Assembly: GCA_000024525.1 (NCBI GenBank)
Contig: CP001769.1
Location: forward strand, 7,783,001 to 7,847,000
Source of the DNA: Spirosoma linguale DSM 74
Lineage (GTDB): Bacteria; Bacteroidota; Bacteroidia; Cytophagales; Spirosomataceae
Direction: 5' to 3'
Length of the DNA: 64,000 nucleotides
Position 1 is the stretch's first letter; every line of letters begins with the position of its first letter. The notes under the pieces are model-generated. The model saw only the letters and a program-made list of their open reading frames with translations, was not told where the DNA came from and did no database searches. The position numbers and the translations under genes were made by a program. Below, one piece after another: positions 1 to 64,000 of this stretch.

Positions 1-818
1 GCCAGGAGTTGGTCACGCTGGAGCATGGACCAGTGGAGCAGGTTGTCCAGGGCCAGGTAGACGCCATCGACCATCTGCATGAGCCGACCGGTACGTTGCT
101 GGAAGTCGAGCGGTGTGATGTAGCCATCGTGTATGCCCATGAGTTGGGTTTTGAGGCTGGCGATGGGGCTGCGCAGGTCGTGGCCAATGATGCCGAACAG
201 CTTATCTTTAATGTCAATGCTTTTTGTAAGCTGTTCGTTTTTCTTGACGAGCGCTTCTTCGGCTGATCTAATCAGTTTTTGGGTAAAGTAATTGAAGTAG
301 ATGAGGCAACTGAAAACCGAAAATCCATTGAGAAGTTGTCCTACTTCAAAAGGCTGGTCGAGGAACTTCATGATGATGATTCGATACGCCTGGAAGGTAA
401 CACCCAAAAGTACCACAATCACTATCGACTGCTTCATCTCAAATAAGATGATTGTACCGATAGCCATCAGTATCAGCATGAGTTCCGGATGCATGTCTTT
501 TTTGTTCAGAGTGATATCCAGCCAAAAAGCCAGCAGCGAACTTGTATAACTTACGGCAATGAGGTAACAGGAGGCCAGTTGTAGCCTTAACCGGTAGGTC
601 AGCCAAAGTACGGGTATCAGACAGAACGTGAAGACGATTGAGTTAGATATAGCCGAGCGGTAATCCTGGACATAGAGGTTTACGAAAAAAGAGAAAATGG
701 TTAAGAGTAGTACAAACCAGGTGATGATGAGCAGCGATCTGAACCGAAATAACTCAAGCCCTGTCAGGTTTGGGTTGTTCGGAAATATCATTAATTGTAA
801 GTTGTTGATTGGTGGCAT
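1..818 (-). CDS. Membrane histidine kinase, partial (C-terminus outside window)
   Basis: The reading frame opens at an ATG ending at 818 and stays open to the left edge, giving 272 codons. The N-terminal half has about five or six hydrophobic segments. It is followed by a short linker and an H box (DKLFGIIGHDLRSP) with the likely phosphorylated His at residue 213, then the start of the DHp helices. The ATP-binding domain lies outside the window. It is the last of three same-strand genes (LytTR regulator, kinase, kinase), so it probably signals to the LytTR regulator. A 37-bp stretch around its H box (173-209) is identical to 1190-1226 in the neighbouring kinase, which shows that the two are paralogues. 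The membrane halves have diverged, so they may sense different cues. The ligand is unknown. Confidence 0.8.
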   Translation of the reverse strand, partial: MPPINNLQLMIFPNNPNLTGLELFRFRSLLIITWFVLLLTIFSFFVNLYVQDYRSAISNSIVFTFCLIPVLWLTYRLRLQLASCYLIAVSYTSSLLAFWLDITLNKKDMHPELMLILMAIGTIILFEMKQSIVIVVLLGVTFQAYRIIIMKFLDQPFEVGQLLNGFSVFSCLIYFNYFTQKLIRSAEEALVKKNEQLTKSIDIKDKLFGIIGHDLRSPIASLKTQLMGIHDGYITPLDFQQRTGRLMQMVDGVYLALDNLLHWSMLQRDQLL

Positions 819-890
819 GATGTTAGTTTAGGTGTGTCAATAAACAAGCATCGACTTTTTGCGTGTGAGTGACGCTGGCTATTTCTGCCG

Positions 891-1838
891 CTAACTTACT
901 GCACTGTCAAAGCGAGCGGTTACATTCGTTCCTTTTCCCATCTGACTGTCGATGAGCAGCTCACCCTGGTTGAGCCGCATGAACTCCCGGCATAGCTCCA
1001 GGCCCAGCCCCGTCCCTTTCTCGCCCGCCGTGCCCCGGCTGGGAATGACCTGCCCCGACAACGAGGCCGGTCGGCTGATGGGCATACCCACCCCCGAGTC
1101 GGTGATGCGCAGCCAGCCGGTGTGGTCATGCTGGCCGGTGCTGACGTGAATGGAGCCGCCCGCCGGGGTGAACTTAATGGCGTTGTGGAGCAGGTCGTGG
1201 CCAATGATGCCGAACAGCTTATCTTTTAATGAATTAGCGTTGATGAGCATATAGTTCTGTTCACTAATCTCCCGCTGCATCTTAAGCGCTGTTCTCCTGA
1301 CAATGTAGCCAAAGTAAATGATTAGGCTGAAAACAGTAGTTCCGTCTACAAAGTGGCCGATCTCGAATGGAGTAAGGATATAATAAATGAGAAGTACTCT
1401 ACATAAAAAATAGGTGAAGGCCGTTAGTAGAGCCATCAATAACGAGGCTTTTCCGTCGAGTAGAATCAGCGACATAATGCAAAGACCTGTTATGTGTAAG
1501 TCCAGGTCAGTCTCATGACCTGTGGCTAGCCTCAGGAAAAAGGCGAGGAGTATCGTAATGTACAAAGATCCGACACAATACCAGGCAGCGCGGTTTATTT
1601 TGTGTTTATAGGCAAGCCAAAGCGTAGGCAGATACGAAAAGATAATATTAAATGCGTTGCTGAACACCCTGTCGTATTTGTGAAAATAAGCGTTGGCAAT
1701 TGCAACAAGAATCATTACTGCAATGAGTAGCCAGGCAATGTTGAGCAAGGTCATGAACCTGAATCTGTCATACGGAGACAGTAATTCCAATCCATACCTT
1801 GGAAATAACCTTCGTTGTATACTCGATAACGAGTGCAT
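891..1838 (-). CDS. Membrane histidine kinase with internal deletion (H box fused to N box)
   Basis: The protein has 315 residues from the ATG at 1838, which gives a 4-bp gap to the upstream regulator; an earlier ATG at 1913 would overlap that gene by 71 bp and is less likely. Five or six membrane segments fill residues 20-180, then comes the H box FGIIGHDL (His 214). In a normal kinase about 100 residues separate the H box from the N box. Here GHDL runs straight into LLHNAIKFTPAGG, followed by DSGVGM and GEKGTGLGL of the ATPase domain. The DHp helices are therefore almost absent while the frame is kept. The deletion may have arisen between short ACCTGC matches at the two boxes. Autophosphorylation and dimerisation are probably lost; the protein may be a decaying paralogue of the kinase at 1-818 or a membrane-bound ATP-binding partner. 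Confidence 0.75.
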   Translation of the reverse strand: MHSLSSIQRRLFPRYGLELLSPYDRFRFMTLLNIAWLLIAVMILVAIANAYFHKYDRVFSNAFNIIFSYLPTLWLAYKHKINRAAWYCVGSLYITILLAFFLRLATGHETDLDLHITGLCIMSLILLDGKASLLMALLTAFTYFLCRVLLIYYILTPFEIGHFVDGTTVFSLIIYFGYIVRRTALKMQREISEQNYMLINANSLKDKLFGIIGHDLLHNAIKFTPAGGSIHVSTGQHDHTGWLRITDSGVGMPISRPASLSGQVIPSRGTAGEKGTGLGLELCREFMRLNQGELLIDSQMGKGTNVTARFDSAVS

Positions 1839-1842
1839 AATG

Positions 1843-2595
1843 TTAGTTTGACTTGGCGCTAATGCCAAGCTTTTGCATTTGCTCCTGTACCGTAGGCTGA
1901 TAGGTAATACCAATGGGAATCTTAGTAGTTTTGATCCAGACTGCTTTTGATTCCAGGCGTTTCAGGTGGGTAACGTTGATGATATACGATTTATGAATAC
2001 GAATGAAACGGTCGTTTGGCAGATCATCAGACAGCGCAGATATGCGTTTATTAACCGCAAAGACTCCATCCAGCGTATGGACTTTAATGTAAAGTCCATA
2101 CGCTTCTATGTATAGAATATCACTAAAGGCGAATCGCTCTAATCGCCGTCCAGATTTAAAATATATTTCTTCTTTGTCGGGTGTGGCTGCCGGCTTTCCT
2201 TCGGTAACGGCTGCTGCCTGGATACGCTCAAGAACACGGCCCACACCCCGCAGAAACCGGTTGAAGTCGTAAGGCTTGGGTAAGAAGTCAATGATATCGA
2301 AATCAAAGCACTCGATGGCTAGTTCACTGTAAGCCGACGTAACAACAACGGCCGACGTATTTCGGGAGGCTCTTAGTAAGTCCAGCCCATTCATGTCGGG
2401 CAGGGTAAGGTCCAGAAACAGGATATCGATTGGGTTGGTTGCCAGAACTTTCAAGGCATCGACACCCGTGTGGCATATGAGTGGTGGGGCGAGGAATTTG
2501 ACCTGATTAATATAACGACTCAACTGTTCAATAAAAGCAGGATCATCTTCGACCAATAAGGTACTATAACGTACCGTTGATTCAGTGTCATTCAT
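1843..2595 (-). CDS. LytTR-family response regulator
   Basis: This 250-residue cytoplasmic regulator has a receiver domain at about residues 10-125, with acidic residues EDD at 17-19 and the likely phosphorylated Asp 62 in FLDLTLPDMNG. A LytTR DNA-binding domain spans about 145-245 (FKSGRRLERF, IEAYGLYIKVHT, FIRIHKSYIINVTHL). It is the first gene of a minus-strand set followed by two membrane histidine kinases, 4 bp and then 72 bp apart, so it is the probable output of those sensors. The target genes are not evident from the window. Confidence 0.9.
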   Translation of the reverse strand: MNDTESTVRYSTLLVEDDPAFIEQLSRYINQVKFLAPPLICHTGVDALKVLATNPIDILFLDLTLPDMNGLDLLRASRNTSAVVVTSAYSELAIECFDFDIIDFLPKPYDFNRFLRGVGRVLERIQAAAVTEGKPAATPDKEEIYFKSGRRLERFAFSDILYIEAYGLYIKVHTLDGVFAVNKRISALSDDLPNDRFIRIHKSYIINVTHLKRLESKAVWIKTTKIPIGITYQPTVQEQMQKLGISAKSN

Positions 2596-2599
2596 GTAG

Positions 2600-3400
2600 A
2601 TTGTTTTCTATAGTTACAGAATTACGGAAAGGGTACTAAAAAAACATCGATGATCTTCACACTTTTTGTGCAAAGCAACTTACTTTATGGTATGAAAAGC
2701 AAAATGTGAATAAGGATACTGATAGTTGGAGTAAAGTTATTATTAAAACTTGGTTTACTAATTAGTATATATATTAGTCGTAATAACAAACTTAATACCC
2801 GTTGCAAGCATAAAAATTTATATGTATAGAAGACATAATAGGCATAGTAAAGATACAAGTAATATTGTTTTGGTGATAAGTAGACAAATGTCAATTAAAG
2901 TATTGAAATAAAAACAATATGATTATATATATTTTTCAATTTATTATATAGTATGTATCTAAGCTATTCGCTTACAGCTGGTTACATAGAGAAATCAGAA
3001 AGTGTGCCTATTTGTATATTAGTCCGGTGGCTGGCTCAATACAGGGTAAAAAGTGGGTAAAAGGCCATTTTTAGAGCAGGCCTCTCAAGGGGTATACCTA
3101 CACAAAAAAGCGCCTGGCCCTAATTAGTAGTCGAATGGCTATCAGCAAAGTGCTAGAGCCAACTTAAGGAATCAGATGTAATCTATATAATGCTACGGAA
3201 AGTATAACCAAGATCATAGTTTATACTATGAATGTATAGTGGCAGGCATTTCTCTAAAAGAACTAGTACCTAGTATACGTGCTCGTTTAACAGGATAAAT
3301 AATGGCTTGAATTAGACTGATGAAGAAAACAGCGGTATTTTTAAACGATACTTCCCCAAAGTTGGTCGAATGGAGATACGGTAATAAAAGCATGCCTAAG
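2600..3400. other. AT-rich gene-free stretch
   Basis: I see no convincing gene here. About 2690-2960 is strongly AT-rich, unlike the flanking genes. Minus-strand ORFs at 2685-2894 and 3226-3408 are short, of low complexity or without recognisable features, and I do not call them. The plus strand around 3238-3412 reads as a peptide broken by stops, which could be a gene relic, but I cannot name it. Confidence 0.5.
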
Positions 3401-3706
3401 TTAGCCAACCAGTAACAGAGCGAATGAGCCCAGAAGGGTTAAACCAGTGACGCTTATAGCCGTTAACAAGTATTTCTCCTTTGGGTTTAGGCTGTACATC
3501 AAATGGTGGTTCTCATCAACCCCCAGATAATTGCTTTCAGAAAACCAGCGCGATAATCGTTTTAGGGCTCCCGGGAGCCAGGTCGACTCTTCTGTGTCGT
3601 TGATAACCAACAGCTCATCCAGCATTTGACTAGTATCCCGTGCATTTGCCGTTATGAAAATTGTTGATACAGCAGGACGGCTGGTTACACTGATTGTAAT
3701 GTTCAT
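3401..3706 (-). CDS. Hypothetical small protein with C-terminal membrane helix
   Basis: The ORF encodes 101 residues with a mixed, protein-like composition (ESTWLPGALKRLSRWF) and a clear C-terminal hydrophobic helix (LLTAISVTGLTLLGSFALLL), as in a tail-anchored membrane protein. An A-rich stretch precedes the ATG, which suits Bacteroidota initiation. It stands alone in an AT-rich region with no obvious operon partner. I do not recognise the family, and it may be a chance ORF. Confidence 0.4.
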   Translation of the reverse strand: MNITISVTSRPAVSTIFITANARDTSQMLDELLVINDTEESTWLPGALKRLSRWFSESNYLGVDENHHLMYSLNPKEKYLLTAISVTGLTLLGSFALLLVG

Positions 3707-4207
3707 ATCTTTTGATCGTACTTGAGTTAGGGGTCTGCCTGGCTCGTTTACACAACAAAATTGGTATGTTGAGCCCGGTAAAAAGCTGAGTTTTCGATGA
3801 ACTGCTACTTTTACCCGTTTTTTGCCAAATAACAGGTTATAATATAATTATAAAGTCGATAAGTTCAATAACTACTGAATAGGTGTCGCTTTAAAGACCT
3901 TTATACATCTTCAGTAACAAGAAAGTTTTCGAAAACTAACAAGTGAATTACACATGAAAGTATAACAATGTTTTAGTTTTTAGTGTGTGGGCTATTTGTT
4001 AATTATCCAATGGCCCCGGGGCTCTATTCTCTAAGTAATTGCCCGGTAAGAAATAGTTAATGTCTGGTATATTGATAAAAATATGTAACTATTTAGCTGT
4101 CAAGCCTAAACAAAGGGTAAGTATTTATTAGTAGGCAGATTAGTACAGTTGAATAAAGGGTAATTTGCCGATTCTATCTATCAGTTGTTCAACTATTCAT
4201 CCACCCT
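3707..4207. other. Gene-free stretch upstream of barrel protein
   Basis: No gene is visible. The stretch is AT-rich and holds the probable promoter of the gene at 4208; the sequence TAATTTGC near 4151 is close to, but one base short of, the Bacteroidota TAnnTTTG box. Confidence 0.4.
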
Positions 4208-4777
4208 ATGCGAAAAAAGTGTCTGTTGGTTGCCCTGCTCACTTGGGTAACTATCTCGAAGGCGATTGGTCAGACTCCCACTCATCCACCTGCCCGAGCC
4301 GTTCTCGATGTAGGTATCCGGTTCCAGAAGTCAATTAGCTTTTATACCGAAAACGGTATCACTGCGCAGTACGCACACCCTAAGCTGGTGTCGAAACGTC
4401 TGTTTCTGGGTCTGAGTTATATTACCTCCCGGTTGGGGACAGCGTTTCAGTCCAATGCCATTAAGCAGGATAATTTTCTGGTATCGGCCGGGTATTATTT
4501 TCGGCCAAACTGGGTGGTTCGTCCAATGGCCAGGCTAAATGTGGGCTACTTTGCGGCACACTACGCTAGTCCTCTTTTCGATGAACTGCCGAAGACCTCT
4601 GCGTTAGCTTCGCCCGAATTTGGTTTGTGTTATTGCCCGATTTTTCCGCTCAAAATCAATGCGTCTATCGGCTACAACTTCCTTACCGGCAATGGCGTAA
4701 CCGGCCCGGGTACGCTATATCCCGTATTTGTACAAACCAGTGTTACCTGGAACATTCTCAAAAACTCAAAAAACTGA
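4208..4777 (+). CDS. Predicted outer-membrane beta-barrel protein
   Basis: The 189-residue protein starts with a signal peptide (MRKKCLLVALLTWVTISKAIGQ). The rest is rich in alternating hydrophobic and aromatic residues with Gly and Asn turns (FLVSAGYYFRPNWVVRPMARLNVGYF), the pattern of a small eight-strand-like barrel, and it ends in a strand-like segment (VFVQTSVTWNIL). It is followed by the hydrolase at 4779 with a 1-bp gap, so the two are probably co-transcribed. The exact family is not recognised. Confidence 0.65.
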   Translation: MRKKCLLVALLTWVTISKAIGQTPTHPPARAVLDVGIRFQKSISFYTENGITAQYAHPKLVSKRLFLGLSYITSRLGTAFQSNAIKQDNFLVSAGYYFRPNWVVRPMARLNVGYFAAHYASPLFDELPKTSALASPEFGLCYCPIFPLKINASIGYNFLTGNGVTGPGTLYPVFVQTSVTWNILKNSKN

Positions 4778-4778
4778 T

Positions 4779-5711
4779 ATGAAAACAGTCATTTGTCTTC
4801 TGCTATTGGCTGTCATGGGCATCGCCTGTTCATCGGAACCGGCTATTACAACCGAAATGCTCGATGGTGGTACGCTGTTCGACCCTTCGATCTATAAACC
4901 CGAAAACTATCTCGTCTCGAAAGCTATTCCGAACCCCACGCCCGATCAGGCAAAAAAGCCAGTTATTATCGCCTGCCACGGCTATTCGGCAACCACATTC
5001 GAATGGGACGAATTCCGGGCCTGGGCCAACGGCCGAACCGACCTTTATCTGTCGCAGGTGCTTCTGGGCGGGCACGGACGTAGTTACGATGATTTCAAAA
5101 AGTCGACCTGGCACGACTGGCAGGCGGCTATTATGGAGGAATACGACCAGCTGGCAAAGGCGGGTTACACAAACATTAGTCTGTTGGGTTCATCTACCAG
5201 CGGGGCACTGCTGCTGCAACTGGTGTCGTCGGGTTATTTCGCTAATCGGCTGACCCCTCGTACTATACTGCTGGTTGATCCTATTGTTATCCCCTCCGAC
5301 AAATCGCTTTCGCTGGTTGGTTTGGTTGGACCTATGCTGGGTTACTTCGAAACGCAGCAGTCGGTTAGTGAGGATAAAGTATTTTTTCACTTCCGCCCCC
5401 AGGAAACCCTTCAACAATTACAGAATGTGCTGACTATCGTTCGGAAAGACCTGGAAAAAGGCATTACCCTCCCAACCGGCTGTAGTATGAAGGTGTATAA
5501 GTCGAAAAAAGACTCGTCGGCCGACCCGGTCAGTGCTGTTCTGATCTATCAGGGCACCAAAACCTCCGATGGAAGCCCCGTTGCCGTTGAGTTGATCGAC
5601 TCGGAACTGCATGTATATACGCGCCTGAATTTACGCGACCAGGTAACGGCCAAAGACCGCCAAAACCAGACGGCAACCTTTACCGATATTGTGAGACGGG
5701 TACTGCGGTAA
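4779..5711 (+). CDS. Exported alpha/beta hydrolase, probable lipoprotein
   Basis: I start this gene at the ATG at 4779 because the first residues then form a lipoprotein signal (MKTVICLLLLAVMGIACSS, lipobox Cys 17). A frame start at 4728 lies inside the preceding gene. The 310-residue protein has an alpha/beta-hydrolase layout: an HG turn (IIACHGYS), GGHGRSYDDF, and a nucleophile elbow LLGSSTSGALLL with the probable catalytic Ser. A later His in the segment IDSELHVYTR may complete the triad. The substrate is unknown; an esterase or carboxylesterase-like role at the cell envelope is the best guess. Confidence 0.75.
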   Translation: MKTVICLLLLAVMGIACSSEPAITTEMLDGGTLFDPSIYKPENYLVSKAIPNPTPDQAKKPVIIACHGYSATTFEWDEFRAWANGRTDLYLSQVLLGGHGRSYDDFKKSTWHDWQAAIMEEYDQLAKAGYTNISLLGSSTSGALLLQLVSSGYFANRLTPRTILLVDPIVIPSDKSLSLVGLVGPMLGYFETQQSVSEDKVFFHFRPQETLQQLQNVLTIVRKDLEKGITLPTGCSMKVYKSKKDSSADPVSAVLIYQGTKTSDGSPVAVELIDSELHVYTRLNLRDQVTAKDRQNQTATFTDIVRRVLR

Positions 5712-5725
5712 TGGGTGATAAAGCA

Positions 5726-5782
5726 CACTTCCTGCCTGGGCAGATGGACGTATATCGAACCGTTTTGCCCAGGCCGGGAGTG
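5726..5782. terminator. Shared hairpin between convergent genes
   Basis: Near-complementary arms at 5726-5742 and 5766-5782 flank a 23-bp loop between the stop at 5711 (plus) and the stop at 5789 (minus). The arms centre on TGCCTGGGCA and TGCCCAGGC. There is no long T run, so termination is likely but not certain. Confidence 0.5.
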
Positions 5783-5788
5783 CACACG

Positions 5789-6400
5789 TTAGAATTTTAA
5801 CAGTATACCAGACAAGATATTGGGTAATACTCTGCCATTAGAGTAGCGGGGCGTACCCCTATCGAGGGTTAAGTCCTGGCTTTTGGACTGGTAGCGCAAT
5901 CCCACGCCTGAAAATAGTTCAAGACGGCTCCGACCTTCTTTAGCAAGTTGAATATCAATACCCATTTTCAGGTTTCCGCAATAGATCATCCGGGATCCTG
6001 TTGAGGAAACCGGCGTCGATGACCATGTATAGCTGAAATCCTCCTGATTATATTGTTGCCCTTTTATCATCAGATTGGGACCTACGAAAAAACGGACGCT
6101 CTTTTGAGCGTCGGCCAGGTAGAACCGGTAATCCATTTTTAGCGCCCAGCCTTTCCTTAAAAGTGTATTGTTGGTCGAATTATCCCCCCAAAAATAACTG
6201 CCGTCAACTACGATTGACTGCCGGGTAGCGGTCGGGATTTCGACTCCCATTCGTATCTCATGCATGATAAGTTCAAGCGGGTAGACACGAATGAACACGG
6301 GTCCGTACTGTGGTTGGGGCGGAATTTTAACGTCCTGGCTGTGTACGGCCAGAGTTTGTAGGGTCAATAGGGCAATGAGGATGGAAAGAGACTTCTTCAT
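5789..6400 (-). CDS. Predicted outer-membrane beta-barrel protein
   Basis: The 203-residue protein has a signal peptide (MKKSLSILIALLTLQTLAVHSQ) and repeated amphipathic strands ending in a hydrophobic C-terminus (LPNILSGILLKF). It resembles the small DUF3575-like or PorT-like barrels common in Bacteroidota, but I cannot assign a family. It is convergent with the hydrolase gene and stands alone. Confidence 0.6.
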   Translation of the reverse strand: MKKSLSILIALLTLQTLAVHSQDVKIPPQPQYGPVFIRVYPLELIMHEIRMGVEIPTATRQSIVVDGSYFWGDNSTNNTLLRKGWALKMDYRFYLADAQKSVRFFVGPNLMIKGQQYNQEDFSYTWSSTPVSSTGSRMIYCGNLKMGIDIQLAKEGRSRLELFSGVGLRYQSKSQDLTLDRGTPRYSNGRVLPNILSGILLKF

Positions 6401-6565
6401 ACTACAGGATGGTTGATTTGGTGAATGAACACATCAAAAGTAGCGTCCTGTAACGTACCGGGACAGGGCGAGTTTACGCCCGGCAGACTTGAGGTTATCT
6501 ACGGTCAGAAAAAGCACCAGTAACTGTCCCGTAGGTACAACTTAGTCATCCAATTCACGTAGTAG

Positions 6566-8227
6566 TTAGCTTTCCAGCCCCATCTTCCGTAAAAAATCGG
6601 GCTTTACGCGCCGGGCTACGTCTACTTCGCTGCCGTCGCTCATCATGAGGGTGCCCCCATCTCCGCGCCGATATTTGGTTATGTACTTCAGGTTAACCAG
6701 ATGCGACTTATGTACCTTGAAGAAATGGTCATGGTCGGCCAGTACCTGTTCGAACTCGGCCAGTGAGCGGGAGGCAACCAATTCTTTGCGGTTGGTAAAG
6801 TGAACGGTGGTGTAACTGCCCATCGCTTCGATCCGGACAATATCGTCGGCGGGAAAGAGCAGCACGCTTTCCATGGTTGGAATGGGTATTTTCTTTACCC
6901 GTTCGCGTTCTTCCCGGATCATCCTGAGCACTTGCTGAAGTTCGTCGCTGGGGGCAGACGGTGCCTGGCTGAGTTGATTTTCAAGTACTTCGCTATGCTG
7001 CTCGATTAAATTCTGATTTTCTTCAAGTCGTTTGAGCGCCAGCTCCTGCGCCTGGCTGATGTCGTGACGGAGTAGGTTGATGCGGTCCATCACGGCAAAT
7101 GTAAGCAGCGTAGCCTGGCAAACGGCTCCGATCTGATAGCCGTAATACGTGAAAACATGGTCGAACGAGATCACATTGAACAGCGTGAGTACCAGCAACA
7201 GGATTTCAACGATGTAAATACCCCAGCCGAGCAGATAGAAACGAGCGGCCCGGAAGCCCTGACGGTACAGTACTAATCCCAGACCCAGAAACGACAGGAA
7301 AGTAATCAGCACAACAACATTGAACACCATTTCAGCTTGTTGAACGCCGACAATTTTAGCGGCCACTACCCCAATGGCGAGCACCGCCGTTCCCTGATAA
7401 GCCTGGGCAATACGCGGGTAAACGGCCCGTAGGTTCAGAAAATTAACCGAAAAGGCAAGACTCGTCAGCAGGGTGAATAGCCGGATAAGGCTGGAGTTTA
7501 TGCCGTTGTTCATGTACGGCATATCCTGCCAGAGGAGATCGAACAGGTAGCCTTCAAACGTGAGCAGCGTGAGGCAGGAAAAGACGACATGCAAGGTATA
7601 GAGCAGAAAAGTCCGGTCGCGCAGGGATACGTACATGAAAAAGCTGAACAGCGCAATGAGCGCCATAACCCCCGACACAAACGAATTGATCATTGTTTCG
7701 CGGTAGACTTTCTGTACTATTGGCTGAATGCTGCCCAGCTTGATGGGCAAAACAAGCCCATTCATGTCTTTAAGGGAAATGTAGACATGTTTGGGATGTC
7801 GCCCCAGATATAATGTGATACTGTTGATGCCGAAAAAACGATTGGTAAACGGACGCAGCACACCCGTTTCCAGGAAATACGTTGTATCCTCACTAACGAC
7901 GTAGGCATCGACGAAATCGACATCCTGCGCTTCCAGTATCGCATAAACCGGCTCGTTAGTTTGGTTGCTGAGGTCCCATTTCAGCCAGATGCGCGACGGT
8001 GTAAACCCCAGATTAAGCACCTTATCGGGGCTGTTGGTAAACAATCTGTCGGGCAGTTTGCTAATCTGAATGTGACTTAACAGACTGGTCGTATCCTCAA
8101 AATAGCGGGCATAGGAACCCATTTCAATCAGTTCACTGGCCCGCTGATACCGAATCGTGTGCTGGGCTTGCACGAGAGTTAGGCTACTCAACCATACTAG
8201 CAGAAACAGACGTATACGATTTTTCAA
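6566..8227 (-). CDS. 7TMR-DISM sensor fused to a LytTR DNA-binding domain
   Basis: This 553-residue protein carries a signal peptide, an extracellular 7TMR-DISMED2-type domain at about 25-175 (RIWLKWDLSNQTNEPVYAIL), seven membrane helices at about 185-385, a coiled coil at about 390-440, and a C-terminal LytTR domain at about 450-553 (VRIEAMGSYTTVHFTNRK, FFKVHKSHLVNLKYI). It has no kinase or receiver domain, so it is a one-component membrane-bound transcription factor. The extracellular domain type often binds carbohydrate. It lies 154 bp downstream of the GH78 gene on the same strand and might regulate the neighbouring PUL; that link is inferred from position only. Confidence 0.88.
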   Translation of the reverse strand: MKNRIRLFLLVWLSSLTLVQAQHTIRYQRASELIEMGSYARYFEDTTSLLSHIQISKLPDRLFTNSPDKVLNLGFTPSRIWLKWDLSNQTNEPVYAILEAQDVDFVDAYVVSEDTTYFLETGVLRPFTNRFFGINSITLYLGRHPKHVYISLKDMNGLVLPIKLGSIQPIVQKVYRETMINSFVSGVMALIALFSFFMYVSLRDRTFLLYTLHVVFSCLTLLTFEGYLFDLLWQDMPYMNNGINSSLIRLFTLLTSLAFSVNFLNLRAVYPRIAQAYQGTAVLAIGVVAAKIVGVQQAEMVFNVVVLITFLSFLGLGLVLYRQGFRAARFYLLGWGIYIVEILLLVLTLFNVISFDHVFTYYGYQIGAVCQATLLTFAVMDRINLLRHDISQAQELALKRLEENQNLIEQHSEVLENQLSQAPSAPSDELQQVLRMIREERERVKKIPIPTMESVLLFPADDIVRIEAMGSYTTVHFTNRKELVASRSLAEFEQVLADHDHFFKVHKSHLVNLKYITKYRRGDGGTLMMSDGSEVDVARRVKPDFLRKMGLES

Positions 8228-8381
8228 AATTCCTGATGGGTGGATAACCTATTTGTAGCCTGATGTTCCAATTAGTACTGTAAGTATAACACATGATGAT
8301 CCGAATAGCTATACTTATTAACTACCTTTTAATGAAAATCAGCCAGTAGTAATTGGGTGGGTATGGAAAAGAAGATACCTG

Positions 8382-10655
8382 TTATCTCACTTCCCACTCG
8401 TGCGTGCCAGCCCCAACGGATGTGATTTTCCAGAAATTCCCTTCAACTGCGGCCTTAACCGATTTGCCATTTTGTAGCACCTGACTTTTTGTCTTTTTCC
8501 GGGGCAGATAGACAACACCGTTGGTATTGGCGGGCAGGGTAGTGCGTAACACGAACCGGTCCGGCGTATTGTCGAACGCTACGGAGATGGGCCCGCGCAG
8601 GGTAGCCACTTGCAGCGATGCCTGCCGTAACGTATCGGGCTGCGGTTTTATCTGAACGGTTTCATAAGCCAGTGTCAGGGCTTCAACGCCCATCAACTTT
8701 CGCACGATGATGTTGGCCGGGGCCGACCCCCAGGCGTGGTTCCAGTCCTGATTGGGTTTATAGCGGGTATCCCAGGCTTCGGTCGTCATGGTCGAGCCGG
8801 TGCGCAGCATGTTGTACCAGCTTCGCTCATCGGTCGAGGTCATCAGGGCCAGCCCGTAGGCGCTTTCGTTGGCGTTATAAAGCGCATCGAGCAAAAACTG
8901 TGATCCATATACGCTACAGGCCATCCCCCGCGAACGTATGTGAGCCAGCACCTGCGATTGTAGTTTCTCGGGTACCAGGCCAAAGGCCAGCGCCATCATG
9001 TTGGCGTGTAGAGAGGCATGGTCGGTCCCTTCGCCGTCGCGAACCAGACCGGTTTTAGGGTGAATAAACGTCGCCTGAAACGCCTTCCTGACCAAACCGG
9101 CGCGGTTGGCATAGAACGCGGCATCGTCGGTTTTGCCCAGGCGGCTTGCCAGTTGCGCCATAAAGACCAGCCCCTGATAATGGAATGCGTTGACAACGGC
9201 GTTGTAATCCGTAAAAACAAACCCGTCTGTTTCGCCCGCTTCTTTCTTGCCAAGCCCAAGAACTCCCTGTTGTGGCCAGTCGACAATATCCTGAATGGTA
9301 GGCCGCCCATCGAAGGTATCGTAATGAATCGACTTTTTGAATTCGGGGGTTTGCAGGCCCGTTCGGGTACTGATAAGACCATCCGGGCGGGCGAGAGGCA
9401 GCAGGAGCTTGGCTTTCAGTTCGGGGTAAAGGGCCTCTACCGTACGCGAATCGCCGGAGTAGAGATAGTCGTACCACGCAATCAGCACATTTTGCAGTGA
9501 CCATTCGGTAGGCCAGGTGGCATGAAAAACCAGGTAGTTCAGCGACCGCTTGGCCATGTTGTATTCGGCGTCGGTGGCGTAGTGCGACAACTGGTTGAGC
9601 AACGCATCGGCTTCGTACGGAATTCGCTCGCGGTCGCCATCCACGTAATACCCGGTAAAGGTGGTGGCTTTGATGGTGTGTTTGCAGAGGTCCCAAATCT
9701 GGTTGAGGGTCGAGTCTGAACTGCTAAAGGTCGTAGCGCTATCGTCGAACGGGTAGGTGACGACCTGCCGAACAATCTGCTCAATGCGGGTGGCTGGATT
9801 GAACGCCAGCTCGACGTAGCGGAACGGCAGCACTTCGCCGATGTAATCGGGCATGAGTATGGCTTTGGGACCGGTGTTGCGCTTATCAGGCTTGAATTGA
9901 ATGGCGTAGCGGTGTGTCCCTTTTTGTAATGGCACCCGAATCTGACGATAACGGAGCGTACCCGATGGCTTTTCGTTGACGTGTCCATCGGCGGTAACGG
10001 CTTCACCCAGGTGTACAATCAGCGTATCCGATTCTGAAGCGGACGAAACGGTCAGAAACGCCTGTCCGAATGCGTCTTTGCCAAAGTCATACACAATTCG
10101 TTGCCCGGCTAGCGTCCGTTGCGACCGGGGGGCTTCTTCGGTCTTAACCAGCGGATAAAACGGTGTTTCGTAGGCTGTCAGGCGCGGAGCTGTGCGGAAC
10201 GCTTTGGGTTGCGAGAAATCACTTTCCAGGTTGCGCTCGTTCCAGACTTTTACTTTCCAGAAATAGATTCGGTTGGTATCCAGCTTTTGCGAAGCAGGTA
10301 AAAGAATGCCCACACTCTGGCTGCTCATCACTTTCCCGGAATCCCAAACGTCGCCCGCATCGGCCTGATTCTTTTGTCGGGAGGTCGATAAAATCAGGCG
10401 GTACGCCGTTTGCCGACTTGTTCCCCCGGCCGTGGAAAGTACCCAGCTAAAGGAAGGGCGTGAACTGCGAATCAGGGCCAGTTGCCCGGCGAATTTTGCC
10501 GAGTCGGCCCCGTCGAGGGTATAGTTCGTTAAAAAGCCATTGCTCCACACCTTATCGGTATGGAGCAACAGGTCTGTCCGTAAGTTTGTTGGAGCCGTTT
10601 GAGCAAAAGCTGTCAGGCTGGCCGCCAGCAGTCCAAGAAAGAAAATGTAGCGCAT
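8382..10655 (-). CDS. GH78-like alpha-L-rhamnosidase
   Basis: The protein has 757 residues with a signal peptide (MRYIFFLGLLAASLTAFA). A fibronectin-like N-terminal part (SFSWVLSTAGG, YFWKVKVWNE) and beta domains precede an alpha/alpha-barrel catalytic part. The segment YYVDGDRERIPYEADALLNQ at about 337-356 matches the acidic active-site region of GH78 rhamnosidases, followed by TEWSLQNVLIAWYDYLYSGD. The C-terminal region (SYGLALM-like, TTEAWDTRYKPNQDWNHAWG) is also typical. It presumably removes terminal L-rhamnose from glycans. It is the last gene of the susC-susD-GH43-GH78 set, 27 bp after the GH43 gene. Confidence 0.85.
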   Translation of the reverse strand: MRYIFFLGLLAASLTAFAQTAPTNLRTDLLLHTDKVWSNGFLTNYTLDGADSAKFAGQLALIRSSRPSFSWVLSTAGGTSRQTAYRLILSTSRQKNQADAGDVWDSGKVMSSQSVGILLPASQKLDTNRIYFWKVKVWNERNLESDFSQPKAFRTAPRLTAYETPFYPLVKTEEAPRSQRTLAGQRIVYDFGKDAFGQAFLTVSSASESDTLIVHLGEAVTADGHVNEKPSGTLRYRQIRVPLQKGTHRYAIQFKPDKRNTGPKAILMPDYIGEVLPFRYVELAFNPATRIEQIVRQVVTYPFDDSATTFSSSDSTLNQIWDLCKHTIKATTFTGYYVDGDRERIPYEADALLNQLSHYATDAEYNMAKRSLNYLVFHATWPTEWSLQNVLIAWYDYLYSGDSRTVEALYPELKAKLLLPLARPDGLISTRTGLQTPEFKKSIHYDTFDGRPTIQDIVDWPQQGVLGLGKKEAGETDGFVFTDYNAVVNAFHYQGLVFMAQLASRLGKTDDAAFYANRAGLVRKAFQATFIHPKTGLVRDGEGTDHASLHANMMALAFGLVPEKLQSQVLAHIRSRGMACSVYGSQFLLDALYNANESAYGLALMTSTDERSWYNMLRTGSTMTTEAWDTRYKPNQDWNHAWGSAPANIIVRKLMGVEALTLAYETVQIKPQPDTLRQASLQVATLRGPISVAFDNTPDRFVLRTTLPANTNGVVYLPRKKTKSQVLQNGKSVKAAVEGNFWKITSVGAGTHEWEVR

Positions 10656-10682
10656 GAAATGGGGTTGTTGTAGACTAACTAC

Positions 10683-11660
10683 TTATTTCCCTAAACGCGC
10701 CAATTCCCACTGATCTACCCATTTTACGACCGGCTGGTTGTTTTCGAAGGTGATGGGCAGCCACAGGTAACGGCTATCTTTCAGGTCTTTGGGGTTCCAG
10801 CGGTCGGCCATGAAGATGAACGCATTTCGTTTGCCCTGAACGGGCTGGATGTAGGTCGACTGGCCGTCGAAGGTTTTGTCGGCCATGGGTCCCTGCATGG
10901 GGTCACCCACCAGTTTCCACGGCCCGAAGGGCGATGTGGCTACGTGCAGACTGGCCTGATTGGGTGCCCAGCCAGTGCAGCCGCTGGTGATGAGGTAATA
11001 CTGATTGTCTTTCCTGAAGATGGCCGGTGCTTCGCGGTGGTTGCTGAACAGCAGGGTGTCTTGCGTTGTGGCCGACAGGTAGTCGTCGGTTAGTTTCACC
11101 AGCCGAAGGTCGTAGTTTTCGCGGGCCGAGTAGATGTGGTAGGCCGAGCCGTCATCATCCACAAACAGCGTCATATCCCGCGACATGTGGCCGTTGGGCC
11201 GAAAGCTTTTCACGTACTGATACGGTCCCGTCACGTTTTTGCTGACCGCCACCCCGGCCCGGGCCGCTTTGTAGCCCTGACCGGGCAGTTCGAGGTGAAA
11301 CCACATCACATACTGCTTCGTCTTCGGATTGTAAATGACCTTGGGCCGCTCCATCAGGCCGTTTGTGGCAATCTCGCTTGCCGGGTCGGTAGATTTGGCC
11401 AGGGCCAGTCCCTCGTTTTTCCAGGTGTACAAGTCTTTCGACGAATACACATTAACGCCTTCCGAGGCCGACAGGCCGCGTTTCTCGCCAAACCAGTAGT
11501 ACGTTTTGTTCACGTACAAGAGTCCCCCGCCGTGGGCATTGATGACCTCGCCCTTGTCGTCGTACCAGACCGCACCGGGTTTGACAAGCTTCTGCGCGGT
11601 GCTGATGAGCGGGAGCAGGGTTGACGTAAGGAAAAGGAGGGTAAAGGAAATGAGTTTCAT
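10683..11660 (-). CDS. GH43-like exported glycosidase
   Basis: I start at the ATG at 11660, which gives a clean signal peptide (MKLISFTLLFLTSTLLPLISTAQ); an upstream ATG at 11690 adds ten non-signal residues. The 325-residue product shows a five-bladed propeller GH43 pattern: an early segment INAHGGGLLYVNKTYYWFGE, the ERPKVIYNPKTKQYVMWFHL strand, SRDMTLFVDDDGSAYHIYS and REAPAIF. These features look like the galactan-acting branch of GH43 (exo-beta-1,3-galactanase-like), but the subfamily is not certain by eye. It sits between susD and the GH78 gene, consistent with breakdown of a galactose- and rhamnose-containing plant glycan. Confidence 0.82.
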   Translation of the reverse strand: MKLISFTLLFLTSTLLPLISTAQKLVKPGAVWYDDKGEVINAHGGGLLYVNKTYYWFGEKRGLSASEGVNVYSSKDLYTWKNEGLALAKSTDPASEIATNGLMERPKVIYNPKTKQYVMWFHLELPGQGYKAARAGVAVSKNVTGPYQYVKSFRPNGHMSRDMTLFVDDDGSAYHIYSARENYDLRLVKLTDDYLSATTQDTLLFSNHREAPAIFRKDNQYYLITSGCTGWAPNQASLHVATSPFGPWKLVGDPMQGPMADKTFDGQSTYIQPVQGKRNAFIFMADRWNPKDLKDSRYLWLPITFENNQPVVKWVDQWELARLGK

Positions 11661-11714
11661 AGTTGGAAAGATAAAGGGAATTGACCCCACGGCAACTACC
11701 GTGGGGCACCTTTT

Positions 11715-13343
11715 TTAATACCCCGGATTCTGCGTCAGCACCGCGTCTTTGTTGAGCTGGATTTCCGTCAGGGGAATCGGCATTAGCAAGTGCGTACTGG
11801 TCAGGCTTCGCAAGGGGTTTACGGCGCTGTTCGCGTTGAGCCGGGTAGCCCGGTCGACCAGCGTTTTAGTCCGCATCAGGGTCATCCGGCGGTTCTCTTC
11901 GCCGATCAGTTCGCGAACACGCTCATCGAGGATGAAGTCCAGCGTCATATCCGCCGATGTTACTTTGCCTACTGTCGGGTAGCCCGCGAAAGCCCGTTCA
12001 CGCAGTACGTTGATGCTCGTGGCTGCGGCTTCCAGTTTGCCTTGCTTGACCTGCGCTTCGGCCAGTAGCAGATAGGTTTCGCCCAGACGCATCAGGATGA
12101 AATCCTTGATCATGGCGTAACCAAACGTATCGTTGGGGTCGAACTGGTACCACTTGGTGGTGTGGGGCGCTATGTTGTACAGCGTGTCTGTACCGGTATA
12201 AGGCACTACTTTGCCATAGGTAGCGGGCTTGGAAGGGTCATTGTAGACGTACCGCCGACGGATATTGTATTGCGAATTACGAACGTCGCCCGGTTTGTAC
12301 AGGCTGTACAAAACCCAGTTGCTGAGCCGTAGTCGTCCCAATGCCCGGCCTCCGGTCGAATCGGAGAGGGCCATGCCCTGCACGTTATGGTAGGCCGCTC
12401 CCCAGGTCCGGCGCTGCTGCGGGTTATCCGTAATACCACCCACAACCGTAGTTGGGTTTTCCTGCTCCAGTACCCAAATGGCTTCGGTATTGCCCTGCAC
12501 CCGGCGCTGATTGCCGTAGATGAACATGTCGTGGTAATAGTCGCCCGGCTCGCCCGCTTTGATGCCGTAGCGGTTCTTGATAAGCTTGAACCGGCCACTG
12601 CTGATGATCGTCTGAAGCTGAGCTTCGGCCAGATCGGGCTTGTCCATCCGCAGATAGGCTTCGGCCAGCAGCTGCATCGCCATGAATTTATTGGCGCGTC
12701 CGTAGAGCTTGCCCTTCGAGTTGGTTTTCACGCTCTCAATGTCCGGCAGGTTGGCTACGGCATAGGTCAGGTCTTCCACGATCAGCTTGTTAACATCCTC
12801 CACCGGAGCCCGTACGAAATCCGTTTTGGGGCCGGTCAGCGCCTGCGTCAGGATGGGCACACCCCCGAAACAGGTAGCCAGGTTGTTGTAGGCGTATCCT
12901 CGGAAGAACCGCGCTTCGGCATCGATTTTATCCTTACCGGTCTTGCTGATAGCCGTCAGGGTAGGGGCCTCAATGCCATTGATGATCGTGTTGGTCAGGT
13001 TGATCATCACGTAGTTGCGGTTCCAGGTGCGGGCCGCGGCTCCATCGGTAGGCGTCAGCAGGGCGTAGTTGTAGTAGGGAATTTCGATACCCTGCTGGTT
13101 GGCCGTCGCGTTGGCTACATCGGTACCCACCTGCCAGACGCTGGGCCAGCCCTGCTGGTCGGACCAGGAAAAATAGGTGCTCGTGTGGTTGTACAAACCC
13201 ACCAGTGATGCCTCGAACCCTAATGAGTCATTGAGGGTAACGGGCGTGTAGGAGGAAAAAGGCTTTTCTTCCAGAAAGGTATCCTTGCAGGCCGATGTCA
13301 GAATGACGGTCGACAGGGCCAGTACTTTTATGTATGCTTTCAT
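11715..13343 (-). CDS. SusD/RagB-family glycan-binding lipoprotein
   Basis: The 542-residue protein has a lipoprotein signal ending at TSAC and the family features CKDTFLEEKPFSSYTP, RAYAYNNLATCFGGVPI-like and the TPR-like segment KFMAMQLLAEAYLRMDKPDLAEAQL. The C-terminus has the usual LMPIPLTEIQLNKDAVLTQN ending. SusD proteins sit on the outer face of the outer membrane and form a lid over the SusC transporter. The gene follows susC by 24 bp. Confidence 0.95.
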   Translation of the reverse strand: MKAYIKVLALSTVILTSACKDTFLEEKPFSSYTPVTLNDSLGFEASLVGLYNHTSTYFSWSDQQGWPSVWQVGTDVANATANQQGIEIPYYNYALLTPTDGAAARTWNRNYVMINLTNTIINGIEAPTLTAISKTGKDKIDAEARFFRGYAYNNLATCFGGVPILTQALTGPKTDFVRAPVEDVNKLIVEDLTYAVANLPDIESVKTNSKGKLYGRANKFMAMQLLAEAYLRMDKPDLAEAQLQTIISSGRFKLIKNRYGIKAGEPGDYYHDMFIYGNQRRVQGNTEAIWVLEQENPTTVVGGITDNPQQRRTWGAAYHNVQGMALSDSTGGRALGRLRLSNWVLYSLYKPGDVRNSQYNIRRRYVYNDPSKPATYGKVVPYTGTDTLYNIAPHTTKWYQFDPNDTFGYAMIKDFILMRLGETYLLLAEAQVKQGKLEAAATSINVLRERAFAGYPTVGKVTSADMTLDFILDERVRELIGEENRRMTLMRTKTLVDRATRLNANSAVNPLRSLTSTHLLMPIPLTEIQLNKDAVLTQNPGY

Positions 13344-13367
13344 CGAAGTTGATTTTGAGGCTGCGGA

Positions 13368-16300
13368 TTAGCGAAGGCTGATGTTAAGGCCCATCACAAA
13401 AGAGCGGGTCAGCGGGTAGTTGTTCGTCCAGTCGCCGGAGCCGCGGGAAGACTGCACCGCTTCGGGGTCCCAGCCAATCCAGTTGGTAAAGGTGTACAGG
13501 TTACGACCACTGGCATAAACTGTCAGGCTGCCCAGGTGCAGTTTATCAAGCAGTTTCTGATCGAAGACGTAGCTCAGCGTTACGTCCTTGATACGGGTGT
13601 AGCTCGCATCCGACGCATAGCCGTAGCCCCGTGGGTTCTTGAACGCCAGCGACGGGCGGGTGTTGCTCTTGTTGTTGGCCGTCCAGTACCCCACGTCGAT
13701 GGGCGTGTTCCGTTTGCCGGTTTCGTCGGCGTAGGTCAGGTCGGCGTTATTGCGGGTTATGCCCTGAACCGTCTGGATAAACACGTTGAGGTTGAAATTC
13801 TTGTAATGGAAGGTGTTCGTCAGGCCACCGGTCCACTTGGGAGCCGTCTGGCCCAGAATCATCCGGTCGCCGTCGGCGGTGATCTTCTTGTCGCCGTTGA
13901 GGTCGGCAAATTTCAGGTCACCGGCCACCGCGCCGGGGTCCTGCGAGGACGCGTCTTCGCCCGTTTGCCAGACACCGGCCAGTTTGTAGTCGTACACCAC
14001 GCTGATGGGCTGACCAATGAACCAGCGGTTTCCGAGGTCGTCTTTCTTGTCGCCGTAGAGGTCCAGAATGCGGTTGCGGTTGGAGGCAAATACAACGGTG
14101 CTTTCCCATTTGAAATCGCCATTCGTTACGTTTCGGGTGTTCAGCGTGAGTTCGATACCGGTGTTCGACGTTTCGCCGAGGTTATCGTATACGCTCGAAT
14201 AGCCGGTCAGGATGGGTAGGCTGCGCAATAGGAGCAATCCTTTGGTGTTATTCTTGTACAGATCAAGGCTACCGTTGATGCGGTTGTTGAGGATACCGAA
14301 ATCTACGCCGATGTTGCGGCTGAGGGTCGTCTCCCATTGCAGATTGGCGTTGCCCAGGTTGCCCGGCTGTGCGCCGATGGTGCTCACGCCGTTGAAGGGC
14401 GACCGAACGGTGTTGTCGGTCGTAATGGTCCGGTATACGCTGATGGCTTCGTTACCCGATTTGCCGTACGAGAAACGCAGTTTCAGGTTGCTCACCAGGT
14501 TCACGTTTTTCATGAAAGCCTCATTGCTGATGTTCCAGCCGATAGCCGCCGAGGGAAACAGGCCGTACTTGGTAGTATTGGCTCCGAACACTGACGAACC
14601 ATCGCGACGGGCCGTAACGGTGAACAGATACCGGCTGTCGTACGAGTAGTTGACCCGACCCATTTGCGAGTTCAGGCCGTAGCGGTCGGCATAGGAGTTA
14701 CTCGACTGCGTGGCACCGGCCCCCAGGTTATTGAACGACAACTGGTCGTTGACAAAGCCCGTTGCCGTTCCGGTTGCGGTGGCGTATTTCCGCTGCTGGG
14801 CGCTGTACAGACCCGTGAAGTCGAAGTGGTTCTTGCCGAAATCCCGGCTGTACGACAGGATATTTTCTAGGGTGAAGCTGTTGGTTTCGGAGAAGAACGT
14901 GTTGGCCGTACCGAGCAGGTCGTTGGCCGCCCGGCCATTATAACTCGCCGTGCGGGCCGGAATGTACGAGTAACCGAGGTTCATGCGGTATTTCAGCCCG
15001 TTCAGTTTGCCCGGCAGTTTCAGTTCGAGGTAGGCGTTCCCGTTCAGGTTGGTGTTGCGGTCAACGCGGTCGACGGTCAGGCCAATCATTGGGTTGGTAT
15101 ACAACTGCTCCGGGAACATGGGGTAAATGCGGTAGGTCCCGTCGGCGTTGTACTCCTGCCCGTAGGGGCTCATGGCCGATGCGTTGAGCATGTTGGCGCG
15201 GCCGCCGTCGCGGTTGCTGTTGGCAATGAACAGCGAGGTGCCCACCGTCAGGTAATCCGTCAGGGTAACGTCCAGATTGGAGCGGAAACTGGCCCGCTTG
15301 TACTGATAGCCTTTGATAACGCCTTTCTGATCCAGAAACTCACCCGAGATGAAGTACCGCACATTGGGCGATCCACCCGAAATGCTCAGGTTGTGGTCCT
15401 GCAACACGCCCGTCTGGGTCGCTTCTTTCATCCAGTCGGTGGTGATGCCCGCGTTGTAGTTGGCCAACTCGTCGTAGTTAGGCACCGGATTGACCAGTTT
15501 CTGGCCGGTCTGGGCCATGTAATCGGCGTACTTCTGCACGTACTCAGCGCCGTTGCGCGGACGCAGCATATGTGCGAAGTTTTCGACACCCACGTAGTTG
15601 TTATACCGGATGGTCGGCTTGCCGGTGTTACCCCGTTTGGTTGTCACAAGAATAACGCCGTTGGCGCCGTTGGTACCGTAAATAGCCACCGCCGAGGCAT
15701 CTTTCAGTACTTCCATCGACTCGATGTCGTTGGGGTTGATGTCGCTCAGCGAGCCGCCCGTTTTGCTCAGCGGAATACCGTCGACAACCACATAGGGGCC
15801 GGAGTTGGCGTTGATGGAGTTCTGCCCGCGGATGGTCGTTGACGGCGCGGCTCCCGGTACCGACGACGACTGCGAGATGTTGACACCCGCCACTGAGCCT
15901 TGAATGGCCTGCAACACGTTGGTAACGGGTAACTGCGACAAACGGGTTTTGGGTACAGACGCCACCGAACCGGTAATGTCTGAACGTTTCTGGGTACCGT
16001 AACCGACCACGACGACTTCGTTCAGGGATTTTGCATCACCTTTGAGTTGTACGTTCACCACGGTCTGGTTGCCAATGGCAACTTCCTGCAACGTGTAGCC
16101 GATAAACGAAAAGACCAGCACCGGATTCGGGGTGCCGTCGGGGATACGGAGGGTGTAGTTGCCGTCGGCGTCGGTATTTGCCCCGACGGAGCCGCCTTTC
16201 AGCGAAACGGTAGCGCCGGGCAGCGCGTCGCCTTTCTCGTCGGTCACTTTTCCCGTCACGGTAATCACCGCCGTCTCCGACGCACGTAGTCCGGTAACCG

Positions 16301-16409
16301 TTGATCTGACAGAAGCATATAGCGGACTGCTATTGCTGGCAATTTGCTGGCCGAGTACTCCCTGTGCGGGAAGCAGGACGCCACAAAAAAGTAGCCATTT
16401 AATGTCCAT
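13368..16409 (-). CDS. SusC/RagA-family TonB-linked outer-membrane transporter
   Basis: The 1013-residue protein has a signal peptide, a carboxypeptidase-regulatory-like domain at about 48-130 (VTGKVTDEKGDALPGATV), a plug with the SusC signature (NEVVVVGYGTQKRSDITGSV) and ESMEVLKDASAVAIYGTNGANGV-type motifs, and a large barrel ending in LNISLR. It imports oligosaccharides with energy from TonB. It is the first gene of the PUL operon susC-susD-GH43-GH78, and the HTCS at 18907 is its likely regulator. Confidence 0.95.
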   Translation of the reverse strand: MDIKWLLFCGVLLPAQGVLGQQIASNSSPLYASVRSTVTGLRASETAVITVTGKVTDEKGDALPGATVSLKGGSVGANTDADGNYTLRIPDGTPNPVLVFSFIGYTLQEVAIGNQTVVNVQLKGDAKSLNEVVVVGYGTQKRSDITGSVASVPKTRLSQLPVTNVLQAIQGSVAGVNISQSSSVPGAAPSTTIRGQNSINANSGPYVVVDGIPLSKTGGSLSDINPNDIESMEVLKDASAVAIYGTNGANGVILVTTKRGNTGKPTIRYNNYVGVENFAHMLRPRNGAEYVQKYADYMAQTGQKLVNPVPNYDELANYNAGITTDWMKEATQTGVLQDHNLSISGGSPNVRYFISGEFLDQKGVIKGYQYKRASFRSNLDVTLTDYLTVGTSLFIANSNRDGGRANMLNASAMSPYGQEYNADGTYRIYPMFPEQLYTNPMIGLTVDRVDRNTNLNGNAYLELKLPGKLNGLKYRMNLGYSYIPARTASYNGRAANDLLGTANTFFSETNSFTLENILSYSRDFGKNHFDFTGLYSAQQRKYATATGTATGFVNDQLSFNNLGAGATQSSNSYADRYGLNSQMGRVNYSYDSRYLFTVTARRDGSSVFGANTTKYGLFPSAAIGWNISNEAFMKNVNLVSNLKLRFSYGKSGNEAISVYRTITTDNTVRSPFNGVSTIGAQPGNLGNANLQWETTLSRNIGVDFGILNNRINGSLDLYKNNTKGLLLLRSLPILTGYSSVYDNLGETSNTGIELTLNTRNVTNGDFKWESTVVFASNRNRILDLYGDKKDDLGNRWFIGQPISVVYDYKLAGVWQTGEDASSQDPGAVAGDLKFADLNGDKKITADGDRMILGQTAPKWTGGLTNTFHYKNFNLNVFIQTVQGITRNNADLTYADETGKRNTPIDVGYWTANNKSNTRPSLAFKNPRGYGYASDASYTRIKDVTLSYVFDQKLLDKLHLGSLTVYASGRNLYTFTNWIGWDPEAVQSSRGSGDWTNNYPLTRSFVMGLNISLR

Positions 16410-16492
16410 AAAGAGGGGTTTGTAGTTCTTAGTTTTTTGATGATTTATCTTACGATGTGTCAGACGTAAGCAAAATCATTATTTGAATAGTG

Positions 16493-16500
16493 CAAAACTA
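16493..16500 (-). promoter_or_regulatory. Candidate -7 box of the susC operon
   Basis: The minus strand reads TAGTTTTG, matching the Bacteroidota TAnnTTTG box, 83 bp before the susC ATG. No clear -33 element was found, as expected if an activator such as the HTCS is needed. Confidence 0.45.
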
Positions 16501-16559
16501 AGCTGGCCGCTCTGAATGGACGGGGGGCGTTTTCGCCAAAAAAGGGGGTGTAATTGGGA

Positions 16560-16620
16560 TTGGTGGAGTTAGTGGAGTTAGTTAAGTAAGTGTAATTAGT
16601 GTAGTAAGTGTGTTGTGGTG
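16560..16620. repeat. Short degenerate tandem repeat
   Basis: Imperfect copies of a GTGGAGTTA/AGTAAGTGT-like unit run through this stretch upstream of susC. They give a spurious threonine-rich ORF on the minus strand, which I do not call. Confidence 0.5.
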
Positions 16621-16689
16621 TCAGCTTCTTAAAACTGACGAGCGAGGACGGTCTGAGGACCCCGACATCACGGAGGGTAGTCGTAGTAG

Positions 16690-16810
16690 TTGGGCGTAGT
16701 CTGTGACTACGTCCTTGTGTTATCCGGTCTCTGACCGGTATTACTGACTTTCCTGTCACTCCGGTCGGAGGCCGGATAACACTCGAACATAGTCACAGAC
16801 TATGCTCAAC
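16690..16810. repeat. REP-like palindrome pair with compensatory changes
   Basis: Two hairpins in opposite orientation bound this element. CGTAGTC-TGT-GACTACG lies at 16695-16711 and CATAGTC-ACA-GACTATG at 16788-16804; they differ by a G-C to A-T exchange on both arms, which keeps pairing. Between them are CCGGTC-TCT-GACCGG (16724-16738) and an inverted pair GTTATCCGG (16719-16727) / CCGGATAAC (16772-16780). A related palindrome is at 41906-41926. This looks like an interspersed BIME-type repeat of the genome. Confidence 0.75.
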
Positions 16811-16829
16811 CGGATTAGTGAAGTGAGTG

Positions 16830-16873
16830 GAGTAGGTGGAGTGAGTTAACGACTCCACTTACGCCACCTACTC
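16830..16873 (-). terminator. Hairpin after the GH16 gene
   Basis: Perfect 10-bp arms GAGTAGGTGG (16830-16839) and CCACCTACTC (16864-16873), with inner GGAGT/ACTCC pairing, begin 9 bp beyond the GH16 stop in the direction of transcription. It lacks a long T run. It probably separates the DUF1080-GH16 pair from susC. Confidence 0.45.
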
Positions 16874-16882
16874 ACACCAAAC

Positions 16883-17743
16883 TTATCGCTGATAAACGCG
16901 GACGTAGTCGACTTCGTAGCGGGTGGGAAATGGCGTGTTGGCCGGATCTCCGCCGTTGTCGCCACCAATGGCCAGATTCAAAAGGATGTAATGCGGTTGG
17001 TGGAAGGGGTTGATGCCCGAGCCATCTTTATTGATCGTTTCGGTCAGCGAGACGGTGTTCAGCAGCAGATCATCGACGTATAGCTTAATCGACTCCTCGG
17101 TCCAGTCCATGCGCCAGACGTGGAACTTCGTCGACCAGTCGGGGTCGTTTAACGAAGCTACTGTTTTTGTCTTGCTGCGCCATTCGGCGGTCCAGCGTTT
17201 GTCGGTACCCCAGGCTACGTTGGCCAGCAGCTTCTCCTTATAATATTCCATGATGTCGATTTCGCCATTGGAGGGCCATTCGCCCGCTACGCCCAGCGTC
17301 CAGAAGGCAGGCCAGAGACCGGCACGGGCATCAATACGCCCTCGCATCTCAAACCGGCCGTATTTGAAGCTTTGCAGGCCACTCGTGTTCATGCTGGCCG
17401 ATGTGTAGTCGATGGTTTTGCGGCTGGTTTTCCAGTCGGTGCTGCCTGCTTTATAGTTTGGGTTGGGGCGCTGTTCCCGTTTGCCTTCGATAACGAGCAG
17501 TCCATTTTCGCAACGGGCGTTGTCGGGTTGGTACCATTGCAATTCGTTGTTGCGGACAAATCCGTTCTCAAATGTCCAGTTTTTGGCGCTGGGTGCCCCC
17601 GTCGTGTTAAATTCATCCGACCAGGTCAGTTTCCAGGTCGTGTCCGGCCCGGCCACCGGGTTGCTGATGGGGTTTTCCGACTTCATGCAACTGCCGAGGT
17701 TCAGCAGTAGGGGTAATGACAGCAAAATGAGTAGTTGTTTCAT
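16883..17743 (-). CDS. GH16-family endo-glucanase or related lipoprotein
   Basis: The 286-residue protein begins with a lipoprotein signal (lipobox LGSC, Cys 19). The GH16 catalytic signature is at 160-166 (GEIDIME; Glu 161 nucleophile, Asp 163, Glu 166 acid/base) and is preceded by WSDEFNTTGAPSAKNW and AGLWPAFWTLG. The family cleaves beta-1,3- or beta-1,4-linked glucans and galactans (laminarin, mixed-linkage glucan, porphyran, agarose); the specificity cannot be set by eye. The gene follows the DUF1080 gene by 4 bp and precedes susC on the same strand, so it belongs to the PUL. Confidence 0.9.
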   Translation of the reverse strand: MKQLLILLSLPLLLNLGSCMKSENPISNPVAGPDTTWKLTWSDEFNTTGAPSAKNWTFENGFVRNNELQWYQPDNARCENGLLVIEGKREQRPNPNYKAGSTDWKTSRKTIDYTSASMNTSGLQSFKYGRFEMRGRIDARAGLWPAFWTLGVAGEWPSNGEIDIMEYYKEKLLANVAWGTDKRWTAEWRSKTKTVASLNDPDWSTKFHVWRMDWTEESIKLYVDDLLLNTVSLTETINKDGSGINPFHQPHYILLNLAIGGDNGGDPANTPFPTRYEVDYVRVYQR

Positions 17744-17747
17744 AACG

Positions 17748-18590
17748 TTATGGTTTTCGTACTTGTAATTTGCGGAGAACAGCCGCCAGCTGAGTTGGCT
17801 TATTCAGGTAAGGCGACAGGTCGAACAGGTCTACCTTCCGGAATTCGACCGGGTGGCTTTCGCTTTGCAGGGATATATATCCCCCTTTTAAAAGCTGGCC
17901 GTCTTTTTTCTGACCCGGTTCAACATTAATAACGTTGCCACCGCCAATTTGTGGTTTCGAGTACGTCAGCACGGTATCGCCCTCCACAATGTGTTTGATG
18001 AGCGAATCGCCCAACACCAGGGCTTCGGCATGAACCCACTGGTCGCCGGCGTAGGTTTTTGAGTTGGAGTCGATGCAGTGCGGGGTAAAGAGTTTACCAT
18101 CGAGCACAACGTTCGTGCCCGGCGTACACAGGTTAGCGGTATGCCGTTCATGCTGGCCATCGCCACCCAACAGCTGCATTTCCATCGAGATCGGAAAGTC
18201 CTGTTTGAGGCCCATCGTTTTCGGGTCCTGGCCGTGCAGCATGGCACCGCTGTTGCGGATGGCCCAGCCCGGGCCCCCGTTTACCTGATCCCCAACGAAC
18301 CGGTATTCCATCACCAGCAGGTAGGCCGAAAAAGGTTTTTTGTAGAAAATATGGCCGTACTGCTCATCGAACGCTTTATACTGGTCGTAGCGCACCACCA
18401 GCTTCCCGTCTTCGACCCGGAAGGTGTTGCCGTAGTTATCATTAAGTGGGTGCCCGGTTATTTTAACGGACCAGTTGTCGAGGTTTTTACCGTTGAAGAG
18501 GTGAATCCAGTTCCCCTGTTCTGTTGTCGACGGACACTGGCTCAGGCCAGTGGTAAGCAGTACACAAACGAATAAGATCAGGGAGCGCAT
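17748..18590 (-). CDS. DUF1080 (3-keto-disaccharide hydrolase-like) exported protein
   Basis: The 280-residue protein has a signal peptide and one DUF1080 domain (IHLFNGKNLDNWSVKI, FRVEDGKLVV, ILVMEYRF-like strand, GAMLHGQDP, LQSESHPVEFRKVDLF). It has the concanavalin-like fold shared with some glycosidases; members are annotated as 3-keto-disaccharide hydrolases or glycan-binding domains. It is the first gene of a two-gene set with GH16 and faces the HTCS gene across 316 bp. Confidence 0.85.
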   Translation of the reverse strand: MRSLILFVCVLLTTGLSQCPSTTEQGNWIHLFNGKNLDNWSVKITGHPLNDNYGNTFRVEDGKLVVRYDQYKAFDEQYGHIFYKKPFSAYLLVMEYRFVGDQVNGGPGWAIRNSGAMLHGQDPKTMGLKQDFPISMEMQLLGGDGQHERHTANLCTPGTNVVLDGKLFTPHCIDSNSKTYAGDQWVHAEALVLGDSLIKHIVEGDTVLTYSKPQIGGGNVINVEPGQKKDGQLLKGGYISLQSESHPVEFRKVDLFDLSPYLNKPTQLAAVLRKLQVRKP

Positions 18591-18906
18591 AGGAAAAGAG
18601 TTTAGGGGTGATTAGTACTGGCGAAAGGTAAAAAAGAAAAGAGACGAGACAAGGTCTCGTCCTTTCTAAACCAATCTAATCTAAAAATTTGGGCATGCAT
18701 AATGAGAAAAGGTATAAGGATTGGTATAGCACGTGTCCGGCGAAACAGGTCGGTAACTACCGACTGAAAATCAAAAAGTACCAGTTGCCATTTTGTTGCT
18801 GGTGCGACGTTAGTATAGAAAAGAGGGTTAACGGAATGCAAAGCTAGTTATACTCGAAATTGGCAGAGGGGTTGGTTTTCGTCAAAAGAAGGGGGTAAAT
18901 TGGTCG
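18591..18906. other. Divergent intergenic region of the PUL
   Basis: This 316-bp gap separates the DUF1080 gene (minus) from the HTCS gene (plus). Apart from the two hairpins it holds no gene; a minus-strand 79-residue ORF (18602-18841) has no convincing features. HTCS binding sites would be expected here and before susC. Confidence 0.4.
18643..18661. repeat. Hairpin in HTCS/PUL intergenic region
   Basis: GACGAGAC-AAG-GTCTCGTC is a perfect 8-bp-arm hairpin just upstream of the DUF1080 gene. A second one, GTCGGTA-AC-TACCGAC, is at 18749-18764. Both lie between divergent genes and could be operators, attenuators or genome repeats. Confidence 0.5.
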
Positions 18907-21900
18907 GTGATGATGAAGTGGGTTTTTCTCAACGTTTGTTGTTTTTGGTGCATTTTTCTGATTTCCCCGGCCTGTTTGGCGCAACGGGAGCCGGACCAGT
19001 TTCAGTTTCAGCATATTACCGTCGATGAAGGCTTGTCGCACAGCGATGCCATGTGCGTTACGCAGGACAAAGGCGGATTTATCTGGATAGGGACTAACAA
19101 AGGCATTAACCGGTACGACGGCTACAGCCTGAAAAAATACGAACTGCCCATCAATGATCAGGACGGCATTTCCAGCAACCGGATACGGGCACTCGAAATA
19201 GACCGGCAGGGAATGTTGTGGGTAGGGGTGGAGCGGTCGGGCGTGTTCTGGTACGACCCCGCCCATGACCGATTCGTGAGTATTCGCGAACGGGCCGGTG
19301 CCGCTAACTTTGGCCCGTATCTTCACCAACTGACCCATACCAACGTACACGCTATACGGGCCGATCAACAGAACCGCATCTGGGTGGCTACCCAACATTA
19401 TGGGGTTTTTGTGCTGCAAACCGATGGGCAAGGCAAACTCAGTGATATCCGGCAGATCGCGATTACCAACCGCTCGAAAGCCGAGCCGCTCGTCAATAAA
19501 CTGGCGGTCGACCACCGCGGCCGAGTCTGGATCGGCACCCTGGGCGAAGGACTCTGGGTCTTTGACGGAAACGGATCACTTCGGTCGAAAGCACCGTTGC
19601 GGGCGAGTCCGGTGCCCGCATTTTCGGAAACCAACATCAGAGCCCTGCACCTCGATATCCGGGGCGACTTATGGATTGGAACCGACAGTCAGATTTTCTG
19701 GCTAAGCCGCCAGGGGCTATCCAATTCTCCCGGCATACCGCCCCAACCCCTGCAAAGAACGTTTGCGGCTATCGAAAACCTATTTCTGGACTCCTCGAAG
19801 CGGTTATGGATCAGTACCAATTACGGGTTACTGCTCATGAGTGCCGGAACGGAAAAGGAGATGAGACCTCCCGTTGATGAGCGGGCGATCCGGACGTTTC
19901 TGCCGCTGGATACCGACCCCGCCAGTATCAACTCCGTTCGGGTACACGACCTGTTGGAAGATCGGTTTCATAACCTTTGGCTGGCCACATCGGCCGGGGG
20001 GCTGAACCGGCTTCAACTGCGGCCAAAGCCATTTGGGCAAATCCGGCGGCAAATGGTGGGGCAAACGACCCCCGCCAACAATTACATCAACACCATCTGG
20101 AAAGACGAAAAAAATAACCAGCTCTGGATGGGTACGCGAAATGGCTTTGCCAGCTATGATCTCAGCCGAAAAACCTACCGGAATTACCTCAACCGTGCCC
20201 TCTCCGGTGATGTCAACGGGATCGACGTGGCTACGCTGTTTCAGGCAACCGACGGTACCCTCTGGATTGGCACCCGCTATTATGGGTTGTATACGCTGAA
20301 GGGTCCGGCGGGGGCTGTGCCCAACCGGTTGCCCGCAGTTTCGGGTATGCCGGATCTGAGTAATACCAGCATTGAGAGTATTGTCGAAGATCGACACGGG
20401 ACCATTTGGGTCGCCACGTTCAGCGCGGGAATACACCAGTTTACCCGACAGGGGCAGTATCTTAAAACCTACGATACACTTCACCACGCCTTACCCACTC
20501 ACCAGTTTACGACCCTGCTATATGAGACAGAAACCGATGTTTTATGGGCCAGTACACGAGATGCCGGTGTACTGAAAATACAGATTTCGCCAACGGGCCT
20601 GCACCTGCTCAACCAGTTTAAACACGAACCCCACAACCCCAACAGCCTGCAAACCAATTATGCCTGGCCGCTGCTCAAAGACCGGCAGGGAACACTTTGG
20701 ATTGGCACCATTGGCGGGGGATTGCACCGGCTTACGAAGAATGCCGCCGGTAAAGAGGTGATAGACCGGTATAGCCGGTGGGTGCCCGAAACGGATGTGG
20801 AAAGTCTGTTGACGGATGAGGCCGGGAACCTCTGGATTGGTGGTGCCGGACTGTACAAATTCAACCCGGCCAGTAAACGGCTGTTTCATTACGACGTAAC
20901 GGACGGGCTGCAAAGTAATTCGTTTAAAGTAGGGGCGGCTTATCGAGCGGCCGATGGCACTTTGTACGTTGGCGGCACCAATGGCATCACCTATTTTCAA
21001 CCCCGTACGCTGACCCCTAATCCGTACCCGCCCCTGGTGCAGGTTACGGAGCTACGCGTTCTGAACCAGCCCGTAGGTATTGGCGATACGCTGAACGGGC
21101 GAGTTTTACTGGAAAAGCCCTACACCGAACCGCAAACGATTCGGCTGGAAGCGTCGGAAAATGATTTTTCCATCGCGTTTGTCGGCCTGAACTATGCCAA
21201 TCCGCAGAAACAGCAGTATATGTACCGACTGGTTGGGTATAACGACGATTGGGTACGGGCCGCACCCGGTCAGCGGACTGCCAACTTCGCCAACCTCCCG
21301 GCGGGTGACTACACGTTTATGGTGAAAGCCAGTAACGACGACGGCATATGGTCGGTCGAACCGGCCTCGCTGCAATTCACGATTCTGCCGCCCTGGTGGC
21401 GTACCTGGTGGGCCTATTTGCTGTACGCTGCCGCCGTTGTCGGGGTGTTCTGGTTCTACCAGCGCAACGAACTGGCCAAGCAGGAACTGAAAAATCGGCT
21501 GGCGCTGGAGCAGTACAAAGTCGAAAAGGAAAAGGAAGTGACCGATACCAAACTGCGGTTTTTCACTAATGTATCGCACGAACTTCGCACCCCGCTTACG
21601 CTGATTCTGGGACCACTGGAAGAACTGGCTTCGGCGGGGAGCGGCCCCTTATACCAGGCCAAAGACAAAGTTATGCTCATGCACCAGCAAACCCGAAAAC
21701 TGCTGGATCTGGTCAACCAGCTGATGGATTTTCGGAAGGTCGAAGCGGGCCATGTTACGTTGCGGGCCAGTCAGGGAAACATGATGGCGTTCCTGATGGA
21801 GATCGTTTTGATCTTCAAACTCAAAGCCGAAGAGCTGCAACTGGACTATGCCATGGAAGCCCCGGCAACGGACATAAACATGTACTTCGACCGTGGTAAA

Positions 21901-23166
21901 GTTGAAATAATTCTGACTAACCTGCTGTCCAACGCCTTTAAGTTCACGCCGGAAGGTGGCAAAATCAGGGTGCTCGTGTCCGTAATCGGCTCACCATCGG
22001 AACCGGCCGTTTTTCACGGAAACAGGCTGCATACGAATTACCTCGAGCTGGTTGTCCGCGATTGGGGTGTGGGCATGAACTCCGATGAAGTCGATAAAAT
22101 ATTTGACCCGTACTATCAGGCATCGCATACCGAAACGATGCGCATGACGGGTACGGGTATTGGCCTGTCGCTGGTAAAGCAGTTCGTCGAAGCGCACAGA
22201 GGGGAGGTAAGCGTGCAAAGTGCCCCCGGTGCGGGTACGACGTTCACCCTGCGTTTGCCCTTCGGCAAGGACCATTTATCGCCGGAAGCTATCCGTGACG
22301 ACGCGCCCTATACCGACGGGCCGCTGCTCCTCACCGGCGATACCTCGGAGGTTGCCCCGATGGCCCGGCCCCAGGCGTCTGACCCGCCGGTTCGCTCGGG
22401 CCGGGTGCTGCTGGTGGAAGATAACGATGAACTTCGGCAGTATGTACAGCAACTGCTGGCTCCCACGTTTGAGGTCTCTTTGGCCGTCGATGGTCTGGAT
22501 GGTTGGGAAAAAACGCTCGACCTCCTGCCCGACCTGGTCGTGAGCGACGTCATGATGCCCCGCAGCAACGGGCTGGAACTGTGCCGGAAAATCAAGCAGC
22601 ACCCCAAAACCATGCACATTCCGGTGGTGTTGTTAACGGCCCGGGCGGCTGCGGTGCATGAACTGGAAGGGCTGGAAACGGGCGCTGATGAGTACATGGC
22701 CAAGCCGTTCAACCCCCGGCTCCTGTACACCAAAATAGCCGTGATGCTACAGAGCCGCCATCGGCTGAAAGAGTATTACCAGCGTCAGATTCTGCTCAAA
22801 CCCACCGACATCGTTATTCCCAACGAAGAAAAACAGCTACTGGAAAAGGCCATGGCCATTGTTGAATCTCATTTGGCCGATGCCGACTTCAGCGTGCCCG
22901 TTCTGGTGCGGGAGATGGGCATGAGCCAGTCGGCTTTCTACCGGCAAATCAAAACCATGACGGGGCAGTCGGCGGTTGAATTTATCCGGGATGTACGGAT
23001 GAAGCGGGCGGCTCAACTGCTGTCGACAACAACGATGCGCGTTTCGGAAATTGCCAATCAGGTGGGGTTCGACGATCTGAAGCATTTCCGCAAAACCTTC
23101 CAGAGTCTATACACCCTTTCGCCCTCGGATTATGCCCGGCAGCACCGGCAGGGGGCGATCAATTAA
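18907..23166 (+). CDS. Hybrid two-component system regulator (HTCS) of the PUL
   Basis: The 1419-residue protein combines a signal peptide and a periplasmic two-component propeller with many FIWIGT/LWIGT repeats (about 35-690). A Y_Y_Y domain follows at about 745-820, then one membrane helix (WAYLLYAAAVVGVFWFY). Next come a HisKA domain (NVSHELRTPLTLIL, His about 889), an ATPase domain (NLLSNAFKFTPEGGK, GTGIGLSLVK), a receiver domain (VLLVEDNDELRQY, Asp about 1209 in VVSDVMMPRSNG) and an AraC-type helix-turn-helix at about 1320-1419 (VSEIANQVGFDDLKHFRKTF). HTCS proteins bind a glycan fragment in the periplasm and switch on the nearby susCD operon. It is divergent from that locus. Its stop overlaps the convergent gene by 8 bp. 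Confidence 0.96.
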   Translation: MMMKWVFLNVCCFWCIFLISPACLAQREPDQFQFQHITVDEGLSHSDAMCVTQDKGGFIWIGTNKGINRYDGYSLKKYELPINDQDGISSNRIRALEIDRQGMLWVGVERSGVFWYDPAHDRFVSIRERAGAANFGPYLHQLTHTNVHAIRADQQNRIWVATQHYGVFVLQTDGQGKLSDIRQIAITNRSKAEPLVNKLAVDHRGRVWIGTLGEGLWVFDGNGSLRSKAPLRASPVPAFSETNIRALHLDIRGDLWIGTDSQIFWLSRQGLSNSPGIPPQPLQRTFAAIENLFLDSSKRLWISTNYGLLLMSAGTEKEMRPPVDERAIRTFLPLDTDPASINSVRVHDLLEDRFHNLWLATSAGGLNRLQLRPKPFGQIRRQMVGQTTPANNYINTIWKDEKNNQLWMGTRNGFASYDLSRKTYRNYLNRALSGDVNGIDVATLFQATDGTLWIGTRYYGLYTLKGPAGAVPNRLPAVSGMPDLSNTSIESIVEDRHGTIWVATFSAGIHQFTRQGQYLKTYDTLHHALPTHQFTTLLYETETDVLWASTRDAGVLKIQISPTGLHLLNQFKHEPHNPNSLQTNYAWPLLKDRQGTLWIGTIGGGLHRLTKNAAGKEVIDRYSRWVPETDVESLLTDEAGNLWIGGAGLYKFNPASKRLFHYDVTDGLQSNSFKVGAAYRAADGTLYVGGTNGITYFQPRTLTPNPYPPLVQVTELRVLNQPVGIGDTLNGRVLLEKPYTEPQTIRLEASENDFSIAFVGLNYANPQKQQYMYRLVGYNDDWVRAAPGQRTANFANLPAGDYTFMVKASNDDGIWSVEPASLQFTILPPWWRTWWAYLLYAAAVVGVFWFYQRNELAKQELKNRLALEQYKVEKEKEVTDTKLRFFTNVSHELRTPLTLILGPLEELASAGSGPLYQAKDKVMLMHQQTRKLLDLVNQLMDFRKVEAGHVTLRASQGNMMAFLMEIVLIFKLKAEELQLDYAMEAPATDINMYFDRGKVEIILTNLLSNAFKFTPEGGKIRVLVSVIGSPSEPAVFHGNRLHTNYLELVVRDWGVGMNSDEVDKIFDPYYQASHTETMRMTGTGIGLSLVKQFVEAHRGEVSVQSAPGAGTTFTLRLPFGKDHLSPEAIRDDAPYTDGPLLLTGDTSEVAPMARPQASDPPVRSGRVLLVEDNDELRQYVQQLLAPTFEVSLAVDGLDGWEKTLDLLPDLVVSDVMMPRSNGLELCRKIKQHPKTMHIPVVLLTARAAAVHELEGLETGADEYMAKPFNPRLLYTKIAVMLQSRHRLKEYYQRQILLKPTDIVIPNEEKQLLEKAMAIVESHLADADFSVPVLVREMGMSQSAFYRQIKTMTGQSAVEFIRDVRMKRAAQLLSTTTMRVSEIANQVGFDDLKHFRKTFQSLYTLSPSDYARQHRQGAIN

Positions 23167-24580
23167 CCTTTACCACATTGCGTTTGGAGATAGCCAGCGA
23201 AACAGACACAAAAAAGGAAGGGCGTAAAACGCGTTCAGTAACGCTTTCAATCTTTAGGTCTTTATACACTGTGCCAACCGTGTATTCTTTGGTTTTTAGT
23301 CGATTTACATTCGAGTAGCTTATTCCTGTCGAGAAGATAACTTTCTGTGACCGGCCCAGAATGGCGGAGCCGCCAAACAAAAAGCCAAGGTTAACGTCCG
23401 TAAGTTCTTTAAGGTCAGCGTTGATACCAAACATCCCGCCAACGGCAAGTGAATTACAGGTTCGCTTATATACGTGCATCATAGACGCAATACCCGGGGT
23501 GACGGTTTCAGCGAACTTGACTTTATCCCGTTGCTTTAATGTATCCCCGCTTAGGTAGAATTTGTCGTCCGAAATGAATTTGAAGACAGGGCCTACGCTA
23601 TAATCTATTTTCAGCCCACCTTTAACGCGGAGTGTTTTCTTGAATGGGGTTTTGCCACTGAGATCTTCGGTAATACCCCCAACCTGAACATAAAACTCCA
23701 GTTCGTCTATGTCATCCTGTACAAAAATCCGATCCGTCGATGTAAACACGTAATTGGCTGAATCCAGGGCTTTGAGGAAAAAGTCATTAGTATTCATGAG
23801 TGCATCGCCATACTGTTTTTCGAGCGCTTCATAATTATCCCGAACCTTCTCTTGGGCATCTTTAATTTGGGCAGCATGGGATTTATCTCCGGCGTCGATG
23901 GCGGCATTGAATGCTTTTGTATACTGCTCATTAGCCTTTTCGTAGGCATCCTCAAACGCATCAAACGTCTTGTCGAGGTCGTTAATTGTTGCCGCAGTTA
24001 TCTTTCGGTCTCTTAACGCCTGCTCCATCTTGCTCTCGGTATAATGGGTGCCATCGGTCATAGTTGCAGCCAGCAGTTTCTGGACCTTTAGGATGTTTTT
24101 GGCTTCATTAGCCTTCGCGTAGTAATCGTTACAGGCAACAACCAGCAAATCCAACAGCCCTACTTCTTCCATAATGGATGCTTTCCTGGCTTTTGATGCG
24201 GCAGTCTGCTTTTCTTTAGCATCTGATGCGACAGCCAGCTTTTCATTGGCGTCTTTTTTTACATCAACCATTTTTGTTATTTCTTTCCGGGTGTCGGCCA
24301 GTTTTTTGTCAGCCTCGGTCTGTTCATCATCCGACTTGATTCTAAATAGCGTGGCTAATTCTGTGGGTCTGTTAGTCGAGAAGCTAATCATCCTGCCGTT
24401 TATCAGCACCTTTTGAGCGAAGGTGTTAAGGTTGATAATCCGGTAGCCGATGGTAGCCCCCTGATGTACACAACGTGCCTTTTTGGATTTGTACGTGCTC
24501 GATTGATAATCATACGTAATTATCTGGGCATAGAGGCCCTGGCCCAGCCCGAGGAGCAGGAGGGTAATTAAAAACCTCAT
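23159..24580 (-). CDS. Hypothetical exported protein with coiled coil and barrel-like C-terminus
   Basis: The 473-residue protein has a signal peptide (MRFLITLLLLGLGQGLYA). Residues about 90-300 are Ala-, Lys- and Glu-rich and predicted to be coiled coil (EADKKLADTRKEITKMV, YEKANEQYTKAFNAA). Residues about 310-470 turn beta-rich with strand-like repeats (LGFLFGGSAILGRSQKVIFSTGISYSNV). This suggests a periplasmic or outer-membrane protein with a helical stalk. I do not recognise the family. It follows the DyP peroxidase by 12 bp and is probably co-transcribed with it. Confidence 0.7.
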   Translation of the reverse strand: MRFLITLLLLGLGQGLYAQIITYDYQSSTYKSKKARCVHQGATIGYRIINLNTFAQKVLINGRMISFSTNRPTELATLFRIKSDDEQTEADKKLADTRKEITKMVDVKKDANEKLAVASDAKEKQTAASKARKASIMEEVGLLDLLVVACNDYYAKANEAKNILKVQKLLAATMTDGTHYTESKMEQALRDRKITAATINDLDKTFDAFEDAYEKANEQYTKAFNAAIDAGDKSHAAQIKDAQEKVRDNYEALEKQYGDALMNTNDFFLKALDSANYVFTSTDRIFVQDDIDELEFYVQVGGITEDLSGKTPFKKTLRVKGGLKIDYSVGPVFKFISDDKFYLSGDTLKQRDKVKFAETVTPGIASMMHVYKRTCNSLAVGGMFGINADLKELTDVNLGFLFGGSAILGRSQKVIFSTGISYSNVNRLKTKEYTVGTVYKDLKIESVTERVLRPSFFVSVSLAISKRNVVKVN

Positions 24581-24592
24581 GGATGTGGATGT

Positions 24593-26047
24593 CTAGAGTT
24601 TGTCGATACGTTTCAGAAAACTCATGCTGGGCGCAAAGAAGTACTCACCCCCTTTTAGATGGACAAATTGAGCGAATGAAGCACGTTGCTGTGTTAATGA
24701 GTTCCCCCATTCAGCTGCGTATGCTCCGTCTCCTCGCGGATTCTGTTCGTCTGGACTTTGGGCCAATGCCTGGCCAATTATTGAATCGATGCCGTCGTGG
24801 TTAATGTGGCCGGAGGTCGTGTGCGGAAACCGTTGATTATTGGCCCACTGGCTCTGAATGAGCTCAAATTGCGTGGTGATGCTATTCTGATAGCTCATGA
24901 ACAGCAGTCCCACACACCCTTCGGGTTTGTTGGAAATATGTCCGTCGTTCGGGTCGTCAGTGCGCTTGCCGAAAGGTATGCCACGCCGGGCCATACTATG
25001 CTTTTTAGCCTCCTCCATCCCGCCACTGCCAGCGGGCATACTGGAGCGGGGGTTTGTTTTACGAATATGGCCGTGGAAGGGGCATTTGGAGCCCTCGATA
25101 AGGTTGTAGTCAAAGTTATTCAGCACAGCGCTATTAATCAAACCGGCTTCATCACTCAGCTCAACCGGGGTGCCATCCTCAAATCTGCCGACCAGCATAG
25201 CTCCGGCTCTTTCTTTGTCTTCACCTTCCAGGCCTAGCTCAGCTGCTAAATTTTCCTCAGCCAATTTGAATCCTTTTACATTTTGCTCCAGTTTTCGGAA
25301 TACGAAGTAGCTCCCCAATGCATTAGAGTCGTTGGGTAGGAATGGGTCCTGCACTAATACCAGTTCTTTAGCCGCACGAGGGTCGAATCTGATGTCGGCT
25401 TCATCCTTGATGTTGTTATTTTTTACATATGTCTCCCATTCATCTGTAAAGAATAAAGGCTGCGAAATACCGTCTACATAGCCAAAGTGTTCTATGCCAG
25501 CTTTTTCTTTGTTGAGCAGCGCATCTCCTTTTTCAAGGGCCGTGATCTCGGCAAACGATTCGATTGGCTGAACAATAGTATGGATAGACTCTGTGAGAGA
25601 CTCCGGATTAGCATGGGCCAGCAGCAACATAAAGTGATTATCTACGGCTAGCCCGCTGTCCCACGTTTCAGGGGCTGGGTCATTAAGGGGCGATTGCTTC
25701 ATACCGTTCTGAAAGGCAACATCATCAAAAAGGGCCCTTTTGTTTGATCCAAACAGGTAGTCATAGCCAGCAGCACTGATGTGGATACAGGCGAAGAGCC
25801 CCGTATCAACTCGCTCTTCTTTCCAAAGTACGTTCGTTCGCAATTGGGCGTACCCAGACTGTATGATAGCGTCTTCACCCTCGACCAGACTTTTGAGCCA
25901 GGCTTTAGCACTGGTTTGCTGTCCGTCATAACAGCGAATAAAGATATTGGCCGTATGATGGCGGCCATGCGATTTCAGAATGTTGCCCTGAATACCGTCG
26001 AGCAGGGGGCGAATGGCTAAAGACTGGGGATCTAGTAAAACAGTCAT
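24593..26047 (-). CDS. DyP-type heme peroxidase
   Basis: The 484-residue protein shows the family signature FGYVDGISQP with catalytic Asp 192 and a proximal heme-ligand His in CPFHGHIRKTNPRSS (about residue 326), followed by ARRGIPFGKR. There is no signal peptide, so it is cytoplasmic or packaged. DyP enzymes oxidise dyes and aromatic compounds with hydrogen peroxide. There is no encapsulin gene nearby; its partner is the exported coiled-coil protein at 23159. The gene is divergent from the TPR kinase at 26351. Confidence 0.92.
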   Translation of the reverse strand: MTVLLDPQSLAIRPLLDGIQGNILKSHGRHHTANIFIRCYDGQQTSAKAWLKSLVEGEDAIIQSGYAQLRTNVLWKEERVDTGLFACIHISAAGYDYLFGSNKRALFDDVAFQNGMKQSPLNDPAPETWDSGLAVDNHFMLLLAHANPESLTESIHTIVQPIESFAEITALEKGDALLNKEKAGIEHFGYVDGISQPLFFTDEWETYVKNNNIKDEADIRFDPRAAKELVLVQDPFLPNDSNALGSYFVFRKLEQNVKGFKLAEENLAAELGLEGEDKERAGAMLVGRFEDGTPVELSDEAGLINSAVLNNFDYNLIEGSKCPFHGHIRKTNPRSSMPAGSGGMEEAKKHSMARRGIPFGKRTDDPNDGHISNKPEGCVGLLFMSYQNSITTQFELIQSQWANNQRFPHTTSGHINHDGIDSIIGQALAQSPDEQNPRGDGAYAAEWGNSLTQQRASFAQFVHLKGGEYFFAPSMSFLKRIDKL

Positions 26048-26242
26048 GGTTAGTTAAGTAGAGGGTAAATTTGAAAAGGGTAATGAGTAACGTTTATGGA
26101 TGATAGTTCTGCCGATGGCATGGGTGTGGATAGAGTCGGAAAGTCGATGGCGTTTTTTGTGTATTTATCTGAGTTTCGTGAACGACTGATTGAACAGCTC
26201 AAAGGTCGACACATACTACGGACTTGTAAATCATTGAGAATG

Positions 26243-26274
26243 ATGATTTTGTATCCTATAATCCAAGGATGTTG
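26243..26274. promoter_or_regulatory. 32-bp conserved element with dyad (copy 1)
   Basis: This element shares 27 of 32 bases with 29615-29646. It begins ATGATTTTGTATCC and ends AAGGAT-N-TTG, with an internal dyad ATCCT-N8-AGGAT. It stands 76 bp before the ATG of the TPR kinase. A binding site for the NarL-type regulator at 28713 is a reasonable guess. Confidence 0.6.
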
Positions 26275-26303
26275 ATGCCGTTGATCTATAAAGCAGTTCC
26301 TGA

Positions 26304-26334
26304 TTGGGATATTCCTACAGACCGTGTAAGTTTG
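26304..26334 (+). promoter_or_regulatory. Promoter of the TPR histidine kinase
   Basis: TTG at 26304-26306 and TAAGTTTG at 26327-26334, 20 bp apart, match the Bacteroidota -33 and TAnnTTTG (-7) boxes. They lie between the 32-bp element and the ATG at 26351. Confidence 0.6.
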
Positions 26335-26350
26335 TTCAAAACCCACCTCT

Positions 26351-28324
26351 ATGAAGAAGCTGCTACTTTTTTTGTGCTTACTGGCGCAAACAGGGTTTGC
26401 TCAGATACCCAGGCTCGATAGCCTTAAGCAGGTGTTGACCAGGCTACAGAAATTACCTGAAGACTACACAAACGATACTATCACCTACAACACCTTAAAA
26501 GCCATCATGACCGGCTATGTGGACGTGGACATTGATTCGTCATTCCAGTATAACACGCGCATGATCAGGCTTTGCCAGAAGGCGAATCTTCATAAAGAAC
26601 TTATCTACGCTTATCAGTACGCCGGTTATATTTACCAGTTACGGGGCGACTACGATCAAACCATTCGGTTTCACTACAAAGCCTTACCGCTGGCCGAAAA
26701 GCTGAAGCAGTACACCCGTATGGCAAAATCGTTGGGCGCGTTGGCCCACGCCTACATGAGCCTTGAGCAATATGAAAAGGCAATAAAACTTTGTCGGCAG
26801 GGGCTGAATGTGCTTCGGCAGCATCCCGACACCACCATACAACTGTCGATCCTGAACACGTTTGGCGCCATTTATCGGGGGCAGGGAAAGTTTGCTGAAG
26901 CCTTACAGGCGAATCAGATAATGTATGAATTGGCCCACAAGAAACATATCCGCTGGTTTGAAGCACAGGGACTGCATACAATCGGGTGGGATTATATGGA
27001 ACTGGGCGATACCATAAAACCGCTGGACTATTTTACAAAAGCGCTGGTTCTGGCGCGTGAAGTGGGGAGTGCCGATCTGGAAAAAAGCATTTTGATTCAC
27101 ATTGGCGATGTCTTCGCCAGTCAAAAAAAATGGTCTCAGGCGCTGGCCTATTACAACATGGTTAAACAAACGGCTATTCGGCTGAAAAACAGCAGTATCG
27201 TTGCCGAAGCCAACGAGAAGCTGTATAGCACATTCAAACAGATGGGCGAACCGGCAAAGGCGTTAAACGCTTATGAGGAGTTCGTTTTTCTGAAAGACAG
27301 TCTGGCCACAGAAACCAACGAACAGCAAATCGAGACGTTGCAGGCCTTGTACGAGAACGAGCAGAAAAAGAACCTGTTGCAGAAACAGGCGGCCCAGCAG
27401 AAGTTGCAAAAATTGCAGATGGACCAGTACGCCCAGATTCAGAATGGATTGTTTCTCGGAATTGTAGCCATCCTGCTCGGGGCCATGCTTCTCTTTCGCA
27501 ACAACAGACAACTACAGGCGAAGAACCAGAAAATCGATCAGCAGCGAACGCTCCTCGAAACCGCCCGCGAACAACTGGCCGACATTAATAAAACGCTGGA
27601 AATACGCGTAGCCGAGCGCACCGAAGAGCTGCTATCGGCAAACCGTGAGCTGGTCCGGAAAAACGAAGAGATAAAATCGGCTCTCTTTAAAGGGCAGACT
27701 ATTGAACGAAAACGGGTGGCCCTCGAACTGCACGATAACCTGAGCAGTTTGCTGAGTGCGGTAAATATGAGCATCCAGGCCATCAATCCGCAAAACTTAT
27801 CCAACGCCGAGCAGTCGGTCTATCGCAACGTTAAACAGCTCATCCAGAACGCTTATTCGGAAGTGCGGAACATCTCGCACAACATCTTGCCGGCCGGGCT
27901 TGAGCAGGAGGGACTGGTTGCTACGCTGACGACGCTGGTTGGGCAATTGAATCAAAATTCACCGCTCCAGTTTTCGCTCCTGATAAACGGGCTGACGGCA
28001 CGGCTTCCGGTAGAAATCGAATTCAATGTGTACAGCATTGTTTTTGAGTTGATTAACAACGCTATCCGCCATGCCAACGCTACCCAGGTTATAATCAGTC
28101 TGGTCAGAACAGATCAGGGCATTGATATATCGGTAGCGGACGATGGCATTGGTATGGGGCAATTTTCAACCAAACGTGGTGTGGGGCTGCAAAATATCCA
28201 GACCCGGCTGGATTCACTGGGCGGCACGTTCGACACCAATCTGCCTGTTGAAAAAGGAACCTGTATCTGCATAAAAATTCCCATTGAAATGGTCAGTTTC
28301 AATGGGAATGCTGCGTTGGGATGA
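26351..28324 (+). CDS. TPR-containing sensor histidine kinase (HisKA_3 type)
   Basis: The 657-residue protein has a signal peptide (MKKLLLFLCLLAQTGFA), a periplasmic TPR array at about 75-330, one membrane helix near 360-380 (GLFLGIVAILLGAMLLF), a coiled coil, and a HisKA_3 domain with VALELHDNLSSLLS (His 461). The ATPase domain shows NNAIRHANA, DDGIGMG and RGVGLQNIQTRL. This type works with LuxR-helix regulators; the NarL-type regulator at 28713 is the evident partner. The last codons contain a perfect 13-bp inverted repeat (28277-28309). Confidence 0.93.
   Translation: MKKLLLFLCLLAQTGFAQIPRLDSLKQVLTRLQKLPEDYTNDTITYNTLKAIMTGYVDVDIDSSFQYNTRMIRLCQKANLHKELIYAYQYAGYIYQLRGDYDQTIRFHYKALPLAEKLKQYTRMAKSLGALAHAYMSLEQYEKAIKLCRQGLNVLRQHPDTTIQLSILNTFGAIYRGQGKFAEALQANQIMYELAHKKHIRWFEAQGLHTIGWDYMELGDTIKPLDYFTKALVLAREVGSADLEKSILIHIGDVFASQKKWSQALAYYNMVKQTAIRLKNSSIVAEANEKLYSTFKQMGEPAKALNAYEEFVFLKDSLATETNEQQIETLQALYENEQKKNLLQKQAAQQKLQKLQMDQYAQIQNGLFLGIVAILLGAMLLFRNNRQLQAKNQKIDQQRTLLETAREQLADINKTLEIRVAERTEELLSANRELVRKNEEIKSALFKGQTIERKRVALELHDNLSSLLSAVNMSIQAINPQNLSNAEQSVYRNVKQLIQNAYSEVRNISHNILPAGLEQEGLVATLTTLVGQLNQNSPLQFSLLINGLTARLPVEIEFNVYSIVFELINNAIRHANATQVIISLVRTDQGIDISVADDGIGMGQFSTKRGVGLQNIQTRLDSLGGTFDTNLPVEKGTCICIKIPIEMVSFNGNAALG
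28277..28309. repeat. 13-bp perfect hairpin inside kinase 3' end
   Basis: ATTCCCATTGAAA (28277-28289) and TTTCAATGGGAAT (28297-28309) flank a 7-base loop within the last codons of the kinase gene. No T run follows. It could stabilise or end both convergent transcripts. Confidence 0.6.
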
Positions 28325-28343
28325 GATTTGTTGAGGCAGTTTG

Positions 28344-28676
28344 TTAGCCCTTTACTTCATTTACGCAAGGGGGATCTGTCGAGGTCATGCACTTTATAAA
28401 TTTCGATAGACTTTTATTCGTTGGGTCACTGATCATGGCAAGCTCCACGAACGGATGAGTAGTTGTTCGTAACGTGTGAGTATGCTCACGCAACAGGTCC
28501 GGACTGAATTCCGTAACTATATGGATATTTACAAAGGTGACGCCATCACCGAAAACAATGGGTTGCTCCAGGTTTATCGTATTCCGGTTTTCGTCCAGAA
28601 GGTATAACTTAATTTGTCCGTTTTCAGCTTTAATAGTAGCTGGACCGGTAAGGTGGACGTATGTGCCGTCTGCCAT
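28344..28676 (-). CDS. Hypothetical 110-residue protein
   Basis: It has no signal peptide or membrane helix. It is predicted to be beta-rich in its first half (TYVHLTGPATIKAENGQIKLYLLDE) and ends with two cysteines (FIKCMTSTDPPCVNEVKG). It follows the NarL-type regulator by 36 bp on the same strand and is likely co-transcribed. I do not recognise it. Confidence 0.55.
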   Translation of the reverse strand: MADGTYVHLTGPATIKAENGQIKLYLLDENRNTINLEQPIVFGDGVTFVNIHIVTEFSPDLLREHTHTLRTTTHPFVELAMISDPTNKSLSKFIKCMTSTDPPCVNEVKG

Positions 28677-28712
28677 AATGTAAGTGGGTTGGAGGTGAAC
28701 AGGTTTATTTAG

Positions 28713-29354
28713 TTAAACGAGGTTGAATTTAATGGCATACTTTACCAGCCCGATAGTCGTCTGAACACCCAGTTTCTGCATCAGGTGTTTGCGGTGCGTT
28801 TCTACGGTGGTAGGGCTGATGAATAACTTCTCCGCGATCTGCGTTCCCGAAAACTCCTGCGCAATCAGTTTCAGCACGTCCAGTTCGCGTTTTGAGATGG
28901 TTATCTTCTGGGGTTTATCCAGGTCAGGAATTACTTCAATACCGACTTCATTGGCCAGTTGGAGCATTACCTGTTCACTGTAAAACTTGTTGCCTTTGCT
29001 GATGGTACGCAGGGCTGTTTCCAGCTCCGACCGCTCGGCGCTTTTCAGGACGTAGCCATCGGCCCCCGCACGGATTGCCTCTTTAATGGCTTCAGGCTGG
29101 TCAGCTACTGTAAGCAGGCATATTTTTACCTGGGGAAAACGCTGGCGTAGCTGGATGGTCAGTTCAATACCACCCATCACCGGCATTTGTACGTCCGAAA
29201 CGACCAGGTTTATATCGGGCTCAATTTCCAGGGCCGTCAACACCTGCTGGCCATTGGTATGTTTCGACACGACCTCAACCCCGTCGATACTCGCGAGGAG
29301 CATGGCAATACTGTCCAGCAGAATTCGGTGGTCTTCAGCAACGAGAATGCGCAT
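28713..29354 (-). CDS. NarL/FixJ-family response regulator
   Basis: The 213-residue protein has a receiver domain (RILVAEDHRILLDSI, probable phosphorylated Asp in LVVSDVQMPVMGG, Lys in VLKSAERSEL) and a C-terminal LuxR-type helix-turn-helix (ISKRELDVLKLIAQEFSGTQ, IAEKLFISPTTVETHRKHLM). It is convergent with the TPR kinase at 26351, the likely phosphate donor. The repeated 32-bp elements before that kinase and before the lipoprotein at 29769 are candidate targets. Confidence 0.94.
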   Translation of the reverse strand: MRILVAEDHRILLDSIAMLLASIDGVEVVSKHTNGQQVLTALEIEPDINLVVSDVQMPVMGGIELTIQLRQRFPQVKICLLTVADQPEAIKEAIRAGADGYVLKSAERSELETALRTISKGNKFYSEQVMLQLANEVGIEVIPDLDKPQKITISKRELDVLKLIAQEFSGTQIAEKLFISPTTVETHRKHLMQKLGVQTTIGLVKYAIKFNLV

Positions 29355-29768
29355 AAACTAAAGAGCTATCGACTCAAATCAATAGTAAGCTGATGAATTA
29401 ATAATTAACGTGCAAATGGCTGATTCACAGCCAGGGATTCTAAGTTATCGAACAGCGCTATCTCCTCCTGGCATGATTGTAAAATAAGGTCAGTTCACCC
29501 GGTGAAACTAGTTGCCCATACCGTTTCGCCGGGTGAGCTAAAAGAGGTTTGATGTGGCTAGAAACGTACCCTAAAGGTCCGCATTCCGGCATCGACCAAC
29601 TATCCTCGATTCTCATGATTTTGTATCCCCTAATTTAAGGATATTGTAAGGCTCGCCGGTCCAACCTGTTATTGGCTCCGTTCAGACTACAATCCAGCTA
29701 CATCTTTCTATCCATATTTGAGTAGAGTTTATAGGAAGTTCGTGATCGGATTATTGTAATTTGCTGCC
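29355..29768. other. Intergenic region with hairpin and 32-bp element
   Basis: No gene is seen. The region holds an imperfect hairpin at 29493-29538 (arms CACCCGGTGAAAC and GTTTCGCCGGGTG) and the second copy of the 32-bp element at 29615-29646. Confidence 0.5.
29615..29646. promoter_or_regulatory. 32-bp conserved element with dyad (copy 2)
   Basis: It matches 26243-26274 at 27 of 32 positions; the five changes fall in the spacer and near the end. The dyad here is TATCC-N10-GGATA. It lies 122 bp before the lipoprotein ATG at 29769 and 260 bp before the divergent regulator gene. Confidence 0.6.
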
Positions 29769-30080
29769 ATGAGAAACTTCACAAATTGCCTGGTTTTGTT
29801 GCTGGTACTTCCGGCTATGCTCAGTTGCGGCAGTGGCCCGCTGGAAAAAAAGTACCGTAGTCAAACCATGTGGTACGATATAAAGGTCGGGTCGAACGCC
29901 AAAAATGACTCCATCAACCACGAGCTATGTCGACTGGCGGTGGCCGATAACGTCGGCCGTAAGGTGAAAAGTGAAGACTTTACTTACCAGGAGCTGATTG
30001 AGCAGGGGTACGATCTGCTGGCTAAAACGCATACGGAGGCTTATGCCGACAGCTTGCGCGAAGCATATAGCCGTAAATAA
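29769..30080 (+). CDS. Small hypothetical lipoprotein
   Basis: The 103-residue protein has a lipoprotein signal (MRNFTNCLVLLLVLPAMLSC, lipobox Cys 20) and a short polar domain (EDFTYQELIEQGYDLLAKTH). It stands alone after the 32-bp element and so may belong to the regulon of the NarL-type regulator. The family is unknown. Confidence 0.6.
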   Translation: MRNFTNCLVLLLVLPAMLSCGSGPLEKKYRSQTMWYDIKVGSNAKNDSINHELCRLAVADNVGRKVKSEDFTYQELIEQGYDLLAKTHTEAYADSLREAYSRK

Positions 30081-30207
30081 ACCTTGCCCGGCCAACGAGA
30101 GCCTTTTATCGGTTCGCGAGCTGGGTCTTAACGGTAGCCAAGTGTGCCAATAACCTCATGACGTACCTATTCGTAAACGGTCAATAGCAGAAAAATAAAA
30201 AAGACGA

Positions 30208-30230
30208 AAAAATGAACAGTGTTCATTTTT
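30208..30230. promoter_or_regulatory. TetR operator (autoregulatory)
   Basis: A perfect 23-bp palindrome with 11-bp arms around a central G: AAAAATGAACA-G-TGTTCATTTTT. It lies just upstream of the tetR -7 box TATCTTTG (30235-30242). The core TGAACA-N-TGTTCA recurs at 30887-30899. Confidence 0.8.
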
Positions 30231-30234
30231 GATT

Positions 30235-30242
30235 TATCTTTG
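30235..30242 (+). promoter_or_regulatory. -7 box of the tetR gene
   Basis: TATCTTTG fits the TAnnTTTG consensus and lies 17 bp before the ATG at 30260. The operator palindrome covers the place where the upstream promoter element would be, so binding should repress. Confidence 0.6.
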
Positions 30243-30259
30243 GTGCAACGATTAGTAAT

Positions 30260-30868
30260 ATGGGTGTCAGCGAACGGAAAGCACGCGAGAAAGAAGAACT
30301 ACGGAACCTGATTCTGGAAGGAGCCATGAAGCTCTTTGCCGAAAAGGGCGTAGCTAACGTGACGATCCGGAACATTGCCGATGCCGTGGAGTACAGCGTC
30401 GGGACGGTGTATGTCTATTTCAAAGATAAAAACGCTATTCTGCACGCCCTTCACACCAAGGGATTTCTGGAGCTGCGCGACCGGTTTCTGGTCCTGCTGA
30501 ACGTGGCAAATCCGATGGAACGGCTAAAAGCTGCGGGTAAAGTGTATATTCAATTTGCTCAGGAGCAGTCTGATATGTACGATCTGATGTTCAATACACA
30601 GGCTCCGATGGATTTCGTAAAAGAAGGCGATGGTGATGTGTGGAACGAAGGGAAAGCAACCTTTGGCTTCCTGCGGACCATGATTCAGGACTGTCAGGCA
30701 GCTGGGCATTTTGACGGGCATGACCCCGAAGCTCTATCCTTTCTGATCTGGAGTATCGTGCATGGGATGTGTAGCCTGAGAATCTCGTGCCGTACCGACG
30801 TGGTTAATCTCGAACAGCCCACCACGCAGGGTTACGCCGAATTTTTGCGAATGCTGGATAAGTTTTAA
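30260..30868 (+). CDS. TetR/AcrR-family transcriptional regulator
   Basis: The 202-residue protein has an N-terminal helix-turn-helix at about 12-60 (ILEGAMKLFAEKGVANVTIR, SVGTVYVYFKDKNAIL) and a ligand-binding C-terminal domain resembling TetR_C with QSDMYDLMFNTQAPM. The palindromes before it and before the next operon suggest that it represses both. The inducer is unknown. Confidence 0.93.
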   Translation: MGVSERKAREKEELRNLILEGAMKLFAEKGVANVTIRNIADAVEYSVGTVYVYFKDKNAILHALHTKGFLELRDRFLVLLNVANPMERLKAAGKVYIQFAQEQSDMYDLMFNTQAPMDFVKEGDGDVWNEGKATFGFLRTMIQDCQAAGHFDGHDPEALSFLIWSIVHGMCSLRISCRTDVVNLEQPTTQGYAEFLRMLDKF

Positions 30869-30886
30869 AAATTTTTCCCCTGTTAA

Positions 30887-30899
30887 TGAACATTGTTCA
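30887..30899. promoter_or_regulatory. TetR operator of the downstream operon
   Basis: TGAACA-T-TGTTCA repeats the core of the palindrome at 30208-30230. It is followed by AATCTTTG (30906-30913), close to a -7 box, in nearly the same geometry as at tetR. Confidence 0.75.
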
Positions 30900-30959
30900 A
30901 TTTTAAATCTTTGATCAAGAGTCGACCCACCAATTCGCACGAACAATCCCAAACAAACC

Positions 30960-31382
30960 ATGAAAACACAACTCACCACTTACCTGCTCGTATTGACGCT
31001 TGCCGTTAGTGGCTACGCGCAAACTAACCCATCGGCTATTCTGGGCGAATGGCTATCGCCCAAAAAGGACAGCCGCATCTTCATCTACAAGCAAGGTGCG
31101 GCCTATTTCGGCAAAATCATGTGGGGTACGGGCGGGTCGGCTAAAGACGAAAAGAACCCCAATCCGGCCCTCCGCAGCCGCGACCTCATCGGTGCCGTGA
31201 TCCTCAATGATTTTACGTTCGATGGCAGCGACACCTGGCAGAACGGCACCATCTACGATCCCCGCGACGGCAAAACGTATTCCTGCAAAATGACCCTGAA
31301 AGACCCGGCCCACCTCAACATTCGTGGGTACGTCGGCGTATCGCTCTTTGGCCGAACCGAGGTCTGGACGAAAGAAAATTAA
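30960..31382 (+). CDS. DUF2147-family exported protein
   Basis: The 140-residue protein has a signal peptide (MKTQLTTYLLVLTLAVSGYA) and a DUF2147 domain: ILGEWLSPKKDSRIFIYKQG, YFGKIMWG, NDFTFDGSDTWQNGTIYDP, GKTYSCKMTL and the closing RGYVGVSLFGRTEVWTK. The fold is a small beta-barrel of unknown biochemical role. It is the first gene of the operon behind the second TetR palindrome. Confidence 0.88.
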   Translation: MKTQLTTYLLVLTLAVSGYAQTNPSAILGEWLSPKKDSRIFIYKQGAAYFGKIMWGTGGSAKDEKNPNPALRSRDLIGAVILNDFTFDGSDTWQNGTIYDPRDGKTYSCKMTLKDPAHLNIRGYVGVSLFGRTEVWTKEN

Positions 31383-31403
31383 CCCGTTAACACCCCTACA
31401 TTC

Positions 31404-32222
31404 ATGACTTTATCGACCCGCGAACAGCAGCGCCTGTTCAAAAACTATGGCACATGGGCTATCGTTACCGGGGCTACCTCCGGCATCGGTCTCGAACTGG
31501 TGACCCAACTCGCCGAAGCTGGCTTTTCGCTGATCCTGAACGCCCGTAACGAAGCCGCATTGACCCAACTGGCTGCGAAGCTCCAGAACCAACACCCTAT
31601 ACAGGTACGTACCGTTGCCGCCGACATTTCTGATCCGGCCACGATCCAGCGCCTGCTCGATATTACGGCCGATCTACCCATTGGCCTGCTCATCGCGTCG
31701 GCGGGGTTCGGTACGTCGGGACCGCTCATCGACGGTACGCTGGCCGACGAACTGGCCATGGTGCGCGTCAACTGTACGTCGTTGCTGGCCGTAACGTACC
31801 ATTTCGCCCAGCGCTTTTCGGAGCAGGGGCGGGGCGGAATCGTGTTGCTGAGTTCGCTGGTGGCGTTTCAGGGCGTACCGTATTCGGCCAATTACGCGGC
31901 CACAAAAGCCTACGTGCAGTCGCTGGCCGAGGGGTTGGCGCGGGAACTGCAACCCAGTGGCGTGTCGGTACTGGCGGCAGCACCCGGACCGGTGAAAAGT
32001 GGTTTCGGGGATCGGGCCAACATGCGTATGAACATGGCGCTGACTCCGCAACAGGTGGGCATACCGATTCTGCGGGCATTGGGTCGGCAAACGACCGTGC
32101 TACCCGGCCTTCTGACCAAACTGCTCACCTATTCGCTTCGTACGGTGCCCCGCTGGGCCAAAATCAGAATTATGGAGCAGGTTATGGGTGGCATGACTCA
32201 ACACCAACGTACCTCCGTCTAA
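31404..32222 (+). CDS. Short-chain dehydrogenase/reductase
   Basis: The 272-residue protein has the cofactor motif TGATSGIG at 22-29, an active-site Ser near 150-151 and YAATK with Tyr 164 and Lys 168. A hydrophobic C-terminal part suggests weak membrane association. It lies 21 bp after the DUF2147 gene. NAD(P)-dependent oxidoreductase; the substrate is unknown. Confidence 0.93.
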   Translation: MTLSTREQQRLFKNYGTWAIVTGATSGIGLELVTQLAEAGFSLILNARNEAALTQLAAKLQNQHPIQVRTVAADISDPATIQRLLDITADLPIGLLIASAGFGTSGPLIDGTLADELAMVRVNCTSLLAVTYHFAQRFSEQGRGGIVLLSSLVAFQGVPYSANYAATKAYVQSLAEGLARELQPSGVSVLAAAPGPVKSGFGDRANMRMNMALTPQQVGIPILRALGRQTTVLPGLLTKLLTYSLRTVPRWAKIRIMEQVMGGMTQHQRTSV

Positions 32223-32226
32223 CGCT

Positions 32227-33039
32227 ATGAAACCATTCTTACAACAACTGAATCAGGTAAATCCGCCCCTGTATGCGTTCGGGTGGGTCTGCTTGCTGGG
32301 GGCAGGGCTGTGCCTGGCGCTAACCCAGCTGACCCATACGCAGGTAATGGGCGTGAATGCGTGGTACAAGCCGATGAAATTCTGCCTGTCGATAACGCTG
32401 CTGGTGTGGACCATGGGCTGGTACGGGCAGTATCTGGGCCGGTCGGAGGCCATGGTGGCCTATTCGTGGGGAATGATCGGGCTGCTGGGCTTCGAGATTA
32501 TCTACATTGTATTCCAGGCGGGCCGGGGGCAGTTGTCGCACTTCAACCTGAGCAGCCCCTTGTACTCTGCCCTGTATAGCCTGATGGCCGTAGCCGCCAC
32601 AGGCGCGTCGCTCTGGACGGGCTACATCGGCCTCTTGTTATATCGTGCCGACCTCTCGGTCCTGCCCCGTGCGTACGTCTGGGGCATTTATTGGGGAATT
32701 GGGCTATTCGTACTCTTTTCAATGCAAGGCTTCGCGATGGGCGGTCGGCTGACACACACCATTGGCGGACCGGATGGTAGCCCCGGTCTGCCCATCGTAA
32801 ACTGGAGCCGACGCTACGGCGACCTGCGTATCGCCCACTTTTTGGGGATGCACGCCTTGCAGGTGCTGCCCCTGCTGGGCTTTTACGTGCTCAGGAGCAG
32901 TCGGTGGCTTGTGGTGGTGAGCCTCTGCTACGCCCTGCTTACCGCAGCCGTGTTTTGGCAGGCTCTTCGGGGGAAACCTCTGCTGCCCCGCGTCAACTCG
33001 TCGGATCAGTCACCTCCTAACCGCCTGACATCCGGGTAA
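32227..33039 (+). CDS. Hypothetical polytopic membrane protein
   Basis: The 270-residue protein has about seven membrane helices (YAFGWVCLLGAGLCLALTQL, LLGFEIIYIVFQAG, YVWGIYWGIGLFVLFSMQGF). It starts 4 bp after the dehydrogenase stop, so the two are tightly coupled. I do not recognise the family; together with the dehydrogenase and the TetR regulator it may handle a lipophilic compound. Confidence 0.7.
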   Translation: MKPFLQQLNQVNPPLYAFGWVCLLGAGLCLALTQLTHTQVMGVNAWYKPMKFCLSITLLVWTMGWYGQYLGRSEAMVAYSWGMIGLLGFEIIYIVFQAGRGQLSHFNLSSPLYSALYSLMAVAATGASLWTGYIGLLLYRADLSVLPRAYVWGIYWGIGLFVLFSMQGFAMGGRLTHTIGGPDGSPGLPIVNWSRRYGDLRIAHFLGMHALQVLPLLGFYVLRSSRWLVVVSLCYALLTAAVFWQALRGKPLLPRVNSSDQSPPNRLTSG

Positions 33040-33292
33040 TCAGTTTGGAGGGTTATATAAAGCCTCATGAACAACGGGCTTCTCTCAGATAGTGAATCGG
33101 CTAAAGCCGCGAGGTGATCTCCCGACTGCTTAAGCAGCTGAAAAAGAAGGTCAACTATTGCTAAAGCGCAATAAGATTGAGATGCTGTCTGATAGTGGAG
33201 TTGTGTGATATTTATCACTGACCGGAAACGTAAGTCGAACTATATTTACGAATTACCGGACAGGATCGCCCGGTTCAAAACAGAATTACGCT
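33040..33292. other. Gene-free gap
   Basis: Nothing convincing is coded here. It separates the TetR-controlled operon from the two small membrane-protein genes. Confidence 0.4.
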
Positions 33293-33526
33293 ATGAAAGC
33301 AATCTTGGCTCCATGGGGCTTTATGCGCATCCTGCGTCTGGTGATGGGCGTTGTAATCATGTACCAATCCTTCGCGAATCATCAGCCGTGGATAGGTATA
33401 TTAGGTGGATTTTTTGTGATCCAGGTATTGATGAATACGGGTTGTAGCGCAGCTGGCTGTAACCCCAACATCACTCGTCGTAACCCATTGGATAAAGCAA
33501 AAGAAGTCGTGTATGAAGATGTTTAG
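33293..33526 (+). CDS. Small membrane protein with Cys pair (YgaP/DUF2892-like)
   Basis: The 77-residue protein has two hydrophobic segments (MRILRLVMGVVIMYQSF, WIGILGGFFVIQVLM) followed by NTGCSAAGCNP. The layout resembles the small YgaP-type membrane domain often found near rhodaneses. The stop overlaps the next gene by 14 bp. A thiol- or sulfur-related role is only a guess. Confidence 0.65.
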   Translation: MKAILAPWGFMRILRLVMGVVIMYQSFANHQPWIGILGGFFVIQVLMNTGCSAAGCNPNITRRNPLDKAKEVVYEDV

Positions 33527-33713
33527 TGCCCATAAATGGGTTATCGTGGGTACGGTGCTGGGCGGTTTGGCCGGGCTTGTGTACTGGAAAGAGGTTGGTT
33601 GTGTAACAGGTACTTGTCCAATCAAATCAAATTGGCAGGCTATGCTTCCCTACGGCATGGCTATGGGTTATCTGGTCTCCGATTTCGCGGCTTCTTTCCT
33701 GAAACGGAAGTGA
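33513..33713 (+). CDS. DUF6132-like small membrane protein
   Basis: The 66-residue protein has two membrane segments joined by the conserved-looking motif VGCVTGTCPIKSN. This GC-x2-G-x-CPI pattern is what I recall for DUF6132 proteins of Bacteroidota. It overlaps the upstream gene by 14 bp, so the pair is translated together; both carry loop cysteines that could bind or relay sulfur or metal. Confidence 0.65.
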   Translation: MKMFSAHKWVIVGTVLGGLAGLVYWKEVGCVTGTCPIKSNWQAMLPYGMAMGYLVSDFAASFLKRK

Positions 33714-33777
33714 ATTCGCCGATTACGTATGGAATTGGAAATGACTTTTTGATTATATATTAGTTAGCTCAATTGTC

Positions 33778-33949
33778 TAACCCCGTTAGGGGTGTCCTGT
33801 CAATAGCTCTAAATGGTTTGCAAGTTAGTCTAGCCCCTTTAGGGGCGACCTATTGTATCTTGTGTCTGTTAATTGATAGGACACCCCTGACGGGGTTAGT
33901 TTTTTAGAGGCCGTTGTTGCTATTGACAGGACACCCCTAATGGGGTTAA
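33778..33949. repeat. Cluster of palindromic CCCC..GGGG repeats
   Basis: Four related units lie between convergent genes. 33778-33807 and 33919-33948 are inverted copies that match at 29 of 30 bases. A third, in the same orientation as the last, is at 33872-33899, and a diverged partial one is at 33830-33850. Each contains a palindrome such as CCCCGTTAGGGG followed by a GTGTCCTGTCAATAGC tail. It may act as a terminator for both neighbours and looks like a genome-wide repeat family. Confidence 0.75.
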
Positions 33950-33961
33950 AAGATGCGCTCT

Positions 33962-36535
33962 TTACTTATTACTCAAGTAATTCAGCGTACCGGCAAAACT
34001 TTCGCCTTCTTTCAAGCTTCTGGCAACCAGTCGTTTGTCACCAATTTCCAGGCTCTTAAGTGGTAGCTGACCCTGTAGAACCGTTAGCGTGACCTGTAAT
34101 TTATTAGCTTGTTTCGTCTTGGTACACGTTCCCCAGGCGTAGCCGTTCGACCAAAAGTAAGTACCCTCCTGACCGTTGAACTGCATAACCTGACTTACGC
34201 CCGAATACTGAAACCCGCTCAGGGCCAGAGTGGTGGCCCAGCTAACCATGGCGCGGGCATAATGGTGGCCGCACTCTGCTTCGTCGAATGGGTTGCGTTT
34301 GCTGCCGTCGAACCGGTTGCGGATATTGCGGATGCAGAGCAGACCCGGCTCGGTCTGGTTTTCGTACAACATGCCAATGGCCGCCGTGTACTCGAAGCCG
34401 GTCATCACTTCGGAGAAGTAGGGGAACGGTACTTTGGGCCGTCCTTTGGGCCAACTGGCCATTAGCAGCGACGCTTCATCACCCAGCGCATACGACCGCA
34501 TATTGTTGAAATGGTCGGTCATGGAGGCCCGGTAGTTGTATTTCAGGATGGATTTCAGCGTCGTTTTTATATGGTCCGGGTTGACCAGATACCCCAGTCC
34601 GCAAACGTGCGCCATGAACTGCCCCACCAGTTGATCGACCAGGCAACCTTTGGCTAACTGGTAAGCCGGATCGTTCTGTTCCACCTTGTTGAAACCCGAA
34701 AACGTTCCCTTTGCAATGAGGTGTCCCGCTGGCGAAATGACCTGTTGTTCGTAATAGTCGCCATTGAACAGGTTGGCATCCGTCCAGGTGCTTCCTTTCT
34801 GGAAAATCTGATCACAGGTCTGGGCAAACGAACGATCATTCATGGCCGTTGCCATTGCCGAAGCGGCCTTCAGTGCACCCAGGTACCAGAGTTGCATTTG
34901 CGGATTGGGGCCGAAATACTCTACATCCATCGTATTATGTTGCGCGCCTTCCATAACCCCATCCCGGTTGGCATCCCAGCCACCGGGCACCCAGGCAAAT
35001 GCCAGCGCCTGTTTCACCTGCGGCCAGTACCGGCGTAGAAAATCTGTATCGCCGGAAAGCTGCCAGTCGCGGTAAAACTTCATGATCGTACCCATCTGCC
35101 CATCGGCAGCCGCTACGCCACCACCAAAGCCTTTTTTCAGCGGTAAACCCACCCGGAAGCTCATCAAGCCGGTATCATCCATGGCATAGTTGAACTCAAC
35201 ATCCCGCATGGTTTTTGCCAGATTGCCAAACAAAAAGGGTGTCGCCTGTTCGTAATTCCAGACGTGGGTACACGATCCCTGGCAGGAACCCACATCGTCC
35301 ATAATACCTTCCCAGCCAAACATGCGCCCATCTTCGGTGCGGAAAACCGTTTGCGAGCGCAACGTACTGGTGTTGAACAAAGCCGCTTCTTTTACCTCGT
35401 CGGGGTAGCTGCTTTGAACAAGGGCGTTGACGAATTGCAGGGTTTTCTGCTCTAGTTTCGGCAAAAGCGGAACAGTTTTATCGGCGACCGCCCAGGCATC
35501 ATTGTACTGCGTGGTGTAGTAATTACCAACCCGCTCCTTCGACCAGCCGAAGCGGTTGGGGAAGTGCCAGGTCAGGAAGAACGTGAACGCCTGCGTTTGG
35601 TTCGGCCCGATTGTCTTCTGCACCGCCAGCGAAGCCATCGGGTCTTCATCGGCCGGGGTCGTCTTTTCGGTTAATTTGCCGTCGTCGCTGAAATCATCCC
35701 AGAAATCGAGCAGGGCGTTTTCCCAGGCATTGGTGACGGAGGAAGTACGGTAACTAACGCCCTGCGATTCGGCAGTGGTAAGGGCAACGGTACCCCAGGC
35801 CGCATCGGCTTTATCGACCCCATCGGAATACATATAGATACCGGTAAGGCCGTTTTCCTGCCGGAACTGATTGCGGTTCTGTTTAGCTCCCTGTGGCTCC
35901 AGTTCGCCTTTCCAGGATTTGTGATTTTTGCTGCCATCACGCCCGATAAAATTGTGCATCGACCCACAAACAGAAACGGTGATGGGTTGGTTTCCGGTGT
36001 TGGTTACTTCATACGTCAGGACCGCAATGGGTAATCCACTGGCGTCGGCATCGGTGGGAACGAGTGGGTTGAACCCTTTTATGCGTACTGAAACGGGCAT
36101 GGTGGCATCGCTCAGATTGACCTGCCCGAAGGGGTACGCCGTTTCAAAACTGGCGTTGGCAAAGCGGGGCAAGCCATGATGATCGACCGGGCGACCTTCC
36201 ATATGCTGGTACTCATGCGATTCGAGCGGCCCCAGCAGAGCTTTCGTCTTTTTGGTTTCCAGCACATGAATGGCGAAGAAGGGCGCGGTATTACCCGTCA
36301 GGACAGTGCTGTACCCTTTGGCGGGGCGGTTCATAATTTCCCAATCCTGCAACTGCCCACGTCCGCCCAGGGAGACAGTTCCGGTACCAATGCCACCCAG
36401 CGGTAAGGCAATGCGGGTGAGGTGTTGCTGGTCGTAGCGTTTTAATACCGGCCAGGCTTGAGGATGCCATAGCGAGGACTGAGCTTTTACGGTAAAAGCT
36501 GCGAAGACTAAGAGCAGAACTATTACTTTTTTCAT
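33962..36535 (-). CDS. GH116-family glycosidase
   Basis: The 857-residue protein has a signal peptide (MKKVIVLLLVFAAFTVKA), the family-start motif IALPLGGIGTGTVSLGGRGQ, and an N-terminal beta domain. An alpha/alpha-barrel catalytic part follows, with GSCTHVWNYEQATPFLFG, YRDWQLSGDTDFLRRYW, HNTMDVEYFGPNPQM and DEAECGHHYARAMVSW. GH116 enzymes include beta-glucosidases, beta-xylosidases and glucosylceramidases. It follows the second susC/susD pair after 207 bp containing a strong hairpin, so its level may be set apart from susCD. Confidence 0.85.
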   Translation of the reverse strand: MKKVIVLLLVFAAFTVKAQSSLWHPQAWPVLKRYDQQHLTRIALPLGGIGTGTVSLGGRGQLQDWEIMNRPAKGYSTVLTGNTAPFFAIHVLETKKTKALLGPLESHEYQHMEGRPVDHHGLPRFANASFETAYPFGQVNLSDATMPVSVRIKGFNPLVPTDADASGLPIAVLTYEVTNTGNQPITVSVCGSMHNFIGRDGSKNHKSWKGELEPQGAKQNRNQFRQENGLTGIYMYSDGVDKADAAWGTVALTTAESQGVSYRTSSVTNAWENALLDFWDDFSDDGKLTEKTTPADEDPMASLAVQKTIGPNQTQAFTFFLTWHFPNRFGWSKERVGNYYTTQYNDAWAVADKTVPLLPKLEQKTLQFVNALVQSSYPDEVKEAALFNTSTLRSQTVFRTEDGRMFGWEGIMDDVGSCQGSCTHVWNYEQATPFLFGNLAKTMRDVEFNYAMDDTGLMSFRVGLPLKKGFGGGVAAADGQMGTIMKFYRDWQLSGDTDFLRRYWPQVKQALAFAWVPGGWDANRDGVMEGAQHNTMDVEYFGPNPQMQLWYLGALKAASAMATAMNDRSFAQTCDQIFQKGSTWTDANLFNGDYYEQQVISPAGHLIAKGTFSGFNKVEQNDPAYQLAKGCLVDQLVGQFMAHVCGLGYLVNPDHIKTTLKSILKYNYRASMTDHFNNMRSYALGDEASLLMASWPKGRPKVPFPYFSEVMTGFEYTAAIGMLYENQTEPGLLCIRNIRNRFDGSKRNPFDEAECGHHYARAMVSWATTLALSGFQYSGVSQVMQFNGQEGTYFWSNGYAWGTCTKTKQANKLQVTLTVLQGQLPLKSLEIGDKRLVARSLKEGESFAGTLNYLSNK

Positions 36536-36677
36536 AATCTCAAAGACAGTAGGCAGGAGTGAGAACTAAAGAGCAGGGGCGGTTGTGGGGAAGTTATTCC
36601 TAAAAGCGTCTGCGGGTCAGTTTCTTACCATTGCTGAGTTGGCAAGCCCATCTGGATTGCGTTGGTCCTGAAACAGA

Positions 36678-36709
36678 AAATCGGCACCGAACTGCTTCGG
36701 TGCCGATTT
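36678..36709 (-). terminator. Attenuator-like hairpin between susD and GH116
   Basis: AAATCGGCACCGAA and TTCGGTGCCGATTT form a perfect 14-bp stem with a CTGC loop (36692-36695). In the direction of transcription it is followed by TTTTCTGTTT. It may end most susCD transcripts and let only part continue into the GH116 gene. Confidence 0.7.
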
Positions 36710-36742
36710 GATAGCGTGGTTCGGCTGGTGCCAAACGAACAC

Positions 36743-38224
36743 TTATAGCGGGTTTTGCACGACCGCCTTATTGGCGTTCAATTCCCGGCGGGGAATCAGG
36801 AACTCCCACTGAACATCGCCGGGAGCTACGTCGAATAGCACGACTACGGCCGAATTGGTATTGGTCGTGCCGTTCCGGTTGAGGGCCATGTTCATGCGCT
36901 TCAGATCCGTGAACCGGAAGCCTTCGCCCCACAGTTCAATACGACGCTGGAACAGAATCTCGTTAAGCAGCGCGGCACCCGTACTGGTCGATAACTTATA
37001 CGATGGATCGCGCTTGCTGACCAGGTCGAACAAGGTGCTGGCGGCTGCCGTAGCATTGCCCAGCCGTGCCTGCGCTTCGGCTTCGATCAGATACATTTCC
37101 GCCACCCGCATGTACGGAATATCGCCCATGGCACTGGTGGAGGGCGTACCCGGTAGCCGGAACTTCTGGTTCATATAGGGAACTCGTACACCACCCGTTG
37201 GCACAATTGAATTAGCCGTCGTTGGCGCTTTAACCCACATCTTCGACCGCACGTCCGTAGCCGGAATCTGGTCGTACAACAGGCTGTTGATGGCCTTCGG
37301 CGTTACCCGGATGTTGGTAGAATTATAGTTGCTGGACATGTAGGAGTGAAACGCACCAAAAAACTCCGACTGATCTTCGACGTGATCGAACCCCCACATC
37401 CACTCCGGATTACCTATGTCTGAGAAGCCTTCCTGATACTGGGCAATACTCATCAGCGAGAAGCCTTTGCGGGCTTCGGCGGCAAATTTTGCGGCATCGG
37501 CCCAGTTCTGCTGCGTCAGGGCTACCCGCGCCTGCAAGCCTTTGATCACCTCCAGATTGATGTGCGATTTGAACGAACGGGTTGAGGTAAGCAGCGTAGC
37601 CGCATCGGCAAGATCCTTGTTTACCTGCGTATATACTTCTTCAACGGTGGCCCGTGGCAGTCCTTCAGTGGTGGGCGTCAGCACCAGCGGTACGCCCAGT
37701 TGGCTATTGGGTTTGGCCGCAGCATCGTACCGCTTCCCGTAAAGTTGTACCAGATTGAAATACGAGAATGCCCGTAACGCCAGCGCTTCTCCTTTAACCT
37801 GATTACGCTCCGGCTGAGTGCCTGCGGCATTGTCGATACTGGCAATACCGATGTTCGCATTACCGATTACCCGATAATACAACTCATAAGGCAGTTGATC
37901 GCCGACCGATGTTTCCGAGCGGTGAGCCTGCCAGCGCTGTTCGGCAAGGTGCCAGTTATTTGAGGTATTGCTCAGAAGCAGATCTTCACCCAGTGCGTCG
38001 ATGATGATCATCATGGCCGGATGACCAAAGTGCCCCTGCGAGCCCAGGTACCGGACAACCATGGCCCGGTAAATACCGTTGATGGCGCTGGCGGCATTTT
38101 TCGTGGTGGAATAGGCCGCCCCGGCATCGATACTGGCGGTGGGTGCCGTTTCCAGATAGTCTTTTTCGCAGGCTGTTGTCAGCAGGCCCAGCGCTACTAG
38201 TATAGTTAGATATCTTGCTTTCAT
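36743..38224 (-). CDS. SusD/RagB-family lipoprotein (second PUL)
   Basis: The 493-residue protein has a lipoprotein signal ending LTTAC, then EKDYLETAPTASIDAGAAY, the RAFSYFNLVQLYGKRYD segment typical of the family, and the closing FLIPRRELNANKAVVQNPL. It is the surface glycan-binding partner of the SusC protein encoded 14 bp upstream. Confidence 0.95.
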   Translation of the reverse strand: MKARYLTILVALGLLTTACEKDYLETAPTASIDAGAAYSTTKNAASAINGIYRAMVVRYLGSQGHFGHPAMMIIIDALGEDLLLSNTSNNWHLAEQRWQAHRSETSVGDQLPYELYYRVIGNANIGIASIDNAAGTQPERNQVKGEALALRAFSYFNLVQLYGKRYDAAAKPNSQLGVPLVLTPTTEGLPRATVEEVYTQVNKDLADAATLLTSTRSFKSHINLEVIKGLQARVALTQQNWADAAKFAAEARKGFSLMSIAQYQEGFSDIGNPEWMWGFDHVEDQSEFFGAFHSYMSSNYNSTNIRVTPKAINSLLYDQIPATDVRSKMWVKAPTTANSIVPTGGVRVPYMNQKFRLPGTPSTSAMGDIPYMRVAEMYLIEAEAQARLGNATAAASTLFDLVSKRDPSYKLSTSTGAALLNEILFQRRIELWGEGFRFTDLKRMNMALNRNGTTNTNSAVVVLFDVAPGDVQWEFLIPRRELNANKAVVQNPL

Positions 38225-38238
38225 GAATTGTCTGAATC

Positions 38239-41200
38239 TTAAAGCGTAAATGAAACACCCAGAATAATGCTTTTGGCTGGGCTGAATACGTTGCTGGTTA
38301 CCCCCGTGAAGGTTTGCTGAACGTTCATCCCTTTCCGGTGAGACAGGATAAGGAAGTTCTCGCCAGTGATGTACACCTGTGCATTCTCCAGGAAGGCTCT
38401 GCGCGACAAGGTAGCGGGCAGCGCGTACGAAAGCGTTACCGTACGCAGGTTCAGGTAGCTGGCATTCGTGAGCCAGCGGTCCGATGCGGCATCAAAATCC
38501 GACGTGCGTCCAGCATCCATACGGGGCACATTGGTGATGTCGCCGGGGTTCCGCCACCGGTTCAGAATATCGACGGATTTGGCGCTGCCATACCCGCCCG
38601 AACTCATCAGGGCTGCGTAGGCTCCGTCGTAGGTTTTACCGCCTAACTGATATACGGTCAGCGCCGACAGGGTAATGCCTTTGTAGCGGAAGGTATTCGT
38701 AAATCCACCCGACACCGTGGGGATAGACGAGCCATTGTAATGGTAGCGCGCATTGTTGACGCTGGTTGTCAGCGTATCACCGCCTTCGGTAATGCGGGAG
38801 TTCGATGCTACATAGTTTGCCGCCCTGTATTGTGCTTCGCCCGTTGTGGGGTTCACGCCCATGTATTCGCGGAGCCAGTAGTCGTAGATAGACCGGCCAA
38901 CGGCCAGTTTCTTCGTGCCATCAATAATTTCGGGATTCTCATCGGGCATCTTCGTAATCCGGTTTTTCACGCGGGTGGCGTTCAGGTCGATGCGCCAGGT
39001 GAAGTCCTTCGTTCGGATGGGTTCAATGCCCAGTTCAATCTCCATACCCCGGTTGTACATCGTGCCGATATTTCGGGTAACCGTCGAAATACCATCCGAT
39101 AGGGGCAAGGGTACGGCGAAGATCAGGTTGGACGACCGGCGGTCGAAGTACTCAACCGTACCGGAAACGCGCCCTTTGAACAGGCTGAACTCCAGCGCGG
39201 CATCGAAGGAGTTGCTCGATTCCCAGGCCAGGTTCTGGTTGCCAAGGCTCGTTTGCAGAATACCCGCTTCCGATGCGTTGTTCCAGCTCCCTAAGCCGAA
39301 CAGCGGCTGCCAGGCGTAGTAACTGATGGTATTGTCCTGAGCAAAAGCCGCCGTATTTCCTCCGCCATCATTACCGGTCTGGCCATACGAAGCCCGTAGT
39401 TTCAGGGAGTTGATGGTTGGAATAGACCGCAGAAAATCTTCCTGGTCGATACGCCATGCACCACTCACGGAGTAGAACGTACCCCAGCGGGAATCCCGAT
39501 AGAACTTACTGGAGCCATCGCGCCGAACCGAAGCAGAGAGGAAGTATTTCTGGTCGTAGTCGTAGTTGATACGGGAGAAATAGCCTTCTACCCGACGCGT
39601 GTTGTACACCGACGACAGAAAGGTTGTGGTCGTGAAGTTGCCTAACTCGTAGTTACCGTCCACAATCTGCTGCGAACGCGAGCCTTCCAGGTTGTTGTCG
39701 TTGATGCTGAAGTTCTCGTGGCCCAGCAGCACATCGAACGTATTTTTCCCGAACGACTTATTGTAGTTCAGTAGCTGGTTGAGGTTGAAGCTGGTGATGT
39801 TCTGAAACTGGTGGTTCGCACGGCCCGCCGGAGCGCCGTCACCCACTTCGGGGTTGCCATAGGTGAACACATTCGTATTAGTAATGTCCGTACCTACGTT
39901 CACCGAAAACTTGAAATCTTTCAGGAACGAAACTTCGGCGAAACCCCGTGCGCCCAGTACGTTACGGCGCAGGAAGTTCTGGTTCAGCAACGTCTCCGCA
40001 ACCGAATGGCGACCACCAAACTGGGGCCGGGCCGGTAAGCCCAGGGACGTCAGGTTCCCGTAATCCCACCGTCGCTGACCGTTCGGCAGCGTCAAAAACT
40101 GGCCGACATTAGTTGGGTCGTAGGCATACACAGGATAGATAGGACCAATATTCCGTGAGAAAAAGAACGGGTTCACGAAATTGGTGCTGCCATCGGCATC
40201 CGCCTGGTTGGACTTCGAGATGGTCGTCGACAGGTTAGCCCCCACCCGAAACCAGGGTTTCATCTGGGAGTTGATGTTGATCCGGCCCGTAAACCGCTCG
40301 AAGTCGGAACGGATCAGATACCCTTTGTCGTTGAGGTAGCCCAAAGACACAAAATAGTCGGAGTTTTTCTGCCCGCCAGCGAAGCTTACGTTCAGTTCAC
40401 GCCGGTTCCCCTGACGCGTAATCGGCTTCTCCCAGTTCAGATCGTCGGGCGAAAACAGAAGCTGGGCGTTTTGGTTGAACTGCCCGTCGGTATTAACCAA
40501 CTGATTGCCGGGCACGTTGTATACGTTGTAGCCGACCAGACTAACCAGTCGGTTTGTGGCATCGGCGTTTGCCGTTGCCAGGGCTACGGGGTTGGTGGCC
40601 CGGTAGGCAATGCTGTTCCGGTAGGTTTCCCACATCAGCGGGTAGTACTCGCCAACGCCAACCCGGTCGTATTCGGGCAGCCCCCGGCTACTAAAGCCCT
40701 GCGTATAACGCACGTTGATGGTACTCCGGTCTTTCAGCCCTTTTTTTGTGGTTACAACCACCACACCATTTGCCGCCCGTGCACCGTACAGGGCGGTTGA
40801 GGCCGCATCTTTCAGCACCGACACGCTTTCGATGTCGCTGGGGTTGATGTTGGCAATATTGCCCGAATACGGAATGCCGTCTACCACATACAGCGGGTCA
40901 TTTCCCGACGAGATCGAGCCGAAGCCCCGAATACGAATTTCGGGAGCGGAGCCCGGCTGACCGCTGCCGGCCGTTGTCTGAACGCCCGACACCGCACCCG
41001 AAAGTGCCTGTGCCACGTTACTGACGCCACGATTCTGAATCTGTGTTGTTGACAGCGTCCCTGCCGAACCCGTAAAGGATGCCCGTTTTGCCGTACCAAA
41101 GGTGGTTACGATGACCTCATCCAGATTAGCAGCATCGGGCACCATGTTCACCGCGATGGTCGATTTGTTACCTATGGCAATCTCCTGAGACGCATAGCCA

Positions 41201-41427
41201 ATGAAGCTGAATACCAACCGGCCCGTAGCGGGCGCGCTTAACCGATAGTTGCCTTCGGCGTCGGTGGTGGTGCCGCGCGTTGTTCCTTTAAGCTGGACGC
41301 TTACGCCGGGCAGCCCGCCCCCGTCTTCGGAGGATGTTACCCGGCCACTCACCGTAAAATCCTGCGCCAGAGCGGGTAAGCAGGAAAGAAGGGCCAGAAG
41401 CCAACTGCCCAATATAAATTTTCCCAT
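38239..41427 (-). CDS. SusC/RagA-family TonB-linked outer-membrane transporter (second PUL)
   Basis: The 1062-residue protein has a signal peptide, a carboxypeptidase-regulatory-like domain (FTVSGRVTSSEDGGGLPGV), the signature DEVIVTTFGTAKRASFTGSA, a plug domain (ESVSVLKDAASTALYGARAA), and a barrel ending SIILGVSFTL. It heads the operon susC-susD-GH116. No HTCS, sigma or anti-sigma gene lies beside it, so its regulator must be elsewhere. Confidence 0.95.
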   Translation of the reverse strand: MGKFILGSWLLALLSCLPALAQDFTVSGRVTSSEDGGGLPGVSVQLKGTTRGTTTDAEGNYRLSAPATGRLVFSFIGYASQEIAIGNKSTIAVNMVPDAANLDEVIVTTFGTAKRASFTGSAGTLSTTQIQNRGVSNVAQALSGAVSGVQTTAGSGQPGSAPEIRIRGFGSISSGNDPLYVVDGIPYSGNIANINPSDIESVSVLKDAASTALYGARAANGVVVVTTKKGLKDRSTINVRYTQGFSSRGLPEYDRVGVGEYYPLMWETYRNSIAYRATNPVALATANADATNRLVSLVGYNVYNVPGNQLVNTDGQFNQNAQLLFSPDDLNWEKPITRQGNRRELNVSFAGGQKNSDYFVSLGYLNDKGYLIRSDFERFTGRININSQMKPWFRVGANLSTTISKSNQADADGSTNFVNPFFFSRNIGPIYPVYAYDPTNVGQFLTLPNGQRRWDYGNLTSLGLPARPQFGGRHSVAETLLNQNFLRRNVLGARGFAEVSFLKDFKFSVNVGTDITNTNVFTYGNPEVGDGAPAGRANHQFQNITSFNLNQLLNYNKSFGKNTFDVLLGHENFSINDNNLEGSRSQQIVDGNYELGNFTTTTFLSSVYNTRRVEGYFSRINYDYDQKYFLSASVRRDGSSKFYRDSRWGTFYSVSGAWRIDQEDFLRSIPTINSLKLRASYGQTGNDGGGNTAAFAQDNTISYYAWQPLFGLGSWNNASEAGILQTSLGNQNLAWESSNSFDAALEFSLFKGRVSGTVEYFDRRSSNLIFAVPLPLSDGISTVTRNIGTMYNRGMEIELGIEPIRTKDFTWRIDLNATRVKNRITKMPDENPEIIDGTKKLAVGRSIYDYWLREYMGVNPTTGEAQYRAANYVASNSRITEGGDTLTTSVNNARYHYNGSSIPTVSGGFTNTFRYKGITLSALTVYQLGGKTYDGAYAALMSSGGYGSAKSVDILNRWRNPGDITNVPRMDAGRTSDFDAASDRWLTNASYLNLRTVTLSYALPATLSRRAFLENAQVYITGENFLILSHRKGMNVQQTFTGVTSNVFSPAKSIILGVSFTL

Positions 41428-41473
41428 GAAGTAGTATTGATAAAGTGTTTTAATAGAGTTTTAATTTCGGGGG

Positions 41474-41502
41474 CAAAAGTACGTTATAATGTATAAAATC
41501 AA
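41474..41502 (-). promoter_or_regulatory. Promoter of the second susC operon
   Basis: The minus strand reads TTG (41502-41500) and, 18 bp on, TACTTTTG (41481-41474), matching the -33 and TAnnTTTG boxes, 46 bp before the ATG. Confidence 0.55.
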
Positions 41503-41773
41503 TATATTATTCTTAAAAAGTCTTTTATTGCGTATAATTAATATTGCATAATTGCTTTACAGGCAAATTTATATTAAATGTTTATATTATTATATAATGT
41601 TATCAATAAGCGCTTAATTGCTTGTTGGTATCATTCATCGATTTCGATTGGTTAACGTATTTTCTTGCTGCTAATTGATTGGGATATAGTGTATTAGTAG
41701 GCGTTTATGATTTGCCGATAACTCGTTGTATGGTCTGGTTTTTTGTTACCCAAGCAGGGGGTTATTTAGACAT

Positions 41774-41819
41774 GGTAGCACAAAAAAAGGCTGGTCGACC
41801 AGCCTTTTTTTGTGCTACC
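41774..41819. terminator. Perfect 46-bp palindrome, bidirectional terminator
   Basis: Twenty-three-base arms with no mismatch and no spacer: GGTAGCAC, seven A, GGCTGG, then GTCGAC at the centre and the mirror image. Read either way it gives a GC stem followed by seven T, as in an intrinsic terminator. It lies about 350 bp upstream of susC and may insulate the minus-strand operon. Confidence 0.75.
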
Positions 41820-41905
41820 GTTTTTGATGCTGTTTGCCTGAATTTAGGTAAGCGATGGGCATCACTCGAAACAGGCACCCAACCGTACGCATCCGCCAGA
41901 CGTTG

Positions 41906-41926
41906 GGCATAGTCATAGACTATGCC
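41906..41926. repeat. REP-like hairpin
   Basis: GGCATAGTC-ATA-GACTATGCC is a perfect 9-bp-arm hairpin related to those at 16695-16711 and 16788-16804. Confidence 0.7.
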
Positions 41927-42045
41927 GACAAGGTATGCCTACCTTTACCAACCTACATTGAAACTGGGGCTTCTACGGAGGAAATGGTTCCTGATACACG
42001 CTATCTGGCGAGGTGTGTAAAACAAATCGAGCAACTACAGACCAA

Positions 42046-42309
42046 TTATATAGCCTTATATAGTTTCATCAGTTCCTGAATACGACGGTCATGTTCCTCA
42101 TCATTATAAAAATTACCGGCTTCAGCGTCCCACCGTCGCTGTACCGATTGCCGGACAACGGCTCGTTCCCGTCGCTCGTCGATGGGCAGCCGCCAAATTT
42201 CTTTCAAATGTGTTTGGTGTTCAAATTCCCATTGATGCCATTGAATGTACTTTCCTTTTCGTGGACTTCCGTCTTTTTGGGCAAATGGATTTTGAGGTTC
42301 TTTTTCCAT
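42046..42309 (-). CDS. Hypothetical small charged protein
   Basis: The 87-residue ORF is rich in charged residues and probably helical (EIWRLPIDERRERAVVRQSV, DEEHDRRIQELMKLYKAI). No signal peptide or membrane segment is present. It lies downstream of the tRNA terminator and stands alone. I do not recognise it. Confidence 0.5.
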   Translation of the reverse strand: MEKEPQNPFAQKDGSPRKGKYIQWHQWEFEHQTHLKEIWRLPIDERRERAVVRQSVQRRWDAEAGNFYNDEEHDRRIQELMKLYKAI

Positions 42310-42407
42310 TCAGTAGCAAGTGGTAATGGGCTTTGAACGATACTTACTGCCCGTCTACCTTTGGGCGTCTACAAATGAAATGTAAAACTTTTGTTGTTCC
42401 TAACAAC

Positions 42408-42445
42408 AAAAAAAGGCACTTACCATTTCTGATAAGTGCCCTTTT
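42408..42445 (-). terminator. Terminator of tRNA-Val
   Basis: GGCACTTA (42415-42422) pairs with TAAGTGCC (42433-42440); on the minus strand the hairpin is followed by seven T. It lies 10 bp after the tRNA 3' end. Confidence 0.8.
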
Positions 42446-42453
42446 TCTAGTGG

Positions 42454-42528
42454 TGGGAGTTGACGGGTTCGAACCGCCGACCCTCTGCTTGTAAGGCAGA
42501 TGCTCTGAACCAGCTGAGCTAAACTCCC
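42454..42528 (-). tRNA. tRNA-Val (anticodon TAC)
   Basis: The minus strand begins GGGAGTTTAGCTCAGCTGG and closes with AACTCCC and discriminator A; the acceptor stem GGGAGTT/AACTCCC pairs fully. The anticodon stem-loop is CTGC-CTTACAA-GCAG, so the anticodon is TAC (valine). The T arm contains GGTTCGAA. CCA appears to be encoded at 42451-42453. Confidence 0.95.
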
Positions 42529-42661
42529 TTTCCTTTATTTTTTCCCTTGCGATTGTCGTCGTTTGGGAGTGCAAATATAAGAGCCTAAAATGCCTTTATG
42601 CAAGCCTGAGGCCAAAAAAAACTGAATTATTTTTTAATTGCCTGATTGACAGCGGCCTTTT

Positions 42662-43471
42662 CTACTCGAAATTTAGATAAAGCGTTACCGAGTGCGTAGT
42701 TAATTTGTTGATGCCTATACTAGCGGCATTGGTGCCGGGACGGTAAAGGTTAACGAGTCCGTGGGAGAACCGGATTTCGGGCGCAAACTTAAAATACTCG
42801 AAAAACTGCTCGAAGCCCAAACCATATTCAACCGCAAAATCCATCGTGCCAGTACTTAGTCGGCTTGCCCCTTGTGTCTCTTTTCGGCGCACGTTACTCT
42901 CAACGCTGAATGTGCCGCCCGCCAGCAGATACATCCGGCTGTTGTTGCGCCGTTCAGATTTGTATTTGAGCAACAGCGGGAAATCGATCCAGGTTGACTC
43001 CCGGATTTCCGTCTTTGATGTGCCGCCCGGATAATCGTACTGAACCTCCCGGCTAAACAGGGATACTGAGGGTGTAAGCCGTAGATCGAAGCGGTCGTTT
43101 AAATAGGCATTGACAACAAACCCAACACGAAATGCTGGTTTATTCGGCGAATAGATACGATAGGCCGAATCCGCCGTCAGAAATTGTGGGCTGTGTGTAA
43201 CGCTGAATCGGGTAATCGGGGCGGCAAAGAAAAAACCGTAATGAATGGTCTTGTCGTCGTACCGCTCAAGGTGTTTTCGTATGTATTTGTAGCTTGTCTG
43301 TGCCTGTGTGCTGCCCGGAACAAAACCAAGCAACAGCAAAACGAAGCCGGTCTGCACCGATAGTCGGGCAGTTAGATGCAGTAAGCCAGAGATAGTGCGA
43401 ACTGAGCCAGCCGTAACTAGGCCTTGTGGCCGATGTAAATTGACGCAACGCCGAAGGTGAGCGGTATCCAT
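42662..43471 (-). CDS. PorT-like outer-membrane beta-barrel protein
   Basis: The frame codes for 269 residues, but the ATG at 43471 lies 55 bp inside the upstream ubiE gene. A hydrophobic signal-like segment starts only near residue 39 (VQTGFVLLLLGFVPGSTQAQ), so a later non-ATG start is possible. The rest is barrel-like (FRVGFVVNAYLNDRFDLRLT, WIDFPLLLKYKSER, FAVEYGLGFEQFFEYFKFAP). The layout and the place next to ubiE match PorT-family proteins, one of which serves the type IX secretion system. Identity as true PorT is not proven. Confidence 0.75.
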   Translation of the reverse strand: MDTAHLRRCVNLHRPQGLVTAGSVRTISGLLHLTARLSVQTGFVLLLLGFVPGSTQAQTSYKYIRKHLERYDDKTIHYGFFFAAPITRFSVTHSPQFLTADSAYRIYSPNKPAFRVGFVVNAYLNDRFDLRLTPSVSLFSREVQYDYPGGTSKTEIRESTWIDFPLLLKYKSERRNNSRMYLLAGGTFSVESNVRRKETQGASRLSTGTMDFAVEYGLGFEQFFEYFKFAPEIRFSHGLVNLYRPGTNAASIGINKLTTHSVTLYLNFE

Positions 43472-44151
43472 TTGGTGTTTTTGAATCCGGCCGCTTCATA
43501 AATGCGCAGAAAGTCGGGTCCGTCGGGAAACGCCTGTACCGATTCGGGTAGGTAGGTGTAGGCCGACGAGTCTTTGCTTACTACGCGCCCGATGAGCGGC
43601 AGAATAGTACTGGAGTAAAAACCGTAAAGCTGTTTAAACGGAAACTGACGCGGATTCGAGAACTCCAGCACCACACACACACCACCAGGGCGCGTTACGC
43701 GGTGCATGTCGGTTAGGCCTTTCAGCAGATTCTCGAAGTTACGTACACCAAATGCAACGATGACAGCATCGAAATCATTGTCTGGCAAGGGTAATCCTTC
43801 TGAATCGCCCGAGCGCATTTCGATAATCTGATCGACGCCACGCTTCTTCATTTTCTCGCGACCTACCGACAGCATACCTTCCGAAATGTCCATGCCCACC
43901 ACTTTCTCGGGCTTCAGGGCCAGGGCCTCCAGCGCGAAATCGCCGGTACCGGTGGCTATGTCGAGGATGCGTTTGGGGGATTGAGTAGACGCTTTCCGGA
44001 GTTCGCGAATGGCTCGTTTACGCCACAGAATGTCGATACCACCGCTGAGCACGTGATTCAGCAAATCATACTTCGGCGAAATACTATCGAACATCTCGGC
44101 GACCTGCTCGCGCTTGGAGGTGTCTTTATCTTTATAGGGAACGACGGACAT
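43417..44151 (-). CDS. ubiE: UbiE/MenG demethylmenaquinone methyltransferase
   Basis: The 244-residue protein shows FDSISPKYDLLNHVLSGGID, the SAM-binding motif LDIATGTGDFALEA (63-76), and AFGVRNFENLLKGL, RVTRPGGVCVVLEFSNP, typical of UbiE/MenG. It methylates demethylmenaquinol, the last step of menaquinone formation, using S-adenosylmethionine. It overlaps the PorT-like ORF by 55 bp. Confidence 0.95.
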   Translation of the reverse strand: MSVVPYKDKDTSKREQVAEMFDSISPKYDLLNHVLSGGIDILWRKRAIRELRKASTQSPKRILDIATGTGDFALEALALKPEKVVGMDISEGMLSVGREKMKKRGVDQIIEMRSGDSEGLPLPDNDFDAVIVAFGVRNFENLLKGLTDMHRVTRPGGVCVVLEFSNPRQFPFKQLYGFYSSTILPLIGRVVSKDSSAYTYLPESVQAFPDGPDFLRIYEAAGFKNTKWIPLTFGVASIYIGHKA

Positions 44152-44202
44152 GGGTAAAGAACGAAAGAGTGAAAGAGTAGGTATTGAGCGTTAGGTAGTA
44201 GG

Positions 44203-44309
44203 AGCGAGTAGTTAGAATGTGAGGAGGGCTGACGCATGACTTTTTGCTGGCGCCGGTTCGCCGACCATCCGCGGTGCGTTCAGCCCTTCTCGCTCCTAAC
44301 TACTCACTC
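44203..44309. repeat. Imperfect inverted repeat upstream of ubiE
   Basis: Arms at about 44203-44235 and 44276-44309 match in blocks (GAGTAGTTAG, GAGGGCTGA-GC) and enclose a GC-rich centre. It lies between divergent ubiE and the dipeptidase gene and could be a small MITE-like or REP-type element. Confidence 0.5.
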
Positions 44310-44436
44310 CTAATACCGACTCTGCGGTGCCACAAAGGTAGTGCCATAACAGTACGTTTCGGATGAAAGTTTGATATTCAGACAGGCAATGTGTAGTTTC
44401 GAAAGAATGTCATTTTTTGCTACAACCTGAATCACT

Positions 44437-45645
44437 ATGCTCCCTATTGTTCTGTCGAGTCTGCTCGCACTGAGTTCATTCATAGCTCATTCGCCCGGCG
44501 ATGACGATAAGCTTACGAAAAAAGCCCGCAAAATTCACCAGCGCGTGCTGACGCTCGATACCCACGCCGATGCGCCAATCATGATGCAAAAGCCCGGTTT
44601 CGACGTGGGCACGTCGCACGATACCAAACGCGATGGCTCGCAGATTGACTTTCCACGGATGAAAAAAGGGAGCATGGACGCCATGTTCTTTGCCGTATAT
44701 ACCTCACAGGGGCCCCGCACCGACGAAGGCCATGCCGAAGCCAAACGCAATGCTCTGAATCAGTTTGAGTTGATTCATCAGGCCCTGAAAAAATACCCCA
44801 ATCTGGCCGAACTGGCTACTACGCCCGCCGATGCCTACCGAATCAAAAAAGCCGGGAAACGGGCAGTATTTATCGGGATGGAAAACGGTTACCCGGTCGG
44901 GAAAGACCTGTCGATGCTCAAGACCTATTATGATCTGGGCTGCCGCTACATGACCTTGACCCACTTCGCCAATAACCTCATCGGCGACTCGTCTACCGAC
45001 CCCGACGGCCCTATGTACGGCGGATTGAGCGATTTCGGGAAGCAGGTTGTGCCGGAAATGAACCGGCTGGGAATTCTAATCGACGTGTCGCACGTGGCCG
45101 ACAGCACCTTTTATGACGCCCTGGCTCTCTCGAAAGCACCCGTCATCGCGTCGCACTCTAACTGCCGGGCGCTGTGCGACTTTCCGCGCAACATGACCGA
45201 CGATATGATCAAAGCCATTGCCGCCAAAGGGGGCGTGGTACAGGTCAACTTCGTGAGTGATTACTTAAAGAAGCCTTCCGACGCCAACCGGGCCGCCAAA
45301 ACCAAAATCCGTATGGCGCGGGTCGGTAAAGTCGTGACGCCGGAAATGGAAGCCCGGATGACGGCCATGAGCGACTCCGTATCCAAGGTATATGCGGCAG
45401 AGCGGGCCAGTCTGTCGGATATTGTCGATCATATCGACCACATCGTTAAACTGGTGGGTATCGACCACGTAGGTATCGGTTCGGACTTTGATGGGGGCGG
45501 GGGCGTTAATGGCCTCGAAGACGTGAGTGAAATCGAGAACCTGACCGTCGAACTTGTCCGCCGAAATTACTCCGAAGCCGACATTGCTAAAATCTGGGGT
45601 GGTAATCTGCTGCGGGTTCTGGGACAGGCTAAGGTTGGGAAGTAG
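44437..45645 (+). CDS. M19-family membrane (renal-type) dipeptidase
   Basis: The 402-residue protein has a signal peptide, the metal motif DTHADAP (His 43, Asp 45), RYMTLTHFANN, IDVSHVADSTF, IASHSNCRALCDFPRN and DHVGIGSDFDGGGGV. These are the zinc ligands and signatures of M19 dipeptidases, which cleave dipeptides including some with D-residues. It is likely periplasmic. A large inverted repeat begins 13 bp after the stop. Confidence 0.94.
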   Translation: MLPIVLSSLLALSSFIAHSPGDDDKLTKKARKIHQRVLTLDTHADAPIMMQKPGFDVGTSHDTKRDGSQIDFPRMKKGSMDAMFFAVYTSQGPRTDEGHAEAKRNALNQFELIHQALKKYPNLAELATTPADAYRIKKAGKRAVFIGMENGYPVGKDLSMLKTYYDLGCRYMTLTHFANNLIGDSSTDPDGPMYGGLSDFGKQVVPEMNRLGILIDVSHVADSTFYDALALSKAPVIASHSNCRALCDFPRNMTDDMIKAIAAKGGVVQVNFVSDYLKKPSDANRAAKTKIRMARVGKVVTPEMEARMTAMSDSVSKVYAAERASLSDIVDHIDHIVKLVGIDHVGIGSDFDGGGGVNGLEDVSEIENLTVELVRRNYSEADIAKIWGGNLLRVLGQAKVGK

Positions 45646-45658
45646 TGGAGTGGTATAC

Positions 45659-45774
45659 TCTGGCGCGGGCATTTGCCCGTGCCTGTTATATGGCAAGCCG
45701 GTCCGGCGTACCGGTTCGCTTGCGTCAGTGAATACTGACTTCATGAACAGGCACGGGCAAATGCCCGCGCCAGA
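45659..45774. repeat. Large element with 29-bp perfect inverted ends
   Basis: Arms 45659-45687 and 45746-45774 are exact reverse complements. Each contains a smaller palindrome CGGGCA-TT-TGCCCG. The 58-bp interior holds another hairpin GTCAGT-GAAT-ACTGAC (45725-45740) and an imperfect pair around ACCGG. It sits between the dipeptidase and the ABA4-like gene, has no coding capacity, and looks MITE- or BIME-like. Confidence 0.8.
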
Positions 45775-45795
45775 ATGCCTAACTAATTAATAACC

Positions 45796-46227
45796 ATGAC
45801 TCCCGAAGCCGTTTTTAGTCTGGCCAGTACCCTTGTGTTGCCGCAATGGCTGCTCATGATTTTCGCCCCTCGTTGGGTGGTGACGAAATGGTTGATGAAC
45901 TCATACCTGATTCCGGTAGTGCTGGCAGTTATCTATAGCATTTATCTGTTCGGCGGAGGCCCGGTCGATTTTAGTGCGTTTGGTACGCTGGCGGGTGTTA
46001 AAGGACTCTTCTCCGGCGGTGGTGATGGCGTTATGCTGGCCGGGTGGGTGCATTACCTGGCCTTCGATCTGGTGGCCGGAACCGTCGTTGTGCGGGATTC
46101 GCAGGAAAAAGCCATTCCCCACTGGCTGATTGTACTTCCTTTATTTTTCTGCTTCATGCTGGGGCCGGTTGGGTTGTTGCTCTACTGGTTGATTCGCGTT
46201 ATTCGCACCCGGCAGCTATCGGCCTAG
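45796..46227 (+). CDS. ABA4-like (DUF4281) membrane protein
   Basis: The 143-residue protein has four membrane helices with LPQWLLMIFAPRWVVTKWLM, GVMLAGWVHYLAFDLVAGTV and HWLIVLPLFFCFMLGPVGLL, which match the ABA4-like family. Plant ABA4 acts in neoxanthin synthesis; the bacterial role is unknown, though many relatives of this organism are carotenoid-rich. Confidence 0.85.
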   Translation: MTPEAVFSLASTLVLPQWLLMIFAPRWVVTKWLMNSYLIPVVLAVIYSIYLFGGGPVDFSAFGTLAGVKGLFSGGGDGVMLAGWVHYLAFDLVAGTVVVRDSQEKAIPHWLIVLPLFFCFMLGPVGLLLYWLIRVIRTRQLSA

Positions 46228-46465
46228 CATTCCCTTTGACGACAAGATGATGTCCACTTTTTACATCATTACAGGAGCTGAACACCATCATGGCCGCTAG
46301 TTCGCGTCAGGTATTTCTGGTCGCTGCCATCTAGTTGGTTTGCTGGTACAGGCCTTGGCGGGAAGACCGTTGCTCGCAGGGTTTGGAAATTGATTGATGG
46401 TAAAAAAAGCAGGACCTGGTCTTTGACAGGGTAGAGATGGATACTGACTAATCTTGCTTTACCCG
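46228..46465. other. Gap with possible gene relic
   Basis: No intact gene is visible. Short reading frames broken by stops (for example from 46250) may be a degraded gene, but I cannot identify it. Confidence 0.35.
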
Positions 46466-47773
46466 ATGAACCGAACCGATTTTCTGAAAACGTCTGCTCT
46501 TGTCGGAGCCTCGTTAATTACTGATCCCGCTGATGTAAGGGCATTCATTACCCGGAAAGCCCCTCAAAAATACCGTACTGCCGTGGTGGGCGCTGGCTGG
46601 TGGGGCGGCAATATCCTGCGCTGTGCCGTTCAGGCGGGCGAATCGAAAATTGTTGCCCTCTGTGATGTCGATACGCGTCAGCTTAAAAAGACCAGTGAGG
46701 AACTCAGTAAGCTAACGTCCGACAAGCCGAAGCTATACCGGGATTATCGGGAGATGATTGCGACCGAGAAACCCGAAATCGTTATCGTCGCTACCCCCGA
46801 CCACTGGCACCCGCTGGTAGCTATCGAGGCTATGAAAGCAGGCGCCCACGTATATGTCGAAAAACCCATCAGCCATACCATCAACGAAGGAAAAGCTATG
46901 GTAAAAACGGCCCGGCAAACGGGGCGTATTTGTCAGGTAGGCATGCACCGGCGGGTATCGCCCCACAACGTGTCGGGTATGGAATTCCTTAGATCGGGCA
47001 AGCTGGGCAAGATCGGTATGGCACGGGCGTTTGTGCATTATGGCGGGGGGGCTGGTCAGCTCACACCCGATACCGAAGTCCCGAAAGAAATGGACTGGAA
47101 CCTGTGGTGCGGACCGGCACCCCTCCGGTCTTTCAACCCAACCATGCACCCACGGGGCTGGCGTAACTACCTGAACTACGCCAACGGCACTCTCGGCGAC
47201 TGGGGCATTCACTGGCTCGACCAGATTTTATGGATAACGGAGCAAAATCACCCGCGCAAGGTGTACTCAACCGGCGGGCGGGCCATTAAGAAAGACAGTA
47301 CCGACGCCCCCGACCACCAGGTGGCAACGTACGAATTTGAGGACTTCACCGCTGTTTGGGAACACCGGACATTTGGGGCTAACAATGCCGAGAAAACACA
47401 TCCGCAGCAGGCCGTAGGCGTGTACTTCTACGGCACAGAGGGCACGTTCCACCAGGGCTGGCTCGATGGCTGGACGTTCTACCCGTCTGATTCGAAAAAG
47501 CCCGTTATCCACCAGGATGCGCAACTGGATAAACCCGATGATCAGAATATTGCTTTGCTCTGGGCCAATTTTCTGGACAGTATCAAAACCAAGAAGCTAC
47601 CCGTTTGCGATATTGAGATCGGGCACCGTTCTACCAATATGGCCTTGCTGGGGATGCTCTCTATGAAACTCGGTCGGAGTGTGGAATGGGATGGAAGTCA
47701 GATCCCGAACGATCCCGAAGCGAACAAACTCCTGAGCCGTGCCTACCGGGGCGAATGGCAGTACCCAACCTAG
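46466..47773 (+). CDS. Gfo/Idh/MocA-family oxidoreductase
   Basis: I start at the ATG at 46466. The N-terminus (MNRTDFLKTSALVGAS) looks like a Tat-type signal in which only one of the two arginines is left, so export is uncertain. The Rossmann motif VGAGWWGGN and the family EKP motif in HVYVEKPISHT are present, followed by CQVGMHRRVSPHN. The 435-residue protein probably acts on a sugar or inositol with NAD(P). No partner gene is adjacent. Confidence 0.88.
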   Translation: MNRTDFLKTSALVGASLITDPADVRAFITRKAPQKYRTAVVGAGWWGGNILRCAVQAGESKIVALCDVDTRQLKKTSEELSKLTSDKPKLYRDYREMIATEKPEIVIVATPDHWHPLVAIEAMKAGAHVYVEKPISHTINEGKAMVKTARQTGRICQVGMHRRVSPHNVSGMEFLRSGKLGKIGMARAFVHYGGGAGQLTPDTEVPKEMDWNLWCGPAPLRSFNPTMHPRGWRNYLNYANGTLGDWGIHWLDQILWITEQNHPRKVYSTGGRAIKKDSTDAPDHQVATYEFEDFTAVWEHRTFGANNAEKTHPQQAVGVYFYGTEGTFHQGWLDGWTFYPSDSKKPVIHQDAQLDKPDDQNIALLWANFLDSIKTKKLPVCDIEIGHRSTNMALLGMLSMKLGRSVEWDGSQIPNDPEANKLLSRAYRGEWQYPT

Positions 47774-48018
47774 GTCAGGAAGGCGTTGGTGTTCGATCAG
47801 GCATAAAAAAACCTTCATATATGAGTAATATGAAGGTTTTTTTATGCCTGATCAGATGATTTTCGTCAGGAAGGCGAAGGAGCAGCTGATTGCTGAAATG
47901 ACCAGCCTGCCTTTTCATGGCCGATCAGATGATTTTTGTCAGTAGGAGCCTGTTTTTGATGTTGTCTATTTTACCTATATACATATAAGGCGTATATTGT
48001 TTCAAAAAAATATAAACT
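47774..48018. other. Intergenic region with terminator and direct repeats
   Basis: No gene is seen. Besides the terminator it holds two direct repeats of about 24 bases (GATCAGATGATTTT plus a GTCAG tail) at 47850-47875 and 47921-47947. Confidence 0.5.
47795..47853. terminator. Bidirectional terminator with 26-bp perfect stem
   Basis: Arms 47795-47820 and 47828-47853 are exact reverse complements around a 7-base loop; the stem includes seven A facing seven T. It closes the oxidoreductase transcript. Confidence 0.85.
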
Positions 48019-48318
48019 ATGATCTTAGAAGAAGCACTCACCGCAACCGTAATTAACGTTAATTCTACTGTTGAGTCCTTTATGGGCTATGTGGCTGTAA
48101 GTCACGTATTAATGCAAACGGAGGGCTTCGCCGACTTTCTGTTTGATAATTTCCGTATGATTGAAGACATAACAACGGACAATGACAGCTTGCTTGGGCT
48201 AAATCGGTTTGTTATGCAATCAATCCGATTTGTTGAGGGATATGGTCAGTACAAAATCAGTGTTGAACGATCCATTTATGGCGATTATACCGTGAAAGAC
48301 GTGTGCAAAGTAAGATGA
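48019..48318 (+). CDS. Hypothetical 99-residue protein
   Basis: The protein has no signal peptide or clear membrane helix, and mixed helix and strand (FADFLFDNFRMIEDITTDND, YKISVERSIYGDYTVKDV). A strong terminator follows 29 bp after the stop. It is bounded by terminators on both sides, so it is a single-gene transcript. Family unknown. Confidence 0.6.
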   Translation: MILEEALTATVINVNSTVESFMGYVAVSHVLMQTEGFADFLFDNFRMIEDITTDNDSLLGLNRFVMQSIRFVEGYGQYKISVERSIYGDYTVKDVCKVR

Positions 48319-48347
48319 TGTGCGCACGTCTGTTTATCTTACTGTGT

Positions 48348-48374
48348 AAGCCCGGCCATAGCCGGGCTTTTTTT
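48348..48374 (+). terminator. Intrinsic terminator
   Basis: AAGCCCGGC-CATA-GCCGGGCTT is followed by a run of T, on the plus strand after the 99-residue gene. It also faces the convergent GH53 gene. Confidence 0.85.
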
Positions 48375-48394
48375 ATGAACACCCCAATGAGGGG

Positions 48395-49438
48395 CTACCG
48401 GGGGGCTGGTATTTCGGTCAGGAAGGCATCGATTGCTCTGGTGGGCCTGCCATCGTCGCCCCAGGCGTTTAACTGGTAATTGCTCCAGCTTTTGGCTCCT
48501 TCCGGCTCCCAGTAAAAAACGCCCAGCCCTCTCGAACCGGGCACGGCTTTCACAACCTTCTGCACCGCAACGAGCATGTCGTAAGTCTTCTGCACAGCGG
48601 TATAATCGTCACCCACTTCGGCCACAATCACGTCCTTGCCATACCGGCTCACCATGTCGTTGAGGTTAGCCGCCAGATTGCTGATGGATGCGGTATAATC
48701 CGAACCGATCCAGTACGGGTAATAAGACAGGCCGATAACATCGAACCGGGCTCCATGGGCGGTCACGTTATCGAAAAACGCTCTGAACTTGGCGTTGTCA
48801 TTCCCGCTTTCGAGGTGAACAATTACTCTGGTCGTTGGACTAACCGCTTTCACGGCATTATAACCGCTGGTAATCAACTGGGCTAGTTGCGGATAGTTCG
48901 TCGTGCTGCCATCAGGCCATAACATGCCGTTGCCTATCTCGTTACCAACCTGAACCCACTCCGGCGTAATACCGCTGGTTTTTAAGGCTTTCATGACATC
49001 GAGAGTGTGGTCATATACATCGGTCTTTAACTGGCTGAAGCTGTGCCTGGCCCAGGCGGCTGGTTTGAGCTGATGGCCGGGGTCGGCCCAGGTATCGCTA
49101 TAGTGAAAGTCGATCATGATTCGAAAGCCAAGCGCCTTCGCTCGTTTGGCCATTATAACAACTTCGTCCCGGCCACAATGGCCGTTGACCTTATCGGTCG
49201 ATGGATTAACGAATACCCGGAACCGGACCGAGTTGATGCCTTTATCTTTCAGGATATGAAAGCAGTCCTGCGCCACGCCCTTGTCGTTATAGAACACGTA
49301 GCCCGTGGCTTCCATCTGCTGAAGCCAGCCTATATCGGCACCCCTGGCAAACTCCTGGGCCTGTACGACACCGCTGGTAAAAATTAAAGCCAGTACGCTG
49401 ATGGTGGACGAATAGAGAAATGTAATCGACTTTTTCAC
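48395..49438 (-). CDS. GH53 endo-beta-1,4-galactanase
   Basis: The 347-residue protein has a signal peptide and the family features FARGADIGWLQQMEATG, GINSVRFRVFVNP, IDFHYSDTWADPG, WVQVGNEIGNGMLWPDG (acid/base Glu 167) and IVAEVGDDYT (probable nucleophile Glu 274). GH53 cleaves beta-1,4-galactan side chains of pectin. No susCD pair is adjacent; it could supply fragments to one of the PULs in this window. Confidence 0.93.
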   Translation of the reverse strand: MKKSITFLYSSTISVLALIFTSGVVQAQEFARGADIGWLQQMEATGYVFYNDKGVAQDCFHILKDKGINSVRFRVFVNPSTDKVNGHCGRDEVVIMAKRAKALGFRIMIDFHYSDTWADPGHQLKPAAWARHSFSQLKTDVYDHTLDVMKALKTSGITPEWVQVGNEIGNGMLWPDGSTTNYPQLAQLITSGYNAVKAVSPTTRVIVHLESGNDNAKFRAFFDNVTAHGARFDVIGLSYYPYWIGSDYTASISNLAANLNDMVSRYGKDVIVAEVGDDYTAVQKTYDMLVAVQKVVKAVPGSRGLGVFYWEPEGAKSWSNYQLNAWGDDGRPTRAIDAFLTEIPAPR

Positions 49439-50344
49439 AGGAAATAAAGATTATGGTTTTGTGTCGGCAAGCTCGGACCGCCACCTCCCGACCCGGACAA
49501 TGATGGTTCGCCAGCCACCGTTGCAGTTCGTTGGGCGTGTTTGTCTGGCAGAGCGGTTCGAGTCGCTGTTCCTAACCACCAGAAAGTTCATGGGTAGTCG
49601 GGTCGACCATATTCAGCCTTCAGTTCAGCTTGAGCGTAGCCGGACCGGCTGCAATATAAGGCTGTAGTGTGATATTGGTACCGGTCAGATTGGCGAAGAG
49701 CGTCTGAAATGTCTGGCGAGGGCGTTCCTGGCGCGGGTTAGTCCGCAGTCGATTAGCGAGGACCGATGTCCTGACTGTGTTTAGCCGTCGACCCATCCAT
49801 GCCCGTAGTGAAGGCTACTAAATCAAAGAAAAGTACTGACTTCAAGGAGAATAGCGTAAATAAAAGCAAGTTCTCCTGGGTGTTGAAAGTAGGTTCGTCG
49901 GGACATTGCTCGTGTCGTTACTGCATCGACTGACCGTAAACCTGCATATAGACAGTCGGTGTCAGAGCTAATAGCTGAACGAACCGTTTTTAACCAAGTC
50001 CTGTAGCAGATCGCCAGTGTCGATGGGTTCGTAGGTTGGCAGTAGAAAGCTTCATACCATAAAATTACCCCATTGTAACAACTCTAGTACTCTTTATAAG
50101 GATTCTCACTAAACCAAATACCGGGAAGTAGGTATTGAACCCTCTTATTTATCCATCTACTTTTAATGACTTGTTATTTGAGCTCAAAAAGTGTCATTTG
50201 GGCTGATTTTGAGATTTTATTTTATTGGTCATACCCAGTTCGACAAGCGTTTTTTGACTGAAAATTATTTTAAAATTATCCTGAAGGCGATGATAACTTT
50301 TCCCATCCCCAGGCATTAATCAACGAACTCTATTTTGTAAGTCT
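49439..50344. other. Gene-poor 900-bp region before protease cluster
   Basis: I find no intact gene. On the minus strand a frame ending at 49620 reads a protein-like tail (TNITLQPYIAAGPATLKLN) that becomes repeat-like upstream, possibly the remnant of a secreted enzyme lost next to GH53. A small hairpin AGGAC-ATCG-GTCCT is near 49760. The final 150 bp are AT-rich and should hold the promoter of the protease cluster; TATTTTG near 50331 resembles a -7 box with one base missing. Confidence 0.4.
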
Positions 50345-51574
50345 ATGCGTTTTAATGCTCTGCTTCTCGCTTGGTTGCTCTGTTTTACGATTAAAGCTCA
50401 CTCACAACCTACACTATATGGAATCTTTGTCGGAGCCGTTGAGGACCCCAAGCTTGCCGTTGCCTGTCAGGTCGATATTAAAACAATGTTCGATAGGTTT
50501 GGCTCCATTGCCCGTTCGATTGGCTATAAATATAAAGTAGGCGTATTGACCAAAGACAATTTCTCGAATGAAAGCATCAAATCCGTTCTGGATAGTATTA
50601 CCTGCGGACCCGACGATATTATCGTTTTTTACTACACAGGTCATGGGTATAATCGGGCCGGTACCAGCGACGAATTTCCGGTGCTGCATGTGGATACACT
50701 ACAGGTAAAAACAAATTTTCCGCTGTCGGGAATTCACCAGACCCTACTGAGTAAGAAGGCCCGATTCTGTCTGTCCATTGGTGATTGCTGTAATGCGCTG
50801 GCAAACGAAACGCCACCTCAGGAACGCAGTTTAGTAAAAGGAACCAATTGCAATCCGGAGATTTTCGAGCAATTATTTCTGAAATCTCGTGGGGGGGTTA
50901 TGATTGCCAGTAGTAAGCGGGGGCAGTTTTCAGGGGCATCGTTTACCAATAGCTGGTACACCTGGGCTTTTCAGGAATCGTTAGAGTATGCCTGCCACTA
51001 CAATAATCAAATTACCTGGCAACAACTTCTGGATGACTCTCAAAACCGGATGTGGAGTATTACCGCTGCACGAGTTCATAAGCAGGAGTCTGTTTACAAA
51101 CTGAATTTACTGGATCAGTCAACCAGCCCGACTCCGGTGGCTGCTGTTCAGGCAGATACCGTTCCGAATAATGCCCCAGTTGCTTCAACGCCGGTAGTTT
51201 CTGGAAATGCTGCGCCACCTGTAGAGGTGGTCAATTCAACAACTATGCTGACAGTCTCAACTGCTGGCCAACGGCCTGACTACAGTCTGGTGAACAAGTA
51301 CCTGACTGGCCTTGCCAATCCATTGATCAGTTATCAAACCCGCAAGGCTATGCAGCTACAGGCTGGTCGGTTTTTTATTCACAATGCCAAAGTAAATCTG
51401 TATGTCAACGATACGAGGGTCGATGTTCTGCCGCTTCAACAACTGATGAACCGCTATGCTGTATCGACAGACAAGCACTCTGTCCGACAGGTGAATTTAG
51501 TAGAACGTTTGTCGAAACTTGATCCTTCAGGTCGATTCTACACGGAAATAGCCTTACAGGAAATCTGGGAATAA
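50345..51574 (+). CDS. Exported caspase-like (C14) protease, type A, with C-terminal accessory domain
   Basis: The 409-residue protein has a signal peptide (MRFNALLLAWLLCFTIKAHS). The caspase-like domain spans about 24-240, with catalytic His 100 in DDIIVFYYTGHGYN and Cys 149 in CLSIGDCCNA. The Cys motif is DCCN rather than the usual DxCHSG. A Pro- and Thr-rich linker (about 255-315) leads to a 90-residue C-terminal domain (VNKYLTGLANPLISYQTRKA...). It resembles the protein at 51874 and may be NTF2-like. It is paralogous to the caspase at 59532 (shared GPDD-x7-GHG block and GGxxxxSS-x4-F). It opens the protease cluster. Substrate unknown. Confidence 0.85.
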   Translation: MRFNALLLAWLLCFTIKAHSQPTLYGIFVGAVEDPKLAVACQVDIKTMFDRFGSIARSIGYKYKVGVLTKDNFSNESIKSVLDSITCGPDDIIVFYYTGHGYNRAGTSDEFPVLHVDTLQVKTNFPLSGIHQTLLSKKARFCLSIGDCCNALANETPPQERSLVKGTNCNPEIFEQLFLKSRGGVMIASSKRGQFSGASFTNSWYTWAFQESLEYACHYNNQITWQQLLDDSQNRMWSITAARVHKQESVYKLNLLDQSTSPTPVAAVQADTVPNNAPVASTPVVSGNAAPPVEVVNSTTMLTVSTAGQRPDYSLVNKYLTGLANPLISYQTRKAMQLQAGRFFIHNAKVNLYVNDTRVDVLPLQQLMNRYAVSTDKHSVRQVNLVERLSKLDPSGRFYTEIALQEIWE

Positions 51575-51595
51575 AGCTTTTTTTCTACCACATCC

Positions 51596-51808
51596 ATGAA
51601 ATCAATACTGCCTTTGTTGTTCGTGTTGTCTCTTGTGTCTATAGTCAGTCAGGCACAGGAGACCAACACATTCCCGCCCGCACTGACCAATCAGGAGTTA
51701 CGTGATCTTCATGACGAAACCTTGACACAAATCAACTCTCTTGTGAATTATCTGGGAGTTATTGCCGATAGAAACACTGGAAGGTACAATTTTCTACTAT
51801 CGCCCTAA
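51596..51808 (+). pseudogene. Truncated duplicate of the following gene
   Basis: Seventy residues: a signal peptide, then LTNQELRDLHDETLTQINSL and LGVIADRN, closely matching the start of the gene at 51874 (LTNQELQDFHDETLKRIKSF, LGVIADKN). A 17-bp block CTGGGAGTTATTGCCGA is identical in both. After that point the sequence diverges and stops at 51808. It is either a decaying partial tandem duplicate or a very short exported protein. Confidence 0.65.
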
Positions 51809-51873
51809 GCACTACTCAACTAGTAGCCCGGTAATCAAAATCTTAATTTACAGTTTGTTCTAGTCAATGCTCT

Positions 51874-52464
51874 ATGAAACCTTTGTTCGCTTTCTTATTA
51901 CTACTCTCAAGCCTGGCGTCTGTTAAGGGTCAGGATCCGCCGAAAACATTGACCAATCAGGAATTGCAGGATTTTCATGACGAAACCTTAAAGCGAATCA
52001 AATCCTTTGTGGACTTTCTGGGAGTTATTGCCGACAAAAATCGCTCTTTTGATGAGCGTAATGATGCTATTCAGACGGTGATGCTCATGTTCGAAAAGGG
52101 GGCTACCGTTGAGGTATCTAATATTAATAAGGGCGAGGTCAAAACCCACAAGTTGCGGCAGTACCTCGAAAATGTAAAATCATTACCCTACAGTCGGATC
52201 GAAATTACGAACTATGATGCTGCCCGACTCGACAACTGGACTCGGCAATTGGATGGTTCCTATCGGGCAACGGGTACCTTTTTTCAGGAATTCAAAGGGT
52301 GGCATAAAGACCAGGGGGACCCTCGGCCCTATGGAGATCGGACAACCAAGAAAATTGATGCCGACTTGCGCGTACGAGAAGACACTTTCTACAAGGAAAA
52401 GCACTGGATGGTTCTTTTTCGCAACGTCACGGTGCATAGTACAGAACGTATTCCTGTTAAATAG
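51874..52464 (+). CDS. Exported protein with possible NTF2-like domain
   Basis: The 196-residue protein has a signal peptide (MKPLFAFLLLLSSLASVKG). After an N-terminal helix pair come FDERNDAIQTVMLMFEKGAT, VEVSNINKGEVKTHKLRQYL and LPYSRIEITNYDAARLDN, then strands to the end. The helix-then-beta order and the motifs resemble the C-terminal domain of the caspase at 50345 and suggest an NTF2-like fold. It may bind the protease or a common ligand. I do not know a named family. Confidence 0.7.
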   Translation: MKPLFAFLLLLSSLASVKGQDPPKTLTNQELQDFHDETLKRIKSFVDFLGVIADKNRSFDERNDAIQTVMLMFEKGATVEVSNINKGEVKTHKLRQYLENVKSLPYSRIEITNYDAARLDNWTRQLDGSYRATGTFFQEFKGWHKDQGDPRPYGDRTTKKIDADLRVREDTFYKEKHWMVLFRNVTVHSTERIPVK

Positions 52465-52474
52465 ACCTGTGGGT

Positions 52475-53677
52475 ATGCTACTCAAAATCCTGCTTGGAGC
52501 TATTTCATCAGGAGCTTTCATGCTGATCTGTCCCGGTGCTCATACTGAGGTTTCCGGCCTGTTACCTTCCTCAGTTTCCGTCGATACGATCCCATCACCG
52601 ATTATGATTACCGATACATCACGTCATCCCTTCCCCGTCGATACAATCCCGTTAGGTCAGGCGGCTAAACGTACTACGGTTACAAGAAAGGATTCCATTC
52701 CATCGACAAACGCAAAGACACAGCCGCCGAAGCCCGATAAAAAAAATGGCGTCTTTATAAGGGATACGGTCGTGATGCCTGTTTCGATTGGGCGCTTAGA
52801 TTCATTGACCACGCCTAAGCCGTTCATAACTGTACGAACTCAGCCCGCTGAGCCTTATATGATTCAGCGTGTGGCGTTTGTGAATGATTTTCTGAATCGA
52901 CTTAATTACCTGCGAACTCCCTACAACAAACCATTCGATGAGCAGAGCCGGATGGAATATCCGCGCCAACGGTACGTACGAATGTTGTTTAATGAAGAAG
53001 ACCCGCGCTTGAACAGGTCTGTCCGGCAGCAGCCAGAACCGGCAGCACATACCGAATCGATTGCTTATAGTCTGCTGGTGGACGAATTCAGTAAGGAAGT
53101 AGCTGCTGAGCAAATGGCAGAATTTACACCTAAAGACAGTACGCGATTGTTTGGCGAAGTAGGGTATACTGTTTTGTATAGAAATTCCCAGCATCGAATT
53201 ACCTTTTACTTACAACAGGTTCATATCCGTGACTACTATAAATGGGAATTACTGGATGTCGACGCGACATTTCTGACCAGTAATTCGTCGGATAGTGTTC
53301 AGGCTTCGTCGATGAAACGGGATACAACGGCTTTTTTAGCTTCGGAAACGCACGAAACCCGATTTCTGGATCTGTATAACCAACTGCGGGACCACAAAAA
53401 TCTGCTCAACCTATTACCTGCTAAACAGTTAGCGAGTCCATCCATGGCGCTACTGGCCAAATACGTTCGGAATGATACGATTAATGTCCAGCAAACCGGG
53501 CGAGTCAATCTATATCTCGATACCAGGCGGGGCTGGCTGCTGCGGCTGCATGACTTTCATCGGGAGAAAGAAAATGCCGGCTGGCTGATTACCGAGCTCT
53601 ATAACCCACAATTCAAAACGGCTCTGCCACCTAAACCCATCGAACGGGTACTAAGGCGAAACAAAAACACCAAATGA
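52475..53677 (+). CDS. Hypothetical exported protein of protease cluster
   Basis: I start at the ATG at 52475, 10 bp after the previous stop, where a signal peptide begins (MLLKILLGAISSGAFMLICP); the open frame runs further upstream inside the previous gene. The 400-residue product has a low-complexity Ser/Thr/Pro region with repeated VDTIP motifs (about 25-110). Two probable alpha/beta domains follow (FLNRLNYLRTPYNKPFDEQS; FLDLYNQLRDHKNLLNLLPA then VNLYLDTRRGWLLRLHDF). Their pattern is loosely like that of the 51874 domain. Its stop overlaps a possible start of the next gene as ATGA. Confidence 0.65.
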   Translation: MLLKILLGAISSGAFMLICPGAHTEVSGLLPSSVSVDTIPSPIMITDTSRHPFPVDTIPLGQAAKRTTVTRKDSIPSTNAKTQPPKPDKKNGVFIRDTVVMPVSIGRLDSLTTPKPFITVRTQPAEPYMIQRVAFVNDFLNRLNYLRTPYNKPFDEQSRMEYPRQRYVRMLFNEEDPRLNRSVRQQPEPAAHTESIAYSLLVDEFSKEVAAEQMAEFTPKDSTRLFGEVGYTVLYRNSQHRITFYLQQVHIRDYYKWELLDVDATFLTSNSSDSVQASSMKRDTTAFLASETHETRFLDLYNQLRDHKNLLNLLPAKQLASPSMALLAKYVRNDTINVQQTGRVNLYLDTRRGWLLRLHDFHREKENAGWLITELYNPQFKTALPPKPIERVLRRNKNTK

Positions 53678-53697
53678 TTTCATCCATATCGTACCCT

Positions 53698-54738
53698 ATG
53701 AAAGCTGTCTTTTTTTTGGTGACGATCTGTTTGCTAACAGGTCTGGCTCAGGCGGCTCCGGATAATCGACCAACGGCGCCCGGACTCAAGGCTTATCCTC
53801 CCGAACTTATCAACTGGCTGAAAGCCTGGGAACAACAGGTCAATCGACTCAGCTATCGGGTCGACTCTACTGAAAGACACATCCGTGAGCAAACCTTGCT
53901 GGCTGCTTTTCAGCATACAGATACCCTTTCCATACCCGACTTGCGTCAGCCCCTGGCTGTTTACAGACATACGCTCCCACGCGTTACAGTTAGCACATGG
54001 ATTACCGGATTAGCGAATAGTTTCTGGGAGGATGCATTTCTGTTTCGGGTGCATCCCGTTGGCGATGGGCGACAACTTCGAACCTTGGGTCGAAGCCGAC
54101 AAAAGGTGCAGTTGCAACTACCGGTTCAGGTCAATTTATCGGGTATACTTCATGACAGCCAGCAACCGCATCACCTGCGCGATGAGTGGTATATGGTGCT
54201 GGAAGCAACAAACCAGAAAGGCATATATCAGGATTTTCAAATCCGATCCATTCAACGTATAGATAAACCCGTTGAGGTTCCGAACTTAACCATTGGCCGT
54301 TTGGTAGATTATGAGCAGCAACTGGAGCAAAACCTGATTCGTATTCTGGCTGATCCTACCCGACAGGGTGAGGCTCTGTTGAAACTTCAGCAGTTGATTC
54401 CATCGGATAGTGTACGTGTACTGACGAGTCAGAAATCGGATGCACTCCTGTTAGGCGACTTGCTTACCCTTAAACTACCTGTTACTACAGTAGCGCGTTG
54501 CCGGGTGGTATCGTTCGATATTTCTTACTGCGATAACTTTTTTCAGCAACCTGATCAGTCATTTGTTGGTCAGCTCACTGTGCTGGAAGGGGTCAGTCCT
54601 GCGATGAGCGATGCAACCTTATTTCGCCATCGTCGAAACGATATTATTCCTGTTACGGCAAGCCAGGTCGACTGGGGAGAACCCGTCGTTACGCTCTCCA
54701 ATGTGGTTATATCGTGGGAAAACCAGCAGCTACCATGA
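53698..54738 (+). CDS. Hypothetical exported protein of protease cluster
   Basis: The 346-residue protein starts with a signal peptide (MKAVFFLVTICLLTGLAQA); an ATG at 53674 overlapping the previous stop is also possible. Residues about 30-130 and 220-330 each look like a helix pair followed by strands (YEQQLEQNLIRILADPTRQG), again loosely recalling the domain of the neighbours. It overlaps the following caspase gene by 4 bp. No recognised family. Confidence 0.65.
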   Translation: MKAVFFLVTICLLTGLAQAAPDNRPTAPGLKAYPPELINWLKAWEQQVNRLSYRVDSTERHIREQTLLAAFQHTDTLSIPDLRQPLAVYRHTLPRVTVSTWITGLANSFWEDAFLFRVHPVGDGRQLRTLGRSRQKVQLQLPVQVNLSGILHDSQQPHHLRDEWYMVLEATNQKGIYQDFQIRSIQRIDKPVEVPNLTIGRLVDYEQQLEQNLIRILADPTRQGEALLKLQQLIPSDSVRVLTSQKSDALLLGDLLTLKLPVTTVARCRVVSFDISYCDNFFQQPDQSFVGQLTVLEGVSPAMSDATLFRHRRNDIIPVTASQVDWGEPVVTLSNVVISWENQQLP

Positions 54739-56270
54739 ACGCTTTTCTGAACGGATTGCTGGCGAGTTTTTTTGTGCTGATCTGCGTTGCAACTGGTTTG
54801 GCGCAGCCAGAAAATACAGCCCAGAAATTGATGGACCAAGCTTATCGTGAGCAAGATCTACGAAAAGCCATTGGTCTGTATAGCGATGTTATACAGATTA
54901 AGCCCAATGCTGATATAGCCTATTTTGGCAGAGCGATGGTACGCTCACAGCCTACCATTGAGGAATTTTCCGAAGCACTCAGTGATATTATCCGCGCCAT
55001 TCAGCTCAATAATAGTGTCGCAAAATATTTCGCACAGCGAGCTTATATCTACGTGCAGCTCAGCGATTATGAGCAGGCAATTCAGGACTACCAGCAAGCA
55101 ATCAGACTAGCCCCTTCGAAGGCCGATTATTACAGTGGCCTAAGCTATTGTCAGACTAAATTGGGGCGCTTCGCAGAAGGTGAAAAAACCGCTCAGCAAT
55201 GTATTGATCTCGATCCAGCGTCGCCATACGGATACCGCAATCGGGGACGTGCCCGACTGCGGAAAAATCAAACCGATCTGGCTATTGCCGATTTTCAGGC
55301 TAGCCTGCAACGTAAGCATGGGCAACCTTACCGAGTATATTCCGATCTCGGCGAAGCTTATGAACAGAAACAGCAGCCCCAGCAGGCATTGGCTTATTAT
55401 CGGCAGTCACTCGGCCTAAAAGCCGACTATAGCGAGGCACTAGTCGGAAGATATCGACTTGAGCAAAAGCAGCAACCTGCTCCTGCGCCAGCCCTCACAA
55501 CAGCCCCAACATTTACGGGACACCGTGTTGCGCTGGTAATTGGTAATTCCAACTATCGATATGTAAGTAGCCTGGGTGGGCAACCCGTCAATGATGCCCG
55601 AGATATGCAGAAACGGCTACAGGAAATTGGTTTTGAAGCCTGGTTAGCTACTGATGCGGATTATGACAGCACGTACCGGGCGCTGCAATTTTTTTATGGC
55701 AAAGCAAAAGGAGCTGATGTGGCTCTGATTTTTTATGCCGGACATGGCATGCAGCACTATGGCGAAAACTACCTGCTCCCTGTTAATATTCAGTTCGATA
55801 CGACGCGGTTGTTAACAAAACAATCGGTGTCCGTCACCAGTATGATTGACGGACTGCAAACCAGGCAACCCCGTTACTGCATTATTATTCTGGATGCCTG
55901 CCGCGACGATCCGGCCGGTCAGCAACAGGCCTTTCGCAAACCAGCTCCCAAAGACACAACTCGTTCGCTGGCAACGACTCTTCGGCCACTACCGACGAAT
56001 GATATTCGTGGTTTCCGCCCGATTTACGTTGAAAATAAGATTAAAAACTGTTACATCGCTCTGGCAACAGCGCCTGGAGCAACAGCCCGCAATGGACCCC
56101 AGCAACATGGCTTTTACACGGCGGCTTTGCTGAATCACCTAAAACGGGGGCGACGGCTCGACGATGTGTTCCGCGATGTGCGCAACGACGTAATCATCCA
56201 GACACAAAAAAGCGGTGCTCTGCAGCAACCCGAATACATTGATCGAACGATTGATTTGCTTGTGCTTTGA
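54735..56270 (+). CDS. Exported TPR-caspase (C14) protease, type B
   Basis: I start at the ATG at 54735, which gives a signal peptide (MNAFLNGLLASFFVLICVATGLA) and a 4-bp overlap with the upstream gene. The 511-residue protein has a TPR array at about 30-245 (SKADYYSGLSYCQTKLGRFA, PYRVYSDLGEAYEQKQQPQQ), a short Ala/Pro linker, and a caspase domain at about 260-505. That domain begins RVALVIGNSNYRYVSSLGGQ and has VNDARDMQKRLQEIGF, catalytic His 337 in IFYAGHGMQ and Cys 389 in IILDACRDDP. The motif set is that of peptidase C14 proteins with an intact dyad. The TPRs probably recruit substrates or partners. Confidence 0.92.
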   Translation: MNAFLNGLLASFFVLICVATGLAQPENTAQKLMDQAYREQDLRKAIGLYSDVIQIKPNADIAYFGRAMVRSQPTIEEFSEALSDIIRAIQLNNSVAKYFAQRAYIYVQLSDYEQAIQDYQQAIRLAPSKADYYSGLSYCQTKLGRFAEGEKTAQQCIDLDPASPYGYRNRGRARLRKNQTDLAIADFQASLQRKHGQPYRVYSDLGEAYEQKQQPQQALAYYRQSLGLKADYSEALVGRYRLEQKQQPAPAPALTTAPTFTGHRVALVIGNSNYRYVSSLGGQPVNDARDMQKRLQEIGFEAWLATDADYDSTYRALQFFYGKAKGADVALIFYAGHGMQHYGENYLLPVNIQFDTTRLLTKQSVSVTSMIDGLQTRQPRYCIIILDACRDDPAGQQQAFRKPAPKDTTRSLATTLRPLPTNDIRGFRPIYVENKIKNCYIALATAPGATARNGPQQHGFYTAALLNHLKRGRRLDDVFRDVRNDVIIQTQKSGALQQPEYIDRTIDLLVL

Positions 56271-56287
56271 ACTAGCTCCACACCTAC

Positions 56288-57775
56288 ATGAAATCAATTT
56301 GCCCAATTCCACTTATCCTCATAGGCTTACTGATGTTTTTTAGCCGCTCGCAGTTGTATGCTCAGGCAACGTTTACGAAAGGCGATACACTCGCCATTAC
56401 AAACGGTTGCAACACTGCTCTGGATAACTATATGGCTTCGTTAAACGCCGTAAACCGAGAATATTGCCAGCAACAAGGTGAGTTTGAGGCTAAGTTACAG
56501 ACGCTTATTGGACAATCGTTTTTAAGTAGAGACAGTTATGTTTATAACGACATTGACGCTGGAGACTACAAAGTTTCTGAATATGCACAACGGTTCGGGT
56601 CGTATCATTCAGAAGCAGAACTGGACATGGAGCATGCCCGTTACCTCTTGAAGCGCAATGCTCAAAAGCAACTGGCTATCGTCATTTATGTGCGTCAGAC
56701 GACGGGATTCACCCGCCCTGGCGAGAAGGCATCCAGCGTAACAACCGCTCTGGCCATTCACTGGACGTTTAATCTGACACCCCAAACAAATGGGTATCAG
56801 CCTCAGCAATACAAAATTGTTAAGATCGAAAAAGAGGCTTCTGTTCCGGCTCAGGCTCTACCTTATCCGGATGTTCAGGATTTGTCGGCGTTGCGTGAAG
56901 CCGAACGAAGTCTGAACTGGACTGCGTATCGACTGGGTCAGGCCATTCATGAGAAACTTCCGCCATCGGTGAAAAAAGTGATCGTGCAGAAGTTTTCGTA
57001 TCAGAAAAGTTTGCTGACAAATGAATTCTCAGACAAGCTCGCCGATGCCTTGAGTCATCATCTGAGAAAGGACGAGGATTTGACCGTGCTGGGGCAGGAA
57101 GCCAAAGAAGGGATCACGATTAAGGGCTATTATCAGCAATCGGGAGAACTGGTCGAGATTATAGCTGAATTGATCGATATAGCCACGGGGAAACCAATTG
57201 CCAGGCTCAAACCAAATCGCGATCTGTCAGTGGCCTGGACCGAAAAAAATGGCCTTCCACTCAAGCCGGGTGAAAATGATGAAGCCCTGGCTATTCAGCA
57301 AATGATTGGGGCCGATGCACCTGCCCGGCCTACCAAACCACAGCAACTGAGCGTCAATATAAGTACCACCCAGTCGATCCGGCCGTCGCAGGAATTTTGG
57401 GAAAGCGACACTATGTCGCTCAAAATCCGGGTAAATAAACCCTGCCATCTGCGCCTGCTCTACCTTCAGGCCGATGGCAAGACGGCATTGCTCTGGTCTG
57501 ATTATGAAGTAAAAGCCGATGCGGTGAATCAGGAAATTTTTTTCCCGACCCAATTTCAGTGCGTTCCTCCATTTGGGCAGGAAACGCTCATTGTCACAGC
57601 GGCCAACGATTCGTTCTGCCCAATTGCTACCGAGAAGAACGACTACGGGGTGTCTATCATAACGGGTACACTGGCCGATGCCATGAAAAGTTTTCGATGT
57701 ACACGCGGTATGGCTCCTTTACCTGAAAAAGCCGAAGCACGCTTAGTGATAACCACGCGGGGCATTGCGAAATAA
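56288..57775 (+). CDS. Exported DUF4384-containing protein
   Basis: The 495-residue protein has a signal peptide. The middle part (about 215-310) resembles assembly or penicillin-binding-protein activator-like domains (VKKVIVQKFSYQKSLLTNEF, LADALSHHLRKDEDLTVLGQ). The C-terminal part (about 375-470) matches DUF4384: MSLKIRVNKPCHLRLLYLQA, ADGKTALLWSDYEVKADAVN, GQETLIVTAANDSF. DUF4384 is often found with caspase or kinase domains. It starts 17 bp after the TPR-caspase stop and may be its adaptor or substrate. Confidence 0.8.
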   Translation: MKSICPIPLILIGLLMFFSRSQLYAQATFTKGDTLAITNGCNTALDNYMASLNAVNREYCQQQGEFEAKLQTLIGQSFLSRDSYVYNDIDAGDYKVSEYAQRFGSYHSEAELDMEHARYLLKRNAQKQLAIVIYVRQTTGFTRPGEKASSVTTALAIHWTFNLTPQTNGYQPQQYKIVKIEKEASVPAQALPYPDVQDLSALREAERSLNWTAYRLGQAIHEKLPPSVKKVIVQKFSYQKSLLTNEFSDKLADALSHHLRKDEDLTVLGQEAKEGITIKGYYQQSGELVEIIAELIDIATGKPIARLKPNRDLSVAWTEKNGLPLKPGENDEALAIQQMIGADAPARPTKPQQLSVNISTTQSIRPSQEFWESDTMSLKIRVNKPCHLRLLYLQADGKTALLWSDYEVKADAVNQEIFFPTQFQCVPPFGQETLIVTAANDSFCPIATEKNDYGVSIITGTLADAMKSFRCTRGMAPLPEKAEARLVITTRGIAK

Positions 57776-57813
57776 ACTTCCTGAAGCACGTACACTAAAA
57801 ACAGTTTATACTC

Positions 57814-59535
57814 ATGAGAATGTTTAACTACATTTTTTTGCTGGCCTTTTTGCCGCTAACCTTATTCGCTCAGGCACCGGCTAAGCCTGCAGCCGCACCA
57901 GGCTATGACGTACAAATCGATGGCGTGCCTATGGATATGAAAGAGTTAAAAGGCACCATTGTCGAATTTAAACCTCCTTATAAGTATATGCAGGTATTGG
58001 TGGAGGGCGATGAAGATGGGCGGTTTAGTAACGTGCTGGTGACCGACAGTACGTGGTTCCCCAGGCGGCATGTACAGTATTCAAAAACTGTACGCAAACC
58101 GACGAAGCCAGAAAACCTTCAAAAATCATCGCAATACCGACCTGGTATGGAGGTAAAGTTACATGTCAGCCACTATCAGCGATCCTTACGGAATGTTGCC
58201 AAAGAAATTTATCTGGATGAAGATTACTATGGAAAGGCTAAAGTAAGCGGCATTTTCGAATTCTACGATGGCAATAAAGCTGTGATTGACGGACAAACGG
58301 TCATCATGGAGCCGAATGCTGTAATTAAAGGCACCGATGAGTGGAAAAATATGACATTTAAGTCATTTAGCGAGATACAGCCCGGCTCTGAAATAACCGT
58401 GAAAGGTCGGCGCGATACAACCGGTATTGTGTATATCAAAGAAGGAACAAACTGCCCTATTAAAATTGGTAAAGATGATCTGCTGATGCGACGGGCCGTT
58501 AATAAAGCACTCTGGGTCAATAAAAATGTGCTGCAGATTGGTAAAGATGTTCGCTATGACTTCGTCATGGATCGAGCCATGTTTGCTTACGTCAATGACA
58601 TTGGCCAAAAGCTTATTCCTTCCTACCTGAAGACGCTGAAAGACGACCACCCAGACTTTATTAACTTCAAATTTTACCTGGTTCACGACAATTCATTTAA
58701 TGCGTCGGCCTATCCAAATGGGGCTGTCATCATCCATACAGGTCTGCTAAAACAACTGGATAATGAAGCACAACTGGCGGCCATTTTAGGCCATGAGATT
58801 GCCCATGTAACCCAACGGCATCATACCCATAGTTACAGTAAAGGTAAAGACTGGCAGGCATTGGCTGATTTCGGTAGCCTTGTGGGCGGGTATGCATACG
58901 GTACCGATTTGCCAGGACAGATTGCGCAGTCTGTAAAAGATATGTATCACAGCAGCTATAATCGAACTCAGGAAACCCAGGCCGACCGAATCGGATTGCA
59001 ATACATGTATAATGCCGGTTATGATCCGCGCGAAGCAGCCATTATTTGGGGAAAACTAGCTCTGGAAGACAAACACGATGAGGAAAGCCCCGAAGAAGCC
59101 AAAGCTTTAGCGGCCTTAAACGCCAATAGCGTAGCCGTTACCCGGCAGGATAATACAGCGCGGGCGACTCGGCTGGCGCTTTTCGGGAGCGCGCTGAATT
59201 ATTCCAGTTCGGCTATGGTCATGAGTTTGGCGAAAAATGTAGCCAGTAAAGCTGGTGAGTCAGTTTATGCCTCTCACCCACGCTCAAGGGACCGATTCAA
59301 CCATGTCAACTTTCTGCTTTCAACGGCCTACGCCAGTTATAGCTTCGACAAAACAGTAGCTGAAACACCTGAATTTACAAAATTCAAGAACCAGTTAAAC
59401 TCGTCTGGAACTTCGACTGCCCCGAATATAACATCGACAGCTACCAGCCAAACTCCACCTAAAAGTCTTAAGCCAGGTCAAACCAGACCTGGCGGCAAAA
59501 CCCTCGTAGCACCTAAAGCATCTAAGAAAAAATGA
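57814..59535 (+). CDS. Exported M48-family metalloprotease with N-terminal extension
   Basis: The 573-residue protein has a signal peptide (MRMFNYIFLLAFLPLTLFA). An unfamiliar beta-rich region spans about 30-215 and appears to hold two domains (KGTIVEFKPPYKYMQVLVEG; AKVSGIFEFYDGNKAVIDGQ). The M48 catalytic domain spans about 225-500, with zinc motif HEIAH (His 327, His 331; catalytic Glu 328) and third ligand Glu 387 in ETQADRIG. The C-terminus is Ser/Thr/Pro-rich and basic. Unlike BepA-type M48 proteins it has no TPR. It overlaps the next caspase gene by 4 bp, which argues for coupled production. Confidence 0.92.
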   Translation: MRMFNYIFLLAFLPLTLFAQAPAKPAAAPGYDVQIDGVPMDMKELKGTIVEFKPPYKYMQVLVEGDEDGRFSNVLVTDSTWFPRRHVQYSKTVRKPTKPENLQKSSQYRPGMEVKLHVSHYQRSLRNVAKEIYLDEDYYGKAKVSGIFEFYDGNKAVIDGQTVIMEPNAVIKGTDEWKNMTFKSFSEIQPGSEITVKGRRDTTGIVYIKEGTNCPIKIGKDDLLMRRAVNKALWVNKNVLQIGKDVRYDFVMDRAMFAYVNDIGQKLIPSYLKTLKDDHPDFINFKFYLVHDNSFNASAYPNGAVIIHTGLLKQLDNEAQLAAILGHEIAHVTQRHHTHSYSKGKDWQALADFGSLVGGYAYGTDLPGQIAQSVKDMYHSSYNRTQETQADRIGLQYMYNAGYDPREAAIIWGKLALEDKHDEESPEEAKALAALNANSVAVTRQDNTARATRLALFGSALNYSSSAMVMSLAKNVASKAGESVYASHPRSRDRFNHVNFLLSTAYASYSFDKTVAETPEFTKFKNQLNSSGTSTAPNITSTATSQTPPKSLKPGQTRPGGKTLVAPKASKKK

Positions 59536-60791
59536 GATTTCTACTCTTCTTTTGTCATGTCTTACTTTGTTTCGTCTGCCTGTCAGGTGGCCCATCTTAT
59601 GGGCAGGCGAAGCTTCATTTGCTCGTGTTTGCCGATACCGATGATCCCGATATTGGTGATGCCAATCGGAAAACATACAACTACCTGACAGGTCGATTCG
59701 GGCCTAATTCCGCCCAATATGCTGGTTTAACGCTGGTTACTGCTGGTTATTATGGTAGTCGTTGTACAGTTTCGGAGCTTGATAAATACCTGAACGCGCT
59801 GACGGTTGGCCCCGACGATGTAGTCATGTTTTACTTTATTGGTCATGGGTGGAACAACCGACAGAATGAATATCCATCCCTGATTTTTGGTAAAGCCAGT
59901 GCTAGTCGTGCTACGCTCGAAGCCAACTCCCGTAATCTGCTCGATGTTTATGAGCGTATTATGAGCAAAAATCCTCGCCTGGCACTGATCATAGGCGAAG
60001 CCTGTAATAAAGAGCGTTCGGATGACCCGCCCCTAACCAGCAATCTGGAAGCAATTCCGATGAAACCGCCTTCCGAAGATCCAGCTAAATTTCGTCAACT
60101 ACTTCGGGGATATGCCGGGAGCCTGGTGTTGAGCAGTTGCCGGCGGAATCAGTTTTCGTATAGCGATCCCAAAGGTGGCTGGCTTGGTTTAGCTTGGCAA
60201 AACTCCGTGAATACGGTGCTGTCGGATAAGCAAAAAAAGATGCCAGACTGGCAGGAGTTTATCAGTAGTGTGGTTCAGATAACCGAGAGAACGTCGGCCG
60301 TAAACAAACAGCTACAACAACCCCAGTATATCTTGACGGTTCGGCCAGCAAAGAGTGGTGCGAATACGAATACATCGAATACTATTGCTGAACGCCCCTG
60401 TCAGCCAATCAATAGTTATGTGAACGAAACCGCTCTGGCTGGTATTCGGGAGGACATGCCCTTATTGATAAAAATGAGTGATGAGATAGACTCAGATAAT
60501 GCGGTACAGTACGCCCAAAATTTCGAGCGATTTTACATGAACCAGCGGAGTTTTTATGATGAGCTGGGGAAAATGCTCTTTTATAATGCTGTCGATATGC
60601 CTGATAAATGCCGCCCGGCATTTCAGGAAGAGACCAAATGGGTGAAGGCGAACACAGATGAAATCACACGTCGCTACAAAATGGTGGTCAAGCAAGTCAA
60701 GAATCCTCAGCAATTAGTTGCTCAGGCCCGCTCCGAACTACCCTCCTTAATTCAGCGCCTGGAAGATATTCTACATCGACTGAATAAATAG
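59532..60791 (+). CDS. Exported caspase-like (C14) protease, type A
   Basis: The 419-residue protein has a signal peptide (MRFLLFFCHVLLCFVCLSGG) and a caspase-like domain at about 28-270, with His 105 in DDVVMFYFIGHGWN and Cys 158 in LIIGEACNKE. Glu replaces the usual Asp of the DxC motif. A matching block (GYAGSLVLSSCRRNQFSYSD) links it to the protease at 50345. The C-terminal 130 residues are helical (NAVQYAQNFERFYMNQRSFY) and differ from the accessory domain of that protease. It overlaps the M48 gene by 4 bp. Confidence 0.82.
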   Translation: MRFLLFFCHVLLCFVCLSGGPSYGQAKLHLLVFADTDDPDIGDANRKTYNYLTGRFGPNSAQYAGLTLVTAGYYGSRCTVSELDKYLNALTVGPDDVVMFYFIGHGWNNRQNEYPSLIFGKASASRATLEANSRNLLDVYERIMSKNPRLALIIGEACNKERSDDPPLTSNLEAIPMKPPSEDPAKFRQLLRGYAGSLVLSSCRRNQFSYSDPKGGWLGLAWQNSVNTVLSDKQKKMPDWQEFISSVVQITERTSAVNKQLQQPQYILTVRPAKSGANTNTSNTIAERPCQPINSYVNETALAGIREDMPLLIKMSDEIDSDNAVQYAQNFERFYMNQRSFYDELGKMLFYNAVDMPDKCRPAFQEETKWVKANTDEITRRYKMVVKQVKNPQQLVAQARSELPSLIQRLEDILHRLNK

Positions 60792-60807
60792 ATTATCTAA
60801 AGTGGCA

Positions 60808-63800
60808 ATGAGTTTTGATTTGTTTAAACCTAATGATGCCATGGTTAACCAAAAATTGATTCAATCCATATCTCTATGGCTATTCTGTTGGCTGATAGCT
60901 GGCTTTGTTTATGCACAACCGATGACGGAACGGGGCATGAAAGGCTTGACTACAGGCGATGGAGCTGCCTCATTTAATCATGTCTGGGCATTGTCGGTAG
61001 GCGTGTCGAAATACGCAGCTTCCAGCTATAGTACATTAAACTTTGCGGATGATGACGCGATTTGGTTCGACAAATTTATTCGGCGGGCCTATGGCCAGAA
61101 AGCCGTAAAAAAAGATGCGTTTCAACTGCTGACAAACGAAAACGCCACGGCACCAAATTTCAATAAATGGCTTTCTGGGCTTAAAGAAGCCCAGAAGGGT
61201 GATCTGGTCGTTTTATATTTTGCAGGGCACGGTTTTCTTAAATCGATTGAAAATAAGCCTCATTGCTACCTTTTGTTCCATAAAACTGAAGAAGGGAATG
61301 AAGGGGCGCCCGGCGACGACAACTGTTACCTGAGCCAGCTTTTAGAAACAACATTGACTGAACTGGCTGCCAGAGGAGTGAAGGTTTTATGTATTCTGGA
61401 TGCCTGCCACTCAGGAACAGCTCAGATCAGTACGCCTGTAAGTGCCATTACCGGGCAGAATTTTCTAACCCTACTCGCTTGTGGCAAAGATCAGACTTCG
61501 ATTGAAGATAAATCCTTCGGGGGAGGACATGGAGCCTTTACGTGGTTTGTTGTCCGTGGACTAGCTGGCGAAGCTGATAGCGATCAAAATGGTATTGTGC
61601 AGTTAGAGGAACTGGAAATTTATGTGAAATCGAAGCTTTTGGAAACCGGACGCGTATTTAAACATGACCAGAATCCTCTGTTTCCGAATGGCTCGTCCTT
61701 TGCTTTCGCAGCCAATCTGGCTCTTTTTCAGGAATTTCGGCAAGGGTCGATTGCTCCAAACGCTGAGCAAACAGCTGGTCTAACCGCCGAACAGCAGCAA
61801 ATCTATAAGAACTTACAGGCGGCCTTACAGGCTAAACAGCTTGTCAAACCCGCAGGGCGGAGTGTTCGGGATTATTTTGCGGTTCTAGCAAGAGATGCTA
61901 CGAACAAAGATTTACTAGCACCGATTGCCCGCGAATGGATGGTTGCTTTCGAAATCCCGGCTCAAACACTAATTGATCGGTACTACGACGGTAAATTAGA
62001 GAACTCAGAGCGGTATGCAGAAGCGGCCGGATTACTGGCAGAGTCGCTTAAATATCCACAATTTATTGCCGCAAACCGGCTGAACGAACTCACAGCCCGG
62101 CAGGCCTTTCTACGGGCTTATGCCTTCTTCTGCCAATACCTGGAAAATAAACAGACGTTGGATGAATCGGAGCGAAATAACCGATTCAGAGGGTTAATAA
62201 GTGATTTGGAGTCAGCTGCTGGCTTATCGCAGGCACCCGCGTACATCTATAATGTAATCGGTTTGTTCTGGCACGAACTCAATGATAAAGAGAAGGCCGA
62301 ACAGTATTATCACAGGGCCCGGGAACTGGCGCCTACCTGGGCTATTCCCATTAATAACTTAGCGGGCCTGATCGAAGATTCCCGACAGCGAATCAATCAA
62401 TATGAGCAGGCGAAAGGGTTTTATGTAGCCTTAATGAACATTGTTAGAGAGTACAAAACCCTAAAAGAGTACGACAAAGCCAGGGAGTATCTGCAAAAGG
62501 CCTTAAAGAGTGCCGCCAATGATTCAGCAAAAGTGGCCGATATCTATAAGCAGTATGGCTTAATTTATCAGGAAGAGGGAGAAAGCAATTCGGCTAATTA
62601 TGATAAAGCCATTGAGTCGTATCAGAAAGCGGCTCAATGGGCTCGCTCGAATCGGTCCATCCGACAAGGGCTCGATCTGGAACTAACCCGCCTGTACCTA
62701 CAAATGAAGGCCTATGACAAAGCCGCAGAGACGTTTGATCGTTACATTGAACAGGAAGAACAGATTGTGACTCGCCAGTACAATGAGCTGTATCGCCATT
62801 ACCGATCCCTACTAACTGAACAACGCGGGGAGTATTTTTATCGGATAGGTTATTGTTACGAAAAAGGGTATGGCGTCGCCCGGAGTGATGCGGAAGCCCG
62901 GCGCTGGTATCAGTTTGCCGCTAATATGAATTTTAACATGGCTGTAGCTAAATTAACCCATCTTTATACAGCGGTAGGTGCAAATGATGCCTTGAAACGT
63001 CTGAGAAAAAATCAGGAAAAAGGATACTTGAGTTGCACTGCATCTTGCCGAAAAACCGATGGCACTTTAGCTACATTTACGGTTTACCTGCATGATTTTG
63101 TGGCTAATTCGAAAAATCCGGTGAGCGAGGAGCAGGATAGGATTCAGCAGGCTTTCGGAGCTAAAATATCTGAGGACGCACTCAGTGCTTTCCTGAAAGT
63201 CTATGAGTTAGCACAGAAACATAATGTTTCATTTCAGGATTTAATGAAGTTCGTAATTAATGAAAATGAAAAGAGTCAGGTAAAAGTTGCTGAAGGTAAA
63301 GCCTTCGAATTTGCGAAAGCAGAGCAGCCGGACAGTGTGATGCGGTACATGAGAAAGGCGGTTTTAGGCCTGGACATCGACCTTTCCAGTGAGGTTAAAT
63401 CGTCGCAAAAATTACTTGATTCATTACGGGCAGGAACCAGCCGGCCAGGGCTGTTTTATTATGCGCTGGGATACCTTTATGAAAACAAAACCAGCGGTCG
63501 GGAATGGGGTGGGAAAGCCGAAAAATGGTATAACTATGCCTTTCAGACAGGTTATGCCCCCGCTTATTTTCCGCTGATGAAGCATTATAAGGCCCTGTCT
63601 ATGACGTCGTTTACTACTTGGCTTACCGATAACTATAACAGGGGAGTAGAAGCCAAACAGGTCAAATGCACACTCGAAAACGGTAAGGAGCAATGGTATC
63701 CGCTGTATCTGGTAGACTTCCCGGCTAATCCATCTAATCCGATTGCCGACGAAGCTAGTCGATTGAAAGACGTATATGGAGCTAAGGTAGCAACCAAGCT

Positions 63801-64000
63801 AGCCAGTGCCTTCAAAACCATTTATGAGACAGCCCAGCGCGAAAGGCGTTCGTTTATCGAGCAGTGTCGGCTTAGCCTGAATATAACACCTGAGCGGGAG
63901 AAGAAGGCCAGCTCAGCTGCCGAGCAGCATGCCCGTCGGGGAGATGAGTTATATGAAGAGCGGAAATATGCCGATGCGGTTGGCCCGTACCAACAAGCTG
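60808..64000 (+). CDS. Exported caspase (C14) with long TPR/Sel1-like region, partial (runs off right edge)
   Basis: The frame stays open from the ATG at 60808 (or 60841, which gives a cleaner signal peptide MVNQKLIQSISLWLFCWLIA) to the end of the window, at least 1064 codons. A caspase domain at about 48-315 has NHVWALSVGVSKYAASSYST, His 141 in LVVLYFAGHGF and Cys 200 in ILDACHSGTA, the textbook motif. Next come many TPR- and Sel1-like helices (EKAEQYYHRARELAPTWAIP, EYFYRIGYCYEKGYGVARSD, LFYYALGYLYEN), and at the edge a new repeat begins (HARRGDELYEERKYADAVGP). It starts 16 bp after the previous stop, so it belongs to the cluster. Confidence 0.9.
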   Translation, partial: MSFDLFKPNDAMVNQKLIQSISLWLFCWLIAGFVYAQPMTERGMKGLTTGDGAASFNHVWALSVGVSKYAASSYSTLNFADDDAIWFDKFIRRAYGQKAVKKDAFQLLTNENATAPNFNKWLSGLKEAQKGDLVVLYFAGHGFLKSIENKPHCYLLFHKTEEGNEGAPGDDNCYLSQLLETTLTELAARGVKVLCILDACHSGTAQISTPVSAITGQNFLTLLACGKDQTSIEDKSFGGGHGAFTWFVVRGLAGEADSDQNGIVQLEELEIYVKSKLLETGRVFKHDQNPLFPNGSSFAFAANLALFQEFRQGSIAPNAEQTAGLTAEQQQIYKNLQAALQAKQLVKPAGRSVRDYFAVLARDATNKDLLAPIAREWMVAFEIPAQTLIDRYYDGKLENSERYAEAAGLLAESLKYPQFIAANRLNELTARQAFLRAYAFFCQYLENKQTLDESERNNRFRGLISDLESAAGLSQAPAYIYNVIGLFWHELNDKEKAEQYYHRARELAPTWAIPINNLAGLIEDSRQRINQYEQAKGFYVALMNIVREYKTLKEYDKAREYLQKALKSAANDSAKVADIYKQYGLIYQEEGESNSANYDKAIESYQKAAQWARSNRSIRQGLDLELTRLYLQMKAYDKAAETFDRYIEQEEQIVTRQYNELYRHYRSLLTEQRGEYFYRIGYCYEKGYGVARSDAEARRWYQFAANMNFNMAVAKLTHLYTAVGANDALKRLRKNQEKGYLSCTASCRKTDGTLATFTVYLHDFVANSKNPVSEEQDRIQQAFGAKISEDALSAFLKVYELAQKHNVSFQDLMKFVINENEKSQVKVAEGKAFEFAKAEQPDSVMRYMRKAVLGLDIDLSSEVKSSQKLLDSLRAGTSRPGLFYYALGYLYENKTSGREWGGKAEKWYNYAFQTGYAPAYFPLMKHYKALSMTSFTTWLTDNYNRGVEAKQVKCTLENGKEQWYPLYLVDFPANPSNPIADEASRLKDVYGAKVATKLASAFKTIYETAQRERRSFIEQCRLSLNITPEREKKASSAAEQHARRGDELYEERKYADAVGPYQQA

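Follow-up and report, generated by a model that had tools for sequence, protein, structure and literature searches.

The ten genes described here may encode an envelope caspase complex, located in the periplasm and/or the outer membrane and held together by NTF2-like adaptors, a tentative reading whose probability falls somewhat short of even. The exported caspases C1 and C8, together with C5 and C9, which carry TPRs, would be the cutting parts, and the NTF2-like adaptors (the C1 C terminus, U2, U4, and the D6 N terminus) would tie together caspases, TPR proteins, and proteins anchored in the envelope. Proximity of the caspases, or an envelope signal, would lead to activation and then to cleavage of envelope or surface proteins, with the BepA-like M48 protease M7 finishing or regulating the cutting in this version. 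The domains, intact catalytic dyads, signal peptides, conserved gene order, shared module, predicted U2 fold, and partner domains of relatives are read from sequence; complex formation, activation by proximity, the substrates, and a conditional trigger by stress or attack are inferred.

Organization of the Operon

The window, meaning the whole 64,000-nucleotide stretch analyzed, corresponds to contig C1:7783001-7847000 (contig C1 being distinct from gene C1) of an 8.49-Mb genome in nine contigs. The ten genes, all on the + strand, are named C1, tU2, U2, U3, U4, C5, D6, M7, C8, and C9, with intergenic gaps from C1 through C9 of 21, 65, 4, -4, -4, 17, 38, -4, and 49 bp; the count of ten genes on one strand, with gaps between -4 and 65 bp, given in the earlier note is confirmed. 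The genes are presumably co-transcribed. A search with a Bacteroidota promoter pattern gave two matches in the window compared with 1.39 expected, none of them within the operon, and a sigma-70 scan gave 27 sites compared with 23.0 expected, so neither argues for or against a single promoter. The GC content of the operon is 46-48%, that of the rest of the window mostly 48-57%, and that of the window's left end 43%. Upstream of C1, ~900 bp (window positions 49439-50344) are without a called gene of 80 codons or more.

The Caspases

C1 (50345-51574), a core gene, has a signal peptide, a caspase domain (PF00656) with the dyad His-100/Cys-149, and a C-terminal domain of the U2 (NTF2-like) type. 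C8 (59532-60791; signal peptide, His-105/Cys-158) is a paralogue of C1, and C5 (54735-56270) has a signal peptide and TPRs together with its caspase domain (His-337/Cys-389). C9 begins at 60841, with alternative upstream starts possible, and runs to the window end at 64000 and a further 632 bp beyond it to contig C1:7847632, giving a full length of 1263 amino acids with a signal peptide, a caspase domain, TPR/Sel1 repeats, and DUF2610. PF00656 scores 45.9 bits in C1, 107.4 in C5, 27.0 in C8, and 41.1 in C9 (Pfam cut-off 21.4), and four of the six matches to this family in the genome lie at this locus. The four His/Cys pairs listed by the earlier note stand unchanged in C1, C5, and C8; in C9 the dyad is present but is His-130/Cys-189 counted from 60841, the numbers 141/200 being counted from 11 codons upstream. 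Both dyad residues are found in 110 of 110 aligned C1 rows, query included, rows here and in the signal-peptide counts being non-independent because some genome regions entered via two routes. The intact dyads argue for genuine proteases, and for this reason C1, C5, C8, and C9 are read as such.

The C1 profile matches metacaspase chains with E values of 0.005-0.008; metacaspases typically cleave after basic residues, undergo autoprocessing, and depend on calcium. Scores against the EACC1-associated caspase model NF047832 (24.9 bits for C1, 43.5 for C5, and 55.2 for C9, with C8 unlisted) fall below its cut-off of 140 bits. The position after C8 is occupied by an LpoB-like gene in three relatives (L014-L016), and C9 seems to be an addition in this genome. 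Five C1-like caspase genes are packed without U2 into ~4.8 kb of a Parachlamydiales MAG (L093:7531-12342).

Export Signals

Two tests of export were applied, a crude signal-peptide score (hydrophobic core plus cleavage site, pass threshold 3.5) and a test for Gln immediately after the signal peptidase I site, the position at which Gln reportedly stands in Bacteroidetes (the Q-rule). Nine window products pass each test, with U3 the exception in both (crude score 3.25 versus 3.5), which upholds the claim that nearly all products have signal peptides; the idea that the signal peptides are unreal is rejected by the fit of nine of the ten products to the Q-rule. Family-wide, the Q-rule is passed by 64/70 members for U2, 47/53 for U3, 90/108 for C1, 62/77 for C5, 67/74 for D6, 12/14 for C8, 9/13 for M7, and 9/22 for U4, compared with 215/956 background genes, 0/33 for SIG7, and 1/32 for TPR8. 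Passes are also low in LAM5 (4/40), F9 (11/25), and ZN12 (0/10), which have no part in the argument. The middling Q-rule result for U4 counts against the proposed complex, yet 19/22 U4 members pass the crude score, and 48/53 members of the U3 family pass it though the window copy fails. The predicted export signals across the gene set are well supported. No Pfam family for the C-terminal sorting domain carried by type IX secretion cargo was matched at E ≤0.1 in the nine proteins scanned, with C9 taken to the window end.

The NTF2-like Module

U2 (51874-52464), a core gene with a signal peptide, is predicted to adopt an NTF2-like α+β fold; no match above the Pfam cut-off occurs in U2, U3, or U4, and the U2 profile has no sequence match to solved chains at E of 1 or better. 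Profile comparison places the U2-type module also in the C1 C terminus, whose domain is homologous to U2, in U4, and in the D6 N terminus. U4 (53674-54738), with a signal peptide, has two regions akin to the U2 module or the D6 N terminus. The 70-amino acid product of tU2 (51596-51808) is a decayed, truncated U2 copy that retains its signal peptide, and at its position Larkinella rosea (L013) has two full-length U2 copies. Proteins with an NTF2-like fold may also be enzymes or bind ligands, and a common fold is no proof of an adaptor role.

D6 (56288-57775) has a signal peptide, the U2-like N-terminal region, and a DUF4384-like C-terminal region. The match to DUF4384 named in the earlier note exists, and 19 relatives align with D6, but at 25.2 bits it is just under the 27-bit cut-off, and the label is weak for D6 alone. 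The D6 profile matches no solved chain, and the visual impression that the middle of D6 is an LpoB/CsgG domain was rejected by a negative profile comparison with the LpoB-like neighbor family. U3 (52469-53677), a core gene with a GTG start, has no recognized signal peptide in the window copy. Its candidacy as a U2 relative is not supported, profile comparisons with the U2 module and the A4-A5 comparison being negative, nor is that of X4 (the Bacteroidales genes after U3), also by profile comparison; the lack of a U2-module link in U3 and X4 counts against the proposed complex. Of the four unrecognized exported proteins of the earlier note, the truncated one is the U2 copy and the others are U2, U3, and U4, of which U3 fails the signal tests.

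The M48 Protease

M7 (57814-59535) has a signal peptide, an M48 domain (PF01435, 94.9 bits, cut-off 20.3), and the motif HEIAH, as expected from the earlier assignment of a HEXXH M48 metalloprotease. Its catalytic part, residues 251-427, aligns with solved BepA, the β-barrel assembly-enhancing protease and among its nearest solved relatives, with E of ~1e-20. Unlike BepA, M7 scores far below the NCBIfam equivalog cut-off (112.9 versus 570 bits) and has a different N-terminal region, which gives a weak DUF5666-like match.

Because M7 resembles BepA, protein quality control or maturation in the envelope is the main rival to the complex, although in its own right it is somewhat unlikely. The caspases and the M48 protease would process or remove exported and outer-membrane proteins as a matter of routine, without a death or attack signal, and the NTF2-like proteins would be substrate receptors or inhibitors. 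The LpoB/CsgG-like protein found in relatives and the papain-type protease of other versions are consistent with such a role. The low equivalog score tells against it, as does the occurrence of M7 in just seven of 26 stretches (the window plus 25 stretches of relatives chosen by D6), namely the window's own, L013-L017, and L034, and the sparse distribution of the genes, a point against the complex as well, is odd for housekeeping. Among stretches picked otherwise, M7 is found in Spirosoma fluviale (L062), in L074, which also has a C8-like gene, and weakly in L047 (1e-21). In other versions of the cluster the papain-type protease replaces M48, and on these comparisons M48 is confined to certain lineages and not general to the system. 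Two protease chemistries in one exported operon are thus true of this genome but variable elsewhere, and a proteolytic cascade is possible.

The Linked Srf Operon

Downstream of the window, beyond an IS21 pair, lies a convergent SrfB/SrfC/subtilisin operon (contig C1:7847799-7870650; L007:1799-18000 and L142), and the window operon forms one arm of a ~37-kb region (contig C1:7833345-7870650). SrfC (PF10139, 424 bits) and SrfB (PF07520, 665 bits) are both above the Pfam cut-off, as would be expected of SrfABC, reportedly the subject of a Xenorhabdus paper; unlike SrfABC, they are accompanied by a subtilisin and adjoin a caspase operon. As to SrfA, the 175-amino acid neighbor has no Pfam match. 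The IS21 istA/istB pair between the two operons is at L007:1799-4132, and another pair belonging to this family is near a different caspase locus of the genome (L038:978-3311).

SrfC is present in six of 150 family genomes, five of which have the full caspase set (G000, G082, G091, G100, and G116); the sixth full-set genome, the MAG G054, is without SrfC, and G075 has a distant SrfC and no D6 match. All five carry the Srf operon on the contig of the caspase operon and convergent with it. Measured between the last gene of the caspase operon and the closest gene of the compared Srf-operon set (SRF18), the spacing rises from 8 bp in G116 through 2.0 kb in G082, 2.7 kb in G100, and 6.3 kb in the window genome to 37.5 kb in G091. 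SRF18 directly follows C8, convergently, in S. fluviale. On the far side of the Srf operon a papain-type gene is present in 5/5, and TPR8 and the sigma-like SIG7 in the four whose stretch reaches there; all three families are also found in or beside caspase clusters of Siphonobacter and Dyadobacter.

This linkage favors an antagonism or defense module, in which both operons would act against other cells or phages and the exported caspases would process or release an effector. The association of SrfC with the full set (5/6 versus 1/144, Fisher p = 6e-8, kinship ignored) and the shared far-side families fit such a module, which is nonetheless distinctly unlikely: the association is limited to two genera, 17 of 22 D6 genomes have no SrfC match, and PADLOC reports only its generic caspase model at the locus.

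Conservation and Distribution

Six relatives retain the full order C1-U2-U3-(U4)-C5-D6-M7-C8, with identities of 30-62%: Larkinella rosea, L. humicola, L. punicea, Larkinella sp. C7, S. fluviale, and a Cytophagales MAG, the last without U4. The co-occurrence that the earlier note proposed to look for in relatives is therefore present, and conservation of the gene order is well supported. Genes were called with a simple ORF caller, which lost U2 in L016, L063, and L078, where tblastn recovered it; the U2 missed in L. punicea is placed by tblastn between C1 and U3. The Larkinella sp. C7 contig is interrupted before C1, which stands at the end of another contig (L059). All five relatives with U4 preserve its -4 bp overlap with C5. 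Of the 150 family genomes, the window's own among them, 22 have D6, and U4 occurs in 11 of these 22 and in no others; among the other congeners D6 is found in 2/17 sampled, both distant, and U4 in 0/17. Across the phylum sample of 395 genomes, in which 3 or 8 candidates were scored per genome, D6 occurs in at least 18 and U2 in at least 10.

A scan of named genomes with the C1 profile confirmed 190 loci, the best 80 of which were compared. U2 directly follows C1 or is fused to it in 43 of these 80 (three lacked room to tell), made up, in groups assigned by hand, of 6/8 loci in Larkinella, 3/4 in Spirosoma, 4/4 in Siphonobacter, 6/8 in Dyadobacter, 6/15 in other Cytophagales, 16/17 in Bacteroidales (one of the 17 placed only to Bacteroidia), 1/18 in other or unspecified Bacteroidota, and 1/6 outside; tblastn restores U2 at two of the scored misses, L063 and L078. 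U3 lies within eight genes downstream in 16/17 of the Bacteroidales loci among the best 80 of 190, and the core caspase-U2-U3 order is kept across two orders, Cytophagales and Bacteroidales. Two distributions count against the proposed complex. C1-like caspases occur without U2 in 17 of the 18 other or unspecified Bacteroidota loci (best 80 of 190), and the 20-kb stretches L052 and L055-L057 have U2-U3 without C1 or another matched caspase, so U2 and U3 do not require this caspase nearby. L024 has U2-U3-D6 and no C1, with a C5-type caspase adjoining U2.

A set of proteases for nutrient scavenging or surface degradation, with no assembly or regulation, is very unlikely. The catalytic proteins appear exported by the signal-peptide tests, and LamG/PKD proteins are nearby in relatives, but the non-enzymatic U2 and U3 accompany C1 in 16/17 Bacteroidales loci (best 80 of 190), and the U2-type module is built into the caspase itself, unlike simple degradative sets. 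An accumulation of envelope genes by chance or paralogy, without a common function, suggested by the C1/C8 paralogues, the duplicated U2, the repeated module, and the apparent addition of C9, is highly improbable against an order kept at such identity in six relatives, the retained U4-C5 overlap, and a core order shared by two orders.

Relation to Known Systems

Bacterial caspases are mostly discussed as cytoplasmic effectors of cell death or defense. The contrast drawn on this basis in the earlier note was overstated, as a 2012 survey already notes metacaspases with probable signal peptides and operons with several metacaspases (PMC3501461). The survey gives 237 metacaspases in 217 predicted operons, more than one in 20 operons from four bacterial groups including Bacteroidetes, a maximum of three per operon, and other conserved operon types such as the sigma-factor operons in Myxococcus (PMC3501461); one secreted caspase is noted in the YARHG paper (PMC3355149). 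Like prokaryotic metacaspases/orthocaspases (C14, PF00656), the proteins here have a caspase domain above cut-off and an intact His/Cys dyad; unlike those of the survey, they number four per run, and they have conserved NTF2-like partners, which the accessible portions of these papers do not name (PMC3501461, PMC3355149). What appears new is the four-caspase set conserved with NTF2-like partners, the multi-metacaspase operons and probable signal peptides being already known. The earlier note mentions neither the repetition of the NTF2-like module nor the linkage to the Srf operon. U2, although predicted to share the fold of the NTF2-like superfamily, differs in having a signal peptide and in its tie to caspases. 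Gingipains (C25) and clostripain (C11) are exported caspase-fold proteases in Bacteroidota; unlike these, the proteins here are assigned by Pfam to C14, neither C11 nor C25, and match no type IX sorting domain. A search of open-licence PMC papers found no description of this operon. A conserved exported set with its own repeated module would put regulated caspase proteolysis in the Bacteroidota envelope, its reach would include Bacteroides and Prevotella relatives, and C1 and U2 are testable partners.

Partner Domains in Relatives

The clusters of relatives differ in the domains added to the core. In Siphonobacter, Telluribacter, and others the additions are LamG or PKD proteins together with a DUF4384-bearing papain-type protease; in Larkinella and the MAG the addition is an LpoB/CsgG-like protein. 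Among the four Bacteroidales genes after U3 that were scanned, those of L100 and L105 have TPR or Sel1 repeats with an outer-membrane barrel, that of L112 has TPRs with TonB_C, and that of L104 has no matches; in family f2 a U2-like N terminus is followed by LRRs (L056). These partners suggest an assembly in the envelope whose anchors or sensors can be exchanged. A broader, apoptosome-like logic in the envelope, in which the NTF2-like module as a like-to-like adaptor would couple LRR, LamG/PKD, TPR, outer-membrane barrel, and TonB-C sensors or anchors to extracytoplasmic caspases and would, in Spirosoma and Larkinella, be coupled to the signal-peptide-free SrfB/SrfC/subtilisin operon and a sigma-like regulator pair, is unlikely.

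In the family f2 stretches L055-L057, U2 and U3 stand in a run between a lipoprotein-like gene and the gene of a U2-like protein, without a caspase. A lipoprotein-like gene of ~190-205 amino acids lies directly before C1 in Bacteroidales (L100:9332-9931, L095:9384-9998, L105:9408-9992, and L128:9423-9995). A tubulin-like protein follows D6 directly or one gene on in L027 (alias L064) at 11274-14315 (PF13809), with a close relative at L024:12235-15270.
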